NCBI GenBank assembly: GCA_016218925.1
Contig: JACRCR010000186.1
Span: forward strand, 1-53,420
Reading direction: 5' to 3'
Source: Deltaproteobacteria bacterium
Lineage (GTDB): Bacteria > Desulfobacterota > Binatia > UBA1149 > CAITLU01
DNA length: 53,420 nucleotides
How positions within the stretch are numbered: position 1 is the first letter of the stretch; every line of letters begins with the position of its first letter. The position numbers and the translations under genes were made by a program. The notes beneath the pieces are model-generated. The model saw only the letters and a list, made by a program, of their open reading frames with translations. It ran no database searches and was not told where the DNA came from. Positions 1 to 53,420 of this stretch are shown here, one piece after another.

Positions 1-885
1 AGCTTCGAGGTCGATCAGTAACACCACCAGATCCAGGCAGTCGCTGGTGCTGTCTTGTCCGTCCACGCTCAGCGTGTAGGTGCCGGGGGTGGTGAAGGCC
101 GCGCTGATATCGAAGTTGTGACGATCCCACAGCGAGCCATTGGGAGCGCGGCTGGTGCCGGCGTCCGGCACCGACTCGCCGTCCCACAGGCCGCCTGCGT
201 CGGGGACCGGCGCGCTTCCAGACGCCGACGAGAAGACCAGCGGGCCGTCATCGAACCCGCCTGCATCGAAGCGTTGGCCGTCGGCGCTGTGGGTCTGGGC
301 GTTCACCGCCCCACCCTGGAACTGGATGCCTCCCAGCGTCGAGTGCCAGCCGGCGTCCTCGCCGGGGAAGCCGTCGGGGATGTTCGAATCGTTGCCGTCA
401 AAGAACGCCAGATCGCGGTTGTTGGCCGGGTTGCCGTCGTCGAACAGCACGATCAGCGACGCGCCGTTGGCGCTGTGGCCGGTAAGAGCGCTCAGGCCCT
501 CGACCAGATATGGGCCGTCGCCCGTCACCAGAGCCGTCACGTCGGCAACGAAGGCTCGGCTGGAACCACTGCCCCAGCAGTTGGTGGTGGCGTCACCGAT
601 GGAGGTCCCCAGGACAGGGCTGCCGCCAAGCGTGATGTTCGCGTTGTCGTAGACCGCCCCGGTACCGGAATTGTTGATCCCATGCCAGTACAGGTACGCC
701 TTGGTGACGGTGCCGGTAACGCCGGCGAGCGTGATGGTTCCAGTGCCCCCGCCTACCCCGCCGACGGCGGCCGAAGTCCAGTCGGTATTCAGAGCCGCAT
801 GCTTGAAACTGACGGGTACCGCGTGGGCAACCGTCGCCGCAGCCAGCAGGCCTGCCGCAGCAAATAAAACGACGAAACGTCGCAT
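1..885 (-). CDS. Secreted protein of unknown function, C-terminus cut by the window edge
   Basis: The frame is open from an ATG at 885 to base 1 without a stop, giving 295 residues with the C-terminus missing. A GGGAGGG ribosome site lies just before the ATG. The first about 22 residues (MRRFVVLFAAAGLLAAATVAHA) form a clear Sec signal peptide. The mature part is rich in Gly, Asn, Asp and Thr. It has a beta-type pattern (KAYLYWHGINNSG, LIVLFDDGNP, LSVDGQDSTSD) that recalls secreted beta-sandwich proteins of the DUF3344 kind, but that match is from memory and tentative. The nearest co-directional gene is 253 bases upstream, so it probably has its own promoter. Function is unknown; export is well supported. 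Confidence 0.72.
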   Translation of the reverse strand, partial: MRRFVVLFAAAGLLAAATVAHAVPVSFKHAALNTDWTSAAVGGVGGGTGTITLAGVTGTVTKAYLYWHGINNSGTGAVYDNANITLGGSPVLGTSIGDATTNCWGSGSSRAFVADVTALVTGDGPYLVEGLSALTGHSANGASLIVLFDDGNPANNRDLAFFDGNDSNIPDGFPGEDAGWHSTLGGIQFQGGAVNAQTHSADGQRFDAGGFDDGPLVFSSASGSAPVPDAGGLWDGESVPDAGTSRAPNGSLWDRHNFDISAAFTTPGTYTLSVDGQDSTSDCLDLVVLLIDLEA

Positions 886-1138
886 GGAAATTCCCTCCCG
901 TTGATGGCGGGGCCGCAACCCCTCTTCGGCAAATTCCGCGCGGTTCTTCGAATGAGACAACTGCGCGGCCGGTGCTGCTACTAGCGCTTGAAAGTCTATC
1001 GACTACCCCGGAGCGGAGCCGAGTCTAGCCCCGAGTGCCGGTGCGGTGCAATGCGGTTCGCCTTCCCCCCTGCCGCGGCCGCGTTGCCGACGCCCTCGAC
1101 TGGCCAGGTGGGTCGGACTCAGGAGGTTCGATCCTCGG

Positions 1139-2656
1139 TCACCGGCCGCCTGCCGGCGCCGGGTTCTGCGGCCCCCGGCCACCGGTCCGGCCCGCAGGCG
1201 TCGCTCCCTTGCGCGCCAGCATCGTGATGTGCGCCGCGCGAAACGCTGGCGGTGTAACCGGCTGATACTCCTGCCTGACCCAGCCAAAGTTGGCGGGAAC
1301 CCGGTTGCGGCTGAGCACGATGAGGTCGGGCATTGCGGCGCCTCGCAGAGGTCGAAAGCCATCGAGCAGACCCGAAGCGAGCAGATCGTCGTAGAGGAAC
1401 CCGTACGGGGAGAAGTTGTCCTGGTGCAGCAGGCCCAGCAGATGCACCGGGCCGCAGGCCCAGACGCTTCCGTAACGCCGACGCGTCAGGTCGAGCTGCG
1501 CGGCCAGGGCGCGTTGATCCTCCAGTGTCCCCAGGCCGGGGCCGCGCGCGTGCCCGGTGGCAACGGCGTGGCGTAGCCCCAGCAGCGCCACCGCGGTCGC
1601 CGCGGCAACGAGTACCCAGTCGCTGCGGCCGCGCATCAGACGCTGCGCAAGCCCCCCAGCCGCCGCGCCGACACCGACTGCGAAGTACGGCTGCACGAAC
1701 AGCAGATCCGGATGTGCCTGATGGTCGTAGAGCGTGAAGACCAGCGCACCATTGCCAGCCAGCAAGAGCGCCAGCCACGCAGGTCGCTCGCGCAGCTTCG
1801 CGAGGGTCCGGCGCGGCCTCAGCGCCAGCCACGCCCATCCCAGCGCCATCGCCGCCAGCGCCACGGCCGGCAGCGTGTGAATCCCCCCGCGCGCAATCGC
1901 GGTCGCGTCGCTGAGCACGAACCCGAATGATTCCGCCAGGTCGAGGCCACGATGCACGCTGTAGGTCGGCAGCACCAGTTCCTGGAAGAGTTGTGCGCCG
2001 GCGGCGCCGTGCCACACGAAGTAGCTCTCGTAGACGACCACCGGCACCAGCGCGCCAACAGCCAGACGCACGAGCCACGCAAACGGCTGCGGACGCGCCA
2101 GCGCCGCCGCGGCCAGCGCCGCCAGCACCAGCAACGTGGGTTGCCAGCACAAAAACGAGCAGGCCGCGGCCGCTCCGGCTAGCGCGGGACGCCGGTGCCG
2201 GTCGGCAAAATGGGCCAGTAGAACGAAGAACACGACGTAGACCTGCGGTCGCACTCCGGTCGCGCCTTCGACGAACAGTCCGCGCACCAGGAAGAGCAAT
2301 CCGGCCGTGAGCACGGCTCCTGCCACGCCGCCGCCGAGGTCGAACGCAAGCAGCGCCGCCACAGCGACGCTCACGAGCACCGTTGCCATCCCCATCGTGC
2401 GCGCAGCGATCACGTCGTCGCCGCCAAGCGGGCGCGCCACCGCGATCGCCGCCGCGGCAATCAACGGACCGAGTTGGCTCTTCGAGTCAATCTGAGAAAC
2501 GTGCGGCGGCCTGCCGCTGGCGGCGCGCTCGGCAATGTAGAAGTAGTGCTGGTTGTCCATCGCCAGCTCGGCTCTGGCGGGCTGATAGCTGCGGCAGATG
2601 CCAGCGGCCGCAAGTGCTGCCACCGCCGCAACCACCCATCGTGCTCGTGCGCGCAT
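1139..2656 (-). CDS. Polytopic membrane protein, GT-C/ArnT-like (GT39-type) glycosyltransferase candidate
   Basis: This 505-residue protein has about 10-12 hydrophobic segments. Near the N-terminus is a short periplasmic-type stretch (AMDNQHYFYIAERAASG), and a soluble C-terminal tail of about 100 residues follows the last helices. That layout fits GT-C fold enzymes that use polyprenyl-phosphate sugars. The acidic residues after helix 1 would be the catalytic region, but no diagnostic motif proves the activity. The ATG at 2656 was chosen because it has a GGAAGG site and leaves 19 bases after the RNase HI gene; the frame extends further upstream but would overlap that gene. It is last in the cbpA-cbpM-rnhA run and may be co-transcribed. 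The alternative is an uncharacterised membrane protein with no transferase activity. Confidence 0.6.
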   Translation of the reverse strand: MRARARWVVAAVAALAAAGICRSYQPARAELAMDNQHYFYIAERAASGRPPHVSQIDSKSQLGPLIAAAAIAVARPLGGDDVIAARTMGMATVLVSVAVAALLAFDLGGGVAGAVLTAGLLFLVRGLFVEGATGVRPQVYVVFFVLLAHFADRHRRPALAGAAAACSFLCWQPTLLVLAALAAAALARPQPFAWLVRLAVGALVPVVVYESYFVWHGAAGAQLFQELVLPTYSVHRGLDLAESFGFVLSDATAIARGGIHTLPAVALAAMALGWAWLALRPRRTLAKLRERPAWLALLLAGNGALVFTLYDHQAHPDLLFVQPYFAVGVGAAAGGLAQRLMRGRSDWVLVAAATAVALLGLRHAVATGHARGPGLGTLEDQRALAAQLDLTRRRYGSVWACGPVHLLGLLHQDNFSPYGFLYDDLLASGLLDGFRPLRGAAMPDLIVLSRNRVPANFGWVRQEYQPVTPPAFRAAHITMLARKGATPAGRTGGRGPQNPAPAGGR

Positions 2657-2675
2657 GGCCTTCCGCAGAGATCCG

Positions 2676-3449
2676 CTACACCGGGCGCGTGAGGTCTTCG
2701 AGGGCGAAACCCCACTCGGCCAGAATCGTCTTTTCGTCGGCGGCGCCGGCGGCCTTCTTGAAACGCGCACCCGAGCGCCCCTTCACGCGGCGCTCGCAAT
2801 CTGGCCAGTTGAGATGCCGCGCCGGAACGCCGTCGACGACGCTCAGGTACGTGTACCTCGCCTTTTTCGAAACGACTTTGCCGCCAGCAGTCGACTCGGC
2901 CGTGACCCTTCGCCGGCCGCCGGCCGCGTCCAGGTCGATGCCATAGGCCGCGCGCGGACCTTCATAGAGCACGACAGCGGTGCCAGCGGCAAACCCCGAA
3001 GCGATCGCATCCGCCCGCTCGTTACCGGGAATCCCAGCGTGACCGCGCACGTGGCGCCACTGCACCTTGCATCGCCCCTCGGCGGTCTGCGCGAGGGCGC
3101 CGCCGAGCGCCTCCCACAGATCGCGGTTGGCGACGTCGGTGCCTTCGGTCGTCTTCCACCCTCGCCGCTTCCACGACGCCATCCACTGCGTCACGCCGCG
3201 GATGAGGTAGGTCGAGTCGGTCACTATCACGACGTCGAGCGCGTGGCTCTGGCCACTGCCGCGCAGCCACGCGAGCGCTTCCAGCGCCGCCGTCATCTCC
3301 ATCCGGTTATTGGTGGTATGGCCTCCGAAGGCGCCCAGTTCGCACACCGCAGCGCGCGCGACGCAGATCACCGCGCCCCAGCCTCCCGGTCCGGGATTGC
3401 CCTTGGCAGCGCCGTCGGTAAAGACGACGACCTCGAGGCTGTCGCTCAA
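2676..3449 (-). CDS. rnhA: Ribonuclease HI with a C-terminal viroplasmin-like domain
   Basis: This enzyme cleaves the RNA strand of RNA-DNA hybrids. Residues 1 to about 150 are a complete RNase H fold with all acidic catalytic positions: Asp in VVVFTDGAAKGNPGPGG, Glu in NNRMEMTAAL, Asp in VIVTDSTY, and the GNERADAIA segment. The remaining about 105 residues contain LNWPDCERRVKGRSGARFKK, which resembles the viroplasmin (hybrid-binding) domain that sits at the N-terminus of many RNase H1 proteins. The total of 257 residues is well above the usual about 150. The start is taken as TTG at 3449, which overlaps the cbpM stop (TTGA) and gives the usual short lead into FTDG. GTG at 3461 is an alternative. 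Confidence 0.88.
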   Translation of the reverse strand: MSDSLEVVVFTDGAAKGNPGPGGWGAVICVARAAVCELGAFGGHTTNNRMEMTAALEALAWLRGSGQSHALDVVIVTDSTYLIRGVTQWMASWKRRGWKTTEGTDVANRDLWEALGGALAQTAEGRCKVQWRHVRGHAGIPGNERADAIASGFAAGTAVVLYEGPRAAYGIDLDAAGGRRRVTAESTAGGKVVSKKARYTYLSVVDGVPARHLNWPDCERRVKGRSGARFKKAAGAADEKTILAEWGFALEDLTRPV

Positions 3450-3715
3450 ACCTCGTCCCACTCGAGGTCGGGCGTCAGCAGCAGCGCCACCGCGCCGAGG
3501 CCGACACCATGATAGACGCTCAGTCGCACGACGTCGGCAACCCGGTCGAGTACGCAGGTGGAGAGCAGGATCTCTTCGCCGACCACGCGGCCGCGTCCGA
3601 GCAATCCGTGCTGATAGACCTCGTGCACCCAATCGACCTCGCAGCAGTAGCATTCGGCGATCGCCGCCAGGCTCAGGTAGGTCTCGCCCTCGATGATGAC
3701 GCGCAAGTGCTTCAC
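3446..3715 (-). CDS. cbpM: Chaperone modulator CbpM
   Basis: This is an 89-residue MerR-like helix-turn-helix protein of the CbpM family, which binds and inhibits the J-domain of the co-chaperone CbpA. Family-like features are the N-terminal beta strand ([11 protein letters not shown]), the helix with [13 protein letters not shown], and a C-terminal helical LRL-type segment ([19 protein letters not shown]). Its GTG start overlaps the cbpA stop (GTGA), so the two are translationally coupled as in other bacteria. Its stop in turn overlaps the proposed TTG start of rnhA. The family assignment rests mainly on this strict cbpA-cbpM adjacency together with size and pattern. Confidence 0.85.
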
Positions 3716-4737
3716 GACCGTTTTCCCTCACGGGCGCCGCCGCTCACCTGATCGTCCGCCGCTGCGGCCATCTCGCGCAGCAACTGCGTTTGCCGCTCAC
3801 TGAGTTGCGGAATCACGATGCGCACCACCGCGTAGAAGTCGCCGCGAACGCCACGTCCGTCATCGAAGCCTTTGCCGCGAAGACGCAGGCGCGTTCCGGC
3901 CTTGGTCCCGGGCGCCACACTCAGCGTTACCGGGCCATCGACCGTGTCGACTCTGACCTTGGCGCCGAAGACGACCTCCCATGGAGCCAGCGCCACGTCG
4001 GTCTCGACGTCGCGACCGGCTGGACGATAGCGATCGTCCGACACCAGCCGCAGCGTCAGGAACAGATCTCCATCCTCGCCGCCGCCCTGTGCCGCCTCGC
4101 CAAGACCGCGCAGACGCACCGTCATACCGTCGGTGAGGTTGGCGGGGATGGCCAACTCGATGGTGCGCCGATCGTGCAGACGCCCCACCCCTACGCATTG
4201 CGGGCAGACGTGCTCGCCGACGAACCCGACCCCGCCGCAGCGCGCGCAGGCCTTGGTGCCCGGAACCTCGAAGCGCGATTTCCCGCCCGCCAGTGCCACG
4301 CCGATCGGAAGCGCGAGCTCGGCGCGTACATCGGCGCCGCGATGCTCGAAGCGTCCGTGACGCGCGCGCTGGGCGCTCTGCGAGCGTCGCATCTCGTCGC
4401 CGAACAGCGACTCGAAGAACTCCGAGAACCCGCCGTGCCCGAACGCCCGCTCGAACTCTTCGCGGGTCATGTGCTGCTCGCCGGGCGGCGGCTGGAAATC
4501 CTGCCCCTGGCGCCAATCGGCGCCGAAGCGGTCGTAGCGCGAACGTTTCTCCGGATCGGAGATCACCTCGTAGGCCTCGGCGATGCGCTTGAATTGCCGC
4601 TCGGCCTCGTCGCGCTTGTCGGCCGTATGGCGGTCGGGATGCCATTTGAGCGCGAGCTTTCGGTAGGCCTTCTTGACGTCGTCGGCGCTCGCGTCGCGCG
4701 CGACCCCGAGCACCGAGTAGTAGTCCTGGAATTCCAC
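3712..4737 (-). CDS. cbpA: J-domain co-chaperone CbpA/DnaJ-like with half a zinc centre
   Basis: This is a 341-residue Hsp40 that stimulates DnaK ATPase activity. Residues 1-70 are a J-domain with the HPD motif (KWHPDRH). A Gly/Phe-rich linker follows, then two beta-barrel substrate-binding domains ([31 protein letters not shown]). Unlike CbpA it carries two CxxC motifs (CARCGGVG and CPQCVGVG). Unlike DnaJ it lacks the other two, so only one zinc site can form. The start is a GTG at 4737 with no strong ribosome site; the J-domain begins immediately ([16 protein letters not shown]), which fixes the start. It is coupled to cbpM by a 4-base overlap. Confidence 0.9.
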
Positions 4738-4813
4738 GACGCGACCCGGACGGTGCGTATCACCAAAACGCGCGAACGCCCAGTGTGCGCAGGCGCGGCC
4801 AGGACACGACGCG

Positions 4814-4839
4814 CACCGGCGAGGTTCGAGGAACCGGTG
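4814..4839 (-). terminator. Possible hairpin terminator after the MFS gene
   Basis: On the minus strand, 11 bases after the MFS stop, CACC...GGTG arms enclose a 5-bp GGTTC-gag-GAACC stem with a small bulge. There is no T-tract. A weak intrinsic or Rho-assisted end between the ilvD-MFS pair and cbpA is plausible but unproven. Confidence 0.3.
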
Positions 4840-4849
4840 TCCGCCACCC

Positions 4850-6163
4850 TCACGCCGCGCGCGAGTCCCCGGCGATTTCTTCGAGTTCGCGGCCGGCGGT
4901 CTCCGGTACCATCCACAACAGGAAGACCGGGCCTGCCAGCGCGCACACGGCCATCGCGGCTACCGCCTGGCCGTGGTTCCCGAACGCCGTGTAAAGCAGC
5001 CCCTCGCAGGCCAGACCGGCGGCAATCCCGAGCGTGGCCACCAGGCTGCGCACGCCCGAGGCTGTGGAGCGATGCGAGGTTGCGAACAGTTCGCTGCCCA
5101 GCGCGGCGAACAAGACGTCGATGCCGAACTGCGTGAAGATCACGCCCACCCACGCCAGCGGCACGATCGCACCGAGGCCGCGGTAGAAACCGACCGCCGC
5201 AAGCGTGTTCACCAAGATCGCGGCCGACAACACGCGACGGCGACCGAAGCGGTCACTGGCGAGCCCGCACAGCAGACCGCCGCCGATCGCCAGCACTCCG
5301 CCTGCCAGAAACAACACGCTAACCTCGCCCGGCGAGTAGCCACGCTCGGCCTGCAGGAACTTGGACTGGAACTGCACGATGGTGCCGCCCGCAACCGCTA
5401 CCGGAAACAGCGCCGCCGTCAGCGCCGCGACGCGCACGGGGTAGCGAGTGATCAGTTCACGCAGCGGATCGAGCCATGCTACCTCGAGCGACCCGCGCTC
5501 GCGCTGGTGCGCGGTGAAACGACGCGTCTCGGTCAGCACGCGGCGCATCCACACCGTCAGCAGCAGCGGCGCGAAGCCGACGAAATAGAGCGCGCGCCAT
5601 CCATACGGCAAGAAGTCGACCGTAGAGAACACCGCCGCCGCCAGTCCGTGACCGAGGCCGCCGAAGGCGATCAGCATGCCGATGCCCCACCCCCTGGCGC
5701 TGGCGTCGAGTTCTTCGGTGATCACCACGATCGCGAGCATCTCCTGAGAGTAGATGAACATCCGCGCCATGAACTGAAGGAAGATGAACTCGGAAGCGTT
5801 GCGGCAGAAGCTGGTCAGGAAGGTGCATGCGCTGAACCCGAGCACGGTCACCAGCAGCAAGCGGCGACGTCCTACGCGATCCGCGAACATCGTCAGCGCC
5901 AGTGCCGGCAGCACGCCGAGGCGCACGATGCCGGCGAGCAGGCCGACCTGGGTCTCGGGCACGCCCAGTCCGGCCTGGATCTGCGGCAGCGCCATGTTCA
6001 GCACGCCGAGGTCGTAGGAATTGAACAGGTAGGTGGCGCCCAGAGCGCCGAGCACCTGCCAGTGATGGGGCGTCACGCCAGGCGGGGGCGTGGCGTAGAA
6101 GAACAGCCACGCCCACCACGGCCTGCGCGTCTTCAGCAGGTCACCGCGCCTTGCGACGCACAC
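4850..6163 (-). CDS. Major facilitator superfamily transporter
   Basis: This is a 437-residue inner-membrane transporter with about 12 predicted helices. It carries both MFS loop signatures: [12 protein letters not shown] between helices 2 and 3, and [13 protein letters not shown] between helices 8 and 9 after the central loop. The first helix ([20 protein letters not shown]) has the Asp typical of sugar- or organic-acid-type MFS proteins; the substrate cannot be read from sequence. The frame runs far into ilvD, so the start was placed at GTG 6163, which includes the cytoplasmic N-terminus ([13 protein letters not shown]) and overlaps the 3' end of ilvD by 31 bases. A later CTG is possible. 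The overlap suggests co-expression with ilvD. Confidence 0.85.
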
Positions 6164-7827
6164 GACACCAGCTTGGCGTACTTGGCCATCACGCCGGTGG
6201 TGTAGCGCGGCGCCGGCGCTTTCCACAGCGCGCGGCGCGAGGCGAGTTCGGCTTCGCCGACGTTGAGTTGCAACAGCGCAGTCTCGGCATCGATGGTGAT
6301 GCTGTCGCCCTCGTGAACGAGCGCGATCGGACCGCCGACTTGCGCCTCGGGTGCGACGTGGCCCACCACCAGACCGTAGGTGCCGCCCGAGAAGCGTCCG
6401 TCCGTGATCAGGCCGACGCTGTCGCCGAGCCCCTTGCCGATGATCGCACTGGTCGGCGCGAGCATCTCGCGCATGCCGGGGCCGCCCTTGGGTCCTTCGT
6501 AACGGATCACCAGCACGTCGCCGGGCTTGATGCGGTCGTTCAGGATCGCGCGCATCGCGTCCTCTTCCGACTCGAACACGCGCGCGGGGCCGGTGATCTT
6601 TATGCTCTTCAGACCGCTGATCTTGGCCACCGCACCATCGGGCGCGAGGTTGCCACGCAGCACCGCCAGGTGCCCCTGGGGATACATCGGGCGGTCGAAT
6701 GGGCGCACGACGTCCTGGTCCGCCGGCGGCGTGCCCGACACCGAGGCGAGGTTCTCGGCAACCGTCTTGCCGGTGATCGTCAGGCAATCGCCATGAAGCA
6801 GCCTGTGGTCGAGCAGCATCTTCATGATCAGCGGAATGCCGCCGACTCGGTGCAGATCGATGGCCACGTAGCGCCCCGAAGGCTTGAGGTCGGCCAGCAC
6901 CGGCACGCGGTGACGCATCCGCTCGAAGTCATCGAGTTCGAGCTCGACCCCGGCCGCACGCGCGATCGCCAGCAGGTGCAGCACCGCGTTGGTAGATCCG
7001 CCCACCGCGAATGTGACGGCGATGGCGTTCTCGAAGGCCTTCTTGGTGAGGATCTTGCGCGGGGTCAGGTTGGTGCGCACCAGTTCGACCAGCGCCACGC
7101 CGCTCTGGTAGGTGCTGTCGAACTTCTCCTGGTCTTCGGCGGCCATCGTCGAAGAGCCCGGCAGGCTCATGCCCATCGCCTCGAAGGCGCTGCTCATGGT
7201 GTTGGCCGTGTACATGCCACCGCAGGCGCCCTTGCCGGGAATCGCTCGGCGCTCGATCTGGCACAGGTCATCGTGCGAGATGCGACCGGCACCGTACTCG
7301 CCAACCGCTTCGAACACGCTGACCACGGTCAGATCCTTGCCCTCGTAAGTTCCCGGCTTGATGGTGCCGCCGTAGACGAACACCGAGGGGATATCCAGAC
7401 GCGCCATCGCGATCATCGCCCCCGGCATGTTCTTGTCGCAGCCGCCGATGGCGAGCAGGCCGTCCATCAACTGTCCGCGGCACACCGTCTCGATCGAATC
7501 CGCGATCACTTCGCGGCTGATCAGCGAGCACTTCATTCCCTCGGTACCCATCGAGATGCCGTCGCTGATCGTGATGGTTCCGAAGGTCTGCGGCATCGCA
7601 CCGGCATCGCGCATGCCGCGCGCGGCCTCCACCGCAAGTTCGGCGATCCCCGAGTTGCACGGCGTGATGTCGCTGTGGGCGCTGGCCAGAGCCAGCACCG
7701 GCTTGCCAAAATCGCGATCGCCAAAACCGACCGCGCGCATCATCGCACGGTTGGGCGCACGCTCGTCGCCGTCGGTGAGCAGATGGCTGTGGCGGTTCAG
7801 GCCTTGGGTCGATGCAGTGTCGGACAT
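6133..7827 (-). CDS. ilvD: Dihydroxy-acid dehydratase
   Basis: This Fe-S enzyme makes 2-oxo acids from 2,3-dihydroxy acids, the third common step of isoleucine and valine biosynthesis and a source of pantothenate precursor. It is full length at 564 residues. The three Cys-containing cluster motifs are present: [18 protein letters not shown] and [16 protein letters not shown]. So are the C-terminal [14 protein letters not shown] and [13 protein letters not shown] signatures. The ATG at 7827 is preceded by GGAG at a slightly long distance. No other branched-chain genes are nearby; the partner is the overlapping MFS gene. Confidence 0.97.
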
Positions 7828-7862
7828 GGTAGCGATACTCCAAACGCGAGAAATTCTTCAGT

Positions 7863-10448
7863 CTACTGCGCAGCAGACTCGGGAAAGGCGGCCGCCGATG
7901 GGCAGTGAAGCTCGACGGTCTGACCGACCGCGGCTTTGAGGATGGCCAGCGCGTCGCTGGCAGTTACCACGCCGCTGTCGTTGACGTCGCAGGCAGTCGG
8001 ATCGCAGGTCGAGGAGCCGACCGCGGAGCGCAGCGTCAGCAGCGCATCGGAAGCCTTTATCGCCCCGTCGCCGGTGGCATCTCCGCACATCACCGCGGGC
8101 AGCGTGGTGGTGGTAGTGGTGACGCATCCGGGCAGCCCGCTGAATTCCTTCACGCAGCCCTCGGTGAGACTGCACGAGTTGGTCGTACACTCGTCGCCGT
8201 CTTCGCAAGCGGCGTCGTCACCGGCGTGCTGGCAAGCGGCGGCGTCCTCGTTGCAAGTGTCGATGCTGCACGCCAATGCATCCGAGCAATCGCGCGCGGC
8301 GCCGGCGACGCAGCCGGCCACGGTCGAGCACAGTTCTTCGCCGTTGCAAAAGACACCGTCGTCACAGGCCGCGGCATCGGGTGCGTGGAGGCACGCCGCC
8401 TGCGCGTTGCTGCACGAATCGACGGTGCAGCCCACCGCGTCGTCGCAATCCGGAATCGGCCCGGCTCCGCACCCGGTCTGCGGATCGCAGACCTCCGTGC
8501 CGTTGCAGAAGGTCCCATCGCTGCACGCCGCCGGATTCGGCGTGTGCACGCAACTGGTTCCCTGACAACTGTCGGCCGTGCACGCCACGCCGTCGCTGCA
8601 CGCGACCACGTGAACGCAGTTGCCGCTCTGGGTGTTGCAGGTATCGATGGTGCAGTCGCTGCCATCGAAGCACAGCGGATTGGCCGGGTAGCCGCCGGTG
8701 GTCTGGGCGATGCAACTCTCGAGCTGGCAATCGTTGCTGCAACCGTCGCCGCCGGCGGTATTCCCGTCGTCGCAGGTCTCGCTCTGGTCGACCTCGCCGT
8801 TGCCGCAGACCGGACAGCCATTGAGGGTTTCGTCGAGCTGCAACTCCGGAGCCGGCGAGATGGTGCCCTGGCGCAGCGGCGGCTTGGTCGGGCTGCGGTA
8901 AACCAGCGTGTTGCGACCGCTGGTCTTGGTCGTAACCGAACTGCCCGCCAGCAGCTTCATGCTTTCGCGCGACACCAGCGTATTGGCACCGCTCAGCGTG
9001 TTGTTGTTGATCTTTGCCGTCGCGACGAACACCAGACGACAGGCTTCGAAGTCCACGGTTCCGCTCTGCTTGAGGGCGGTTACGGTCGCAGTCACGTCGG
9101 CGTCGGCGCCGGAGGTCACCGACAGGCTTCCGGCGATTCCGCCGTTGATGCGCGCGCCGAGCAGGAACGTGCCGCCCAGCGCGACCGGCCCCTGTGAGGT
9201 GGCGACAACATATCCGCCGTTTCCGCCGTCCACCTCGAGGGTCGCGGTATCGGTCGTGACCATCGAACCGCCCGCGGTCAGCGTCAGCGATCCGCCGTCG
9301 CCGTCGTTACCGTCTGCGTTGGAGCGAGCCTCTCCGGCCAGGCTCAGCACGCCGCCGGCGGCGATATCGATATCGCCGCCGTAGCCCTCGGGAATCGCGC
9401 CGCGACTGGTCAGGTCCACGTATCGCTGCACAGTCAGGTTGCGGCCCGCGTCGAGTGTCAGGTCGCCTCCGTCACCGGCCGCGGCCGGCACTTCGCCATT
9501 CTTGTGACCGACGCTGACCAGCGAAGTGTGGGTATCAAAGGAAGCACCGTTGATCGACAGGTCGCGGCCCGCGCTCAGGTCGATGTCGCCACCGTAGCCG
9601 GCACCCGAAACCGCGCTGACGTTGATGTCGGCCGACACCGTCAAGTCGCGGCCCGCCACGGCGCTCACCGATCCTCCGTCACCGTCGCCTCCGGTGACAT
9701 CGAGTATCGCGCTGCTCACGATGTCGGTGCCGGCGGTCAGATCGATCGTCCCGCCGAAAGCTTCACCGCCGCCGCCGGCTTTGATCGTGGCGGCGACGGT
9801 CAGCGAACCCGCGTGCGACTGTAGCGCCACCGAACCTCCGTCGGATGCGACTCCCGTGCCCGAAACGTCGATGGCGGCGTTCACCAGCAGATCACCGGCG
9901 GCGGCGAACGTAACGAAGGCCGGCGAGGCGGCGTTACCGCTCACCGTCGCGCCTACGGTCAGCGTTCCGGCACCGAGGCTGCAGGTGCCGAGTTCGCAAT
10001 CGGCGTTGGTCGCACAGGCCACCGCAGCGTCACCCGCGCAGGTCGACGAGACCAGGCAGGCACCGAGAGTGCAGTCTCTGGCGGCCAGACAAGGCCGCGC
10101 CGGCGAGGCCGAGCATCCGCGCCGGGCCTTGACGTTGACGGCACCGCCTGACCCGCCGCTGACAGCGCCGACACCGTTTCCGCCCAACACGACGGGACCG
10201 GCCAGGACGGTCGCCGACCCATCGAGAAAATCGAACTTCCCCGCTCCGCTCACCACCAGGGTTCGCAGCCCGAAGTTGAGCACGCTGCCACCCACCAGTT
10301 CCACGCGCTGGGTGACGTTGCACGGGTCGGCGGACGGCGCACAAACGTCGTCGGCGTTGTCGGCGACGATATCGGCGCTAGCCGGGGTCGCGCCGCCGGC
10401 GCACAGGCAGACCAGCAACAGCGCCAGAAGGAATTCGAATCGTCGCAA
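7863..10448 (-). CDS. Secreted repeat protein with Cys-rich repeats and a C-terminal dockerin-like pair
   Basis: This is an 861-residue exported protein. Residues 1-25 are a signal peptide (MRRFEFLLALLLVCLCAGG...). Residues about 40-500 consist of glycine- and valine-rich repeats (GGDIDLSAGRDLSI, GGSLTLTAGGSM) that suggest a beta-helix like those of surface adhesins. At about 546-580 is a myxococcal-type Cys-rich repeat (CGNGEVDQSETCDDGN...). About 200 residues of disulfide-rich DxxxCSIDTC-type repeats follow. Residues about 784-843 hold two calcium loops (DATGDGAIKASD and DVNDSGVVTASD) separated by helices, the dockerin type I layout. The start is TTG, 3 bases after the ABM-domain gene, chosen because it gives a perfect signal peptide. 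No cohesin or cellulase is nearby, so its attachment partner is unknown. Confidence 0.85.
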   Translation of the reverse strand: MRRFEFLLALLLVCLCAGGATPASADIVADNADDVCAPSADPCNVTQRVELVGGSVLNFGLRTLVVSGAGKFDFLDGSATVLAGPVVLGGNGVGAVSGGSGGAVNVKARRGCSASPARPCLAARDCTLGACLVSSTCAGDAAVACATNADCELGTCSLGAGTLTVGATVSGNAASPAFVTFAAAGDLLVNAAIDVSGTGVASDGGSVALQSHAGSLTVAATIKAGGGGEAFGGTIDLTAGTDIVSSAILDVTGGDGDGGSVSAVAGRDLTVSADINVSAVSGAGYGGDIDLSAGRDLSINGASFDTHTSLVSVGHKNGEVPAAAGDGGDLTLDAGRNLTVQRYVDLTSRGAIPEGYGGDIDIAAGGVLSLAGEARSNADGNDGDGGSLTLTAGGSMVTTDTATLEVDGGNGGYVVATSQGPVALGGTFLLGARINGGIAGSLSVTSGADADVTATVTALKQSGTVDFEACRLVFVATAKINNNTLSGANTLVSRESMKLLAGSSVTTKTSGRNTLVYRSPTKPPLRQGTISPAPELQLDETLNGCPVCGNGEVDQSETCDDGNTAGGDGCSNDCQLESCIAQTTGGYPANPLCFDGSDCTIDTCNTQSGNCVHVVACSDGVACTADSCQGTSCVHTPNPAACSDGTFCNGTEVCDPQTGCGAGPIPDCDDAVGCTVDSCSNAQAACLHAPDAAACDDGVFCNGEELCSTVAGCVAGAARDCSDALACSIDTCNEDAAACQHAGDDAACEDGDECTTNSCSLTEGCVKEFSGLPGCVTTTTTTLPAVMCGDATGDGAIKASDALLTLRSAVGSSTCDPTACDVNDSGVVTASDALAILKAAVGQTVELHCPSAAAFPESAAQ

Positions 10449-10451
10449 CGG

Positions 10452-10847
10452 CTACCCCTGCCCGACTTCGCCGGCGATACTGGAACCGGCCGCTTCGCCG
10501 GCAGCTTCGGTGGTCTGGATCACTTCGTGGATCTCGAGCACGTTTGGGCCGGCGAACATCTCTGCGGGTGGCCGGTTCGAATGCGCGGTCCGGAAACTGT
10601 CGCTGCGGGTCCAGTCCCAGAAGGCCGCTTCGGACTCCCAGTACGTCTGCACCAGGTAGTAGCCCTGCTCGGTCGTCGCGACCCAGCCGCCGCTGGCGTG
10701 GTCGAAGCGTCGCGCCACCGGCTTCAGGATCAGGTTCTTGACGAAGCCCGGCGAGCGATCGATCAGGTGCGCGCGGCGCCTGAAACGATCCTCGAAATCG
10801 GCTTCGTGGCCCTTGGAGACCGGAATGCGGTTGGTGACGACGATCAT
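10452..10847 (-). CDS. ABM-domain (antibiotic biosynthesis / heme-degrading type) monooxygenase-like protein
   Basis: This is a 131-residue cytoplasmic protein with a ferredoxin-like dimeric alpha-beta barrel. The N-terminal strand (MIVVTNRIPV), the helix with FEDRFRRRAHLID, PGFVKNLILKP, and YYLVQTYWESEAAFWDWTRS match the ABM family, in particular HmoA/IsdG-like members that act on heme. A heme ligand cannot be assigned with confidence, so the substrate is open. The ATG at 10847 has an AGGA site. The stop is 3 bases before the dockerin-protein start, and sufT ends 99 bases upstream, so the three may form one transcript. Confidence 0.75.
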   Translation of the reverse strand: MIVVTNRIPVSKGHEADFEDRFRRRAHLIDRSPGFVKNLILKPVARRFDHASGGWVATTEQGYYLVQTYWESEAAFWDWTRSDSFRTAHSNRPPAEMFAGPNVLEIHEVIQTTEAAGEAAGSSIAGEVGQG

Positions 10848-10946
10848 CGCGAGATCCTGTGAGCAATGGTGCGAAACAGTAAGACGCCCAAGACTAGTCG
10901 CGACCAGCGCTCAGGACAATGCGGTTTCCGCCAAGCAGCGGCCGCT

Positions 10947-11486
10947 TCAGGCGATGCCGAGCTTTCGGCGTCCCTCTTCGGAGATCATGTGCGGGGTCCA
11001 CGGCGGATCCCAGACCACCCGTACGCTGGCCGCAGTCACGCCCGGAATCGACCGGAGCTTTTCTTCGGCATCGCCGGCGATCGCGCCACCCATGCCGCAG
11101 CCGGTCGCCGTCAGCGTCATCTTGATATCGACGCGCACGCCGCCCTCGGGCAGGTCGCTGATGCGGGTGTCGTAGACGAGTCCGAGATCGACGATGTTGA
11201 CCGGGATTTCCGGGTCGTAACAGGTGCTCAGAGCCGCGGCGACGAGTTCCTCGATCTCACCCTCACCGGCGGCCAGGCGCCGCGCTTCCTCGGGGACCGG
11301 CTTGCCCAGAGCGTCCGCGTCCAGACCGGTGATGCGAAACAACCCACCGTAGGCAGGCGCCTGCACCGTGAACGATCCGCCCAGCGACTGGCTCAGATAG
11401 ACTTCGGTGCCCGCCGCCAGGGTTACGCAGTCCCCCATCGGGATCCGCACGGCATTGCAGTCACGGGTCAGTTCGAGTCGTTCCAT
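10947..11486 (-). CDS. sufT: Fe-S cluster assembly factor SufT (DUF59/MIP18 family)
   Basis: This 179-residue protein helps mature Fe-S proteins. The C-terminal DUF59 domain (about residues 80-179) has the family core CYDPEIPVNIVDLGLVYD, followed by TATGCGMGGAI with a conserved Cys and WDPPWTPHMISEEGRRKLG at the end. The N-terminal about 80 residues (MERLELTRDCNAVRIPMG...) are the beta-rich extension that separates SufT from shorter DUF59 proteins. The frame could start earlier, but ATG 11486 has a GAAGGAAG site and matches the family start. No suf operon is present; clients nearby could include IlvD and MoaA, both Fe-S enzymes (inference). Confidence 0.9.
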   Translation of the reverse strand: MERLELTRDCNAVRIPMGDCVTLAAGTEVYLSQSLGGSFTVQAPAYGGLFRITGLDADALGKPVPEEARRLAAGEGEIEELVAAALSTCYDPEIPVNIVDLGLVYDTRISDLPEGGVRVDIKMTLTATGCGMGGAIAGDAEEKLRSIPGVTAASVRVVWDPPWTPHMISEEGRRKLGIA

Positions 11487-11562
11487 GTTGTCTTCCTTCG
11501 CAGTCGCACCGGCCGGACCGATCGCAGCGGCCGGGTCAGACCCTGAGGCCGCAGTCGCGTCA

Positions 11563-11584
11563 CGAGGCTGCGGCGGCAGCCTCG
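11563..11584. repeat. Perfect 9-bp inverted repeat in the sufT-moaA divergent region
   Basis: CGAGGCTGC and GCAGCCTCG enclose a GGCG loop. The repeat lies about 77 bases upstream of the sufT ATG and about 130 bases upstream of moaA. It could be a leader hairpin of the sufT mRNA or a regulator site. No T-tract follows on either strand. Confidence 0.4.
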
Positions 11585-11715
11585 CCGCCACCCCACTCTT
11601 TCGAGCGGGCTCGCCACCATCGGCAGAGCGTCGATCCTAGAATGCTCCTGCCGGGCGGACAACCACCGCCGCGGCGCGCCCTGGCCGATCGGCCGCCGGT
11701 ACGGCTCAGTCGCCG

Positions 11716-12792
11716 ATGGACTCGTCCGCCCTCCCTCAGCATGATCCGCCGCCGATGACGACCCGATCCGCGAATGAGGACCAGGTACCGGCGCTGGACA
11801 CGATGGCGCGGCCGCTGCGCGACCTGCGCATCTCTGTCACCGACCGGTGCAACTTCCGCTGTCCCTACTGCATGCCCGCCGAGCTCTACGGCGAGCGCCA
11901 CGAGTTCCTGCCCAAACCGCAGATCCTCGCCTTTGAAGAAATCGAGAGGCTCGCGCGCCTGTTCGTCGAGGGCGGCGCGACCAAGATCCGCCTGACCGGC
12001 GGCGAGCCGCTGCTGCGTGCCGAGCTGGCCTCGCTGGTCGCGCTGTTGGCGCGCATCGACGGAGTGGCCGACCTCACGCTCACCACCAACGGCGTACGGC
12101 TCCCCGAGCAGGCGCAGGAGCTCGCGGCCGCCGGCCTGCGCCGCGTGACGGTCAGCCTGGACAGTCTCGACGACGCGGTATTCGCGACGATGAGCGGCGG
12201 CAAAGGCCGCCCCGAAACGGTCCTGGAAGGCATCGAAGCCGCAGAGCGCGCAGGTCTGCTGCCGATCAAGATCAACTGCGTGGTACAGCGCGGCGTCAAC
12301 GATCACACCATCGTCGATCTGGCGCGCTTCTTCCGCGGCAGCGGCCGCATAGTGCGCTTCATCGAGTACATGGACGTCGGCACGCTCAACCACTGGGACA
12401 GCGCCGACGTGGTCAGCGCACGCGAAATAGTCGATCGGATCGACGCGGTGTTCCCGCTCCGAGCCGCCGGGCCGAACTACCGCGGAGAAGTGGCCAGACG
12501 TTACGTATACGAAGACGGCGCGGGCGAGATAGGCATCATCGCGTCGGTAACCCAGCCGTTCTGCGGCGACTGCACGCGCGCGCGCCTGACCACCGACGGC
12601 CACTTCGTCACCTGCCTGTTCGCCTCGCAGGGAACCGACTTGCAGACCCCGCTGCGCGCCGGAGCCAGCGACGACGACCTGCGCGCGTTGCTGCGCACGA
12701 CGTGGCGCGGGCGCCGAGATCGCTACTCGGAGGAGCGCGCCGAAATCACCGATCGCCGCGACAAGCTGCAGATGTATCGCCTCGGAGGTTGA
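11716..12792 (+). CDS. moaA: GTP 3',8-cyclase MoaA
   Basis: This radical-SAM enzyme performs the first step of molybdenum cofactor synthesis, turning GTP into 3',8-cyclo-7,8-dihydro-GTP. It is 358 residues. The N-terminal 4Fe-4S motif is CNFRCPYC, followed by the SAM-binding RLTGGEPLLR. The second cluster site is CGDCTRARLTTDGHFVTC. The essential Gly-Gly C-terminus (RLGG) is present, so the enzyme looks complete. Start choice is unsure: ATG 11716 and ATG 11755 both lack a clear ribosome site, and conserved sequence begins only at about residue 32. It stands alone; the other moa/moe genes are not in this window. Confidence 0.95.
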   Translation: MDSSALPQHDPPPMTTRSANEDQVPALDTMARPLRDLRISVTDRCNFRCPYCMPAELYGERHEFLPKPQILAFEEIERLARLFVEGGATKIRLTGGEPLLRAELASLVALLARIDGVADLTLTTNGVRLPEQAQELAAAGLRRVTVSLDSLDDAVFATMSGGKGRPETVLEGIEAAERAGLLPIKINCVVQRGVNDHTIVDLARFFRGSGRIVRFIEYMDVGTLNHWDSADVVSAREIVDRIDAVFPLRAAGPNYRGEVARRYVYEDGAGEIGIIASVTQPFCGDCTRARLTTDGHFVTCLFASQGTDLQTPLRAGASDDDLRALLRTTWRGRRDRYSEERAEITDRRDKLQMYRLGG

Positions 12793-12808
12793 GCCCCGCG
12801 CGGCGCGC

Positions 12809-13555
12809 TCATTGCTGCGAAGTCCCCGGCACCGCGCCACCAGAACGATCGCGACAACAACGCGCGCCGACACTCCCCGACCTGAGGCCGCGATCGTTAC
12901 CGGAGCAGCGATCGCTGCAACCGGCGAAGTACCCGACCGGTTCGTTGGTCATGTAGGCGGCGCCGCGAAACTTGCAGTAGTCATCTTTGCAGTCCGACAT
13001 CCACTCGCTGACGTTGCCGCCGATGTCGAAGACTCCCGCCAGGCCGCCCTGACAGCCGGGCATGCTGGCCACCGCCACCGTGGTCTTGCCCGCCGCCGAG
13101 GGATTCTCGTAGGAGCCGACGTTGCAGGCGTCGCGGCGAAACTCGCCACCGTAGGGAAAAGCGCGCGCGTCGCTGCCGCGGCAGGCCGCCAGCCATTCGG
13201 CCGAGCTGCACAGCCTGCCGCCCAGATACGCGCAGAGTCTGGCGGCTCCGTCGTGGGTGATGCAGTTGATCGGATGCTCCGCCCGCCCCGGGTCGCCTCC
13301 GTTGCAGTGCGGATCCGCTTCGGCCGACGCGCACTTGCCGGCCTTCACGCAGGCCAGGAACTGCCCGGTCGTCGCTTCGGTGGCCATGATCTCGAAGGGC
13401 TTTCCCGGATGCGGCACCCACACGGCGCTCCGAGCCGAAACCGCGCCGGCCGCCGCGACCGAAGCCGTCCACGGCGCCACGCCGACTGCGGCCGGCGCCA
13501 TCGCCAGGTACAGCAACAAACAACGCCGCGCGCCGCGGAAGTGGACTTTCCTCAT
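12809..13555 (-). CDS. Secreted formylglycine-generating-enzyme-like (SUMF1/FGE domain) protein
   Basis: This is a 248-residue protein with an N-terminal hydrophobic export segment (residues 1 to about 36) and an FGE-sulfatase/C-type-lectin-like fold. Family features are TEATTGQFLACV near the N-terminus, HPINCITHDGAARLCAYLGGRLCSSAEWLAAC, AFPYGGEF, GVFDIGGNVSEW and a terminal VGARCC. The tail is unusually Cys-rich (CSDRCSGNDRG...GARCC), so the catalytic Cys pair of true FGE cannot be assigned; many relatives are non-catalytic. ATG 13555 has AAAGGAAG about 10 bases upstream. It is divergent from the LRV-repeat gene, with only 53 bases between the starts. No sulfatase gene is nearby. Confidence 0.8.
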   Translation of the reverse strand: MRKVHFRGARRCLLLYLAMAPAAVGVAPWTASVAAAGAVSARSAVWVPHPGKPFEIMATEATTGQFLACVKAGKCASAEADPHCNGGDPGRAEHPINCITHDGAARLCAYLGGRLCSSAEWLAACRGSDARAFPYGGEFRRDACNVGSYENPSAAGKTTVAVASMPGCQGGLAGVFDIGGNVSEWMSDCKDDYCKFRGAAYMTNEPVGYFAGCSDRCSGNDRGLRSGSVGARCCRDRSGGAVPGTSQQ

Positions 13556-13572
13556 GCTTGGCCGTTCTTCCT

Positions 13573-13599
13573 TTGAATCGGAACCGAGGACAGTACAAT
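13573..13599 (+). promoter_or_regulatory. Candidate promoter of the LRV-repeat gene
   Basis: TTGAAT and TACAAT are separated by 15 bases. TACAAT is a 5 of 6 match to the -10 box in very GC-rich DNA. It ends 9 bases before the ATG at 13609, so transcription would begin almost at the start codon (leaderless mRNA). The spacing is shorter than ideal. Confidence 0.4.
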
Positions 13600-13608
13600 G
13601 CCGTGACC

Positions 13609-15333
13609 ATGGATCTGCTCAAGTGGATGCGGGCACGCGGCCAGCCCGCCAACCCGTCCACGCCCGAACCCGAGCGTGCGCCGCCGTTGCGCAGCGCCGT
13701 GGCCAGCGCGCCGACGCCGGCACCCTCGGCAGCCCCGGCACCCTCGACACCCTCGACAGCTTGGGAGCCGGCGACGACCACGCAGGTCGAGCGCGGCGAG
13801 CCGCAAACCGCTGCGCACAAGGAAAACGAAGAAGAGTATTGGATCCGCTCCGCGCTCGCCGCGACGTCGCTGGCCCAGGCGCGCGACGCGCTCGAAGAGC
13901 TGCGCAGTGCAACCGGGTTGGCGGCGGTGATCATCGCCGCGACGAATCACGAGGTGGCGCGGTTTGCGCTGCGGCGGCTCGCCGACCCGAACCAACTCGC
14001 CAGCGTCGCCGAGAACGCCCGCGAGCGTTCCGTGGCGTTGCTCGCACTCGCCCAGGTCCGCGACCCCGACTCGTTGGCCGCGATTGCGCTGCGCTCGCGC
14101 GACGCGGTAGTTGCAAAGACCGCCGTCAAGCAGATCGGCGACGCGTCGCGACTGGCGCGGATCGCGCTGTCGCAGGCCGACCCGATAGTGTGCCGTGTGG
14201 CGGTAAAAGAGCTTCGAGACGAGACCCTGCTCGCCGAGGTGGCCGCCGGTGCCTGCCACGCCGAGGTCAGGCGCGCCGCCGCCGAGCGGGTGCACGAACA
14301 GGGGCTGCTGGCCGGACTGGTCGGCGCGGAGGTGGCGGGCGAAGTGCGAGCGGCTTCGCTCGCGCACCTGTCGGACGCGGCGGCGCTGGCCAAGGTCGCA
14401 GCGAACGATAGCGACGCGGCGCTGCGACTGGCTGCCCTGGCTCGCATCCAAGAGCAGGACGCTCTGGCGCACGTGGCACGCATCTCGGCGCACCCGGACT
14501 CGCGCGTGGCGGCAGCGGCGCGCGTGGACGAACCTGCGGTGTTGATCGAGCTGGCAGCGCGAGACCAGGACGCCACCGTGCGCAGGATCGCGGTGCGCCG
14601 GCTGCACGGTCAAGACACCTTTGCGGCGGTCGTCGAGCAGGGACTCTTTGCGGATGTGCGCGCGTGGGCGGCCAGCCGCCTGCACGACCCGCAGCGCCTG
14701 GATCTGCTCGCGCTCGAGGACCGCGACTGGCAGGTTCGCGCAAGTGCCACGCGCAAGCTGCGCAACCAGGGTCTGCTGGCCGCGCTACTGCGCAACGACA
14801 GCGCCTGGCAGGTGCGCGAAGCGGCGGCCAGCCGCATACGCGACGAGAGCGCGCTGGCCGAGACCGCGCGCGGCGACGAAGCCTGGCAAGTGCGCCGCGC
14901 TGCCGTGATCGCCAGCCACGACCAGGCGCTGCTCGGCAAGTGCGCGCGCTGGGACAAGGCCTGGCAGGTACGCAAGGCCGCGGTGGCCCGGCTCGACGCC
15001 GCCGCTGCGGCCGGCGGCGCCAGTAGCGCCAACGCCGCCGCACCGGCGAACGCGGCCGTGCTGGCCAATCGTGCCAAGAACGATGAAGACTGGGGGGTGC
15101 GCCGCGAAGCGGTGCGACGCTTGGCGGATCAGGAATTGCTGGCCAACCGCGCGCGCTGCGATCCGACCGCCGCCGTCCGAGCCGCGGCGGTGCGGAGACT
15201 GGAATCCGCCGCGCTGGTCGCGGCCATCGCCAAAGAAGACTCGGATGCGTCGGTACGCGAGGAAGCCGGAGTTCGGCTCGTCACGCTACGGGCGGGCGGC
15301 GATACTGGGGCTGCGACGATCGACGAAAACTGA
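13609..15333 (+). CDS. Leucine-rich-variant / HEAT-like repeat protein
   Basis: This is a 574-residue, apparently cytoplasmic protein with no signal peptide. After a Pro/Ala-rich N-terminal 65 residues, it consists of about 20 helical repeats of 22-26 residues. These follow the pattern D-x-x-W-x-VR-x-A-A-x-R-L-x-x-x-x-L-L-A-x-x-A, clearest at EAWQVRRAAV and KAWQVRKAAVARL. This is the LRV (VR-motif) or HEAT-EZ type solenoid used for protein binding. One repeat near residue 470 is interrupted by an Ala/Gly-rich insert. The ATG at 13609 is chosen; an upstream frame exists (13558) but the proposed promoter lies within it. The function of the solenoid is unknown. Confidence 0.85.
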   Translation: MDLLKWMRARGQPANPSTPEPERAPPLRSAVASAPTPAPSAAPAPSTPSTAWEPATTTQVERGEPQTAAHKENEEEYWIRSALAATSLAQARDALEELRSATGLAAVIIAATNHEVARFALRRLADPNQLASVAENARERSVALLALAQVRDPDSLAAIALRSRDAVVAKTAVKQIGDASRLARIALSQADPIVCRVAVKELRDETLLAEVAAGACHAEVRRAAAERVHEQGLLAGLVGAEVAGEVRAASLAHLSDAAALAKVAANDSDAALRLAALARIQEQDALAHVARISAHPDSRVAAAARVDEPAVLIELAARDQDATVRRIAVRRLHGQDTFAAVVEQGLFADVRAWAASRLHDPQRLDLLALEDRDWQVRASATRKLRNQGLLAALLRNDSAWQVREAAASRIRDESALAETARGDEAWQVRRAAVIASHDQALLGKCARWDKAWQVRKAAVARLDAAAAAGGASSANAAAPANAAVLANRAKNDEDWGVRREAVRRLADQELLANRARCDPTAAVRAAAVRRLESAALVAAIAKEDSDASVREEAGVRLVTLRAGGDTGAATIDEN

Positions 15334-15334
15334 A

Positions 15335-15363
15335 CGGCGGCGGCGCGCGATGCGCCGCCGCCG
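15335..15363. terminator. Convergent hairpin terminator
   Basis: A perfect 12-bp GC stem (CGGCGGCGGCGC / GCGCCGCCGCCG) with a 5-base loop lies immediately after the stop of the LRV gene and 11 bases past the stop of the DUF1329 gene. On the minus strand TTCAGTTTTC follows, a weak T-rich tract. It can serve both convergent genes. Confidence 0.7.
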
Positions 15364-15374
15364 CCGATAGTTGC

Positions 15375-16649
15375 TTAGCGGCCTGCCGAGATGATGGCGC
15401 TCAATTCGAAGACGCCTTCGACCGTGCCTTCCTTGTCACCGACGTTGATGTACCAACCCTGCTCGCCCGGGAAGCGGCTGCTCGGCAGAGAGCAGTACGT
15501 CGCGTGCTCGAGTTGCATGTCGATCATCGTGATCGACGGGTAGAAGCGGCGCTCGTAGGCGCTCTCGTAGGTCGCATCCTCGCGCGGCTTCTTGGAAATC
15601 TTGAACTGGTTGAGCCACATCTTCCAGAGCTCGCCAGCGCGATCGTAGATGTCGCTGTAGGCGATGAAGTTGCTCTCCTTGTCGAGGTACATCACGCGCT
15701 TGGAGTAGGCGTACTGAGGCAGCTTGGAGATACCCTCGACGATGTGCACTTCACGCGGCTCCCAGGCATCCGCGTGCATGAAGTCGCCCGAGGCCTCGCC
15801 CCACACCACCGGCACGTGTTGCGCGTGGAAGGCACCGAGCACGGTCTTCTCGCCGAGATACTTCCACTCCATCCACGCGATGTTACCGGCGTAGCCGCCG
15901 TAGCTGTCCTGGTCGGTGTCCTGCCCGAACAGCGCGTCGGAGCGCTGCGCCGACGACAGACGCCGCACGCGACGAAGCTGCGGCAGATACAGCCAGCTGT
16001 CATCCTGTCGGGTGTGATCGAGGTAGCGGTTGAAAGTGAAACCCGTGCCCTTCAGATCGAACGGCTCGATCAGGGGATACAGTGATTCCTTGAAACGCAC
16101 CGCGTCGCGGTTCGGGTCCATCTTCGGCTTCGGATCCACTTCGAGACGGCCGGTAAAATACAGACGGCGGAAGTGGTCGATCAGGAAGTGGCGCTCGACC
16201 TTGACCGGCGAACCGCCGGTACCCACCGCGCCGGTATCGCAGTCGAAATTACGAAGGTCGAGATCGTCGGTCTCGATCGCGGCCTCGTAGTTGAACATGT
16301 GCTTGACGGCCTTGTTCGGATCGTCGGCAGCGACGGCCGGAAACGGGAAGCCCGCTACATAGTTCTCCAGGTGAAGCCCGTCGGCGGCCAGCTTGACCTG
16401 AGCGGCGTACTGCTCGGTAGCATCGCGAACCGGCTTGGGGTGCTCGATCTTGGCGTAAGGTCCGACCTGGACCTTGACGCCGCGTTCGATCGACCAGAGC
16501 ATCGCCGGACCGAAGAAGTCTTTGTACTTCTCGACGTTGCTGCGCTCGATCACCGTGCCCGCCGGTGGGTTCTGTTCGGCAACGGCCGGAGCGGCCATCG
16601 CCGACGCTAGCAAAGCCAAAGCAAATAGTGTCGCCGGAGTCGCTTTCAT
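15375..16649 (-). CDS. DUF1329 family exported protein
   Basis: This is a 424-residue protein with a typical signal peptide (MKATPATLFALALLASAMAAPAVA). The mature part matches DUF1329, with a LolA/lipoprotein-sorting-like beta-barrel half. Recognisable pieces are QDDSWLYLPQLRRVRR, SDALFGQDTDQDSYGGYAGNI and the later YDRAGELWKMW. DUF1329 proteins are usually encoded with DUF1302 proteins and RND/MMPL exporters, and a role in export of hydrophobic compounds has been suggested for that cluster; none of those partners is in this window. ATG 16649 has a strong AGGAGGAG site, which rejects the upstream in-frame start. The gene is divergent from the giant DUF11 gene and convergent with the LRV gene. 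Confidence 0.9.
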   Translation of the reverse strand: MKATPATLFALALLASAMAAPAVAEQNPPAGTVIERSNVEKYKDFFGPAMLWSIERGVKVQVGPYAKIEHPKPVRDATEQYAAQVKLAADGLHLENYVAGFPFPAVAADDPNKAVKHMFNYEAAIETDDLDLRNFDCDTGAVGTGGSPVKVERHFLIDHFRRLYFTGRLEVDPKPKMDPNRDAVRFKESLYPLIEPFDLKGTGFTFNRYLDHTRQDDSWLYLPQLRRVRRLSSAQRSDALFGQDTDQDSYGGYAGNIAWMEWKYLGEKTVLGAFHAQHVPVVWGEASGDFMHADAWEPREVHIVEGISKLPQYAYSKRVMYLDKESNFIAYSDIYDRAGELWKMWLNQFKISKKPREDATYESAYERRFYPSITMIDMQLEHATYCSLPSSRFPGEQGWYINVGDKEGTVEGVFELSAIISAGR

Positions 16650-17233
16650 GCGAGATTCTCCTCCTGAATTCACGAACTGATTCTGTCGTCTGACGCCAGG
16701 GTAGAGCCATCCCCGTCCCGCTCCGCCGTAGCAACAGCGAAGCCGGCTCCCAAGCGCGGTCGAATCGGGGGATTATGACTGATCCGCGGGCTGGGTCCAG
16801 TGCCCGCGGGATCGGATCTGCCATCAGCGGCACCCGTGGGGACCGCGACGACGTGCAGCCGGCGTGGCTGCAGTCGACGACGAAGCCATCGCCGGGAGCA
16901 CGCAGGCCAGCGCAGCGCCGTTTCCATGCGAAGGACAGTCACGGGCTGGCCACTCGCAAGGCGCACAACTACGCCCGCACCGCGGGCGCCGAAATCGAGG
17001 GACACCGGGCCGGTGAGACTTGGCAGGTGCCCGCGGCTTTGTGCTATTGGTGTTCGCGTTTGGCGGAACCACGCGGTTTTCTACGGGTTCCGTGCTTGAA
17101 TCAGGCCGCGGCGTGGGCGAGAAGGCAAGGTCCCGCAATTCGTCCCACCGGAAGCAGGATACCTCCTCTTCCCGGAGCATCTGGTTGATACCGATCCGAC
17201 GGCGCCGTGTGCCAGCAAATGGGGGATCTCACC
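16650..17233. other. 584-base divergent intergenic region without a supported gene
   Basis: This region separates the DUF1329 start (-) from the giant-protein start (+). Open frames in it lack ribosome sites and recognisable sequence, and I reject them. It should hold both promoters. On the plus strand TTGGCA at 17020 is followed 16-19 bases later by the weak box TGCTATTGG. A 7-bp inverted repeat (CGGAACC at 17064, GGTTCCG at 17086) lies in the presumed leader of the giant gene. Nothing else could be identified. Confidence 0.5.
16772..16799 (-). promoter_or_regulatory. Candidate promoter of the DUF1329 gene
   Basis: Read on the minus strand, TGGACC is followed after 16 bases by CATAAT (5 of 6 to the -10 consensus). 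The predicted leader is about 115 bases. Support is consensus similarity only. Confidence 0.35.
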
Positions 17234-20200
17234 ATGCAACTATTTCCGCGCTTGATCGGCGCCAGCCTCGCCATGAGCGCGGTTCTGTGGGCTGCACCCG
17301 CGGCTGCACAGCCTATCCCGCAGGCGGTGATCAGCCCCGACCCGATGAGGCCTTTCATAGGCGAAAACTTCACATTCTCCGTCAACTTCGACAATACAGC
17401 ACCGACCGGATCCGTGCAGGTCGGCTACAACGCGCTGCTGGAACTGCTCGTGCCGCCGGCAGTGACGCTCAATCCCACGCTCTCCTCACCGGTGCTCGGC
17501 GACATCGCGCCGACCGTAGCGGTAGTCGTGCCGGTCAGCGGTGTCGTCACCAACACGATCACCGGCGAAACGCTTTCGGGTCTGACGCCGGGGGTGACCT
17601 ACTACCTCTATGAGTTGCCGCTGGGCAGCATGCCCCCCGAGCAGCCCTCGGTGGATCTCGGATTCACCGCCGCTGTGGCGGCGACCGAACCTCCCGGGAT
17701 CGCCGTCGTGCCCAGCATCATTGCCGCTGCGTCCTTCGGCCTCGGCGCCGACCCGTTGCTGAATCCGGCCACCGACCCGGTCGTGCGCAACGCGATTGCA
17801 GGCGTCGTCGTCACCCCGACGCCCAGCAGCCAGGGCACCGCCGATACGGCCGACGTGATTCCGGTCCTGTACATCCCGTACAAGACCTCCGCGGTGCTCG
17901 ACGGTAACGGCACCGCCACCGGCCCCAACTTCCCGATCGTCTACACGCTGTCGGCCGACATCGCCGACCCGGCCACGATCGACTCGTTCAGACTCTACGA
18001 CGTCATCCCAGATGCGCTGCGGTTTACCGGCATCACCGACATCCGGGCCAACGCCAGTTCCGGGGATCCCGACGTCACCGTCACCTTCCAGCGCTACGAC
18101 TGCGGCGGAGCGGAGCCGATCGTCACCCTCTTCGGACCGGCGCCGCTATCGACGATCGTGTACCCGCTCGTCCACCCCGATGGGACCGCCGAGCTGACTC
18201 AGCCGCCAAACGACGTGCCGGGCGGCTGCCTGAGCGTGACCTTCGCCGCCATCACCGGCGAAGTCGGCCCCGACGACGTCGCGATCACCTACGAATCCTA
18301 CGTCTCCGAGTTCGACGCCGCCGGCGCGCGCATCCTGCCTGAGACCACCGGCGGCGACTTTCCGGTTTCCAATGACGTCACGGGCTCCGGAACGACGGCG
18401 ACCGGCCTATTCGGGACCATCGATCTGACCGGTGGTGACCTGACCAGCGACCCCGACGTCGTCGTCGGCAAGAGCCTGGACACGCAAAAATCGGTCGTTC
18501 TGATCTCCGATCCCGGCGCAGACGGTCCCACTCCGCTCGACGTTGCACGGTTCACGATCAGCGGCCAGATCTCCGACTACTTCGGCCACGACCAACTGGC
18601 GCTGCACGACCTGCTCGGCGATGGACTCGACTTCGGGATCCTCAACCCGGGCAACGCCACACTGACGCTGTCGCGCGAAAACGGACAGACGCTGGGCGTT
18701 ACGCCGCTCTCTTTCACCGCGCTGGACGTCGATCCCGCGCCCGACCGCACGATCCCGGGCCAGGAATATCCGTTCCCGGTCGCCGGCGGCGAGACGCTGC
18801 TCGTGACCCAGAACGCGAGGCCGGGCGAGTTCTCCGGAAGCAGCCCCGGCTTCACCACGCTGGTCTTCGATCTGTCGCGTCTCGTCGGCAACAGATGCAG
18901 CATCACATCGATCCCGTGCGCCAGCGATACTGACTGCCCAGGAGTAGAGACCTGCGTGCTCGCCGGAGAGATGAACGGCGGCTTCGTCGACCTGGTCTCG
19001 TCGGCCACCGGGTTCGTCGTCGGCATCGACGACGATACCCGTTTCACGATCACGTTCGACGCCACCATCCAAGAGAACTACGAGAATCCGATCAGCTACA
19101 CCGAAGACGCGAGTATCGACTCGACCGACTCGGTCGAGAATCTGGAGTCTGTGGTCGGCCAGATCACCAGTGCGGTCGGCGGCCAGGTGGACGAGGATTC
19201 GGCAGGCGCCGGCCTGATTGTGTCGGGTCCCACGGTCGAGAAGTTCCTGGTCGCCGTCAACGGCGGCGACATCTTGCCGAGTCCGGTGCGCGTGCTGCCC
19301 GGCGACGACGTCACCTATCTGCTGCGCACCACGATCCCGGTAGGAGCTCTGGAGATCCTGATCCTCGACGACTTCTTGCCGATTCCGGTTTTCACTACCG
19401 GCGACCCCGACGCCGATGGCATCGCGAGCGCGTGGAGTTTCAACAACACGGTGCTGGCGCCGGGAAGCTACCCGGCCGCAGGCGTCGCCTCCTTCGGCCC
19501 GCTCACTACCGTCAATCCACCCGACTACGTTCCCACCGACAACCCCCCCGCGATCAGCGTCGATGTGCCGGGCAACAGCGTCGAGTTCCACTTCCCGGAC
19601 CAGGTAACCTTCCAGCCGCCCACCACGCAGGAGATCGTGGTCGAAGTACTGTTCACGATTCGCGTCACCACAGACCCGTTCGCGGACCAGCTTTTCCTGA
19701 CGAACTTCGCGCAGGCCACGTTCGGCAACTCGAACGCCCGCACCACCAACGCCGCGGTCGTTCGCTTCGTGCTGCGCGAACCGTATCTGCACATCACCAA
19801 GGGTGTGTCGGCCACCAGCGGGGCCGGTACGATATCTCCTTCGCCGGCGATCCTTCCGGTCGACGGCGATCTGACCGGCGCCGATGCCGGCGACGTCGTA
19901 ACCTACGTCCTCACCGTCGAGAACCAGGGCGGAGCTCCCGCCTACGATGTCACCATCACCGACCCCGAAGTTACCGGCCACGCGCTTGGGTCTTGTACGC
20001 TCGTCTCGGTCACCTCCGGCGACGGGGTCACGCCGCTGACCTACACCGGCGACATCACCGCCGGCGTGCACCTCGACAACCCTCTGGACGGAAACGACGG
20101 CACCGACGGCGCCCCCTACTCCACCGACACCGCGCTGCTGACCGTGCAGTGCACACTGGCGGACGACGTGCAGCCGAGTTCGTCGGTCGTCAATCTCGCA

Positions 20201-23200
20201 AGCGTCACGCGTTTCAACAACGACGGCGGCTCCAATTTCGTCGATCCGAGCGACCCGACGCCCTACCAGGACGACGCCACTGTCACGATGGCTCCGCCGG
20301 CGCTGGTCAAGACCATCGCGTCGGTGTCACCGCAGGCCGCCGGCGCGGGCAGCGTCGCTGCCGGCGACGTCGTCACCTACGCGCTTACCGTCACGCTGCC
20401 CGAGGGCCTCACCAATGCGCTGGTGCTGACCGACTCGCTGCCGGCCGGTTTCGAGTTTCTCGCTCCGGTCGCCGTCGATACGACGGGCTTTGCCGGAACC
20501 GTGACCGCCGCTCCGACCACCACCGTCACTGGAACACCGGCCGCCGGCCAGGTCGTCACGCTGGACTTCGGCGCGGTTACCGTGACCGCCGACAACAACG
20601 CCGCCACCAACGACTTCCTCGTAACGCTGCAGGCCCGCGTGCGCGGCGACCTCGCGCAGAACAGCGCGCCGGCTGCACCGCAGACCAAGACCAACAACTC
20701 GACCCTGAACTATTCGGGCAACCCGGCCGGCGCGCTCACCTCGAGCGCGACGACATCGTTCCGCGAGGCGGTGCTGACGATCACCAAGTCGATGGCACCC
20801 CCCGGCGCCGACGCCGGCGACACCATCACCTTCACCCTGACGGTCAGCAACACCGGCACCGCACCGGCCTACGACGTAGTGGTCAGCGATCCGCTCGACC
20901 TCAGCGTCTTCGACGGCACCGCGATCGTGTCGGTCAACGAGGGCACCACCCCGGCCGATTTCACCTACGCCTACGACGGCGCCGGCAACGTCAGCTACAC
21001 GCTCGGCGGCGGGCTGTCGATTCCGGCCGGCGGCTCGCGTGTGTTCACGTTCACCGCGCTGCTGCGTGCCGACGTCGTCACCAGTTCGACCTACTCGAAC
21101 ACCGCCGCTGTGACCGGCGACAGTCAGGACGACGTCGTCACCTCCGAGCGCGCCGCCACCGACGACGACACCGCCACCCTGGCGCTATCCAACTCGTTGG
21201 TATCGAAGGCGCTGACGCTGACGTCCGAACCGACCAGCGACCCCGGCGACGGCAATTTGGCCGCGAACCCGCCGGTGCTCATCGGCGAAGTCGTCGACTA
21301 CCGCGTCACGTTCACGATCCGCGAAGGGGTGACGCGCGCGGTGCGGCTGGCCGACGTGCTGCCCACCGGCATCTCGCACATCGCCACGTCCGCGACGCTC
21401 GCCCGCAGCAGCGCGGCACTGACTGCCGCCACCAACGTCGGCACCGGGCTCGGCATCAACGGCGAGGCACCCGGCACGCTGGTACCGATCACACTGTCGG
21501 GCGTCACCGGCGAGATCCTGATCGACCTCGGCAACGTCACCAACTCCGACACCGTCAACGCCACCACCGAAACCTACACGCTGCGACTGAAGGCGATCAT
21601 CCGCAACACCGCGGCCAACCAGGCCGGGACCCTGCTGCCCAACCGCGGGCGCATCCGTTACCAGACCTTCACCGGCACCGAGATGCAGGTGAACTCGTCG
21701 TTCGTCGACGTGCACGTGGCGGAGTCGACCCCGAGCGTGAACAAGACCGCGCTGCCGGTCACCGGCAACGCCGGCGACCTCATCACGTTCCAGGCCGTCA
21801 TCTCCAACACGGCCAGCGGCGCCAACGCCGCCAGCGGCTTCGACTGGACCTTCACCGACACGCTGCCGGCCGAGTACATCAACGCGGTCATCGTCAGCGT
21901 CAACACCGCCGCCGCACCCGGCGCGGTGGCCGCAGCTTCGTTCGGGGTTTTCCCCTTCCAGAACGTGTTGTCTGGCACCGTCGACCAGCTCGACGCCGGC
22001 GAGTCGATCACGGTCACCTACCAGGCCGAGATCGACGTCACCGCTCAGTTCGGCCAGACCCTGGTCAACACCATGGCGACGCAGGAGACGAGCCTTCCAG
22101 GGAGCAACGGCACCGGCGCCGCCAACCCCAATGCCACCGGAAGCACCGACGGCGAGCGCACCGGCAGCGGCGGTGTCAACGATCTGTTCACCAGCGGCAA
22201 CGCGCCGGTGGCCATCGACAGACCGACGCTTTCGAAAACGCTGCTCGGCCCGCAGTCCTACTACGCGATCGGCGACCGTGCCACGTTCCAGATCAGCGTC
22301 GGCGTACCGGCCGGCACTTCGACGATCTTCACCGTACGCGACAACATGCCGGCCGATCTCGAACTGGTGCCGGGCACCATCGTGGTCGCGACCTTCCCCG
22401 GCTTCAGCGCCGCCAACGCACCGCTGACCGAGGCCAACAACCCGACGTTCTACAGCCGCACCGGCGACCAGCTCGCCTTCAGGTTCGGCTCCATCACCGC
22501 CACCGTGGCCGGAACGGTCACCATCACCTACGACGCGGTGGTCGAAAACGTGCTGGCCAACCAGGACGGGCGCCTGCTGCGCAACAACGTCACGCTCGAG
22601 TACACCGATCCGAGCGCACCGCCCGCGACCATCACGATCGGACCGGTCGACAACGACCGCGACGTACGCGTCGGCGAACCTGACCTCGCGATCACCAAGG
22701 CGATCACGTCAGGCGCGGTAGGCAGTGACGCCGCCGATACCATCGGCTGGCAGATCGCGATCCAGAACAGCGGTCACACCAGCGCCTACCGGATGGCGTG
22801 GAGTGACGTGTTGCCGGACGGCCCCGGAGCAGGCGACGGGATCGCACAGATCTCGGCCGTGAACGTGCTGGTCAGCGGCGGCAACGTCTACTTGAACGGC
22901 ACCACCACGACAGTGCAGACCAGCGACGCAGTGGTGTCCACCACCAACAACGCCGGCGACACGATTTCGCTGCCGTCGTTCCAGATCGAGCCTGGCGCGA
23001 CGATCACGATCTCGTTCGACTCGATCGTCGGGACCGGCGTCACGGTCGGTCAGGTCTTCAACAACGTCACCGCTGCCACCTACGACAGCCTGGTCGGCGG
23101 CGGAGGTCGTGACGCCACCGGCGGACCTGCGGTCGACGACGACAACGATGCCGACCTCGACAACTACAAGGAGTCGGCCAGCCAGAGCCTGACTCTCGAC

Positions 23201-26200
23201 TCACCCATCGCGATCGACAAGAGCGTGGCGCGTCCGACCTACACGATCGGCGAAGACGCGGTCTTCACGGTCCGGGTCGACCTCTTCGAAGGCGTGACCC
23301 AGTCGGTCCTCGTCACCGACGAACTGCCCCCGGGCCTGACCTACCGCAGTCATTCGATCGCCGCCGGCAACATGGGAATCACGTTCTCGAACCCCGGCTA
23401 CAATGTTCCGACCATCGGAGTCGGCGGCGGTGGCGGCCAGACACTCACGTTCGACTTCGGCGACGTCACCGACGCACCCGATCTGAGCGTGCTCGACGAC
23501 TTCGTAACCATCGAGGTCGTCGCGCGCGTCGACAACATCCTGGCCAATCAGGACGGTACGGATCTGGAGAACAACGCCTGGCTGGCGTACGGTCCCACGG
23601 CCACGCGCCTCGACTTCGACAGCGACGGCGGCACACCCGGCGTGCAGGGACTGAGCGTGACGGTGATCGAGCCCGACCTGACGATCACCAAGACCGTGGT
23701 GCCGTCGATGCAGTCGCTCGGCGACGTGGTGACGTTTACGGTAACCGTCGCCCACAGCGGCACCACCACCGCCGACGCCTACGACATGGTCGTCACCGAC
23801 ACGATCCCGGCCGGACTCACCTACGTGCCCGGGTCCGTCAATCCGCCGGCCGGCGCTTCGTTCGTCGATCCCGTCCTGACCGTCACTCACGCTTCACTGA
23901 CGCAAGTGGATGGCAGCTTCACCTTCACTTACGAGGCCAGCATCGACCCAGGCGCAGTGGTGGGCACACCGCTGTTCAACGACGCCGATCTGGTGTGGGC
24001 GGGCCTGCCCGGCGCGACCGGCGCCGCTGACAACGGGCGAACCGGAACCGGCGGGGTCAACGACTACAACGACACAGACAACCAGAGCGTCACTCCGACC
24101 ATCGCCGCGTACCTCGAAGCGGTCAAGACCGTCGCGCTGCTGATAGACGCCGACGCCAGCACCACGGTCACTCCGGGGGATACGCTGCGCTACGACATCA
24201 TCCTCAGGGGCGAGAGCGGCACCGCCAACAATATCGCGTTCACCGACACCGTCCCGGCCGACACGACCTACGTCGCGGCCAGCCTGACGACTGACGTCGG
24301 AATCGCCGACGACGGCGCGGCCCCCGACCTCATGGTGACGATCCCGTCTATGACGGTTGGCAACATCACCAACATCCGCTTCGACGTGACCGTGGATCCG
24401 GGCACCCCGGCCGGCACGATCTTGTCGAACCAGGGCGTGGTGGACTCCGACAACACCGTCCCCGAACCTAGCGACGAAGACGATACCGACGACAACGGCG
24501 ACCAGCCGACGACGATCCCGGTAGGCGGACCTTCGCCACCGGCTCAGCCTCTTCGGGCTGCGAAGGTCGTCGGCTTGTTGCTCGACGCCGACGCGAGCGG
24601 CAGCGTCACCGGCGGCGACACGCTTCGCTATACTGTCGTGCTGCGCAACCTCGGCGCATCGCCACTGAGCGGCGTCACGTTGAGCGACACCATACCGACC
24701 GGCCTGACGGGCGTTCTCGGTTCGGGCACGGTGACCGGAGCCGGCGCCGCCGTCGCCCTCACGACAACCACCGTGTCGATCACGATACCGGCGATCGCCG
24801 CAGGCGACTTCGAGGTGGCCAGGTTCGACGTCACGGTAGACGGTCCCCCACTGTACAACGGAAGCGGCGACGGCGATCCGCTGCGCGAGACCTTCGTCAA
24901 CCAGGGAACCGCGGACTCCAACGAGACCCCCCCGGTGCTCACCGACTCCGACGGCGACCCGACCGACGGCGAACAGCCCACCTCCATCGGTGCGGTCGAC
25001 GGCGTGTCCGGCTCGCCGGTCCTCGACGTCGAGAAGCGCGTCACCCTGGCGGTCGACAACGCCGGAGATGGCCTGGTCGATCCACTCGACGTGCTCGAGT
25101 ACACGATCACGCTGCGCAACACCGGTTCGGCTGCCGCCCTCAACACGGTGCTGACCGACCCGACGCCTAACGACACCACGATCGTGGTCGGCTCGGCGAC
25201 CTCGAGCCAGGGCATCGTCGTCGCCGAAGTTCCGCTGGTAGCAAATCTCGGTGACGTCGCGGCGGGAGGCTTCGTACTGATCCGTTTCCGCGTCACCGTC
25301 GACGCCGCAGCGCCGAGCGGGACCATCATCAACAACCAGGCCACCGCCAGCGGCGACAATTTCCCGCCCGAGCCCAGCGACGACAACGGCCAGGACGGCG
25401 ACGGCAAGAATCCCAACCGCACGCCGGTCGATAGCAACCCGCCCGGAGGCGGAGGACCGGGGCAGCCCTCCTTCGGCAAGTCGCTCACGGCCACCAGCGA
25501 AGCGCACACTGCGGGCGCGTCGATGGCCATCGGCGAACTGGCGACGTTCCAACTGGCGGCCGCTGTGCCACCAGGAACGACCCGTCAGGTGACGCTGTCG
25601 GACACGCTGCCTGCCGGGATGGCGTACATCGCCGGAAGCGCCCGGCTGCAGCGGATCTTCGACACCGGCCTGAGCAGTTCGACTGACCCCGGCAGCATCA
25701 ATTTTGCCGTTTCAGGAGCATTCGTGGCGCTGGCCGATGGCAGCGAGTTGACGGTTTCGGGACAAGACCTCAGCGTCTTCCTCGGCGACGTGATCAACTC
25801 TGATGCGACGCCGAACGACGAGCGCTACGTGCTCGAGTACCGCGTGCTGGTTCTCAACGACGTATCCAACCAGGACGGCACAACGCTCGACAACCTAGCC
25901 GCCCTGACCTACTGGGACGGACTGTCGCAGACGCAGACCCTGACCGATACCGAAACCCTCGACGTCGTCGAACCCGCGACGGCGATTACCAAGACGGGCG
26001 TTCCCACCACCGCTCCGGTGGGCGGCGGCACCATCTCGTTTACGATCAGCGTCACCAACCCGGCAGCCCCGTCGACTTCGACCGCCTTCGAGGTGAGCGT
26101 CAACGACACCGTGCCTGCGCAGTTCACCGGCGTCAGCGCGCTCAGTGTCGTCGCTGCCGGCGGGGTCTCCGGCGTTGTCGACTCGAGCGCCGGCAACGCG

Positions 26201-28282
26201 ATCAGCGTCTCCGCAGCGGTGTTCCCCGCAGGCGGCAGCTTGACGCTGAGTTTCACCGCCGACGTCTCCTCGCCGTTCCCGACACCGTCGCTCGACAACA
26301 CCGCGAACGTGACGTGGACCAGCCTGCCCGCAGGCAACGGCACCGGTGCAGTTACGCCCGGAGCCTCTGGCGCAGCCGACGGCGAGCGTAACGGCGACGG
26401 CGGCGTCAACGACTACGCGGTCAGTGACACCGAGACGATCGTCACTCCGGTGCTGTTCCTGGCCAAGAGCGACGATCCCGACTCGGTGACACCGGGCGGT
26501 TTGCTCACCTACGTGCTGCTGGTCACCAACACCTCGACAACCGCGCTGACTAACGTCGAGTTGGTCGAGGCATACGACCCGCGAACCAGCTTCGTGTCGG
26601 CCAGCCCGGCGCCCGACATCGGCGACAACCGCTGGGTTATCGGGACGCTGGCTGCGGGCGCGCAGACCAGCATCTCCGTTACGGTATCGGTCGATGCCGG
26701 AGTCGGTGAGGGCGACGTCCTGCTGAACTCGGCGACGGTCACCTCCGACGGCGGCGGCCTGGCTACCGAGGACGAAGAAACCACCGTCACGGTCCATGGG
26801 GCCGGCAATGCGCTGCTGGATCTGGACAAGTCCGTGTCACCCGCGCAGGTACCCTCGGGCGGAGTGCTGCACTACACGCTGGCGGTGAGCAACGCCGGTC
26901 CCGCAACTTCCTACGCGACCGCGATCGACGATGTGCTGCCGTCGGGTCTGACCTACATGAACGCTATTCCGGCGCCAGCGGCGGTACTCGGCAACCTGCT
27001 GTCGTGGGACGTCGGCGACCTGCCGGCAGGCGCCTCGACGACGATCGAAGTGTTTGCCGAAACCGACGCGACGCTGATCGCCGGCGCGCTGCTCGACAAC
27101 TGCGCGAACGCCGCGGGCAGCGACGGACCCGGAACCACCGCGAACGCGGGCCTGAATGCAGAAGGCTGCGCCGCCAGCACCACCTCGGGGCCCGGGACCG
27201 ACTGCACGCTAGTCATGAAGAAGCGCAGCATCGGTGTTCCGGTCGTGGGCGGAGAGATCGTCTACCATTGCTTGTGGTGCGACCCCTGCGTCGACGCGGT
27301 CGGCGTCAACATCCTCGACCTGCTGCCTCCGGAGGTCGAGTTCGTCTCGGTCAGCACGCGCGATGTCCCGTCGATCTCGAATCTGACCGACCCTGCACGC
27401 GTGATCTTCGACATCCCGATCCTGCCGGCCGGACGCGCGGGTCTGGCGCAAATCCGGGTTCGCATCAAGGACGACGTGCTCCCGGGCACGGTGCTCACCA
27501 ACGCGGTCACGCTGACGGACGCGGCGCTGCGCGTTCGCACCGACGATGACGTGGTGGTCGTGCTGTCACCCGGCACCGCGGCAGCCAAGTCGTCGCGCAG
27601 TGTCAAAGTCTCGGGGAACACGCGCGCACGGCCCGGCGCACTGGTGCGCTACTCGGCGCGCTACAGCGGCGTCGAGCAGGGCGCGTCGCTGACCATGTCG
27701 CTGTCGGATGGCCTCGAGCCGACCATGGCGATCCCGTCTCCCTCCTATCAGGACAGCGGAGTGCTGACCTGGAACGGCCTGCCGGCCAAGGGCAAAGTCG
27801 ATGTGCGCGCACGAGTGATGATATCGGACCCGCGCGTGCGCGGATCGGTGGTATCGGCCGAGGTCACCGTAAGTGATGCCGACGGCACGTTGCTACGCAA
27901 CGCCGCCGACACGATCGTGACCGCGACCCCGGGCGACCCGCCGGGTCCCGGCTCGTTCAGCAAGCTCGACCTCAAGGCACCGCGCTTCGTTCGTGCGGGG
28001 CTGATCACCTCGCTGACGCTGCGCTACACACGACTGAGCGGGAACGGCAGTGCGCTCGTCAACCTGCCCGAAGGCATGAGTTTCGATCAGGCCGTGCCCG
28101 CGCCCAGTTCCGTGCAGGGCAACGTGTTGCGATGGGACGCCCTGGCGGGAACCAGCGGATCCGTCAAAGTGCGGGCCGGCGTCGCGGCGGCGCTGGTACC
28201 GGGCCAACACGTCACCGTCGGTGCGAGCGTAACCGACGACGTCGGCACGGTTGCCCGGGAGACCGAATTGACACTGCGTTGA
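17234..28282 (+). CDS. Giant secreted multi-module DUF11/CnaA-like (isopeptide-type) surface or fibre protein
   Basis: This is a 3682-residue exported protein. ATG 17234 has a GGGGGAT site and gives a clean signal peptide (MQLFPRLIGASLAMSAVLWA, then APAAAQ). The rest is about 22 Ig-like beta modules starting near residues 214, 412, 668, 852, 1025, 1180, 1321, 1500, 1664, 1817, 1992, 2148, 2294, 2439, 2597, 2747, 2915, 3074, 3195, 3326, 3451 and 3575. One type is DUF11 (GDTITFTLTVSNTGTAPAYD). The other is fimbrial-D2/CnaA-like, with a Lys in strand one, D-x-LP in the middle and NN before the last strand. Three modules near 2294-2700 open with DxDxSxxVxxxD calcium loops. Cys residues occur in only a few places (e.g. 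YHCLWCDPC). No LPXTG, PEP-CTERM, T9SS or autotransporter domain is visible at the C-terminus. Adhesion or fibre formation is an inference. Confidence 0.88.
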   Translation: MQLFPRLIGASLAMSAVLWAAPAAAQPIPQAVISPDPMRPFIGENFTFSVNFDNTAPTGSVQVGYNALLELLVPPAVTLNPTLSSPVLGDIAPTVAVVVPVSGVVTNTITGETLSGLTPGVTYYLYELPLGSMPPEQPSVDLGFTAAVAATEPPGIAVVPSIIAAASFGLGADPLLNPATDPVVRNAIAGVVVTPTPSSQGTADTADVIPVLYIPYKTSAVLDGNGTATGPNFPIVYTLSADIADPATIDSFRLYDVIPDALRFTGITDIRANASSGDPDVTVTFQRYDCGGAEPIVTLFGPAPLSTIVYPLVHPDGTAELTQPPNDVPGGCLSVTFAAITGEVGPDDVAITYESYVSEFDAAGARILPETTGGDFPVSNDVTGSGTTATGLFGTIDLTGGDLTSDPDVVVGKSLDTQKSVVLISDPGADGPTPLDVARFTISGQISDYFGHDQLALHDLLGDGLDFGILNPGNATLTLSRENGQTLGVTPLSFTALDVDPAPDRTIPGQEYPFPVAGGETLLVTQNARPGEFSGSSPGFTTLVFDLSRLVGNRCSITSIPCASDTDCPGVETCVLAGEMNGGFVDLVSSATGFVVGIDDDTRFTITFDATIQENYENPISYTEDASIDSTDSVENLESVVGQITSAVGGQVDEDSAGAGLIVSGPTVEKFLVAVNGGDILPSPVRVLPGDDVTYLLRTTIPVGALEILILDDFLPIPVFTTGDPDADGIASAWSFNNTVLAPGSYPAAGVASFGPLTTVNPPDYVPTDNPPAISVDVPGNSVEFHFPDQVTFQPPTTQEIVVEVLFTIRVTTDPFADQLFLTNFAQATFGNSNARTTNAAVVRFVLREPYLHITKGVSATSGAGTISPSPAILPVDGDLTGADAGDVVTYVLTVENQGGAPAYDVTITDPEVTGHALGSCTLVSVTSGDGVTPLTYTGDITAGVHLDNPLDGNDGTDGAPYSTDTALLTVQCTLADDVQPSSSVVNLASVTRFNNDGGSNFVDPSDPTPYQDDATVTMAPPALVKTIASVSPQAAGAGSVAAGDVVTYALTVTLPEGLTNALVLTDSLPAGFEFLAPVAVDTTGFAGTVTAAPTTTVTGTPAAGQVVTLDFGAVTVTADNNAATNDFLVTLQARVRGDLAQNSAPAAPQTKTNNSTLNYSGNPAGALTSSATTSFREAVLTITKSMAPPGADAGDTITFTLTVSNTGTAPAYDVVVSDPLDLSVFDGTAIVSVNEGTTPADFTYAYDGAGNVSYTLGGGLSIPAGGSRVFTFTALLRADVVTSSTYSNTAAVTGDSQDDVVTSERAATDDDTATLALSNSLVSKALTLTSEPTSDPGDGNLAANPPVLIGEVVDYRVTFTIREGVTRAVRLADVLPTGISHIATSATLARSSAALTAATNVGTGLGINGEAPGTLVPITLSGVTGEILIDLGNVTNSDTVNATTETYTLRLKAIIRNTAANQAGTLLPNRGRIRYQTFTGTEMQVNSSFVDVHVAESTPSVNKTALPVTGNAGDLITFQAVISNTASGANAASGFDWTFTDTLPAEYINAVIVSVNTAAAPGAVAAASFGVFPFQNVLSGTVDQLDAGESITVTYQAEIDVTAQFGQTLVNTMATQETSLPGSNGTGAANPNATGSTDGERTGSGGVNDLFTSGNAPVAIDRPTLSKTLLGPQSYYAIGDRATFQISVGVPAGTSTIFTVRDNMPADLELVPGTIVVATFPGFSAANAPLTEANNPTFYSRTGDQLAFRFGSITATVAGTVTITYDAVVENVLANQDGRLLRNNVTLEYTDPSAPPATITIGPVDNDRDVRVGEPDLAITKAITSGAVGSDAADTIGWQIAIQNSGHTSAYRMAWSDVLPDGPGAGDGIAQISAVNVLVSGGNVYLNGTTTTVQTSDAVVSTTNNAGDTISLPSFQIEPGATITISFDSIVGTGVTVGQVFNNVTAATYDSLVGGGGRDATGGPAVDDDNDADLDNYKESASQSLTLDSPIAIDKSVARPTYTIGEDAVFTVRVDLFEGVTQSVLVTDELPPGLTYRSHSIAAGNMGITFSNPGYNVPTIGVGGGGGQTLTFDFGDVTDAPDLSVLDDFVTIEVVARVDNILANQDGTDLENNAWLAYGPTATRLDFDSDGGTPGVQGLSVTVIEPDLTITKTVVPSMQSLGDVVTFTVTVAHSGTTTADAYDMVVTDTIPAGLTYVPGSVNPPAGASFVDPVLTVTHASLTQVDGSFTFTYEASIDPGAVVGTPLFNDADLVWAGLPGATGAADNGRTGTGGVNDYNDTDNQSVTPTIAAYLEAVKTVALLIDADASTTVTPGDTLRYDIILRGESGTANNIAFTDTVPADTTYVAASLTTDVGIADDGAAPDLMVTIPSMTVGNITNIRFDVTVDPGTPAGTILSNQGVVDSDNTVPEPSDEDDTDDNGDQPTTIPVGGPSPPAQPLRAAKVVGLLLDADASGSVTGGDTLRYTVVLRNLGASPLSGVTLSDTIPTGLTGVLGSGTVTGAGAAVALTTTTVSITIPAIAAGDFEVARFDVTVDGPPLYNGSGDGDPLRETFVNQGTADSNETPPVLTDSDGDPTDGEQPTSIGAVDGVSGSPVLDVEKRVTLAVDNAGDGLVDPLDVLEYTITLRNTGSAAALNTVLTDPTPNDTTIVVGSATSSQGIVVAEVPLVANLGDVAAGGFVLIRFRVTVDAAAPSGTIINNQATASGDNFPPEPSDDNGQDGDGKNPNRTPVDSNPPGGGGPGQPSFGKSLTATSEAHTAGASMAIGELATFQLAAAVPPGTTRQVTLSDTLPAGMAYIAGSARLQRIFDTGLSSSTDPGSINFAVSGAFVALADGSELTVSGQDLSVFLGDVINSDATPNDERYVLEYRVLVLNDVSNQDGTTLDNLAALTYWDGLSQTQTLTDTETLDVVEPATAITKTGVPTTAPVGGGTISFTISVTNPAAPSTSTAFEVSVNDTVPAQFTGVSALSVVAAGGVSGVVDSSAGNAISVSAAVFPAGGSLTLSFTADVSSPFPTPSLDNTANVTWTSLPAGNGTGAVTPGASGAADGERNGDGGVNDYAVSDTETIVTPVLFLAKSDDPDSVTPGGLLTYVLLVTNTSTTALTNVELVEAYDPRTSFVSASPAPDIGDNRWVIGTLAAGAQTSISVTVSVDAGVGEGDVLLNSATVTSDGGGLATEDEETTVTVHGAGNALLDLDKSVSPAQVPSGGVLHYTLAVSNAGPATSYATAIDDVLPSGLTYMNAIPAPAAVLGNLLSWDVGDLPAGASTTIEVFAETDATLIAGALLDNCANAAGSDGPGTTANAGLNAEGCAASTTSGPGTDCTLVMKKRSIGVPVVGGEIVYHCLWCDPCVDAVGVNILDLLPPEVEFVSVSTRDVPSISNLTDPARVIFDIPILPAGRAGLAQIRVRIKDDVLPGTVLTNAVTLTDAALRVRTDDDVVVVLSPGTAAAKSSRSVKVSGNTRARPGALVRYSARYSGVEQGASLTMSLSDGLEPTMAIPSPSYQDSGVLTWNGLPAKGKVDVRARVMISDPRVRGSVVSAEVTVSDADGTLLRNAADTIVTATPGDPPGPGSFSKLDLKAPRFVRAGLITSLTLRYTRLSGNGSALVNLPEGMSFDQAVPAPSSVQGNVLRWDALAGTSGSVKVRAGVAAALVPGQHVTVGASVTDDVGTVARETELTLR

Positions 28283-28285
28283 TCG

Positions 28286-28323
28286 GATCCCGGTCCTGAA
28301 GGGAACCCTTCGGGACCGGGATC
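28286..28323. terminator. Long hairpin terminator between the giant gene and the tRNA gene
   Basis: GATCCCGGTCC pairs with GGACCGGGATC (11 bp), and the stem continues inward through a T-G wobble and GAAGG/CCTTC. It begins 3 bases after the stop of the giant gene and can also end the tRNA transcript on the other strand. There is no T-tract. Confidence 0.75.
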
Positions 28324-28352
28324 TCGAGTGGAAACGGACCAGGAAAGAAGTT

Positions 28353-28429
28353 TGGGTGCGGGGGGAGGATTTGAACCTCCGACCTGCGGGTTATGAGCCC
28401 GCCGAGCTACCAGACTGCTCCACCCCGCG
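28353..28429 (-). tRNA. Initiator tRNA-fMet (CAT)
   Basis: This 77-nt gene includes an encoded CCA. The minus strand begins CGCGGGGTGGAGCAGTCTGG. The anticodon loop is CTCATAA, closed by three G-C pairs (GGG/CCC), and the T-arm is GGAGG-TTCAAAT-CCTCC. Position 1 is C and position 72 is A, the unpaired C1-A72 that marks bacterial initiator tRNA. The base before CCA (position 73) is C, whereas A is usual. Positions 27-43 form a G-C pair. Confidence 0.97.
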
Positions 28430-28434
28430 GGGCG

Positions 28435-28463
28435 TTGCTATGACGCACCTGTGGCGGTGTCAA
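28435..28463 (-). promoter_or_regulatory. Promoter of the initiator tRNA
   Basis: Minus strand: a perfect -35 TTGACA, 17-base spacer, then TAGCAA as the -10 (CATAGC two bases earlier is an alternative). The predicted start is within about 2 bases of the mature tRNA 5' end. It lies just past the rluB stop. Confidence 0.65.
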
Positions 28464-28476
28464 GTTGATCGACGAA

Positions 28477-29460
28477 TCAGTCGGCGAGTCGCTCCGACAG
28501 ACCGACTGCACTTCGAAGACTCGCAAGCTCGCGCGCGAGCAAGCGCCGCGCGTCACCGCCGGCCAGTTCGCCGAGCCTGAGCGGACCGATCGCATCCCTG
28601 CGAAGTTTCTCGACGTGACTGCCAACGGCCTCGAACATCCGTCGCACCTGTTGGTTGCGCCCCTCGTGCAGTCGCACTTCGACCCAGGCGCCCCGCGCCG
28701 GGGTGTGCCGCGCGGCGGCCTGGCGCGCGGCCCTGCGATCGACGCCCGCAGTGGCGCTTGGCGCGCGTCCGGCACCGCTGACTTCGCCTTTGCGCATGCG
28801 GCGCACGAACGCCGGCGCACTGCGACGGCCGTCGCGAAGCCGCACGCCCTCACGAAGCCTTTCGATCGCTTCCACCGAAGGAGCCGGACTGACTTTCACC
28901 AGATAGGTCTTCTCGAGGTGGAAACGCGGATGCATCAGGCGCTCGGCGAGTTCGCCGTCGTTGGTGAGCAGCAACAGCCCCGAACTGTGGTAATCGAGAC
29001 GACCCACCGGAAAGAGTCCGTGCCCCCCGAGATCGTTTATGACGTCGCCGACACAGAAGCGCTTCTGCGGATCGTGCATCGTCGTGACGCATCCGACAGG
29101 CTTGTGGTAAAGCCAGTATTCGGGGCGGCGCCGCTCGCTGATCAAACGGCCGCTCACCTTCACATGGTCACGCTCGGGAACCGCGCGAGCACCGAGCTGC
29201 GTCACCACGCGACCGTTGACCGTCACCTCGCCCGCTTCGATCAGGCGCTCGGCCTCGCGACGCGAGGCGACCCCGGCTCTGGCAAGCAGCAACTGCAGAC
29301 GGATGCCTTCCACTGCCCGCTTGGTCGCGGCACCGGTGCGGCTCGTCTTCGGTTTCGCCTTCGGCGCTGCGCCCGCGCGGCCGGTGGTTCTACTCTTCGG
29401 TTCGGTCGGTCGCGCCGGCCTGCTCGGCCGGCCCGGTTTGCTCGGCGCTTTGCGCTCCAT
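28477..29460 (-). CDS. rluB: RluB/RsuA-family rRNA pseudouridine synthase
   Basis: This 327-residue enzyme isomerises a uridine in rRNA; the RluB subfamily acts on helix 80-89 region residues of 23S rRNA. It has a Lys/Arg/Pro-rich N-terminal tail of about 45 residues and an S4 RNA-binding domain (LQLLLARAGVASRREAERLI...VTVNGRVV). The catalytic domain contains Asp in FPVGRLDYHSSGLLLLTNDG, then KTYLVKV and LHEGRNQQVRRMFEAVG. The ATG at 29460 has GGAGGA and overlaps the end of scpB by 71 bases, matching the common scpA-scpB-rluB arrangement. An upstream frame is rejected. RsuA or RluE/F activity cannot be excluded, but context favours RluB. Confidence 0.93.
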   Translation of the reverse strand: MERKAPSKPGRPSRPARPTEPKSRTTGRAGAAPKAKPKTSRTGAATKRAVEGIRLQLLLARAGVASRREAERLIEAGEVTVNGRVVTQLGARAVPERDHVKVSGRLISERRRPEYWLYHKPVGCVTTMHDPQKRFCVGDVINDLGGHGLFPVGRLDYHSSGLLLLTNDGELAERLMHPRFHLEKTYLVKVSPAPSVEAIERLREGVRLRDGRRSAPAFVRRMRKGEVSGAGRAPSATAGVDRRAARQAAARHTPARGAWVEVRLHEGRNQQVRRMFEAVGSHVEKLRRDAIGPLRLGELAGGDARRLLARELASLRSAVGLSERLAD

Positions 29461-30163
29461 CTTCGTCCTCCAGCGGCAAGATCCGCGCTTTCTCGCCTTC
29501 GCCGAACCCGCTCTGCTCCGACATGCGCTCGAAGTCGGAGCCGAGTTCCGGCAGAGTCGGCATGTCGCGCAGGCTACGCAGTCCGAAGAGTTCGAGGAAC
29601 TCCTTGCTGGTCGCATAGACCAGCGGACGACCCGGAACGTCCTTGCGGCCCACTACCTTCACCAGCCGGCGCTCGACCAGCGACTCGAGCACTCCACCGC
29701 AATCGACCCCGCGCACCACTTCGATCTCGGCTCTGGTGACGGGTTGCCGGTAGGCTACGATGGCCACCGTTTCGGTGGCCGCGCGCGTCAGGCGCTGAGG
29801 CCGCTCGCGGAACAGCTTGCGAACGTAACGCTGGTGCTCGGGAGCCGTGCGTAACTGCCAACCGCCGGCCACCTCGACCAGACGAATCCCGCGAGTGAGA
29901 AGCTCCGTCGAAAGATCCGCGAGAGTCGCCTTCACTTCCTCGACCTGCGAGCCCTCGACGATCTCGACGATCTTGCGGGCCGGGAGCGGATCGGCAGCGG
30001 CGAACAGCAGCGCCTCGACCAGCGGCCGCAGTCGCTCGACCGGCCACAGCCCGTGCTCCGCCGACGCCGGCGACTCCTCAGTCTCCTCCACGCCGCCGGT
30101 CTCGAGCACCTCGCCGTCTTCACCCGCGGGTGCATCCTTCGCGTGTCGTCGCTCTTCGCTCAC
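29390..30163 (-). CDS. scpB: Segregation and condensation protein B
   Basis: This is a 257-residue subunit of the SMC-ScpAB chromosome-condensing complex. Two winged-helix domains are visible: WPVERLRPLVEALLFAAADP...GIRLVEVAGGWQLRT, then RLTRAATETVAIVAYRQPVTRAEIEVVRGVDCGGVLESL with the family core. Acidic low-complexity tails occur at both ends. The GTG start overlaps the scpA stop (GTGA), giving coupled synthesis of the two subunits. The smc gene itself is not in the window. Confidence 0.95.
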   Translation of the reverse strand: MSEERRHAKDAPAGEDGEVLETGGVEETEESPASAEHGLWPVERLRPLVEALLFAAADPLPARKIVEIVEGSQVEEVKATLADLSTELLTRGIRLVEVAGGWQLRTAPEHQRYVRKLFRERPQRLTRAATETVAIVAYRQPVTRAEIEVVRGVDCGGVLESLVERRLVKVVGRKDVPGRPLVYATSKEFLELFGLRSLRDMPTLPELGSDFERMSEQSGFGEGEKARILPLEDEDGAQSAEQTGPAEQAGATDRTEE

Positions 30164-31026
30164 GATCGTTCGACCACCACGGACCCGTCGCCTCCGTCCT
30201 CGTCCTCACCGTCGGCGACATCGCGCCGGCCGGCATCTTCCTCGCCCAAGCCGCCGGCGCTGGCCGGGCCGTACATCTCGGTGAGGTCGGCAATGGTGTC
30301 GTCTATGTCCTGGCTGAGCAAGCGAAGGTGGATCGGGCCGCAGCGTCCCTCCTGCTCGGCGGCGATGACGCCGAGCTTGATCATCTCGAGCAGGCCCAGG
30401 AAGGTCGATATGATCAACCCGCGCGGGACGTCGTCGCCGAACAGTTCGGTGAACTCGAGGGACCCCGATGTCCGCAGACGCTGCACCATCGAGCGCACGG
30501 CGTCGGCGACGCTGTACTCTTCGCCCTCCACGACGTGAGGCCGGCGGGCAGCCGCACGTACCAGCACTCGTCGCAAGGCTTCGAACAGATCCGCGAGTTC
30601 GAGGCGGCGAAGCGCCGCCGGCTCGTCCGCAGGTCCCTCGGAAACGGCCGGCTGGCGGCGAAATACGTCTCGGTCGAGCAGAACCCGATCGCGCAGTTCC
30701 TCGGCGGCCTCGCGGTAGCGCTGGTACTCGGCGAGTTGCCTCACCAGATCGGCGACCGCCTCGTCCTCCTCTTCGTCCTCTTCGTCGTCGCGCGGTAGCA
30801 GCAGCCGCGACTTCATGTACATCAGCGACGCGGCCATCACGAGGTATTCGCCGGCGACGTCGAGACTGAGCTCCTCGAACATGCCGATATAGGCCAGATA
30901 CTGATCGGTGATCTCGGCGATCGGAAGGTTGTAGATATCCAGTTCGTTGGTACGAACCAGGTGCAGCAGCAGGTCCAGGGGACCTTCGAAAGCGCCGAGC
31001 CGCACCGTATAGGCGGGAGTGCTCAC
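30160..31026 (-). CDS. scpA: Segregation and condensation protein A (kleisin)
   Basis: This 288-residue kleisin bridges the SMC heads. The N-terminal signature FEGPLDLLLHLVRTNELDIYNLPIAEITDQYL is clear, followed by EYLVMAASLMYMKSRLLLPR. An acidic linker (DEEDEEEDE) follows, and a C-terminal winged helix (FTELFGDDVPRGLIISTFLGLLEMIKLG) ends before an Asp/Gly-rich tail. The GTG start overlaps the trpS stop by 4 bases, so it is coupled to the upstream gene. Confidence 0.95.
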   Translation of the reverse strand: MSTPAYTVRLGAFEGPLDLLLHLVRTNELDIYNLPIAEITDQYLAYIGMFEELSLDVAGEYLVMAASLMYMKSRLLLPRDDEEDEEEDEAVADLVRQLAEYQRYREAAEELRDRVLLDRDVFRRQPAVSEGPADEPAALRRLELADLFEALRRVLVRAAARRPHVVEGEEYSVADAVRSMVQRLRTSGSLEFTELFGDDVPRGLIISTFLGLLEMIKLGVIAAEQEGRCGPIHLRLLSQDIDDTIADLTEMYGPASAGGLGEEDAGRRDVADGEDEDGGDGSVVVERS

Positions 31027-32042
31027 AGCAAACCCATCGCCCGGCGCACCTCTCCCATGGTCTCTTCGGCAACGGCGGCTGCTTTTCTGCGACCTTCGGC
31101 CAGTACCTCGCCTACCACGCCAGGCCGCAGCTCGAGCGCGCGGCGCCGCTCCTGGATCGGTCCCAGCTCATCCTGCACGCGGCGGATCATCACCTTCTTG
31201 CAGTCCACGCAGCCGATCGAAGCGCTTCGGCAGCCCTGTGTCACCTCCGCCCGCTCCTGCTCGGTGCAGTAGATCTCATGGAACTGGAACGCCGGGCAGT
31301 CCTTGGGATCGCCCGGATCGGTGCGGCGCTGGCGCCGCGGATCCGTCACCATGCGCACCAGCTTTGAGTAGACCGTGTCGGAGTCGTCGCTCAGCGCCAC
31401 GGCGTTGCCGTAGCTCTTGCTCATCTTGCGCCCATCGGTGCCCGGCACCCGAGCGGCCTGGACCACCAGACCGGCAGGCTCGGGAAAGATCGGGCCGTAA
31501 AAACGGTTGAAGCGCCGTGCGACCTCGCGCGTGAGTTCGACGTGCGGAAGCTGATCCTCGCCCACCGGGACGTGAGCGGCCTTGTAGAGCAGGATGTCGG
31601 CCGACTGCAGCAGCGGATAACCCAGAAACCCGTACGTCGACAGGTCGCGGCCTTCGAGCTGCTCCTGCTGTTCCTTGTAGCTCGGTACCCGTTCGAGCCA
31701 CGGTACCGGAATGATCATCGAGAACAGCAGATGGAGTTCGGCGTGCTCGGGCACCTGCGACTGGCGAAACAACACCGAGACCTCGGGATCCAGACCCACC
31801 GCGAGCCAATCCAGAATCATCGCGGTGGTACTGTCGGCAATGCCGCTCGGCTCCGCGTAGTCGGTGGTGAGCGCGTGCCAGTCGGCGACGAAGAAGAAGC
31901 ACCGCGCCGACTTCTGCAGTTCGACCCAGTTCTTCAAGGCGCCGTTGAGATGGCCGAGGTGCAGCGCACCTGTCGGACGCGTTCCCGAAACCACTACGCC
32001 CGCCGTTCGAGTCACGGCACCCTCCTGTTGGTTATTCGCCAT
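31023..32042 (-). CDS. trpS: Tryptophanyl-tRNA synthetase
   Basis: This 339-residue class I synthetase charges tRNA-Trp. The HIGH-type motif is SGTRPTGALHLGHLNG, and the KMSKS loop is DGRKMSKSYGN. MIIPVPWLERVPSYKEQ and GYPLLQSADILLYKA are in the usual order. The frame runs upstream through other genes, so the start was placed at ATG 32042 (ANNQQEGAVTRTAGVVVSG), about 20 residues before conserved sequence and 5 bases after the protease stop. The ribosome site is weak, consistent with reading through from the upstream gene. Confidence 0.96.
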   Translation of the reverse strand: MANNQQEGAVTRTAGVVVSGTRPTGALHLGHLNGALKNWVELQKSARCFFFVADWHALTTDYAEPSGIADSTTAMILDWLAVGLDPEVSVLFRQSQVPEHAELHLLFSMIIPVPWLERVPSYKEQQEQLEGRDLSTYGFLGYPLLQSADILLYKAAHVPVGEDQLPHVELTREVARRFNRFYGPIFPEPAGLVVQAARVPGTDGRKMSKSYGNAVALSDDSDTVYSKLVRMVTDPRRQRRTDPGDPKDCPAFQFHEIYCTEQERAEVTQGCRSASIGCVDCKKVMIRRVQDELGPIQERRRALELRPGVVGEVLAEGRRKAAAVAEETMGEVRRAMGLL

Positions 32043-32047
32043 CGTGA

Positions 32048-32719
32048 TCAGAATACCGGAACCACGGCGCCGATCAGACGCAGCAGCAAGTGAATCACCG
32101 GGCCCAGTACCACGCCGAGCACGTTGGTCCACAGCAGTGCGACGACTATGAAGAAACCGTAGGGCTCGATCTGAGCCAGCGCCGCGCCTAGGCGACGCGG
32201 CAGCAGTCCCACCGCCACGCGTCCGCCATCCAGCGGCGGTATCGGCAGCATGTTGAAGACGGCGAGCACGAGGTTGAGCCGAAGGCTGAGCTGGCACATC
32301 AGCGCCAGCGGTTCGGCCACCAGGAAGCCACCTGCCGCGCCTTCGGGAGCCGCGTCCTGAAGCTGCAGGATCAGCGCTCTCAGCAGCGCGCTGGCCACCG
32401 CCACCGCAAGGTTCATCAGCGGCCCCGCCGCCGCCACCCACACCATGTCTCGCAACGGATTGCGCAGGCGATGAAAGGCCACCGGCACCGGCTTGGCCCA
32501 GCCGAACATCGGCGCTCCGCTCCACAGCAGCATCAGCGGCAAAACGATGGTGCCGATCGGATCGATGTGCGCCAGCGGGTTGAGCGTCAGGCGCCCGGCA
32601 CGCTCGGCGGTGTCGTCGCCGAGGCGGCTGGCCACATAGCCGTGAGCCCACTCGTGAAAAACCACGGCGATCAGAAACGGCAGCACCCAAAGGGCGGCCA
32701 AAGTAGGGTCGAAGTTCAT
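32048..32719 (-). CDS. Site-2 protease family (M50) membrane metalloprotease
   Basis: This is a 223-residue integral membrane protease with about 5-6 hydrophobic segments. The zinc motif HEWAH is in the first (AVVFHEWAHGYVASRLG), and the third ligand region is FNMLPIPPLDGGRV. It lacks the PDZ domains of RseP and matches the short Rip/FtsH-regulated-type S2P group often found beside trpS-scpAB. Substrates are unknown. ATG 32719 was chosen over an upstream TTG; neither has a good ribosome site. It lies between xerD (75 bases upstream) and trpS (5 bases downstream). Confidence 0.92.
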   Translation of the reverse strand: MNFDPTLAALWVLPFLIAVVFHEWAHGYVASRLGDDTAERAGRLTLNPLAHIDPIGTIVLPLMLLWSGAPMFGWAKPVPVAFHRLRNPLRDMVWVAAAGPLMNLAVAVASALLRALILQLQDAAPEGAAGGFLVAEPLALMCQLSLRLNLVLAVFNMLPIPPLDGGRVAVGLLPRRLGAALAQIEPYGFFIVVALLWTNVLGVVLGPVIHLLLRLIGAVVPVF

Positions 32720-32794
32720 GAAAACGCGGCGCGCCGGGGCTCGCGCCAGCAATACCAGCGCCTCCGGCGGTGGGCAACCGGCCCGGTCTGCACA

Positions 32795-33781
32795 TCAACG
32801 CGAGGGTTCTCTGGTTACTCGCATCTGCGCGCGCGGATGGTGGCGGCGGTGTACCTCGCTCAGACGTCCTGTGGCGACGTGGGTGTAGATCTGCGTCGTC
32901 GTTATATCGGCGTGTCCGAGCAGTAGCTGGACCGAGCGCAGATCGGCTCCGCCTTCGAGAAGATGGGTCGCGAACGAGTGACGCAGCACGTGCGGCGAGA
33001 CTCGCTCGAGACCGGCCGCATCGGCGAGTCCGCGCAGTCGCTTCCAGAACCCCTGGCGGCTCAGCCGCTTGCCGGCCTGGCTCAGGAACAGCGCTCTTGC
33101 GCGCCCGAGCGGATCCAGAGCCGGACGGCCGCGTTCGAGGTACTCGCGCAGCGCTTCCTGAGCCGCGCGTCCAACCGGCACCGCCCGCTCCTTGGAGCCC
33201 TTCCCGACCACCGCCAGATAGCCCTGTTCCAGGTGCAACTCGGCAGCCGTCAGGCCCACCAGTTCCGAGACCCTCAGGCCGCAGCCATAGAGCAGTTCGA
33301 GCATCGCGCGGTCGCGCAGCAGCAACGGCGCGTCGCCCGCCGAGACCGCGAGCAGGCTCTCGATCTCGGTCGTGGCCAGTTGCTTGGGAATCGGCCGGCG
33401 GCGCCGGCCGGCGCGCAGATCGCGCACCGGACTCGACTCGAGCCGACCCTCGCGGACCAGAAACCTGAACAGACCACGAACCGCCGACAAGATCCTCGCG
33501 CGCGAGGACGGAGCCATGCCGCGCCGCTCGAGAGACTCGAGGAACGCGATCAGGTCGCCGCGATCGACCTGCGAAGGCTCGCTGCGCCCCCGCCCGCGCA
33601 TCACTTCGAGCAGCAGCCGCAGATCGTGGCCGTAGGCCTCGAGCGAGTTGCGCGCCAGGCCCTTCTCGGCAGCAAGATGATCGAGATACCCGTCTACGGC
33701 AGCCGCCAGTGGCAGTTCCCGCGAGCGCGCAGCGCCCGACCGGGCCCGTATCGTGTCCGACTTGCCGCGCGGCCGTTTCAA
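32795..33781 (-). CDS. xerD: Site-specific tyrosine recombinase XerD
   Basis: This 328-residue enzyme resolves chromosome dimers at dif, probably with a XerC partner elsewhere. The N-terminal SAM-like DNA-binding domain covers about 22-115. The catalytic residues are all present: Arg170 (GCGLRVSELVGL), Lys194 (VVGKGSKERAVPVG), His264/Arg267 (SPHVLRHSFATHLLEGGAD), His290 and Tyr299 (LLGHADITTTQIYTH). A 20-residue basic N-terminal extension precedes the domain. The start is TTG 33781, overlapping the glnD stop (TTGA). Location among housekeeping genes argues against an integron or phage integrase; XerC is the alternative name. Confidence 0.92.
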   Translation of the reverse strand: MKRPRGKSDTIRARSGAARSRELPLAAAVDGYLDHLAAEKGLARNSLEAYGHDLRLLLEVMRGRGRSEPSQVDRGDLIAFLESLERRGMAPSSRARILSAVRGLFRFLVREGRLESSPVRDLRAGRRRRPIPKQLATTEIESLLAVSAGDAPLLLRDRAMLELLYGCGLRVSELVGLTAAELHLEQGYLAVVGKGSKERAVPVGRAAQEALREYLERGRPALDPLGRARALFLSQAGKRLSRQGFWKRLRGLADAAGLERVSPHVLRHSFATHLLEGGADLRSVQLLLGHADITTTQIYTHVATGRLSEVHRRHHPRAQMRVTREPSR

Positions 33782-36519
33782 AACACCAACTCGGCCGGGG
33801 CCGGCGCCGCACGGCCCGCCGCCTCGTCGATCGTGATCGCGCGAACTATCGACGCACTGACCTGCTCGAGCGCGGCGGCATCCTCCACTTTGCGACGCTG
33901 GGAATCGGTGACGTAGAAGACGTCGAGCACTTCGTTGAGGTGGGTCGAGATCTTGGCCATGTGGATATCGAGCCCCAGCTTGACCATCTCGTTGACGATC
34001 AGGAAGAGCAGCGCCGGGCGGTCGGCGGCGTAGACGTCGACCACGGTGAATTCGCGCGACAGCGCGTTGTCGACCTCGACGCGGGCGTAGCCGCGCCGCG
34101 CGGTCTTGTCGCCGATGCGGCGCGTACGCCGGGTCAGCACCGACCGCACCAGTTCTTCGACATCGACGCTACCCGCGAAGACCTGCTCGAGCGTCGCTGC
34201 GACCTCTTCCCACAACCGCGCCAGTGCGCCCTCGACCTCGCCGGCAACGTATTCGATGCGGAAGACGTCGATCGCCCAGCCGCTCGAGGACGTGACCAGC
34301 CGCGCGCTCAGGATATTGAGGCCGTGGGCCGAAAGCGCGCCGACCATGTCACGGAACAGCCCGATCCGATCGTGCGCGCAGATCGTGAACTCGGTGAAGC
34401 CGCGCTCGGGAAAATGCTCGACACCGTGGCGGAACATCGCCGAGCCGACCGACTCGAACAGACGCCAGTGGTCGATGATCTTCTCGTCGGGGTTGCCCAG
34501 AAAGTACGAAGTCGGGAGCGTGTCGAGGAACAGTTCGAGTCTGCTGCGTTCGGCCTCACCGGCGGCCCGATCCAGGAGGCGCCGACGGGTGCGCTCCGCT
34601 CGGCTCTGCATGTCGGCCTGCGCGACCAGACCTTTGTCGAACACTTCGACGGCGCTGCGATAGAACTCGGCCAGAAGATGGTCCTTCCAACTGTTCCATA
34701 TCTGAGGTCCGACCGCTCGCATGTCCGCGAACGTCAGTAGGTACAGCAGCGTCAGGTGCTCGGCGGTGCCGACCTGACCGACGAAGTCCAGTACCAGGTC
34801 GGGGTCCTCGATGTCGCGCGTCTGGGCCAGCATCGACATGACGAGGTGGTTGCGAACCAGGAACTCGAGCGTGGCGCGGTCGTCCTCGTGCATCTGCAGG
34901 CGTTCGGCGATGTCGCGCACGATCACCGCACCGCGCTCGTCGTGATCGCCGCCGCCGTAGCCCTTGCCCAGGTCGTGAAACAGCATGGCCAGGAACAGCA
35001 GTTCCGGACGGTCGCAGTCGCGCATCGTCTGGGTCAGGAACGGGCTCTTCTCCTGATGCTCGCCGTCGCGCAGACCTTCGAGTTCGCGGATCCCGACCAG
35101 CGAGTGCTCGTCGACCGTGTAGACGTGGTAGTAGTCGTGCTGAACCATGCAGAACAGACGCCCGAACTCGGGGATCAGCCGCCCGAGCACACCGAGGCGG
35201 TTCATCTGCGCGAGGGCTTCGTAGACTCCCTCCTTTGCGCGCAGTATTTCGAACAGCGTCTGCACCGCAGGCCGCGACTGCGCCAACTCGGGGGTGAGCA
35301 GTTCGGCTTTCTGTCGCACCAGCTCGCGGGCCCGCGCCGAAAGCCGCACGTCGTGACGCTGGCAGTCGCGGAACACCGCGATCAGATTGACCGGGTCGGC
35401 GTCGATCGCCCGCTCCTCGACCACCAGCCGGTCGGCCACTACGGCGACGCCGCTGCGCAGCGTACGCTGTTTGACCAGACGCTCGAGCAGACCGGTGCGC
35501 TCGGGCGGAGCCAGCAAACGATCGACGATATCGTCGGTCGTGCGCGCCATCACCGCCGCGTGCTGGTAGTAGGCCCGAATGAACATGTCACCGGCGGTGT
35601 TGTTGCCCTCCGGCTGGTAACCGAAGCGCTCGCCGATGGCCTGCTGGCGCTCGAACGTCAGTTGTTCGGCCTTGCCCTGACTCAGAAAATGCAGCGCGCT
35701 GCGCGTGCGGAACAGGAACTCGCGCGCCGCGGCCAGTTCTTCGTACTCGCGGAGCGTAACGATGCCCTGCTCGCGCAGGCCCTCCAGATCGGCGACATCG
35801 CGCTTTACGCGGGCTATCCACAGCGCGGTATTGAAATCCCGCAGGCCACCCTGCCCTTCCTTGACGTTGGGCTCCAGGATGAATACCGAGCCACCGTTCT
35901 TCTCGATCCGCGTCCTGCTCTCCGCGAGCTTGGCGACGGTGAACGCCTCGACTTCGATCTCGCGCAATTTGCGTCGCACCGCGGTCTCGAATTCGCCGGC
36001 CAGTTCGGGGCTGCCGCACAGGTAGCGACCGTCGAGCAGCGCGGTCTTGATCGTCAGATCGCCCGAAGCGAGCGTCACGCATTCGGCCGCGCTGCGCACC
36101 GCGTGTCCGACCTGAAGGCGCGCGTCCCACAAGGTATAGAGCAACGATTCGGTGATCGTCTCGACGAACGGGGTGACGCCGCCCGAGTGCAGAACCAGAA
36201 GGTCGACGTCGGAGTGCGGGCACTGCTCGCGACGCCCGTAGCCGCCGAGCGCGAAAACCGCGCAATGCTGGCGCGTGCGGGCGTAACGCCTCGCGTAGCG
36301 CTCGATCGACGCGTCGAACAGGAAGCGGATCAGATGATCGAGACTCGCCGCCAGCCGCGTCACTGTGTCGATGCCGCTGGCGCCGGCCCAGTGCGCGGCT
36401 TCGAGTTCCTCGCGGACCGCAGTGACGTATTCGAGCGCGACGTTGGAGAGACGACCCCCCACACTGCCGGGGGCCGGCAGCAGCATCGCGGCTGAGGTTC
36501 CCGACTCGGGTGCCGCCAC
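33778..36519 (-). CDS. glnD: Bifunctional uridylyltransferase/uridylyl-removing enzyme GlnD
   Basis: This 913-residue nitrogen sensor adds UMP to and removes it from PII proteins in response to glutamine. In order it has a nucleotidyltransferase domain (LGGYGRREQCPHSDVDLLVL, about residues 88-110), the GlnE/GlnD linker (VKEGQGGLRDFNTALW), an HD domain for deuridylylation (LFHDLGKGYGGGDH, about 515) and two C-terminal ACT domains that sense glutamine (DRIGLFRDMVGAL and DRPALLFLIVNEM). All parts look intact. The start is GTG 36519 with GAGG close upstream. It is coupled to xerD by a TTGA overlap. No glnB or glnA is in the window. Confidence 0.96.
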   Translation of the reverse strand: MAAPESGTSAAMLLPAPGSVGGRLSNVALEYVTAVREELEAAHWAGASGIDTVTRLAASLDHLIRFLFDASIERYARRYARTRQHCAVFALGGYGRREQCPHSDVDLLVLHSGGVTPFVETITESLLYTLWDARLQVGHAVRSAAECVTLASGDLTIKTALLDGRYLCGSPELAGEFETAVRRKLREIEVEAFTVAKLAESRTRIEKNGGSVFILEPNVKEGQGGLRDFNTALWIARVKRDVADLEGLREQGIVTLREYEELAAAREFLFRTRSALHFLSQGKAEQLTFERQQAIGERFGYQPEGNNTAGDMFIRAYYQHAAVMARTTDDIVDRLLAPPERTGLLERLVKQRTLRSGVAVVADRLVVEERAIDADPVNLIAVFRDCQRHDVRLSARARELVRQKAELLTPELAQSRPAVQTLFEILRAKEGVYEALAQMNRLGVLGRLIPEFGRLFCMVQHDYYHVYTVDEHSLVGIRELEGLRDGEHQEKSPFLTQTMRDCDRPELLFLAMLFHDLGKGYGGGDHDERGAVIVRDIAERLQMHEDDRATLEFLVRNHLVMSMLAQTRDIEDPDLVLDFVGQVGTAEHLTLLYLLTFADMRAVGPQIWNSWKDHLLAEFYRSAVEVFDKGLVAQADMQSRAERTRRRLLDRAAGEAERSRLELFLDTLPTSYFLGNPDEKIIDHWRLFESVGSAMFRHGVEHFPERGFTEFTICAHDRIGLFRDMVGALSAHGLNILSARLVTSSSGWAIDVFRIEYVAGEVEGALARLWEEVAATLEQVFAGSVDVEELVRSVLTRRTRRIGDKTARRGYARVEVDNALSREFTVVDVYAADRPALLFLIVNEMVKLGLDIHMAKISTHLNEVLDVFYVTDSQRRKVEDAAALEQVSASIVRAITIDEAAGRAAPAPAELVF

Positions 36520-36541
36520 GCCTCAGACCCTCACCGGGGTT

Positions 36542-37813
36542 TCAAAGAGTGCCAGGTTTGGCCTCGCCCGCCAGATAACGCTGGATTCCGCGAAAGATGC
36601 CCTCGGCGACCTGGTCGCGATAGACGGTCGAGTGAATGCGGAGCCCTTCTTCACGGTGCGTCAGGAACGCGGCCTCGACCAGCACACTGGGGACGTCGAT
36701 ATCTTCGAGCACGAAGAACCGTCCATCCTTGACGCCGAGGTCGCGAATCGCTTCATAGCGCATCCCCAGATTGCGCACCAGTTCCGCCTGGATATTGCGC
36801 GCCAGTCTCTTCGAGTCGGCTTGCACGAGCGACGCGGCGGCCGGACCTGAAGCGCGCAGCGGTCGGGCGCCTGCGGCGCGACCGCGCCCGTGCCGTCCGT
36901 TCTCTTCTCGCACCAAGCGGCGCGTGGCGCGGTCGGCGCCGCTGCCGCGTGGGGACTCGGGACCCGAGTGATAGTAGGTTTCGATGCCGCTGGCGGCGGT
37001 GTTGACGCTCGCGTTGGCGTGGATCGAGACGAACAGCTCGGCGCCCCAGCGCGCGGCCGTCGCTCTGCGGTCGGCGAGCGAAACGAACACGTCCTCGCTG
37101 CGCGTCATCAGCACTTCGACGCCGAGCCTGCGACGCAGTCGATCGGCAACGCGGCTGGCCAGATCGAGCACGATGTCCTTCTCCCACTCGCCGTGCCTGG
37201 CCTGGGCGCCCGGATCCTTGCCGCCGTGTCCCGGATCGAGCACGATCAAGCGCCGGGCCGTGACGCTCTGGCGCGAGGGCGCAGGCTTGGCGCGAACCGG
37301 TTTCGCCGGCGCCGGCGCCGCGGTCGTGGGCGTGATCGGCGCTGGCCGTGGCGTGACCGGCTCTGACGGGGAAACGACGCGCGCCGAGGACGGCGCGGCG
37401 GTCGCGTCGGTCAACCGAATCTCGAGGCGTGCAGGGTTTTCGAAGGTCTGTACGCTCGCGCTGACCGCCTTGGCCAGATCCAGCAGCAACCGCACCGAAC
37501 CCGAGCCGCTGTCGCCGACCACGACCACCCCGCGCACACGCGAGTCGTCGACCGGAAGAACCCTGGCAGCACGCTCGCCGAGCGTCGCGTCGTCGATCTC
37601 GACTACGAAGAGCAGGCCGTCGCGCCGCGTTTGGCTGCGCCCGTGAACCGGCGCCGACGCGTCGCACTCGACCACTATCTCGGTAACACCGGCGGAGCTG
37701 TGGCTGCGCAGCGAGCGCACGACCGCCGCCTCACAAACCGAGGTCGTCGCCGAGAAAAGAACTATGCTCCCGAGAACGAAGGCCGGGAGCGCAGGTCTTT
37801 GTGACCCTCGCAC
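36542..37813 (-). CDS. amiC: N-acetylmuramoyl-L-alanine amidase with AMIN domain (AmiC-like)
   Basis: This 423-residue exported hydrolase cleaves the amide between MurNAc and the peptide stem, typically at division. Residues about 1-30 are an export signal (ALPAFVLGSIVLFSATTSVCEA). Residues about 32-130 are an AMIN peptidoglycan- or septum-targeting domain. A Pro/Ala-rich linker follows, and about 185-415 is Amidase_3. Its zinc and catalytic residues are LDPGHGGKDPGA, GEWEKDIVLDL, VSIHANAS and SVLVEAAFLTH. An R/G-rich loop occurs before the last third. The start at GTG 37813 follows GAGGAGG by 8 bases; earlier in-frame starts would run into mutS. amiA or amiB are equally possible names. Confidence 0.9.
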   Translation of the reverse strand: MRGSQRPALPAFVLGSIVLFSATTSVCEAAVVRSLRSHSSAGVTEIVVECDASAPVHGRSQTRRDGLLFVVEIDDATLGERAARVLPVDDSRVRGVVVVGDSGSGSVRLLLDLAKAVSASVQTFENPARLEIRLTDATAAPSSARVVSPSEPVTPRPAPITPTTAAPAPAKPVRAKPAPSRQSVTARRLIVLDPGHGGKDPGAQARHGEWEKDIVLDLASRVADRLRRRLGVEVLMTRSEDVFVSLADRRATAARWGAELFVSIHANASVNTAASGIETYYHSGPESPRGSGADRATRRLVREENGRHGRGRAAGARPLRASGPAAASLVQADSKRLARNIQAELVRNLGMRYEAIRDLGVKDGRFFVLEDIDVPSVLVEAAFLTHREEGLRIHSTVYRDQVAEGIFRGIQRYLAGEAKPGTL

Positions 37814-37850
37814 GTCCACCACCTCCTCACCTTCCTGCGCCGGACTCGGA

Positions 37851-40478
37851 TTATTGCGCGGACCTCGCTTCGGCCACAAGGCGCGCGAGCATATTGAGAG
37901 CCTCCAGCGGGCTGAGCGAGTCCACATCCAGAGCAGCCAAGCGCTCGGTGATCGCGTCGCCGCTTGCTTCGTGGACCGCGCCAGCCTGCGCGACAGGCCT
38001 GAAAAGACTTAGTTGCCCGCTACTTGCGCCGCCGATTCCTTCGCCGCTCTCGAAACGGGCCAAAATTGTACGGGCCTTGTCGATCACCTTGTCGGGAACC
38101 CCGGCCAGCCGCGCCACCTCGATCCCGTAGCTGCCGCTGGTGGGCCCGGCGGCGATCCGGTACAGGAACAGCACGCTGCCCTTGTAGCGGCGTACCGCCA
38201 CCGAGAAGTTCTCGACTCCGTCGTGCTCGCCCTCCAGGGCGGCCAGTTCGTGGTAGTGCGTCGCGAACAGGGTCTTGACGCGCGCCTCCAGCATCGCTTC
38301 GGCAACCGCCCAGGCGATCGAGATCCCGTCGAACGTCGAGGTCCCGCGCCCGATCTCGTCGAGCACCACCAGGCTGCGCTCGCTCATGCCGCGCAGGATC
38401 GCCGCGGTCTCCGACATCTCCACCATGAAAGTGGACTGCCCGGCTGCAAGATTGTCGCTGGCGCCGATGCGGGTGAAGATTCGATCCACCAGCGGCACCC
38501 GCGCCGACGTAGCCGGCACGAACGAGCCGCAATGGGCGAGCAGCACCAGCAGCGCGACCTGACGCAGATAGGTGGACTTGCCGGCCATGTTGGGCCCGGT
38601 GATCACCATCAGCAGGCGGCTGTCGTCGCCGAGACGGCAATCGTTCGGAACGAACGACGAACCGAGCCTGGCTTCGACCACCGGATGACGGGCACCGACG
38701 ATGTCGAGTTCACTGCCGTCGTGGATTTCGGGCCGCACGTAGCCGCGTTGATGCGCTGTTTCGGCCAGACCCGCCAGCGCATCGAGCGCCGCCGCCGCCG
38801 CCGCGCTACGTCCCAGGCTCGCCTGCAACGGTACCAGCGCGGCCGTCAGTTCTTCGAACAGGTGGGTCTCGAGAGTCACCAGCCGCTCTTCGGCACCGAG
38901 CACCTCGTTCTCGCGCGTCTTCAGCTCCGGCGTGATGTAGCGCTCGGCGTTGGCGACCGTCTGCTTGCGCGTGTACGAGATCGGCACCAGGTGCTGGTTG
39001 CTGCGCGTGATCTCGATGTAATAGCCGAACACCTTGTTGAAGCCGACCTTGAGCGAGCCGATGCCGGTGCGCGCGCGCTCTTCGGTTTCGAACGCCGCGA
39101 TCCACCCCTTGCCGTCGCGGCTGATCGTGCGCAGCCGATCGACTTCGGCGTGAAAACCTTCGCGGATGACCGAGCCCTTGCGCAGCAGCGCCGGCGGTTC
39201 GTCGACCAGCGTTCGCACGACTTGCTCGCGCGCCTTCGGAAGATCGTCGAGCGCCGCCGCGTACGACGACAGCGCCGCCGCTGCTTGCGGCCGATCCAGC
39301 AACAGACTGCGCAGCGTCGCCACTGCCGCCAGCGCATCGGCCAGCCGCAGGATGTCGCGCGGCCCGGCGGTGCCGGCGCCGATGCGCCCGAGCAGACGCT
39401 CGAGGTCGCCGATCCGGCGCAGCGCTTCGCGAACGTCGGCGCGAAGTTCGTAGTTCTCGACCAGCGCCTCCACCGCATCCAGGCGGGTACCGATCGCCGC
39501 CGCGTCCCTGAGCGGACGCACCAGCCAGGCCCTCAGCAGGCGCTTGCCCATTCCGGTGCTGCAGCGATCCAGCACCGAGACCAGACTCCCCCGCGCGGTG
39601 CCGTCGTAGGACTCGAGCAATTCGAGATTGCGGCGCGTGGCCGCGTCCAGGTGCAGATAGGCCGCGGTGTCGTAGGCCTCGGGCGCGCGCAGATGCGCGA
39701 TGCGCCCTCCCTGGGTGGCCGCCACGTAGGCAACCAGCAGCGCGTGCGCGTCGCCAGCGACGCTCGTCGTGGCCTCGCTCGGGTCACTGGCGCGCCGCCG
39801 CAGATCGCCGCGTGCCAGATCGGCCCCGGCAAACGCGGAGGTCTCGCCGACCAGGCAGCGCGGCAGCACTCGCCGCAGCCCCTCGACGAACTCGGCAGGG
39901 CTTCCCGCGGGTACCACGATCTCGCTCGGACCGGCCGCTTCGAGTTCTTCGTGCAACTCGGGGAGTGTCGCCACGTGGGTCGTATGCAGCTCCCCGGTCG
40001 AGAAATCCGTCACCGCCAGGCCGAAGCGACCCGGCGCGCCGACCACCGCTGCCAGATAGTTGGACCGCTCGGGCGCGAGCGTTTCCTCGTCCAGATTGGT
40101 TCCGGGCGATATCACGCGCGTGACCTCGCGCCGCACGATCGCGCCACTGCTCCCGGGAAACTCGATCTGCTCGCAGATCGCGACCTTCTGTCCCGCTTCC
40201 ATCAGCCTGGCCACGTAAGGCCGCACCGCGTGATACGGAAACCCGCACATCGGAATCGGGTACTCGTCGTTGCGGTTGCGCGACGTCAGCGTGAGGTCGA
40301 GCAGCTCGGCGGCCTTCTCGGCGTCCTCGAAGAACATCTCGTAGAAGTCGCCCATGCGGAAGAACACCAGCGCGTCGGGATGGGCGCGCTTGACCTCCAG
40401 GTACTGCTGCATCGCCGGCGTCAGCTTGACGCCCTTGTGCGTGGTCACCGGCGCTTTGCGGGGTTCTTCTTCGGACAT
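37851..40478 (-). CDS. mutS: DNA mismatch repair protein MutS
   Basis: This 875-residue protein recognises mismatches and small loops. The mismatch-contacting motif GDFYEMF lies in domain I. The connector, core and clamp domains follow, and the ATPase has Walker A (ITGPNMAGKSTYLRQVALL) and Walker B with the signature LVVLDEIGRGTSTFDGISIAWA. The C-terminal helix-turn-helix tail (LDVDSLSPLEALNMLARL) is present, so it is complete. ATG 40478. mutL is not in the window. Neighbours are the amidase (37-base gap) and the VWA protein (19-base gap). Confidence 0.98.
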   Translation of the reverse strand: MSEEEPRKAPVTTHKGVKLTPAMQQYLEVKRAHPDALVFFRMGDFYEMFFEDAEKAAELLDLTLTSRNRNDEYPIPMCGFPYHAVRPYVARLMEAGQKVAICEQIEFPGSSGAIVRREVTRVISPGTNLDEETLAPERSNYLAAVVGAPGRFGLAVTDFSTGELHTTHVATLPELHEELEAAGPSEIVVPAGSPAEFVEGLRRVLPRCLVGETSAFAGADLARGDLRRRASDPSEATTSVAGDAHALLVAYVAATQGGRIAHLRAPEAYDTAAYLHLDAATRRNLELLESYDGTARGSLVSVLDRCSTGMGKRLLRAWLVRPLRDAAAIGTRLDAVEALVENYELRADVREALRRIGDLERLLGRIGAGTAGPRDILRLADALAAVATLRSLLLDRPQAAAALSSYAAALDDLPKAREQVVRTLVDEPPALLRKGSVIREGFHAEVDRLRTISRDGKGWIAAFETEERARTGIGSLKVGFNKVFGYYIEITRSNQHLVPISYTRKQTVANAERYITPELKTRENEVLGAEERLVTLETHLFEELTAALVPLQASLGRSAAAAAALDALAGLAETAHQRGYVRPEIHDGSELDIVGARHPVVEARLGSSFVPNDCRLGDDSRLLMVITGPNMAGKSTYLRQVALLVLLAHCGSFVPATSARVPLVDRIFTRIGASDNLAAGQSTFMVEMSETAAILRGMSERSLVVLDEIGRGTSTFDGISIAWAVAEAMLEARVKTLFATHYHELAALEGEHDGVENFSVAVRRYKGSVLFLYRIAAGPTSGSYGIEVARLAGVPDKVIDKARTILARFESGEGIGGASSGQLSLFRPVAQAGAVHEASGDAITERLAALDVDSLSPLEALNMLARLVAEARSAQ

Positions 40479-40497
40479 TTCCAGGTTCCGTTGGCGG

Positions 40498-42162
40498 TCA
40501 CACGACCTTGCGCCGCCGCGCGACGTAGTCGACCAGCAGGAAGCGCCCGAGATGGTCGGGCGTAGTGTAGAAGGCGCGGCCCTTGTTGATCGAGGTCATC
40601 TTCTGCACGAACGCGCGCAGCGGCGGGCTGTCGTCGAGCATGAAGGTGTTGATGCGTATCCCGCGCCTGGTCACCTCCTGCACTTCCCTGAGTGTTTCGA
40701 CCGTCGCGCGCGAGGAGAGACCGCCGACGGTCATCGGCCATTCGCAGTACAGGCGCCCGCCGCTGAAGTAGGCGGTCGGCTGGCCGTCGGTGATCACCAG
40801 CAGTTGCTGAGTGGCGGCCGGATGGCGCGCCAGCAGCGCGGCGCCCAGATGCAGTCCGTCTTGAAGATTGGTGAACGGGTCGCCGACATTCCATGTGACC
40901 TCGGCGAGATCGGCGGGCCTCAGTTCCACCGCCCTGGTGTAGAAGCCGACCAGGCCGAAATAATCTCGCGGGAAGCGCGTGCGCATCAGCGTTTCCATCG
41001 CCAGCGCGACCTTCTTGGCCGCCGCGAAGCGTCCCTCCCAGCTCATCGACCAGCTCATGTCCAGCAGCAGCACCGTCGAGGTCCGTGTGCTGCGCCAGGT
41101 CTCGCGCACGTGAAGGTCCTGCGGTGCCAGTCTCACCCTGGGCGCGGCGGCCACACCACGCGATCGCGCTGCCTTCGCCGTCTGCGACGCGGCGGCGTCA
41201 CGCGCGACAACCGTCTTGCCCGCGGCCTCGCGCAACAACGCCGCGCGCAAGGTGGCGGCGACGTCGATGTGGAGCGGGTCGCCGAAAGCGTAGGGATGTA
41301 CCTGCTCGGTCATGGTCTCGCTGGCGCCGGCCCGGCGTGTGTCGTGACGGCCCGAAGAATCGGCGAGCAGGTCGGCAAGGATCTCGCGCAATGCGACTTG
41401 CCCGAGGCGCCGCGCCCCCTTCGGCGTCAGCACGCTGCGGCCGCCCTTGCGCACGACGTAACCGGCCTCGATCAGGGCGCGCATCGCCTGGCTCGAGCGC
41501 TCGACGTCCCCGGCGAACTCGCGCCCGAGCAGTCCCTCCAGTGCCTGGCCGTCGATGGAGTCGAAGTCGCGTTCGCGAAGCGCGCGTTCGATCTCGCGCA
41601 AACCTTCGAAGCGACTCATCAGTTCGAGGGTTTCCTCGAAGTCGAGGTCGCGCGGCCCCTGGAACTGTTCGCGAAAACGGCGCTGGAAGCGATCGACGCG
41701 CCGGATGTCGTCGCTTCGTTCGGACAGTTCCTCGAAGGCGCGACGCGCGTCCTCGTCCGCGAAAGTCCAGCGCTCGAGTTGTTCGAGCGCCTCCTCCAGC
41801 ACCCGCGAGAGTCGCCCCAGCTGCGCGCTTCGCTCGCGCGAGGACGGCGAGGTCGGCTGGTGCTCGAGCGCTTCCTGTTCCATGCCCACGATGTCGTCGA
41901 CGTCGTTCCACGGCTGCTCGAGCGAGTGCTCCAGGTTGAATTCGTCGTAGAGTCTGGCGATCCGTTCACGCACCTGGCGCAGCAACTCGTCGATGCCGCG
42001 CAGCTCGAGGCCCTCGGCGTCCGACCCCTCGCGCAGCAGCCGGTCGAGCGCCTCGTCGACGTCGTCGCAGCGGCCGAGGTATTCGGCGAGCTCGTCGAAC
42101 AGCGCGTCGGGATCGAGCAAGACGCGCTGGGTTCCGTCCCAGATGGTGTAACGGGTGCGCAC
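40498..42162 (-). CDS. VWA (von Willebrand A) domain protein, partner of the adjacent AAA ATPase
   Basis: This is a 554-residue cytoplasmic protein. The N-terminal about 330 residues are helical and highly charged (Glu/Arg-rich, with coiled-coil character). The C-terminal VWA domain has a complete metal site: DMSWSMS (DxSxS, about residue 378), Thr in PFTNLQDGL and Asp in ITDGQP. This layout is that of Mg-chelatase subunit D-like or YehP-type proteins that work with a MoxR/ChlI-like ATPase, here encoded 8 bases upstream. The frame extends to 42261, but GTG 42162 avoids a long overlap; its ribosome site is weak. The substrate of the pair is unknown. Chelatase function is unlikely, since no tetrapyrrole genes are present. 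Confidence 0.82.
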   Translation of the reverse strand: MRTRYTIWDGTQRVLLDPDALFDELAEYLGRCDDVDEALDRLLREGSDAEGLELRGIDELLRQVRERIARLYDEFNLEHSLEQPWNDVDDIVGMEQEALEHQPTSPSSRERSAQLGRLSRVLEEALEQLERWTFADEDARRAFEELSERSDDIRRVDRFQRRFREQFQGPRDLDFEETLELMSRFEGLREIERALRERDFDSIDGQALEGLLGREFAGDVERSSQAMRALIEAGYVVRKGGRSVLTPKGARRLGQVALREILADLLADSSGRHDTRRAGASETMTEQVHPYAFGDPLHIDVAATLRAALLREAAGKTVVARDAAASQTAKAARSRGVAAAPRVRLAPQDLHVRETWRSTRTSTVLLLDMSWSMSWEGRFAAAKKVALAMETLMRTRFPRDYFGLVGFYTRAVELRPADLAEVTWNVGDPFTNLQDGLHLGAALLARHPAATQQLLVITDGQPTAYFSGGRLYCEWPMTVGGLSSRATVETLREVQEVTRRGIRINTFMLDDSPPLRAFVQKMTSINKGRAFYTTPDHLGRFLLVDYVARRRKVV

Positions 42163-42170
42163 GATCCGCG

Positions 42171-43583
42171 TCAGGCCGCGTAGGAGAGACGTCCTCCGTC
42201 CCTGTGGCGGTTGAGCTTCTCGAGAAGATGCAGGCCTTCGAAGACGAACTCGACCGCGCACGCCATCAGTCCGGGACTCTCGAAGGGTCCCAGCCGTTCG
42301 AGCACGCCGTGAAGCCCGGGGATCGACGCGATTCCCTCCTGATAGTCGGCAGCGGGCATGGTGTCGGACACCGCCACCCCCCAGCCCTGCCCCATGTATT
42401 CGAGCACCGGCAGCAGATCGGCCGCCGATAAGCGCGCGTCGAACGCGCCCCGGATCGCGACCGACAGCAGCCGCTCGATCACCGCGCCCTCGCGCACCGA
42501 ATCCATGCCGTATTCGAGCTCGAGCTTGCCGTTGCTCGATGCGAACAGTGCGTGCAGATCGCTGATGCGCGGAACGATCTCGTTCTCGCCGCAGCGCACC
42601 GCGCGCTTCTCGGCGTTGGCGAGCAGCGTCTCGTAGTTGTTGATCGTCACCCGCACGCTGACCCCGGAGGCCTGATTCACTTCCGGCGCCTTGCGCGCTT
42701 CCATCGTGAAACGTGCAACCAGTTCCTTCATGAAGTCCGGCACCCGCACGCGTCGTCCCTCGCGGACCTCGGCGCCGGCCTCCTGCTCCATCACCGCGAT
42801 CTCATCGGCGATGGTGCGCGGATAGTGGGTGCGGATCTGCACGTCGAAACGATCCTTGAGCGGCGTTACGATGCGCCCGCGACTCGTGTAGTCCTCGGGG
42901 TTGGCGGTGGCCACCACCAGGACATCCAGCGGCAGCCGGATCTTGTAGCCTTTGATCTGCAGGTCGCGTTCTTCCATCACGTTGAACAGGCCGACCTGGA
43001 CCTTCTCGGTGAGATCGGGAAGTTCGTTGATCGCGAAGATCCCGCGGTGGGTGCGGGCGAGCAGGCCGAAATGGATCGCCTCCTCGTCCGAGAGGTAGCG
43101 GCCTTCGGCGATCTTGATCGGATCGATCTCGCCTACCAGGTCGGCGATGGTGACGTCGGGGGTGGCGAGCTTCTCGCCGTAGCGGGCCTGCCGCCCGATC
43201 CAGACCACCGGCAGGCTGCCGCCCTGCTCGGCGGCCCGCCGACGGCACGGCGCGCACACCGGCGCGAACGGATCGTCATGGATCTCGCAGCCATCTACCG
43301 CCGGCACCGCTTCGTCGAGAAGCCCGACCAGCGCGCGGATCAGCCGGCTCTTGGCCTGACCGCGCTCGCCCAGGAGCACCATGTGGTGTCCCGAAAGCAC
43401 GGCATTCTCGATCTCCGGCAGGACGGTTTCGTCGTAGCCGAGGACGCCAGCGAACAGCCCCTGCGTACCACCCTCTACGGCCAGCAGCCGCAGCAGGTTG
43501 GCGCGCATCTCTTCACGGACGCTGCGAGGCCGGTAACCGGCCTCCGCCAACTGGGCCAGCGTCGTCGCACGCTCTGATTTCAT
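42171..43583 (-). CDS. MoxR/Mg-chelatase I-like AAA+ ATPase
   Basis: This 470-residue ATPase probably remodels a target together with the VWA partner. The P-loop is LLGERGQAKSR (Ala replaces the usual Gly before the Lys). The Walker B region is GIFAINELPDLTEKVQVGL (Asn-Glu instead of Asp-Glu). The sensor/arginine region is ATANPEDYTSRGRIVTPLKDRFD. A Cys/His-rich insert (CEIHDDPFAPVCAPC) after the P-loop could bind zinc. The start is ATG 43583. It is followed by the VWA gene and preceded by a lapA-like gene. It is not a sigma-54 activator, since no GAFTGA motif or DNA-binding domain is seen. Confidence 0.85.
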   Translation of the reverse strand: MKSERATTLAQLAEAGYRPRSVREEMRANLLRLLAVEGGTQGLFAGVLGYDETVLPEIENAVLSGHHMVLLGERGQAKSRLIRALVGLLDEAVPAVDGCEIHDDPFAPVCAPCRRRAAEQGGSLPVVWIGRQARYGEKLATPDVTIADLVGEIDPIKIAEGRYLSDEEAIHFGLLARTHRGIFAINELPDLTEKVQVGLFNVMEERDLQIKGYKIRLPLDVLVVATANPEDYTSRGRIVTPLKDRFDVQIRTHYPRTIADEIAVMEQEAGAEVREGRRVRVPDFMKELVARFTMEARKAPEVNQASGVSVRVTINNYETLLANAEKRAVRCGENEIVPRISDLHALFASSNGKLELEYGMDSVREGAVIERLLSVAIRGAFDARLSAADLLPVLEYMGQGWGVAVSDTMPAADYQEGIASIPGLHGVLERLGPFESPGLMACAVEFVFEGLHLLEKLNRHRDGGRLSYAA

Positions 43584-43600
43584 GGGGCCGCACGATGAGG

Positions 43601-44092
43601 CTAGGCGACGCCGCTGTCAACGCCGCCCTGTCGCTCTGCCGCAAGCGCACGGCTCTCGGCCTGTTCGGCTCGCTCGCGTTCATGGGCGAGTTCGTCGCTC
43701 GCCTTGGCGGCGGCCTCCTCGGCACGGCGCACCTTCTCCTGCTCGGACGCCAGCGCGACGCCGCGAGTGTCTGCGGCGCTGCGCACGCTCTCGAGTTCGG
43801 CGCGAAGTTTGTCGAGGTCGGCACCGAGCTTGTCGTTGCGTTTGCGTTGCGTCCGCACCGCCATCCGCAGCCGTACGTGCTCGACGAATGTTCCGGTTCC
43901 GGTCACCAGACTGCCGACCACCAGCGCTGCCAGCAGCAACAGCGCCAGCGGCACTTGCTGGGAGCCCTCGGGACGCTGCAGGAACGGCAACGCCGGCTGG
44001 TACACGAAGGTGACCGCAGTGGTGTTCGCGCTGGCCAGCACGATGCCGCCGACGATCACGATGACGCGGACGATCGCACGTAGAATCTTCAC
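43601..44092 (-). CDS. LapA-like (DUF1049) membrane protein with coiled-coil tail
   Basis: This is a 163-residue protein with two transmembrane segments: ILRAIVRVIVIVGGIVLASAN at residues 3-23 and LALLLLAALVVGSLVTGTGTF at about 48-68. A long charged coiled coil follows (about 80-155, AELESVRSAADTR...). This is the lipopolysaccharide assembly protein A/DUF1049 layout. In E. coli LapA (YciS) works with LapB in controlling LPS synthesis, and lapA is near rpsA-ihfB in many Proteobacteria, which fits here. The GTG start overlaps the HIT-gene stop (GTGA). Confidence 0.8.
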   Translation of the reverse strand: MKILRAIVRVIVIVGGIVLASANTTAVTFVYQPALPFLQRPEGSQQVPLALLLLAALVVGSLVTGTGTFVEHVRLRMAVRTQRKRNDKLGADLDKLRAELESVRSAADTRGVALASEQEKVRRAEEAAAKASDELAHERERAEQAESRALAAERQGGVDSGVA

Positions 44093-44586
44093 TTGACCTC
44101 CTCGAACAACGGCAGCAGGCGGTCGTAGGTCTCTTCGAGGTGCTGGGAAATCACCCGTGTCTCGGCCAGCAGCGGCATGAAATTGGTATCACCTTCCCAG
44201 CGCGGGACCACGTGCCAGTGCAGGTGATCGGCTATCCCTGCCCCGGCGCTACGACCGAGGTTCATTCCGATATTGAAGCCGGCCGGCGAAAACGCCCCGG
44301 CCAGTGCGCGCACCGCGCGCTGCAGCAGCGCCTGCACACCAGCCGCGGTCGCGCCGTCAAGAGAGGCGAAATCGGCGGTGTGCAACCGCGGCGCCACCAT
44401 CAGATGCGCGCTGGCGTACGGGTAGAGGTTCATCAGCACGCTGGCGTGCTCGGTGACTGCCAGGACGAGGCTACGCCGCCGCTCGGCGGCAGCGTCGATT
44501 CGCGGCTTTTCGCAGAAGATGCAGCCCGCGCCGGGCGCGGGCTTTTCGATGTAGGCGAGGCGCCACGGCGCCCAAAGGACTCGCAC
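44089..44586 (-). CDS. HIT-domain hydrolase, Ap4A-phosphorylase-like
   Basis: This 165-residue nucleotide-binding enzyme of the HIT family probably acts on dinucleoside polyphosphates or AMP-linked substrates. N-terminal LWAPWRLAYI and zinc-type CIFC, together with the histidine triad DHLHWHVVPRW, match the group of bacterial and archaeal HIT proteins annotated Ap4A phosphorylase/hydrolase. The GTG at 44586 is chosen because it directly precedes the LWAPWR start block and lies 19 bases after ihfB; the open frame upstream is out-of-frame read-through. It is coupled to lapA by a 4-base overlap. Confidence 0.9.
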   Translation of the reverse strand: MRVLWAPWRLAYIEKPAPGAGCIFCEKPRIDAAAERRRSLVLAVTEHASVLMNLYPYASAHLMVAPRLHTADFASLDGATAAGVQALLQRAVRALAGAFSPAGFNIGMNLGRSAGAGIADHLHWHVVPRWEGDTNFMPLLAETRVISQHLEETYDRLLPLFEEVK

Positions 44587-44605
44587 GTGTGCGAACGGCC
44601 TCGGG

Positions 44606-44926
44606 TCAGACCGACGAGGAGTCGGTCTCGCCCTGCTCCAGATCGTAGCCGAGATCGACGCGCTGCTTGAGTTCCTTGCCGACCTTGAAGAACGGGACGC
44701 GCTTGGAAGCGACCGCCACCAGATCACCGGTCTTCGGGTTGCGTCCCTCGCGCGCCAGACGCTGCTTCACCACGAAGCTGCCGAAGCCGCGGATCTCGAT
44801 CCGATCTCCGCGGCACAGCGCTTCGGTCATGCTCTCGAACACCGAGTTGACGATAACCTCGGCGTCCCTGCGCGAGTAGGCGGGATACAGCCGGACGATC
44901 TCATCAATCAGGTCTCGCTTGGTCAT
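44606..44926 (-). CDS. ihfB: Integration host factor beta / HU-family DNA-bending protein
   Basis: This is a 106-residue nucleoid protein. The HU/IHF fold is clear: helices at TKRDLIDEIVRLYPAYSRRDAEVIVNSVFESM, then the strand core RIEIRGFGSFVVKQRLAREGRNPKTGD with the intercalating Pro, and VPFFKVGKELKQRV. The block KVGKELKQRV and the position directly after rpsA favour IhfB over HU. ATG 44926 is preceded by GGAGGG. A short Glu/Ser tail follows the fold. A partner IhfA would be encoded elsewhere. Confidence 0.88.
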   Translation of the reverse strand: MTKRDLIDEIVRLYPAYSRRDAEVIVNSVFESMTEALCRGDRIEIRGFGSFVVKQRLAREGRNPKTGDLVAVASKRVPFFKVGKELKQRVDLGYDLEQGETDSSSV

Positions 44927-44983
44927 AGCGGCGGTGCCCTCCAACCGGCGTCTCGGCGTCTCCTGGTGCCTTGCCTGGCCGGT

Positions 44984-46711
44984 TTACTCGCCGCTTCCGC
45001 GGCGCGCGAGCTTTTCTTGGATCATGTCGCCGAGGGTAACGCTACCCCCCCGGCCACTGCCGGTCTCAGCCGACATGTAGGCCCTCATCTCTTCCTTCTC
45101 GGCCGACTGCATCAGCGACCGGATGCTGAGCGAGATGCGCCGCTCGCGGGTGTCGACCTGGGTGACCTCGGCCTCGATCTCCTGGCCCGGGTGGAACAGC
45201 TCACGCGGGTTCTCGACCCTCTCGCGGCCGAGCTGGGAGACGTGGACCAGGCCCTCGACCCCCTCCTCGATCTCGACGAAGACGCCGAAGTCGGCGATGT
45301 TGGTCACCTTGCCGTGGATGCGCACGCCGACCGGATAGCGGTCCTGCATGCGGCGCCACGGGTCCTCGTTGAGCTGCTTGAGTCCCAGCGACAGACGCTC
45401 GTTGGGGATGTCGATCCCCAGCACCAGACACTCGAGTTCGTCGCCCTTCTTGGCGATCTCGGAGGGGTGATGGACCTTCTTGGTCCAGTGCATGTCGGAG
45501 ATGTGAACGAGACCGTCGATGCCTTCCTTGACGTTCACGAACACCCCGAAGTCGGTGACGCTGGTGACCTTGCCGCTCACCCGGGTGCCCACCGGGTGCT
45601 CGATCGGCAGCATCTCCCAGGGATTCGGTGTCACCTGTTTGAGGCCGAGCGAAATGCGGCGGTTCTCCGGATCGAGCGCGATCACGACTACGTCGACTTC
45701 GTCGCCGACCGAAAGTACCTGCGAAGGATGCGTGACACGCTTGGTCCACGACATCTCCGAAACGTGCACCAGTCCCTCGATGCCTTCTTCGATCTCGATG
45801 AACGCGCCGTAGTCGGTGAGGCTCACTACTTTGCCGTGCACGCGGCTGCCGGGGAACAGTCGATCGGCGACCGTGACCCACGGATCGTCGCAGAGCTGCT
45901 TGAGACCGAGTGAGATCCGATGCGAAGTAGCGTCGTACTTCAGCACCACCACCCGCAGCACGTCGCCGGGTTTGACGACCTTTGAGGGATGGCTGATGCG
46001 GCCCCACGACATGTCGGTGACGTGGAGCAGGCCGTCGATGCCGCCGAGGTCGACGAACGCGCCGTAGTCGGTGACGTTCTTGACCACGCCTTCGAGGATG
46101 ACGCCCGCCTCGAGGATCTTCAGGGTCTCGCCGCGCGCGGCTTCCTGTTCCTTTTCGAGCAGCGCCTTGCGCGACACGACGACGTTGCCGCGCGCACGAT
46201 TGTACTTGAGAACGGTGAACGGTGCGGTCTCGCCGATGTAGCGATCCAGACTGCGGGTGGGACGCGTGTCGACGTGGGAGCCGGGCAGAAACGCGAACAC
46301 TCCGACATCGACCTTGAGGCCGCCCTTGACGCGACCGACCACGGTGCCTTGCACCGTGCCGCCGGATTGGTAGGCGTCCTCGATGGTCTTCCAGACGATG
46401 TTCTGACGGGCGCGCTGGTAGGACAGACGGAAGTCTCCGCCGTCACCGCCGGTCGACTCGACCAGGACCTCGATCTCCTGGCCTTCCTTGATCGTCATCG
46501 CGCCGTCGCGGTCCTGGAACTCGTACGCGGGAATCATGCCCTCGGACTTGTACCCGATGTCGACGGTAACGATGTCGTTGGAAATCGAAACGACGTGGCC
46601 CTTGACGATGTCCCCGGCCTGGATCGGCCGTACGGACGCCTCGAACATGTCCGAGAAACTCTCCGCTTCGTCGCGCTGAGTTACCTCATGCTCAACCTTC
46701 TCCTGTTGCAT
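44984..46711 (-). CDS. rpsA: 30S ribosomal protein S1
   Basis: This 575-residue protein binds mRNA at the small subunit and allows translation of messages with weak ribosome sites. Six S1 OB-fold repeats can be followed, the last four very alike (each with GVFV or GAFI-E-x-GIEGLVHVSEMSW and HPSxV). The start is ATG 46711 with GGAGGA upstream; a TTG one codon earlier is rejected. The C-terminus (RSLMQSAEKEEMRAYM...) is short. Many genes in this window begin with GTG or TTG and have poor ribosome sites, so S1 dependence is plausible. Confidence 0.97.
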   Translation of the reverse strand: MQQEKVEHEVTQRDEAESFSDMFEASVRPIQAGDIVKGHVVSISNDIVTVDIGYKSEGMIPAYEFQDRDGAMTIKEGQEIEVLVESTGGDGGDFRLSYQRARQNIVWKTIEDAYQSGGTVQGTVVGRVKGGLKVDVGVFAFLPGSHVDTRPTRSLDRYIGETAPFTVLKYNRARGNVVVSRKALLEKEQEAARGETLKILEAGVILEGVVKNVTDYGAFVDLGGIDGLLHVTDMSWGRISHPSKVVKPGDVLRVVVLKYDATSHRISLGLKQLCDDPWVTVADRLFPGSRVHGKVVSLTDYGAFIEIEEGIEGLVHVSEMSWTKRVTHPSQVLSVGDEVDVVVIALDPENRRISLGLKQVTPNPWEMLPIEHPVGTRVSGKVTSVTDFGVFVNVKEGIDGLVHISDMHWTKKVHHPSEIAKKGDELECLVLGIDIPNERLSLGLKQLNEDPWRRMQDRYPVGVRIHGKVTNIADFGVFVEIEEGVEGLVHVSQLGRERVENPRELFHPGQEIEAEVTQVDTRERRISLSIRSLMQSAEKEEMRAYMSAETGSGRGGSVTLGDMIQEKLARRGSGE

Positions 46712-46758
46712 CAAAGAAAAAATCCTCCGTGGTGTGACGCCCGGACGGGCAGGCGCAG

Positions 46759-46787
46759 CTAATAACGCGCTGCGGCTGCGAACTCAA
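46759..46787 (-). promoter_or_regulatory. Candidate promoter of rpsA
   Basis: Minus strand: TTGAGT, 17-base spacer, TATTAG, placed at the 3' end of cmk and giving about 40 bases of leader before the rpsA ATG. This would let rpsA-ihfB be expressed above the level of the aromatic-amino-acid genes. Confidence 0.5.
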
Positions 46788-47518
46788 GGCAAGCTTTTGA
46801 TTTCCGGCTGTTTCGCAACGCACCCTCTGGCGCGGGCCTCGGCTAGAATTCTCGCCACGACTCGCTCGAAACCCAGGTGTGTGGTGTCGATCACCACCGC
46901 ATCCGACGCGACCGCCAGCGGAGCAACCTTGCGCGTACTATCACGCAGGTCCCTTTCGGCCATCTCGGCCTTCACGGTACCCACCGACGCGCCGTCGGCA
47001 TCGGTCCTGCGCGTCTCGAGCAGCTCGGCGCTGCGGCGCCTGGCGCGCTCGTCAGGGTCGGCGTCGAGGAAGATCTTGAGGTCGGCGGCCGGGAAAACCA
47101 CGGTCCCGATGTCGCGCCCCTCGACCACCGTCCCGGGGGCCCTGACCGCGCCGTGCTGCCAAGCCAGCAGGGCCCGTCGCACCGAGGGACAGGCCGAACT
47201 CTTAGAAGCGGCCTGACTCACCTCCGGAGCGCGGATCGCCTCGCTCACGTCGCGACCGCCGAGCAGAAACCCACGCCCTGCGGCGGTCGGCTCGACCCGC
47301 AGAGAAGCGACCAGCGCGGCCATCGCGTCGTCGTCGTCGGGCGCGACTCCCGCCTCCACGGCCGCGAGAGCCACGCAGCGGTAGAGCGCGCCCGAATCGA
47401 GATAGGAAAAACCCAACGCCTGCGCCACGCGCTGGGCGGTCGTGGACTTGCCGGCCCCGGCCGGTCCGTCGATTGCGAGGATGAAAATGCCCAGCGGGCC
47501 GGATCGATTCTCGGTCAC
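46784..47518 (-). CDS. cmk: Cytidylate kinase
   Basis: This 244-residue enzyme phosphorylates CMP and dCMP. The P-loop is IDGPAGAGKSTTAQRVA, followed by LDSGALYRCVAL. Later are VVEGRDIGTVVFPAADLKIFLDA and the lid RDLRDSTRKVAPL, all in family order and at the usual length. The GTG start overlaps the aroA stop (GTGA). The aroA-cmk-rpsA-ihfB order is that of E. coli and many other Proteobacteria. Confidence 0.96.
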   Translation of the reverse strand: MTENRSGPLGIFILAIDGPAGAGKSTTAQRVAQALGFSYLDSGALYRCVALAAVEAGVAPDDDDAMAALVASLRVEPTAAGRGFLLGGRDVSEAIRAPEVSQAASKSSACPSVRRALLAWQHGAVRAPGTVVEGRDIGTVVFPAADLKIFLDADPDERARRRSAELLETRRTDADGASVGTVKAEMAERDLRDSTRKVAPLAVASDAVVIDTTHLGFERVVARILAEARARGCVAKQPEIKSLP

Positions 47519-48897
47519 GCGCCGAGCCTCCTCAAAACGTCGAAGAATTCGGGAAACGAGACCGCCACCGAGTCTGCGTCATCGAGCGTCACACCGTCAG
47601 CGCACGCCAGCGCCGCCACCGCCGCCGACATCGCGATGCGATGGTCGCCGTGCGTGACGATGTTGGCACCTCCGCGCACGGTCCCGCCATGTACGGAGAA
47701 ACCGTCGTCGAAGACATCGACGCGAATACCCATCGCACCGAGCATTGCCGCAGTAGCCGCGATGCGATCGCTTTCCTTGACTCTCAGTTCGGCGGCACCG
47801 CGCACGGTGGACACGCCCTCGGCGAACGCCGCTACTACGGCAAGCAACGGCAACTCATCGATTGTGGCCGGAACTTCGCCGGCCGCAACGTCGAACGCGC
47901 GCAGCCGTGAGAACCTCGCGCTGAGAGTTCCGACCTCTTCGCCGCCGACCAGTTCTTCGACGCTGCTGCCAACGTCGGCGCCCATGCGGCGCAGCACCTC
48001 GAGGAAGCCCAGCCGCGTGGGGTTGAGCAGCACTCGCTCCACCACAACTTCGGAGCCCTCGACGATGGCTGCAGCTGCCAGCACGAACGCCGCCGAGGAA
48101 GGATCGCCGGGAACGCTGACATCGACGCAACGAAGCGCGCTCGGACCGCGAACCTGCACCCGGCAGCCGGCCGCGGCGTGGAGAGTGGACCCGCCAGCGG
48201 CGTGGAGGGTGGAGCCGCCAGCGGCGTGGACGCTGGACCCGCCAGCGGCGTGGCTCGTGGAACCGGAGACCGCAATATCCACCCCCATCGCGGCCAGCAG
48301 CCTTTCGGTATGGTCGCGACTGACCGCCGGCTCGACCACCACGGTAGTGCCGCGCGCCTGCAACCCGGCCAGAATCACCGCGCTCTTGACCTGAGCGCTG
48401 GCCACCGCCAGCGCCACCTCAGCCCCGCTCAGCCCGGTACCGCGGATACGCACAGGGGCGTGCCCATCGGTGGTCTCGATCACCGCCCCCAGGCGTGCCA
48501 GCGGCTCGGCGACCCGGCGCATCGGACGCCGTGACAGCGAGGCGTCACCGATCAGAGTTGCGTCCAGGCCCTGCTGCCCGGCCAGAAGTCCGCACAGCAG
48601 CCGCATCGTGGTCCCCGAATTCTCGCAGTCGATAGAGCCCGGCGCCCGGTCGAAGGCCAGAGCACAGCCCCGCACCAGCACGCTGCCGGGTCCGGTGCTC
48701 CCGATACGGGCCCCCAGACGCGCCATCGCCGCGATCGTCGATGCCACGTCGCGGCCGCTTGGAAGGCCGCGAACCAGAGCCTCGCCGCGCGCCGCCGCGT
48801 TGAACATCACCGCGCGGTGCGCGATCGACTTGTCGCCCGGCACCGCCACGCGCCCGCGCAGCGGACCTGCTGCCGGCAAGACCGTTCGCGCGCTCAC
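47515..48897 (-). CDS. aroA: 3-phosphoshikimate 1-carboxyvinyltransferase (EPSP synthase), with a tandem-repeat insert
   Basis: This 460-residue enzyme joins PEP to shikimate-3-phosphate. Motifs include PGDKSIAHR, ENSGTTMRLLCG, SAQVKSAVILAGL, RDHTERLL, LNPTRLG and the KESDRI loop. The set GDKS, SAQ-K, RxHxE and NxTR is the one used to define class II enzymes. Residues about 210-242 contain four copies of an 8-residue unit (HAAGGSTL and variants) inserted between two beta strands before VDVSVPGDPSS, encoded by a 24-bp tandem repeat. The start is GTG 48897, overlapping the tyrA stop; a longer frame upstream is inside tyrA. The length is about 15-30 residues above usual because of the insert. 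Confidence 0.95.
   Translation of the reverse strand: MSARTVLPAAGPLRGRVAVPGDKSIAHRAVMFNAAARGEALVRGLPSGRDVASTIAAMARLGARIGSTGPGSVLVRGCALAFDRAPGSIDCENSGTTMRLLCGLLAGQQGLDATLIGDASLSRRPMRRVAEPLARLGAVIETTDGHAPVRIRGTGLSGAEVALAVASAQVKSAVILAGLQARGTTVVVEPAVSRDHTERLLAAMGVDIAVSGSTSHAAGGSSVHAAGGSTLHAAGGSTLHAAAGCRVQVRGPSALRCVDVSVPGDPSSAAFVLAAAAIVEGSEVVVERVLLNPTRLGFLEVLRRMGADVGSSVEELVGGEEVGTLSARFSRLRAFDVAAGEVPATIDELPLLAVVAAFAEGVSTVRGAAELRVKESDRIAATAAMLGAMGIRVDVFDDGFSVHGGTVRGGANIVTHGDHRIAMSAAVAALACADGVTLDDADSVAVSFPEFFDVLRRLGA
48173..48268. repeat. In-frame 24-bp minisatellite in aroA
   Basis: Four tandem 24-bp units starting at 48173, 48197, 48221 and 48245, each beginning GCGGCGTGG. The first three differ at only a few bases and the fourth is more diverged. 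The period is a multiple of three, so copy-number change keeps the aroA frame. Confidence 0.92.
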
Positions 48898-49766
48898 GGC
48901 GCTACTGCCTTTCGCAGCCGGCGCGCAGCGGCGATCAGCTCGCGCAGCGCGGCTTCGTCTTCTTCGTCGACCGCCTTTCTGAGCTTCGCCCACAGCGCTG
49001 CGAAATCATCGATCGCCGAGAGCAGAGCCGCGCGATTGAGCTGCGCGATGTCGGTCCACATGTCCGGATCGCTGGCGGCAAGCCGCGTGGTGTCGCGAAA
49101 CCCCGAAGCCGCCAGCGCGACTATGCGCTCGCGCGCCGGCGCGCCATCGGCGGCCGCCGCCAATATGTAAGCGACCATCTGCGGCAGATGACTGGAAGTG
49201 GCCAGCGCCTCATCGTGCTCGGCCGCGCTCATCTCCAGCACGCGCGCGTCCAACCGCTCCCACAGCATTCGTATCCGCTCGCGAAGCCGCGCCGACGTGA
49301 CGTGGCAGGGAGTCAGCACCACCGTCGCGCCACGGAACAGATCGACATCGGCGGCGCCCGCGCCGCTCTCGGCCTTGCCGGCAAGCGGATGCGCGCCGAG
49401 GAAGCGACCTGCCAATCCGAGTCGCCGCGCTTCGGCTACGATCGGCCCCTTGACGCTGCCGACGTCGGTGATCACGCACGAAGCCGGAGTGTTGGCTGCA
49501 ACCTCCGCGAGTTGCTCGAGCGCAGTGCGCACCGGAGTGGCCAGCACCACCAGGTCGGCATCGGCGCACGCGCGGGCGAGATCGCTGGTAGTGTCGTCGA
49601 GGAACCCGCGGGCTCTGGCGGTCGCGAGATTGGCGGCCGAGCGTCCCACGCCCGTGGTGCGCACGAACAGTCCTCGCGCCTTGCCGGCACCGGCCAGCGA
49701 AGCGCCGAGAAGCCCGGCGCCGACCACTACGCAGTGTCGCCAGCCCTTGCCGCTGTGCTCACCCAC
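48894..49766 (-). CDS. tyrA: Prephenate dehydrogenase
   Basis: This 290-residue NAD(P)-dependent enzyme leads to tyrosine. The Rossmann start is VVVGAGLLGASLAGAGKARG, followed by DADLVVLATPV, ITDVGSVKGPIV and GAHPLAGKAESG with the catalytic-site His. The C-terminal helical dimer domain has SSHLPQMVAYILA and FRDTTRLAASDPDMW. There is no ACT domain or chorismate mutase, so it is the short monofunctional form. The GTG start overlaps the hisC stop by 8 bases. Confidence 0.95.
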   Translation of the reverse strand: MGEHSGKGWRHCVVVGAGLLGASLAGAGKARGLFVRTTGVGRSAANLATARARGFLDDTTSDLARACADADLVVLATPVRTALEQLAEVAANTPASCVITDVGSVKGPIVAEARRLGLAGRFLGAHPLAGKAESGAGAADVDLFRGATVVLTPCHVTSARLRERIRMLWERLDARVLEMSAAEHDEALATSSHLPQMVAYILAAAADGAPARERIVALAASGFRDTTRLAASDPDMWTDIAQLNRAALLSAIDDFAALWAKLRKAVDEEDEAALRELIAAARRLRKAVAP

Positions 49767-50868
49767 GCGCGCACCCGCGCGCGGCCAGCACCGCTTCGAG
49801 CGCCGCGATGGTTCGCTCGTCCTCCGCTTCGGTGCCGAAGGTTACGCGCACGTGGCCGGGAAACCCGTACGCGTCCATCGGGCGCACGATCACGCCGCGC
49901 TGGAGCAGCGCCTCGGTGACAGCCCTGCCGTCGCCCACGCGGACCAGAACGAAGTTGGCGTGGCTCGGCACGAAGTCGAGACCGAGCGCCGCGCAAGCCT
50001 GGCTCCAGCGCCGCCGGCCGGCGCGCACGCGCCGGCGCGACGCCTCCACGTGTGCATCGTCGTCGAGCGCGGCGCAGGCGGCGACCTGCGCAAGCATATT
50101 GACGTTGAACGGCTGGCGCAGCCGCGCCAGCGCGTCCATCACCTCGAGCGATCCCACGCCGTAGCCGATGCGCAGACCGGCCAGACCGTAGATCTTCGAA
50201 AATGTGCGCGTGACGACCAGCCCCGGGTGACGATCCAGGAAGTCGAGACCGTTCGGGTATTCGGGATCCTCGACGTACTCGAAGTAGGCTTCGTCGAGCA
50301 CCACGCAGACGTCCTCGGGAACCCGCGCGAGAAACCTTTCCCACTCGGCGCGACGAAAGATCGTCCCGGTCGGGTTGTTCGGGTTGGCCAGAAAAACGAC
50401 TCGCGTGCGCGGCGTCAGCCGCGCCGCTATCGCCCCCAGGTCGTGCTCGAAACCGCGCGCTGGAGCCTTGACCGCGGTGGCACCGACGGCGATCGAAACC
50501 AGCGGGTAGACCAGGAAGGCGTCGGCCGAGAACAGCACTTCGTCGCCGGGCCCGGCAAACAGCCGGCACGACAGTTCGAGCAGTTCGTTGGAGCCGTTGC
50601 CGAACACGATACGTTGCGGCTCGACACCGAGGCTGGCGGCGAGCTTCTCGGCCAGCACCAGCGCACCGCCGTCCGGATAGCGATGGATGCCTGGCAGCGC
50701 ATCGCGCAGCGCTTCCAGCGCGAGCGGCGAAGGGCCGAGCGGATTCTCGTTGGAGGCGACCTTTATCGAGCCGCGGATGCCGAGCTCGCGCTCGACCTCC
50801 TCGATCGGCCGCCCCGGCTTGTAGGGCTGCAGCGAGCGAATACGCTCGGGAATACGCGGGCCGGCCAT
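49759..50868 (-). CDS. hisC: Histidinol-phosphate / aromatic aminotransferase (HisC type)
   Basis: This is a 369-residue fold-type I PLP enzyme. SNENPLGPSPLALEAL at the N-terminus, FGNGSNELLELSC, FLANPNNPTGTIF, VVLDEAYFEY and the PLP-lysine region TFSKIYGLAGLRIGYG are in order. Placed between pheA and tyrA it may supply the last transamination of phenylalanine and tyrosine synthesis as well as, or instead of, histidinol phosphate; sequence alone does not decide. ATG 50868. The pheA stop is 48 bases upstream. Confidence 0.93.
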   Translation of the reverse strand: MAGPRIPERIRSLQPYKPGRPIEEVERELGIRGSIKVASNENPLGPSPLALEALRDALPGIHRYPDGGALVLAEKLAASLGVEPQRIVFGNGSNELLELSCRLFAGPGDEVLFSADAFLVYPLVSIAVGATAVKAPARGFEHDLGAIAARLTPRTRVVFLANPNNPTGTIFRRAEWERFLARVPEDVCVVLDEAYFEYVEDPEYPNGLDFLDRHPGLVVTRTFSKIYGLAGLRIGYGVGSLEVMDALARLRQPFNVNMLAQVAACAALDDDAHVEASRRRVRAGRRRWSQACAALGLDFVPSHANFVLVRVGDGRAVTEALLQRGVIVRPMDAYGFPGHVRVTFGTEAEDERTIAALEAVLAARGCARG

Positions 50869-50916
50869 CGTCGCGGCTAGTTATCCGGAACTCTCCGGAA
50901 TCTCCACGGCCGACGG

Positions 50917-51999
50917 CTAGACCGCCATCGGATACGAACCGAGCACCTTTACGGACAGGGCGATGCGCTGGAGGGATTCGAGGGCTTTGGCCACCGGGGC
51001 GTCGTTGGCGTGGCCGCTGACGTCGACGAAGAAGCGGTACTCCCAGGAACGGCCTACCAGCGGGCGCGACTCGATCATCGACAGGTTGACGCCGTTGCGC
51101 GAGAACTGGCGGATGATGCGCTCGAGGATGCCGACCTGATCCTTGACCGTGACAACCAGCGAAGTGCGGTCGCGACCGCTCGACTTGGTCTTCTGGTCGG
51201 GTCCGATGACGAGGAAGCGCGTCACGTTGGCGGCGTTGTCCTGGATCGAGCGCGCTACCACCTCGAGTCCGTACAAACGCGCGGCCAGCGCGCTGCCCAC
51301 CGCTGCGGTACCCTTCTCGCTCGCCGCCAGCTTGGCAGCCGCAGTGGTGCTGGTGGTGGCCAGCAGTTCGATGCCCGGGAAATTCTCGGCCAGGTAGCGC
51401 TTGCACTGGGCCAGCGGCTGCAGGTGCGAAGCGATACGCCGCACCTTGGTGCGATCGGTGTCCTTGGCCATCAAGCAGTGGTCGATCTTCAGAATCGACT
51501 CGGCCAGGATCGTCGCGGTGGTCTCGGCCAGCGCGTCGAGCGTCGGCGTCACCGCGCCGTCGGTGGTGTTCTCCACCGGTACCACACCGAACGCCGCGCG
51601 CCCGGTTTCCACCGCGGTGAAGATTTCCGGAATCGAGTCGCACGGATCGAAGCGGGCGCTGCTGCCGAATTGATGCACCGCCGCCGCGTGCGAGTAGGTT
51701 CCTGGCGGGCCGAGGAAGGCCACCGTGATCGGGCACTGGATCGCGCGGCACGCCGAGATGATCTCGCGGAAGATCGACTCCACCGCGTCGTCGCGCAGCG
51801 GACCCGGATTGGCACGGCGGATCGCGGCGAGCACCTGCGTTTCGCGGCCGACGTCGAGCACACCGTGCTGATCGGCGGCCTTGGCCTGGCCGATGGCCTT
51901 GGCCAACCCGGCGCGCTTGGCGACCAGGTCGAGAAGCCGTCGATCGACGTCGTCGATGGCGGTGCGAAGGTCGGTCAGGCTCTTCTTCTTCGAAGCCAA
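50917..51999 (-). CDS. pheA: Bifunctional chorismate mutase / prephenate dehydratase (P-protein)
   Basis: This 360-residue enzyme converts chorismate to phenylpyruvate. Residues 1 to about 90 are an AroQ-type mutase (LRTAIDDVDRRLLDLVAKRAGLAKAIGQAK). About 92-275 is the dehydratase (VAFLGPPGTYSHAAA, GVVPVENTTDGAV, and NVTRFLVIG with the TRF motif). About 285-355 is an ACT domain (VKDQVGILERIIRQF, LSMIESRP) for feedback by phenylalanine. The start is TTG 51999 with AGAGGA 7 bases upstream; it yields the normal mutase N-terminus. It leads the pheA-hisC-tyrA-aroA group. No Phe-codon leader peptide was seen. Confidence 0.96.
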   Translation of the reverse strand: MASKKKSLTDLRTAIDDVDRRLLDLVAKRAGLAKAIGQAKAADQHGVLDVGRETQVLAAIRRANPGPLRDDAVESIFREIISACRAIQCPITVAFLGPPGTYSHAAAVHQFGSSARFDPCDSIPEIFTAVETGRAAFGVVPVENTTDGAVTPTLDALAETTATILAESILKIDHCLMAKDTDRTKVRRIASHLQPLAQCKRYLAENFPGIELLATTSTTAAAKLAASEKGTAAVGSALAARLYGLEVVARSIQDNAANVTRFLVIGPDQKTKSSGRDRTSLVVTVKDQVGILERIIRQFSRNGVNLSMIESRPLVGRSWEYRFFVDVSGHANDAPVAKALESLQRIALSVKVLGSYPMAV

Positions 52000-52053
52000 G
52001 TCGTGATCCTCTGCCGTCGCTATCTTCGCGGCTGCCCGGGCACGGTGAAATTC

Positions 52054-52980
52054 TCAGGAAAAGAACGTCCTGGCAAGGCGCAGGGCCGCCTCGGCGTCGC
52101 CGTGTGCAATCTTGACCGTGTCGGCCTGCCCGCGCAGCCAGGTGCGCTGGCGCTTGGCGTACTGGTTGGTGGCGCGTCCGATCGCCTCCGCCAGAGCGCG
52201 TCGCGGCAACGCGCCGGCCAGGCACAGACCGGCCTCCCGGTAGCCGATCGCCTGGAACGCTCGCGTGGCCGGTGCATAGCCGCGCGCGTGCAGCGAGGCC
52301 AGTTCTTCGACCAGGCCGGCTTCCACCATCGCGCGGCTTCGCGCCTCGATGCGCTCGCGCAGCTCTTCGCGTGCGACCTCGACTTCGAGCGTCAGCGTCA
52401 CGAAGGGTCGCTCGGAAAGCCCGTGCTCGGCCAGCCACATCGACAGCGGCCGGCCGGTGGATTCGAAGACTTCGAGGGCGCGGATCAGCCGCACCAGGTC
52501 GTTGGCGTGAATGCGCGCCGCCGACGGCGGATCGACGCGCGCGAGCCGCACGTGCAAGGTTCCGGGCGACTGCGCTTCTTCGCGCTCGAGGCTGCGGCGC
52601 AGCGCCACATCGGCCGGCGGGCCGGCAAACAGGCCGTGCTCGAGGCTTCGCAGGTACAGACCGGTGCCGCCGCACACTATCGCCGCGTGCCCGCGAGCAT
52701 GAATGTCGGCCAACACCGACAGAGCGTCCCTGCGCCATGCCGCCACGTCGTAGTCGGCATCGGGATCGACGACGTCGATCAAGTGGTGCCGCACGCGCGC
52801 GCGAAGCTCGGCCGGCGGCTTGGCCGTACCCACGTCCATGTAGCGATAGATCTGGCGCGAATCGGCGCCGACGATCTCGGCGCCCAACGCCTCGGCAAGC
52901 GCCGTTGCCAGTTCGCTCTTGCCCGAAGCGGTGGGCCCGGCAACGACCAGCACGCGAGATGGAAGAGTCTCGACCGCCAT
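52054..52980 (-). CDS. miaA: tRNA dimethylallyltransferase
   Basis: This 308-residue enzyme adds an isopentenyl group to A37 of tRNAs reading UNN codons. The P-loop is VVAGPTASGKSELATALAEALG, followed by IVGADSRQIYRYMDVGTAKP, HHLIDVVDPD, VCGGTGLYLRSL, and the C-terminal NQYAKRQRTWLRG. It is complete. ATG 52980. The pheA start is 54 bases downstream. Upstream is the shrunken toxin gene; a small hairpin lies between. Confidence 0.96.
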   Translation of the reverse strand: MAVETLPSRVLVVAGPTASGKSELATALAEALGAEIVGADSRQIYRYMDVGTAKPPAELRARVRHHLIDVVDPDADYDVAAWRRDALSVLADIHARGHAAIVCGGTGLYLRSLEHGLFAGPPADVALRRSLEREEAQSPGTLHVRLARVDPPSAARIHANDLVRLIRALEVFESTGRPLSMWLAEHGLSERPFVTLTLEVEVAREELRERIEARSRAMVEAGLVEELASLHARGYAPATRAFQAIGYREAGLCLAGALPRRALAEAIGRATNQYAKRQRTWLRGQADTVKIAHGDAEAALRLARTFFS

Positions 52981-52999
52981 GGCGAACTACGCGAGCCTA

Positions 53000-53016
53000 C
53001 GCGGCGGGCCGCCGCG
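53000..53016. terminator. Small GC hairpin between the vapC remnant and miaA
   Basis: CGCGGCG-GGC-CGCCGCG is a 7-bp perfect stem with a 3-base loop, 8 bases past the end of the vapC remnant. There is no T-tract. It could separate toxin-antitoxin transcription from miaA. Confidence 0.3.
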
Positions 53017-53024
53017 GCTGTCGC

Positions 53025-53135
53025 TCACCAGATGCAACCCGGCACCTGCCCGCGAATCGCTTCGTCACACGTCACGATGACCGCGCCGGCCATCCGCCAC
53101 ACCAACGCGCAGGTATCGAGCAGGTACGGCTTCAT
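53025..53135 (-). pseudogene. VapC (PIN-domain) toxin remnant with an internal deletion
   Basis: The 36-codon frame starts with ATG 53135, overlapping the antitoxin stop (ATGA). Its first 13 residues (MKPYLLDTCALVW) are the start of a PIN toxin with the first catalytic Asp. Its last about 19 residues (AVIVTCDEAIRGQVPGCIW) look like the usual end of a VapC protein. The about 90 residues between, with the other acidic catalytic positions, are missing without breaking the frame. A functional nuclease is not possible from this sequence. The alternative, a short unrelated peptide, is less likely because both ends match and the position is right. Confidence 0.7.
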
Positions 53136-53353
53136 CCCCACGGGGAATCGTCGGGTCCGACGCTACCGAGCACATCGCCGCTGATCTGACCTCGAAAAGT
53201 CCCGGGGTGCCGCGACGCCGGCTCCACCAGCGCAACCAGTCTGGCATAGGGCCGGCCGGCCTTGGCGATGATCACTTCTTCGCCGTTGTGCGCGCGCTCG
53301 AGCAGCTCGGAGAAGTGGGTCTTCGCCTCGTGAACGTTGGCTTGGATCGCCAT
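53132..53353 (-). CDS. Phd/YefM-family antitoxin (VapB-type partner)
   Basis: This 73-residue protein neutralises a toxin and represses its own operon. The N-terminal DNA-binding fold has the family pattern NVHEAKTHFSELLERAHNGEEVIIAKAGRPYARLV. The C-terminal about 28 residues (HPGTFRGQISGDVLGS...) are the flexible toxin-binding part. ATG 53353 lies 13 bases from a 17-base palindrome likely to be its operator. The partner toxin gene immediately downstream is internally deleted, so this may be an orphan antitoxin kept as a repressor or as protection. Confidence 0.88.
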   Translation of the reverse strand: MAIQANVHEAKTHFSELLERAHNGEEVIIAKAGRPYARLVALVEPASRHPGTFRGQISGDVLGSVGPDDSPWG

Positions 53354-53366
53354 GGGGTGTGAGGCT

Positions 53367-53383
53367 AGTCCACCCGGTGGACT
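53367..53383. promoter_or_regulatory. Palindromic operator of the toxin-antitoxin operon
   Basis: AGTCCACC-C-GGTGGACT is a perfect 8-bp inverted repeat around one base, 13 bases upstream of the antitoxin ATG. Phd/YefM antitoxins bind such palindromes over their own promoters. Confidence 0.6.
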
Positions 53384-53420
53384 CGATCAACGCAGCGGCG
53401 CGGCAAACCCGTCCTCAGCG

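Follow-up and report, generated by a model that had tools for sequence, protein, structure and literature searches.

A giant exported Binatia protein with alternating D2-like and DUF11 modules, probably the stalk of a fibrillar surface protein

Known pilins measure about 4–5 nm per domain, and the C-terminal domains of the AgI/II proteins (BspA, SpaP, SspB) are tandem isopeptide Ig modules. The DUF11 family (PF01345) was renamed CLIPPER in 2025; its isopeptide bond joins Lys-715 to Asn-806, with Asp-748 as the presumed catalyst, and its alternation with DUF7507 has already been published (PMC12617251). Because DUF11 is CLIPPER and this alternation has been described, the kind of stalk reported here is already known; as far as our tools show, the strict D2/DUF11 alternation and its order, fixed over deep divergence, are new, as are the signature at the junction and the C-terminal tail.

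The stretch of DNA analysed (the window, 53,420 nucleotides) forms a single contig in a 4.66-Mb draft genome of the class Binatia. Its forward strand carries an ORF at 17234–28282 encoding an exported protein of 3682 residues plus stop, with an ATG start, a G-rich stretch upstream (by eye) and a signal peptide at 17234–17308 (MQLFPRLIGASLAMSAVLWAAPAAAQ followed by P, by eye). The coordinates, length and signal peptide reported in a first-pass annotation were correct on re-reading the ORF; its estimate of about 22 Ig-like modules held as to their kind, and by our count, with modules cut at the Lys motif of each, they number 23 (Na, Nb and m0 to m20). Na (17309–17863), a conserved domain with a beta-rich AF2 model, is the candidate distal tip, and Nb (17864–18460) is weakly D2/DUF11-like (hhalign 66–70%). 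The AF2 model of Na and Nb together reached a pLDDT of 84; neither had a Pfam or NCBIfam match, and no known adhesive domain was recognised in them. The next module, m0 (18461–19231), is Ig-like with a Cys-containing insert and resembles the third module class described below (hhalign 92%).

The gene stands among ordinary neighbours, with DnaJ, dihydroxy-acid dehydratase and DUF1329 upstream and a pseudouridine synthase, ScpA, a TrpRS/TyrRS-family synthetase, a GlnD-like protein, an amidase and MutS downstream, and comparison of the orthologous loci revealed no common flanking partner gene beyond close relatives. The GC content of the gene matches the surroundings and therefore gives no support for horizontal acquisition. 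Two further ORFs, at 31023–33812 (N-terminal part) and 49727–52738, look like wrong-frame artefacts. Also in the window, at 7863–10448 on the reverse strand, lies a gene for an exported-looking protein of 861 residues that combines DUF4215 and Cys-rich repeats with a TTTTTTLP linker and, at the C-terminus, a dockerin type I domain.

Between residues 667 and 2293, SpaA-M/"D2"-like and DUF11 modules alternate five times, forming the pairs m1-m2 (19232–20299), m3-m4 (20300–21193), m5-m6 (21194–22222), m7-m8 (22223–23206) and m9-m10 (23207–24112). Next come three modules of a third DUF11 subtype (m11 to m13, 24113–25465; assigned by HMMs and conservation), then one further D2-DUF11 pair (m14-m15, 25466–26452), two DUF11 modules (m16-m17, 26453–27208; HMMs and Pfam DUF11) and a C-terminal tail (m18 to m20, 27209–28279). 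We scored each module with profiles built from the other modules of the protein, itself excluded. These leave-one-out HMMs returned D2, D11, D2, D11 and so on from m1 to m10 with no exception, m1 being weak at 14.7 bits, placed m11 to m13 in the third class at 76–98 bits, and called m14 a D2 and m15 a D11; the other modules were DUF11-like or scored too weakly for a class. The self-built profiles thus bear out the one-to-one alternation over about residues 668–2290 that had been proposed, as well as the interruption by three modules and the single resumption; the pair lengths of 298–356 residues agree with the proposed unit of about 320. A self dot plot of residues 668–2290 had windows above threshold at offsets of 290–370 and 610–670, that is, diagonals at two-module spacing, and was nearly empty at one-module spacing (4 windows near 150 and 2 near 470; shuffled sequences gave a mean of 0.0008 windows per offset).

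With public libraries the alternation is only partly visible, because the TIGR04226 (RrgB_K2N_iso_D2) and DUF11 models cross-match. Against a 30-bit score, TIGR04226 gave 45.9 for m3, 37.5 for m7, 29.2 for m9, 15.9 for m5 and no match for m1, and its cut-off was also passed by the even modules m4 (30.9) and m10 (37.6); the PF01345 cut-off was exceeded by m4, m10, m15, m16 and the odd module m9, with m2, m6 and m8 below it, and that of TIGR01451 by m2. Assignment of the pairs draws on the self-built HMMs for m1-m2, on these and the library models for m3-m4, and on HMMs and trees for m5-m6, m7-m8 and m14-m15. Such cross-matching, and hhalign probabilities of 97–99% between the three classes, would be expected if there were a single DUF11 family and the choice of models had produced the apparent alternation. 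We consider this highly improbable, since the leave-one-out profiles separate the core modules and the dot plot is nearly empty at one-module offset, and these two tests refute it. The hhalign comparisons show the three classes to be distant relatives within one superfamily.

The Lys-Asp/Glu-Asn triad of isopeptide domains is present in every one of the 17 modules from m1 to m17, with Lys near the module start, Asp or Glu in the middle (Glu in m16) and Asn near the end, as in K1996-D2029-N2113 of m9 and K2153-D2189-N2249 of m10. The Asn of m3 (N1154 by our reading) was misaligned in the position listing and was recovered in the pair alignment. Triad residues are among the most conserved in all three classes: in D2 and third-type modules K and D/E never vary, DUF11 modules have K in 93%, D/E in 100% and N in 100%, and N is at 100% in the third type and invariant in both halves of the alignment of the protein's own pairs. 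The pair profile matched 9IFR, the crystal structure of an isopeptide-bonded DUF11/CLIPPER domain (E=2.8e-7), with the bond Lys and Asn aligned; the Asp column of the DUF11 modules is, by our count, one residue off the published Asp-748. The D2 half matched Corynebacterium diphtheriae SpaA (3HR6, E=3.6e-4), and a full-length phmmer search of the PDB found no match. AF2 confidently predicted m9-m10 as two sandwiches (pLDDT 85.8, pTM 0.74). In Foldseek the top matches of this model were integrin legs at a low TM of 0.35–0.4, i.e., generic Ig tandems, and its bacterial matches, BspA-C, SpaP-C, SspB-C, CNA and GBS80, are isopeptide-type surface proteins. Together, these results suggest that isopeptide bonds could form in m1 to m17.

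The D2-to-DUF11 junction has its own signature, with Glu at 33 of 34 and Pro at 31 of 34 junctions, respectively 7 and 6 residues before the DUF11 Lys; none of the ten residues preceding D2 modules is comparably fixed. In three relatives unused in its discovery, EP was present at 12 of 13 D2-to-DUF11 junctions compared to 1 of 11 DUF11-to-D2 junctions, and in a DUF11-only array of the same genome it occurred at none. The AF2 pair model shows the EP link as about three residues between strands. These data support two kinds of joint between modules, so that the two kinds of interface claimed in the first-pass annotation hold at the sequence level only, with Glu-Pro before DUF11 and not before D2. 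EP could be part of the last strand of the D2 fold and not an interface. This would suit a different account, in which the alternation is mechanically meaningless: an ancestral two-module gene was pair-duplicated a few times and then froze, EP being a mark of the D2 end.

Among 148 Binatia genomes, a search with the N-terminal region found orthologues in 5 besides that of the window (G003, G104, G043, G105 and G106), with two copies in G104, giving six homologous Binatia proteins altogether; a weak match in G007 was a different protein and was discarded. All six share the D2/DUF11 order and the three-module block, whose middle member is weak in G104, and their modules 3–11 are 39–68% identical to those of the window protein. 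Outside this set, and with organism names as in the database records, the series Na-Nb-0-1..13 is complete in a 'Deltaproteobacteria' MAG (L075), positions 4–13 are embedded in a longer protein in a 'Desulfobacterales' MAG (L071), and a 'Chloroflexi' MAG (L076) shares the N-terminus but differs in the number of its D2-DUF11 pairs, which are whole. The L071 frame exceeds 6000 residues and, by eye, runs on into an SdrD_B-like stretch.

In trees of 37 D2 and 37 DUF11 modules from seven orthologous proteins, every position formed its own clade; the array was therefore complete before these lineages split, with no later reshuffling. Module m14 joined m5 (95/95) and m15 joined m6 (93/88), which supports the duplication of m5-m6/m14-m15 as a pair in one event; the pair m14-m15 is present only here and in the G003 orthologue. 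Between-position distances were congruent in the D2-then-DUF11 register (r=0.72, permutation P=0.014), and this significance was lost when pair 14-15 was left out (P=0.14). No module-length tandem DNA repeat was found in the giant gene. A 3331-residue paralogue (L018:3831-13823, G000 contig C76) contains, at the DNA level, a 357-bp DUF11 unit in 16 tandem copies; it shares its C-terminal tail with the window protein. By these sequence comparisons the window array appears old and static and the paralogue a growing homorepeat. Pair-wise duplication, proposed earlier as the growth mechanism, thus probably accounts for some of the past growth, as indicated by the m14-m15 event, the distance congruence and the pair number in L076; as an ongoing process it conflicts with the old clades and the missing DNA repeat. 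A frozen, mechanically meaningless array remains a tentative though serious alternative: pair duplication was seen once, and a static order fits simple inheritance. Against it, strict alternation and triads were kept through deep divergence, and the relative with a different pair number still has whole pairs. The array may be a designed fibre, as the first-pass annotation suggested.

The last 240 residues lack the triad and match a domain doublet with which many Binatia proteins end. This Ig-like doublet (m19-m20, 27557–28279; relatives L034, L044, L050 and L077-L106) has no Pfam family of its own. Of 34 frames tested, in which some genes are counted at two loci and 12 sequences trained the model, 30 had it at the extreme C-terminus, 13 residues or fewer from the stop; these come from 22 of 145 Binatia genomes. 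Proteins with the doublet often end in Val/Leu/Ile-Arg. In its place, the L075 orthologue ends in IPTL-CTERM (25.2 bits against a cut-off of 20.5), the two G104 orthologues in a hydrophobic segment plus Arg, and the G003 orthologue in another domain. No known surface anchor was recognised in the window protein, and a direct reading of its C-terminus did not show the combination of LPXTG, TM segment and basic tail of sortase-assembled pilins. The tail may serve in sorting or anchoring.

We propose, with a probability of about 0.6, that the giant protein forms the crosslinked stalk of a fibrillar surface protein, most likely an adhesin. The signal peptide and long tandem stalk are features of fibrillar adhesins; we do not file the protein as a member, because no adhesive domain was recognised in Na/Nb. 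Most likely it works like a fibrillar adhesin stalk of isopeptide-locked modules. After Sec export the N-terminal domain would face outward, and at least 17 CnaA-like beta-sandwich modules would self-lock by a Lys-Asn isopeptide bond with help from a buried Asp (in m16, Glu) and so make the fibre stiff and resistant to proteases. Its building unit would be the D2-DUF11 pair with a short Glu-Pro link inside and a second, different junction between successive pairs, and its C-terminal end would attach it to the cell in a lineage-specific way, through the Ig-like tail here and IPTL-CTERM or a hydrophobic segment plus Arg in relatives. At the spacing of known pilins the fibre would be near 100 nm long. 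The protein might instead belong to a sheath, S-layer-like coat or matrix, a structural role with no ligand binding; the want of a recognised adhesive domain and the presence of several more DUF11 giants in this genome would fit this, yet Na is a conserved domain, distinct from those of the stalk, and the orthologues have a terminal-anchor architecture, so we regard it as unlikely. Similarly speculative is a broader view, in which such giant fibres form a widespread and previously undescribed class and their two isopeptide types alternate because function requires it. A rigid Glu-Pro pair would then be combined with a softer joint, and a new tail domain would sort giants to the Binatia surface.

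If the proposed stalk is real, a mixed domain order, and not a homorepeat, can stay fixed through deep divergence; the D2-DUF11 pair would be a ready two-domain unit for asking whether unlike isopeptide domains stiffen or toughen a fibre, and the tail could give an uncultured Gram-negative group a new route for anchoring its giant proteins. Compared to the CLIPPER stalks (Acinetobacter silvestris B9T28_05395 / PDB 9IFR, PMC12617251), the window protein shares the CnaA-like fold, as predicted, the Lys-Asp-Asn residues and the tandem stalk of a giant exported Gram-negative protein. It differs in that neither a CshA-type tip nor an OmpA anchor was found in it, and in that the partner of DUF11 is D2/SpaA-M-like, strictly 1:1 and fixed in order position by position in orthologues. 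Its D2-type module matches both the sortase pilin SpaA of C. diphtheriae (3HR6) and the RrgB D2 model TIGR04226, although those pilins are sortase-polymerised subunits and this is a single giant chain with no LPXTG. The AgI/II C-terminal domains (BspA, SpaP, SspB) rank with the best bacterial matches to the fold of the pair; theirs, however, are few copies near the cell wall anchor, whereas here the modules form a long alternating stalk.
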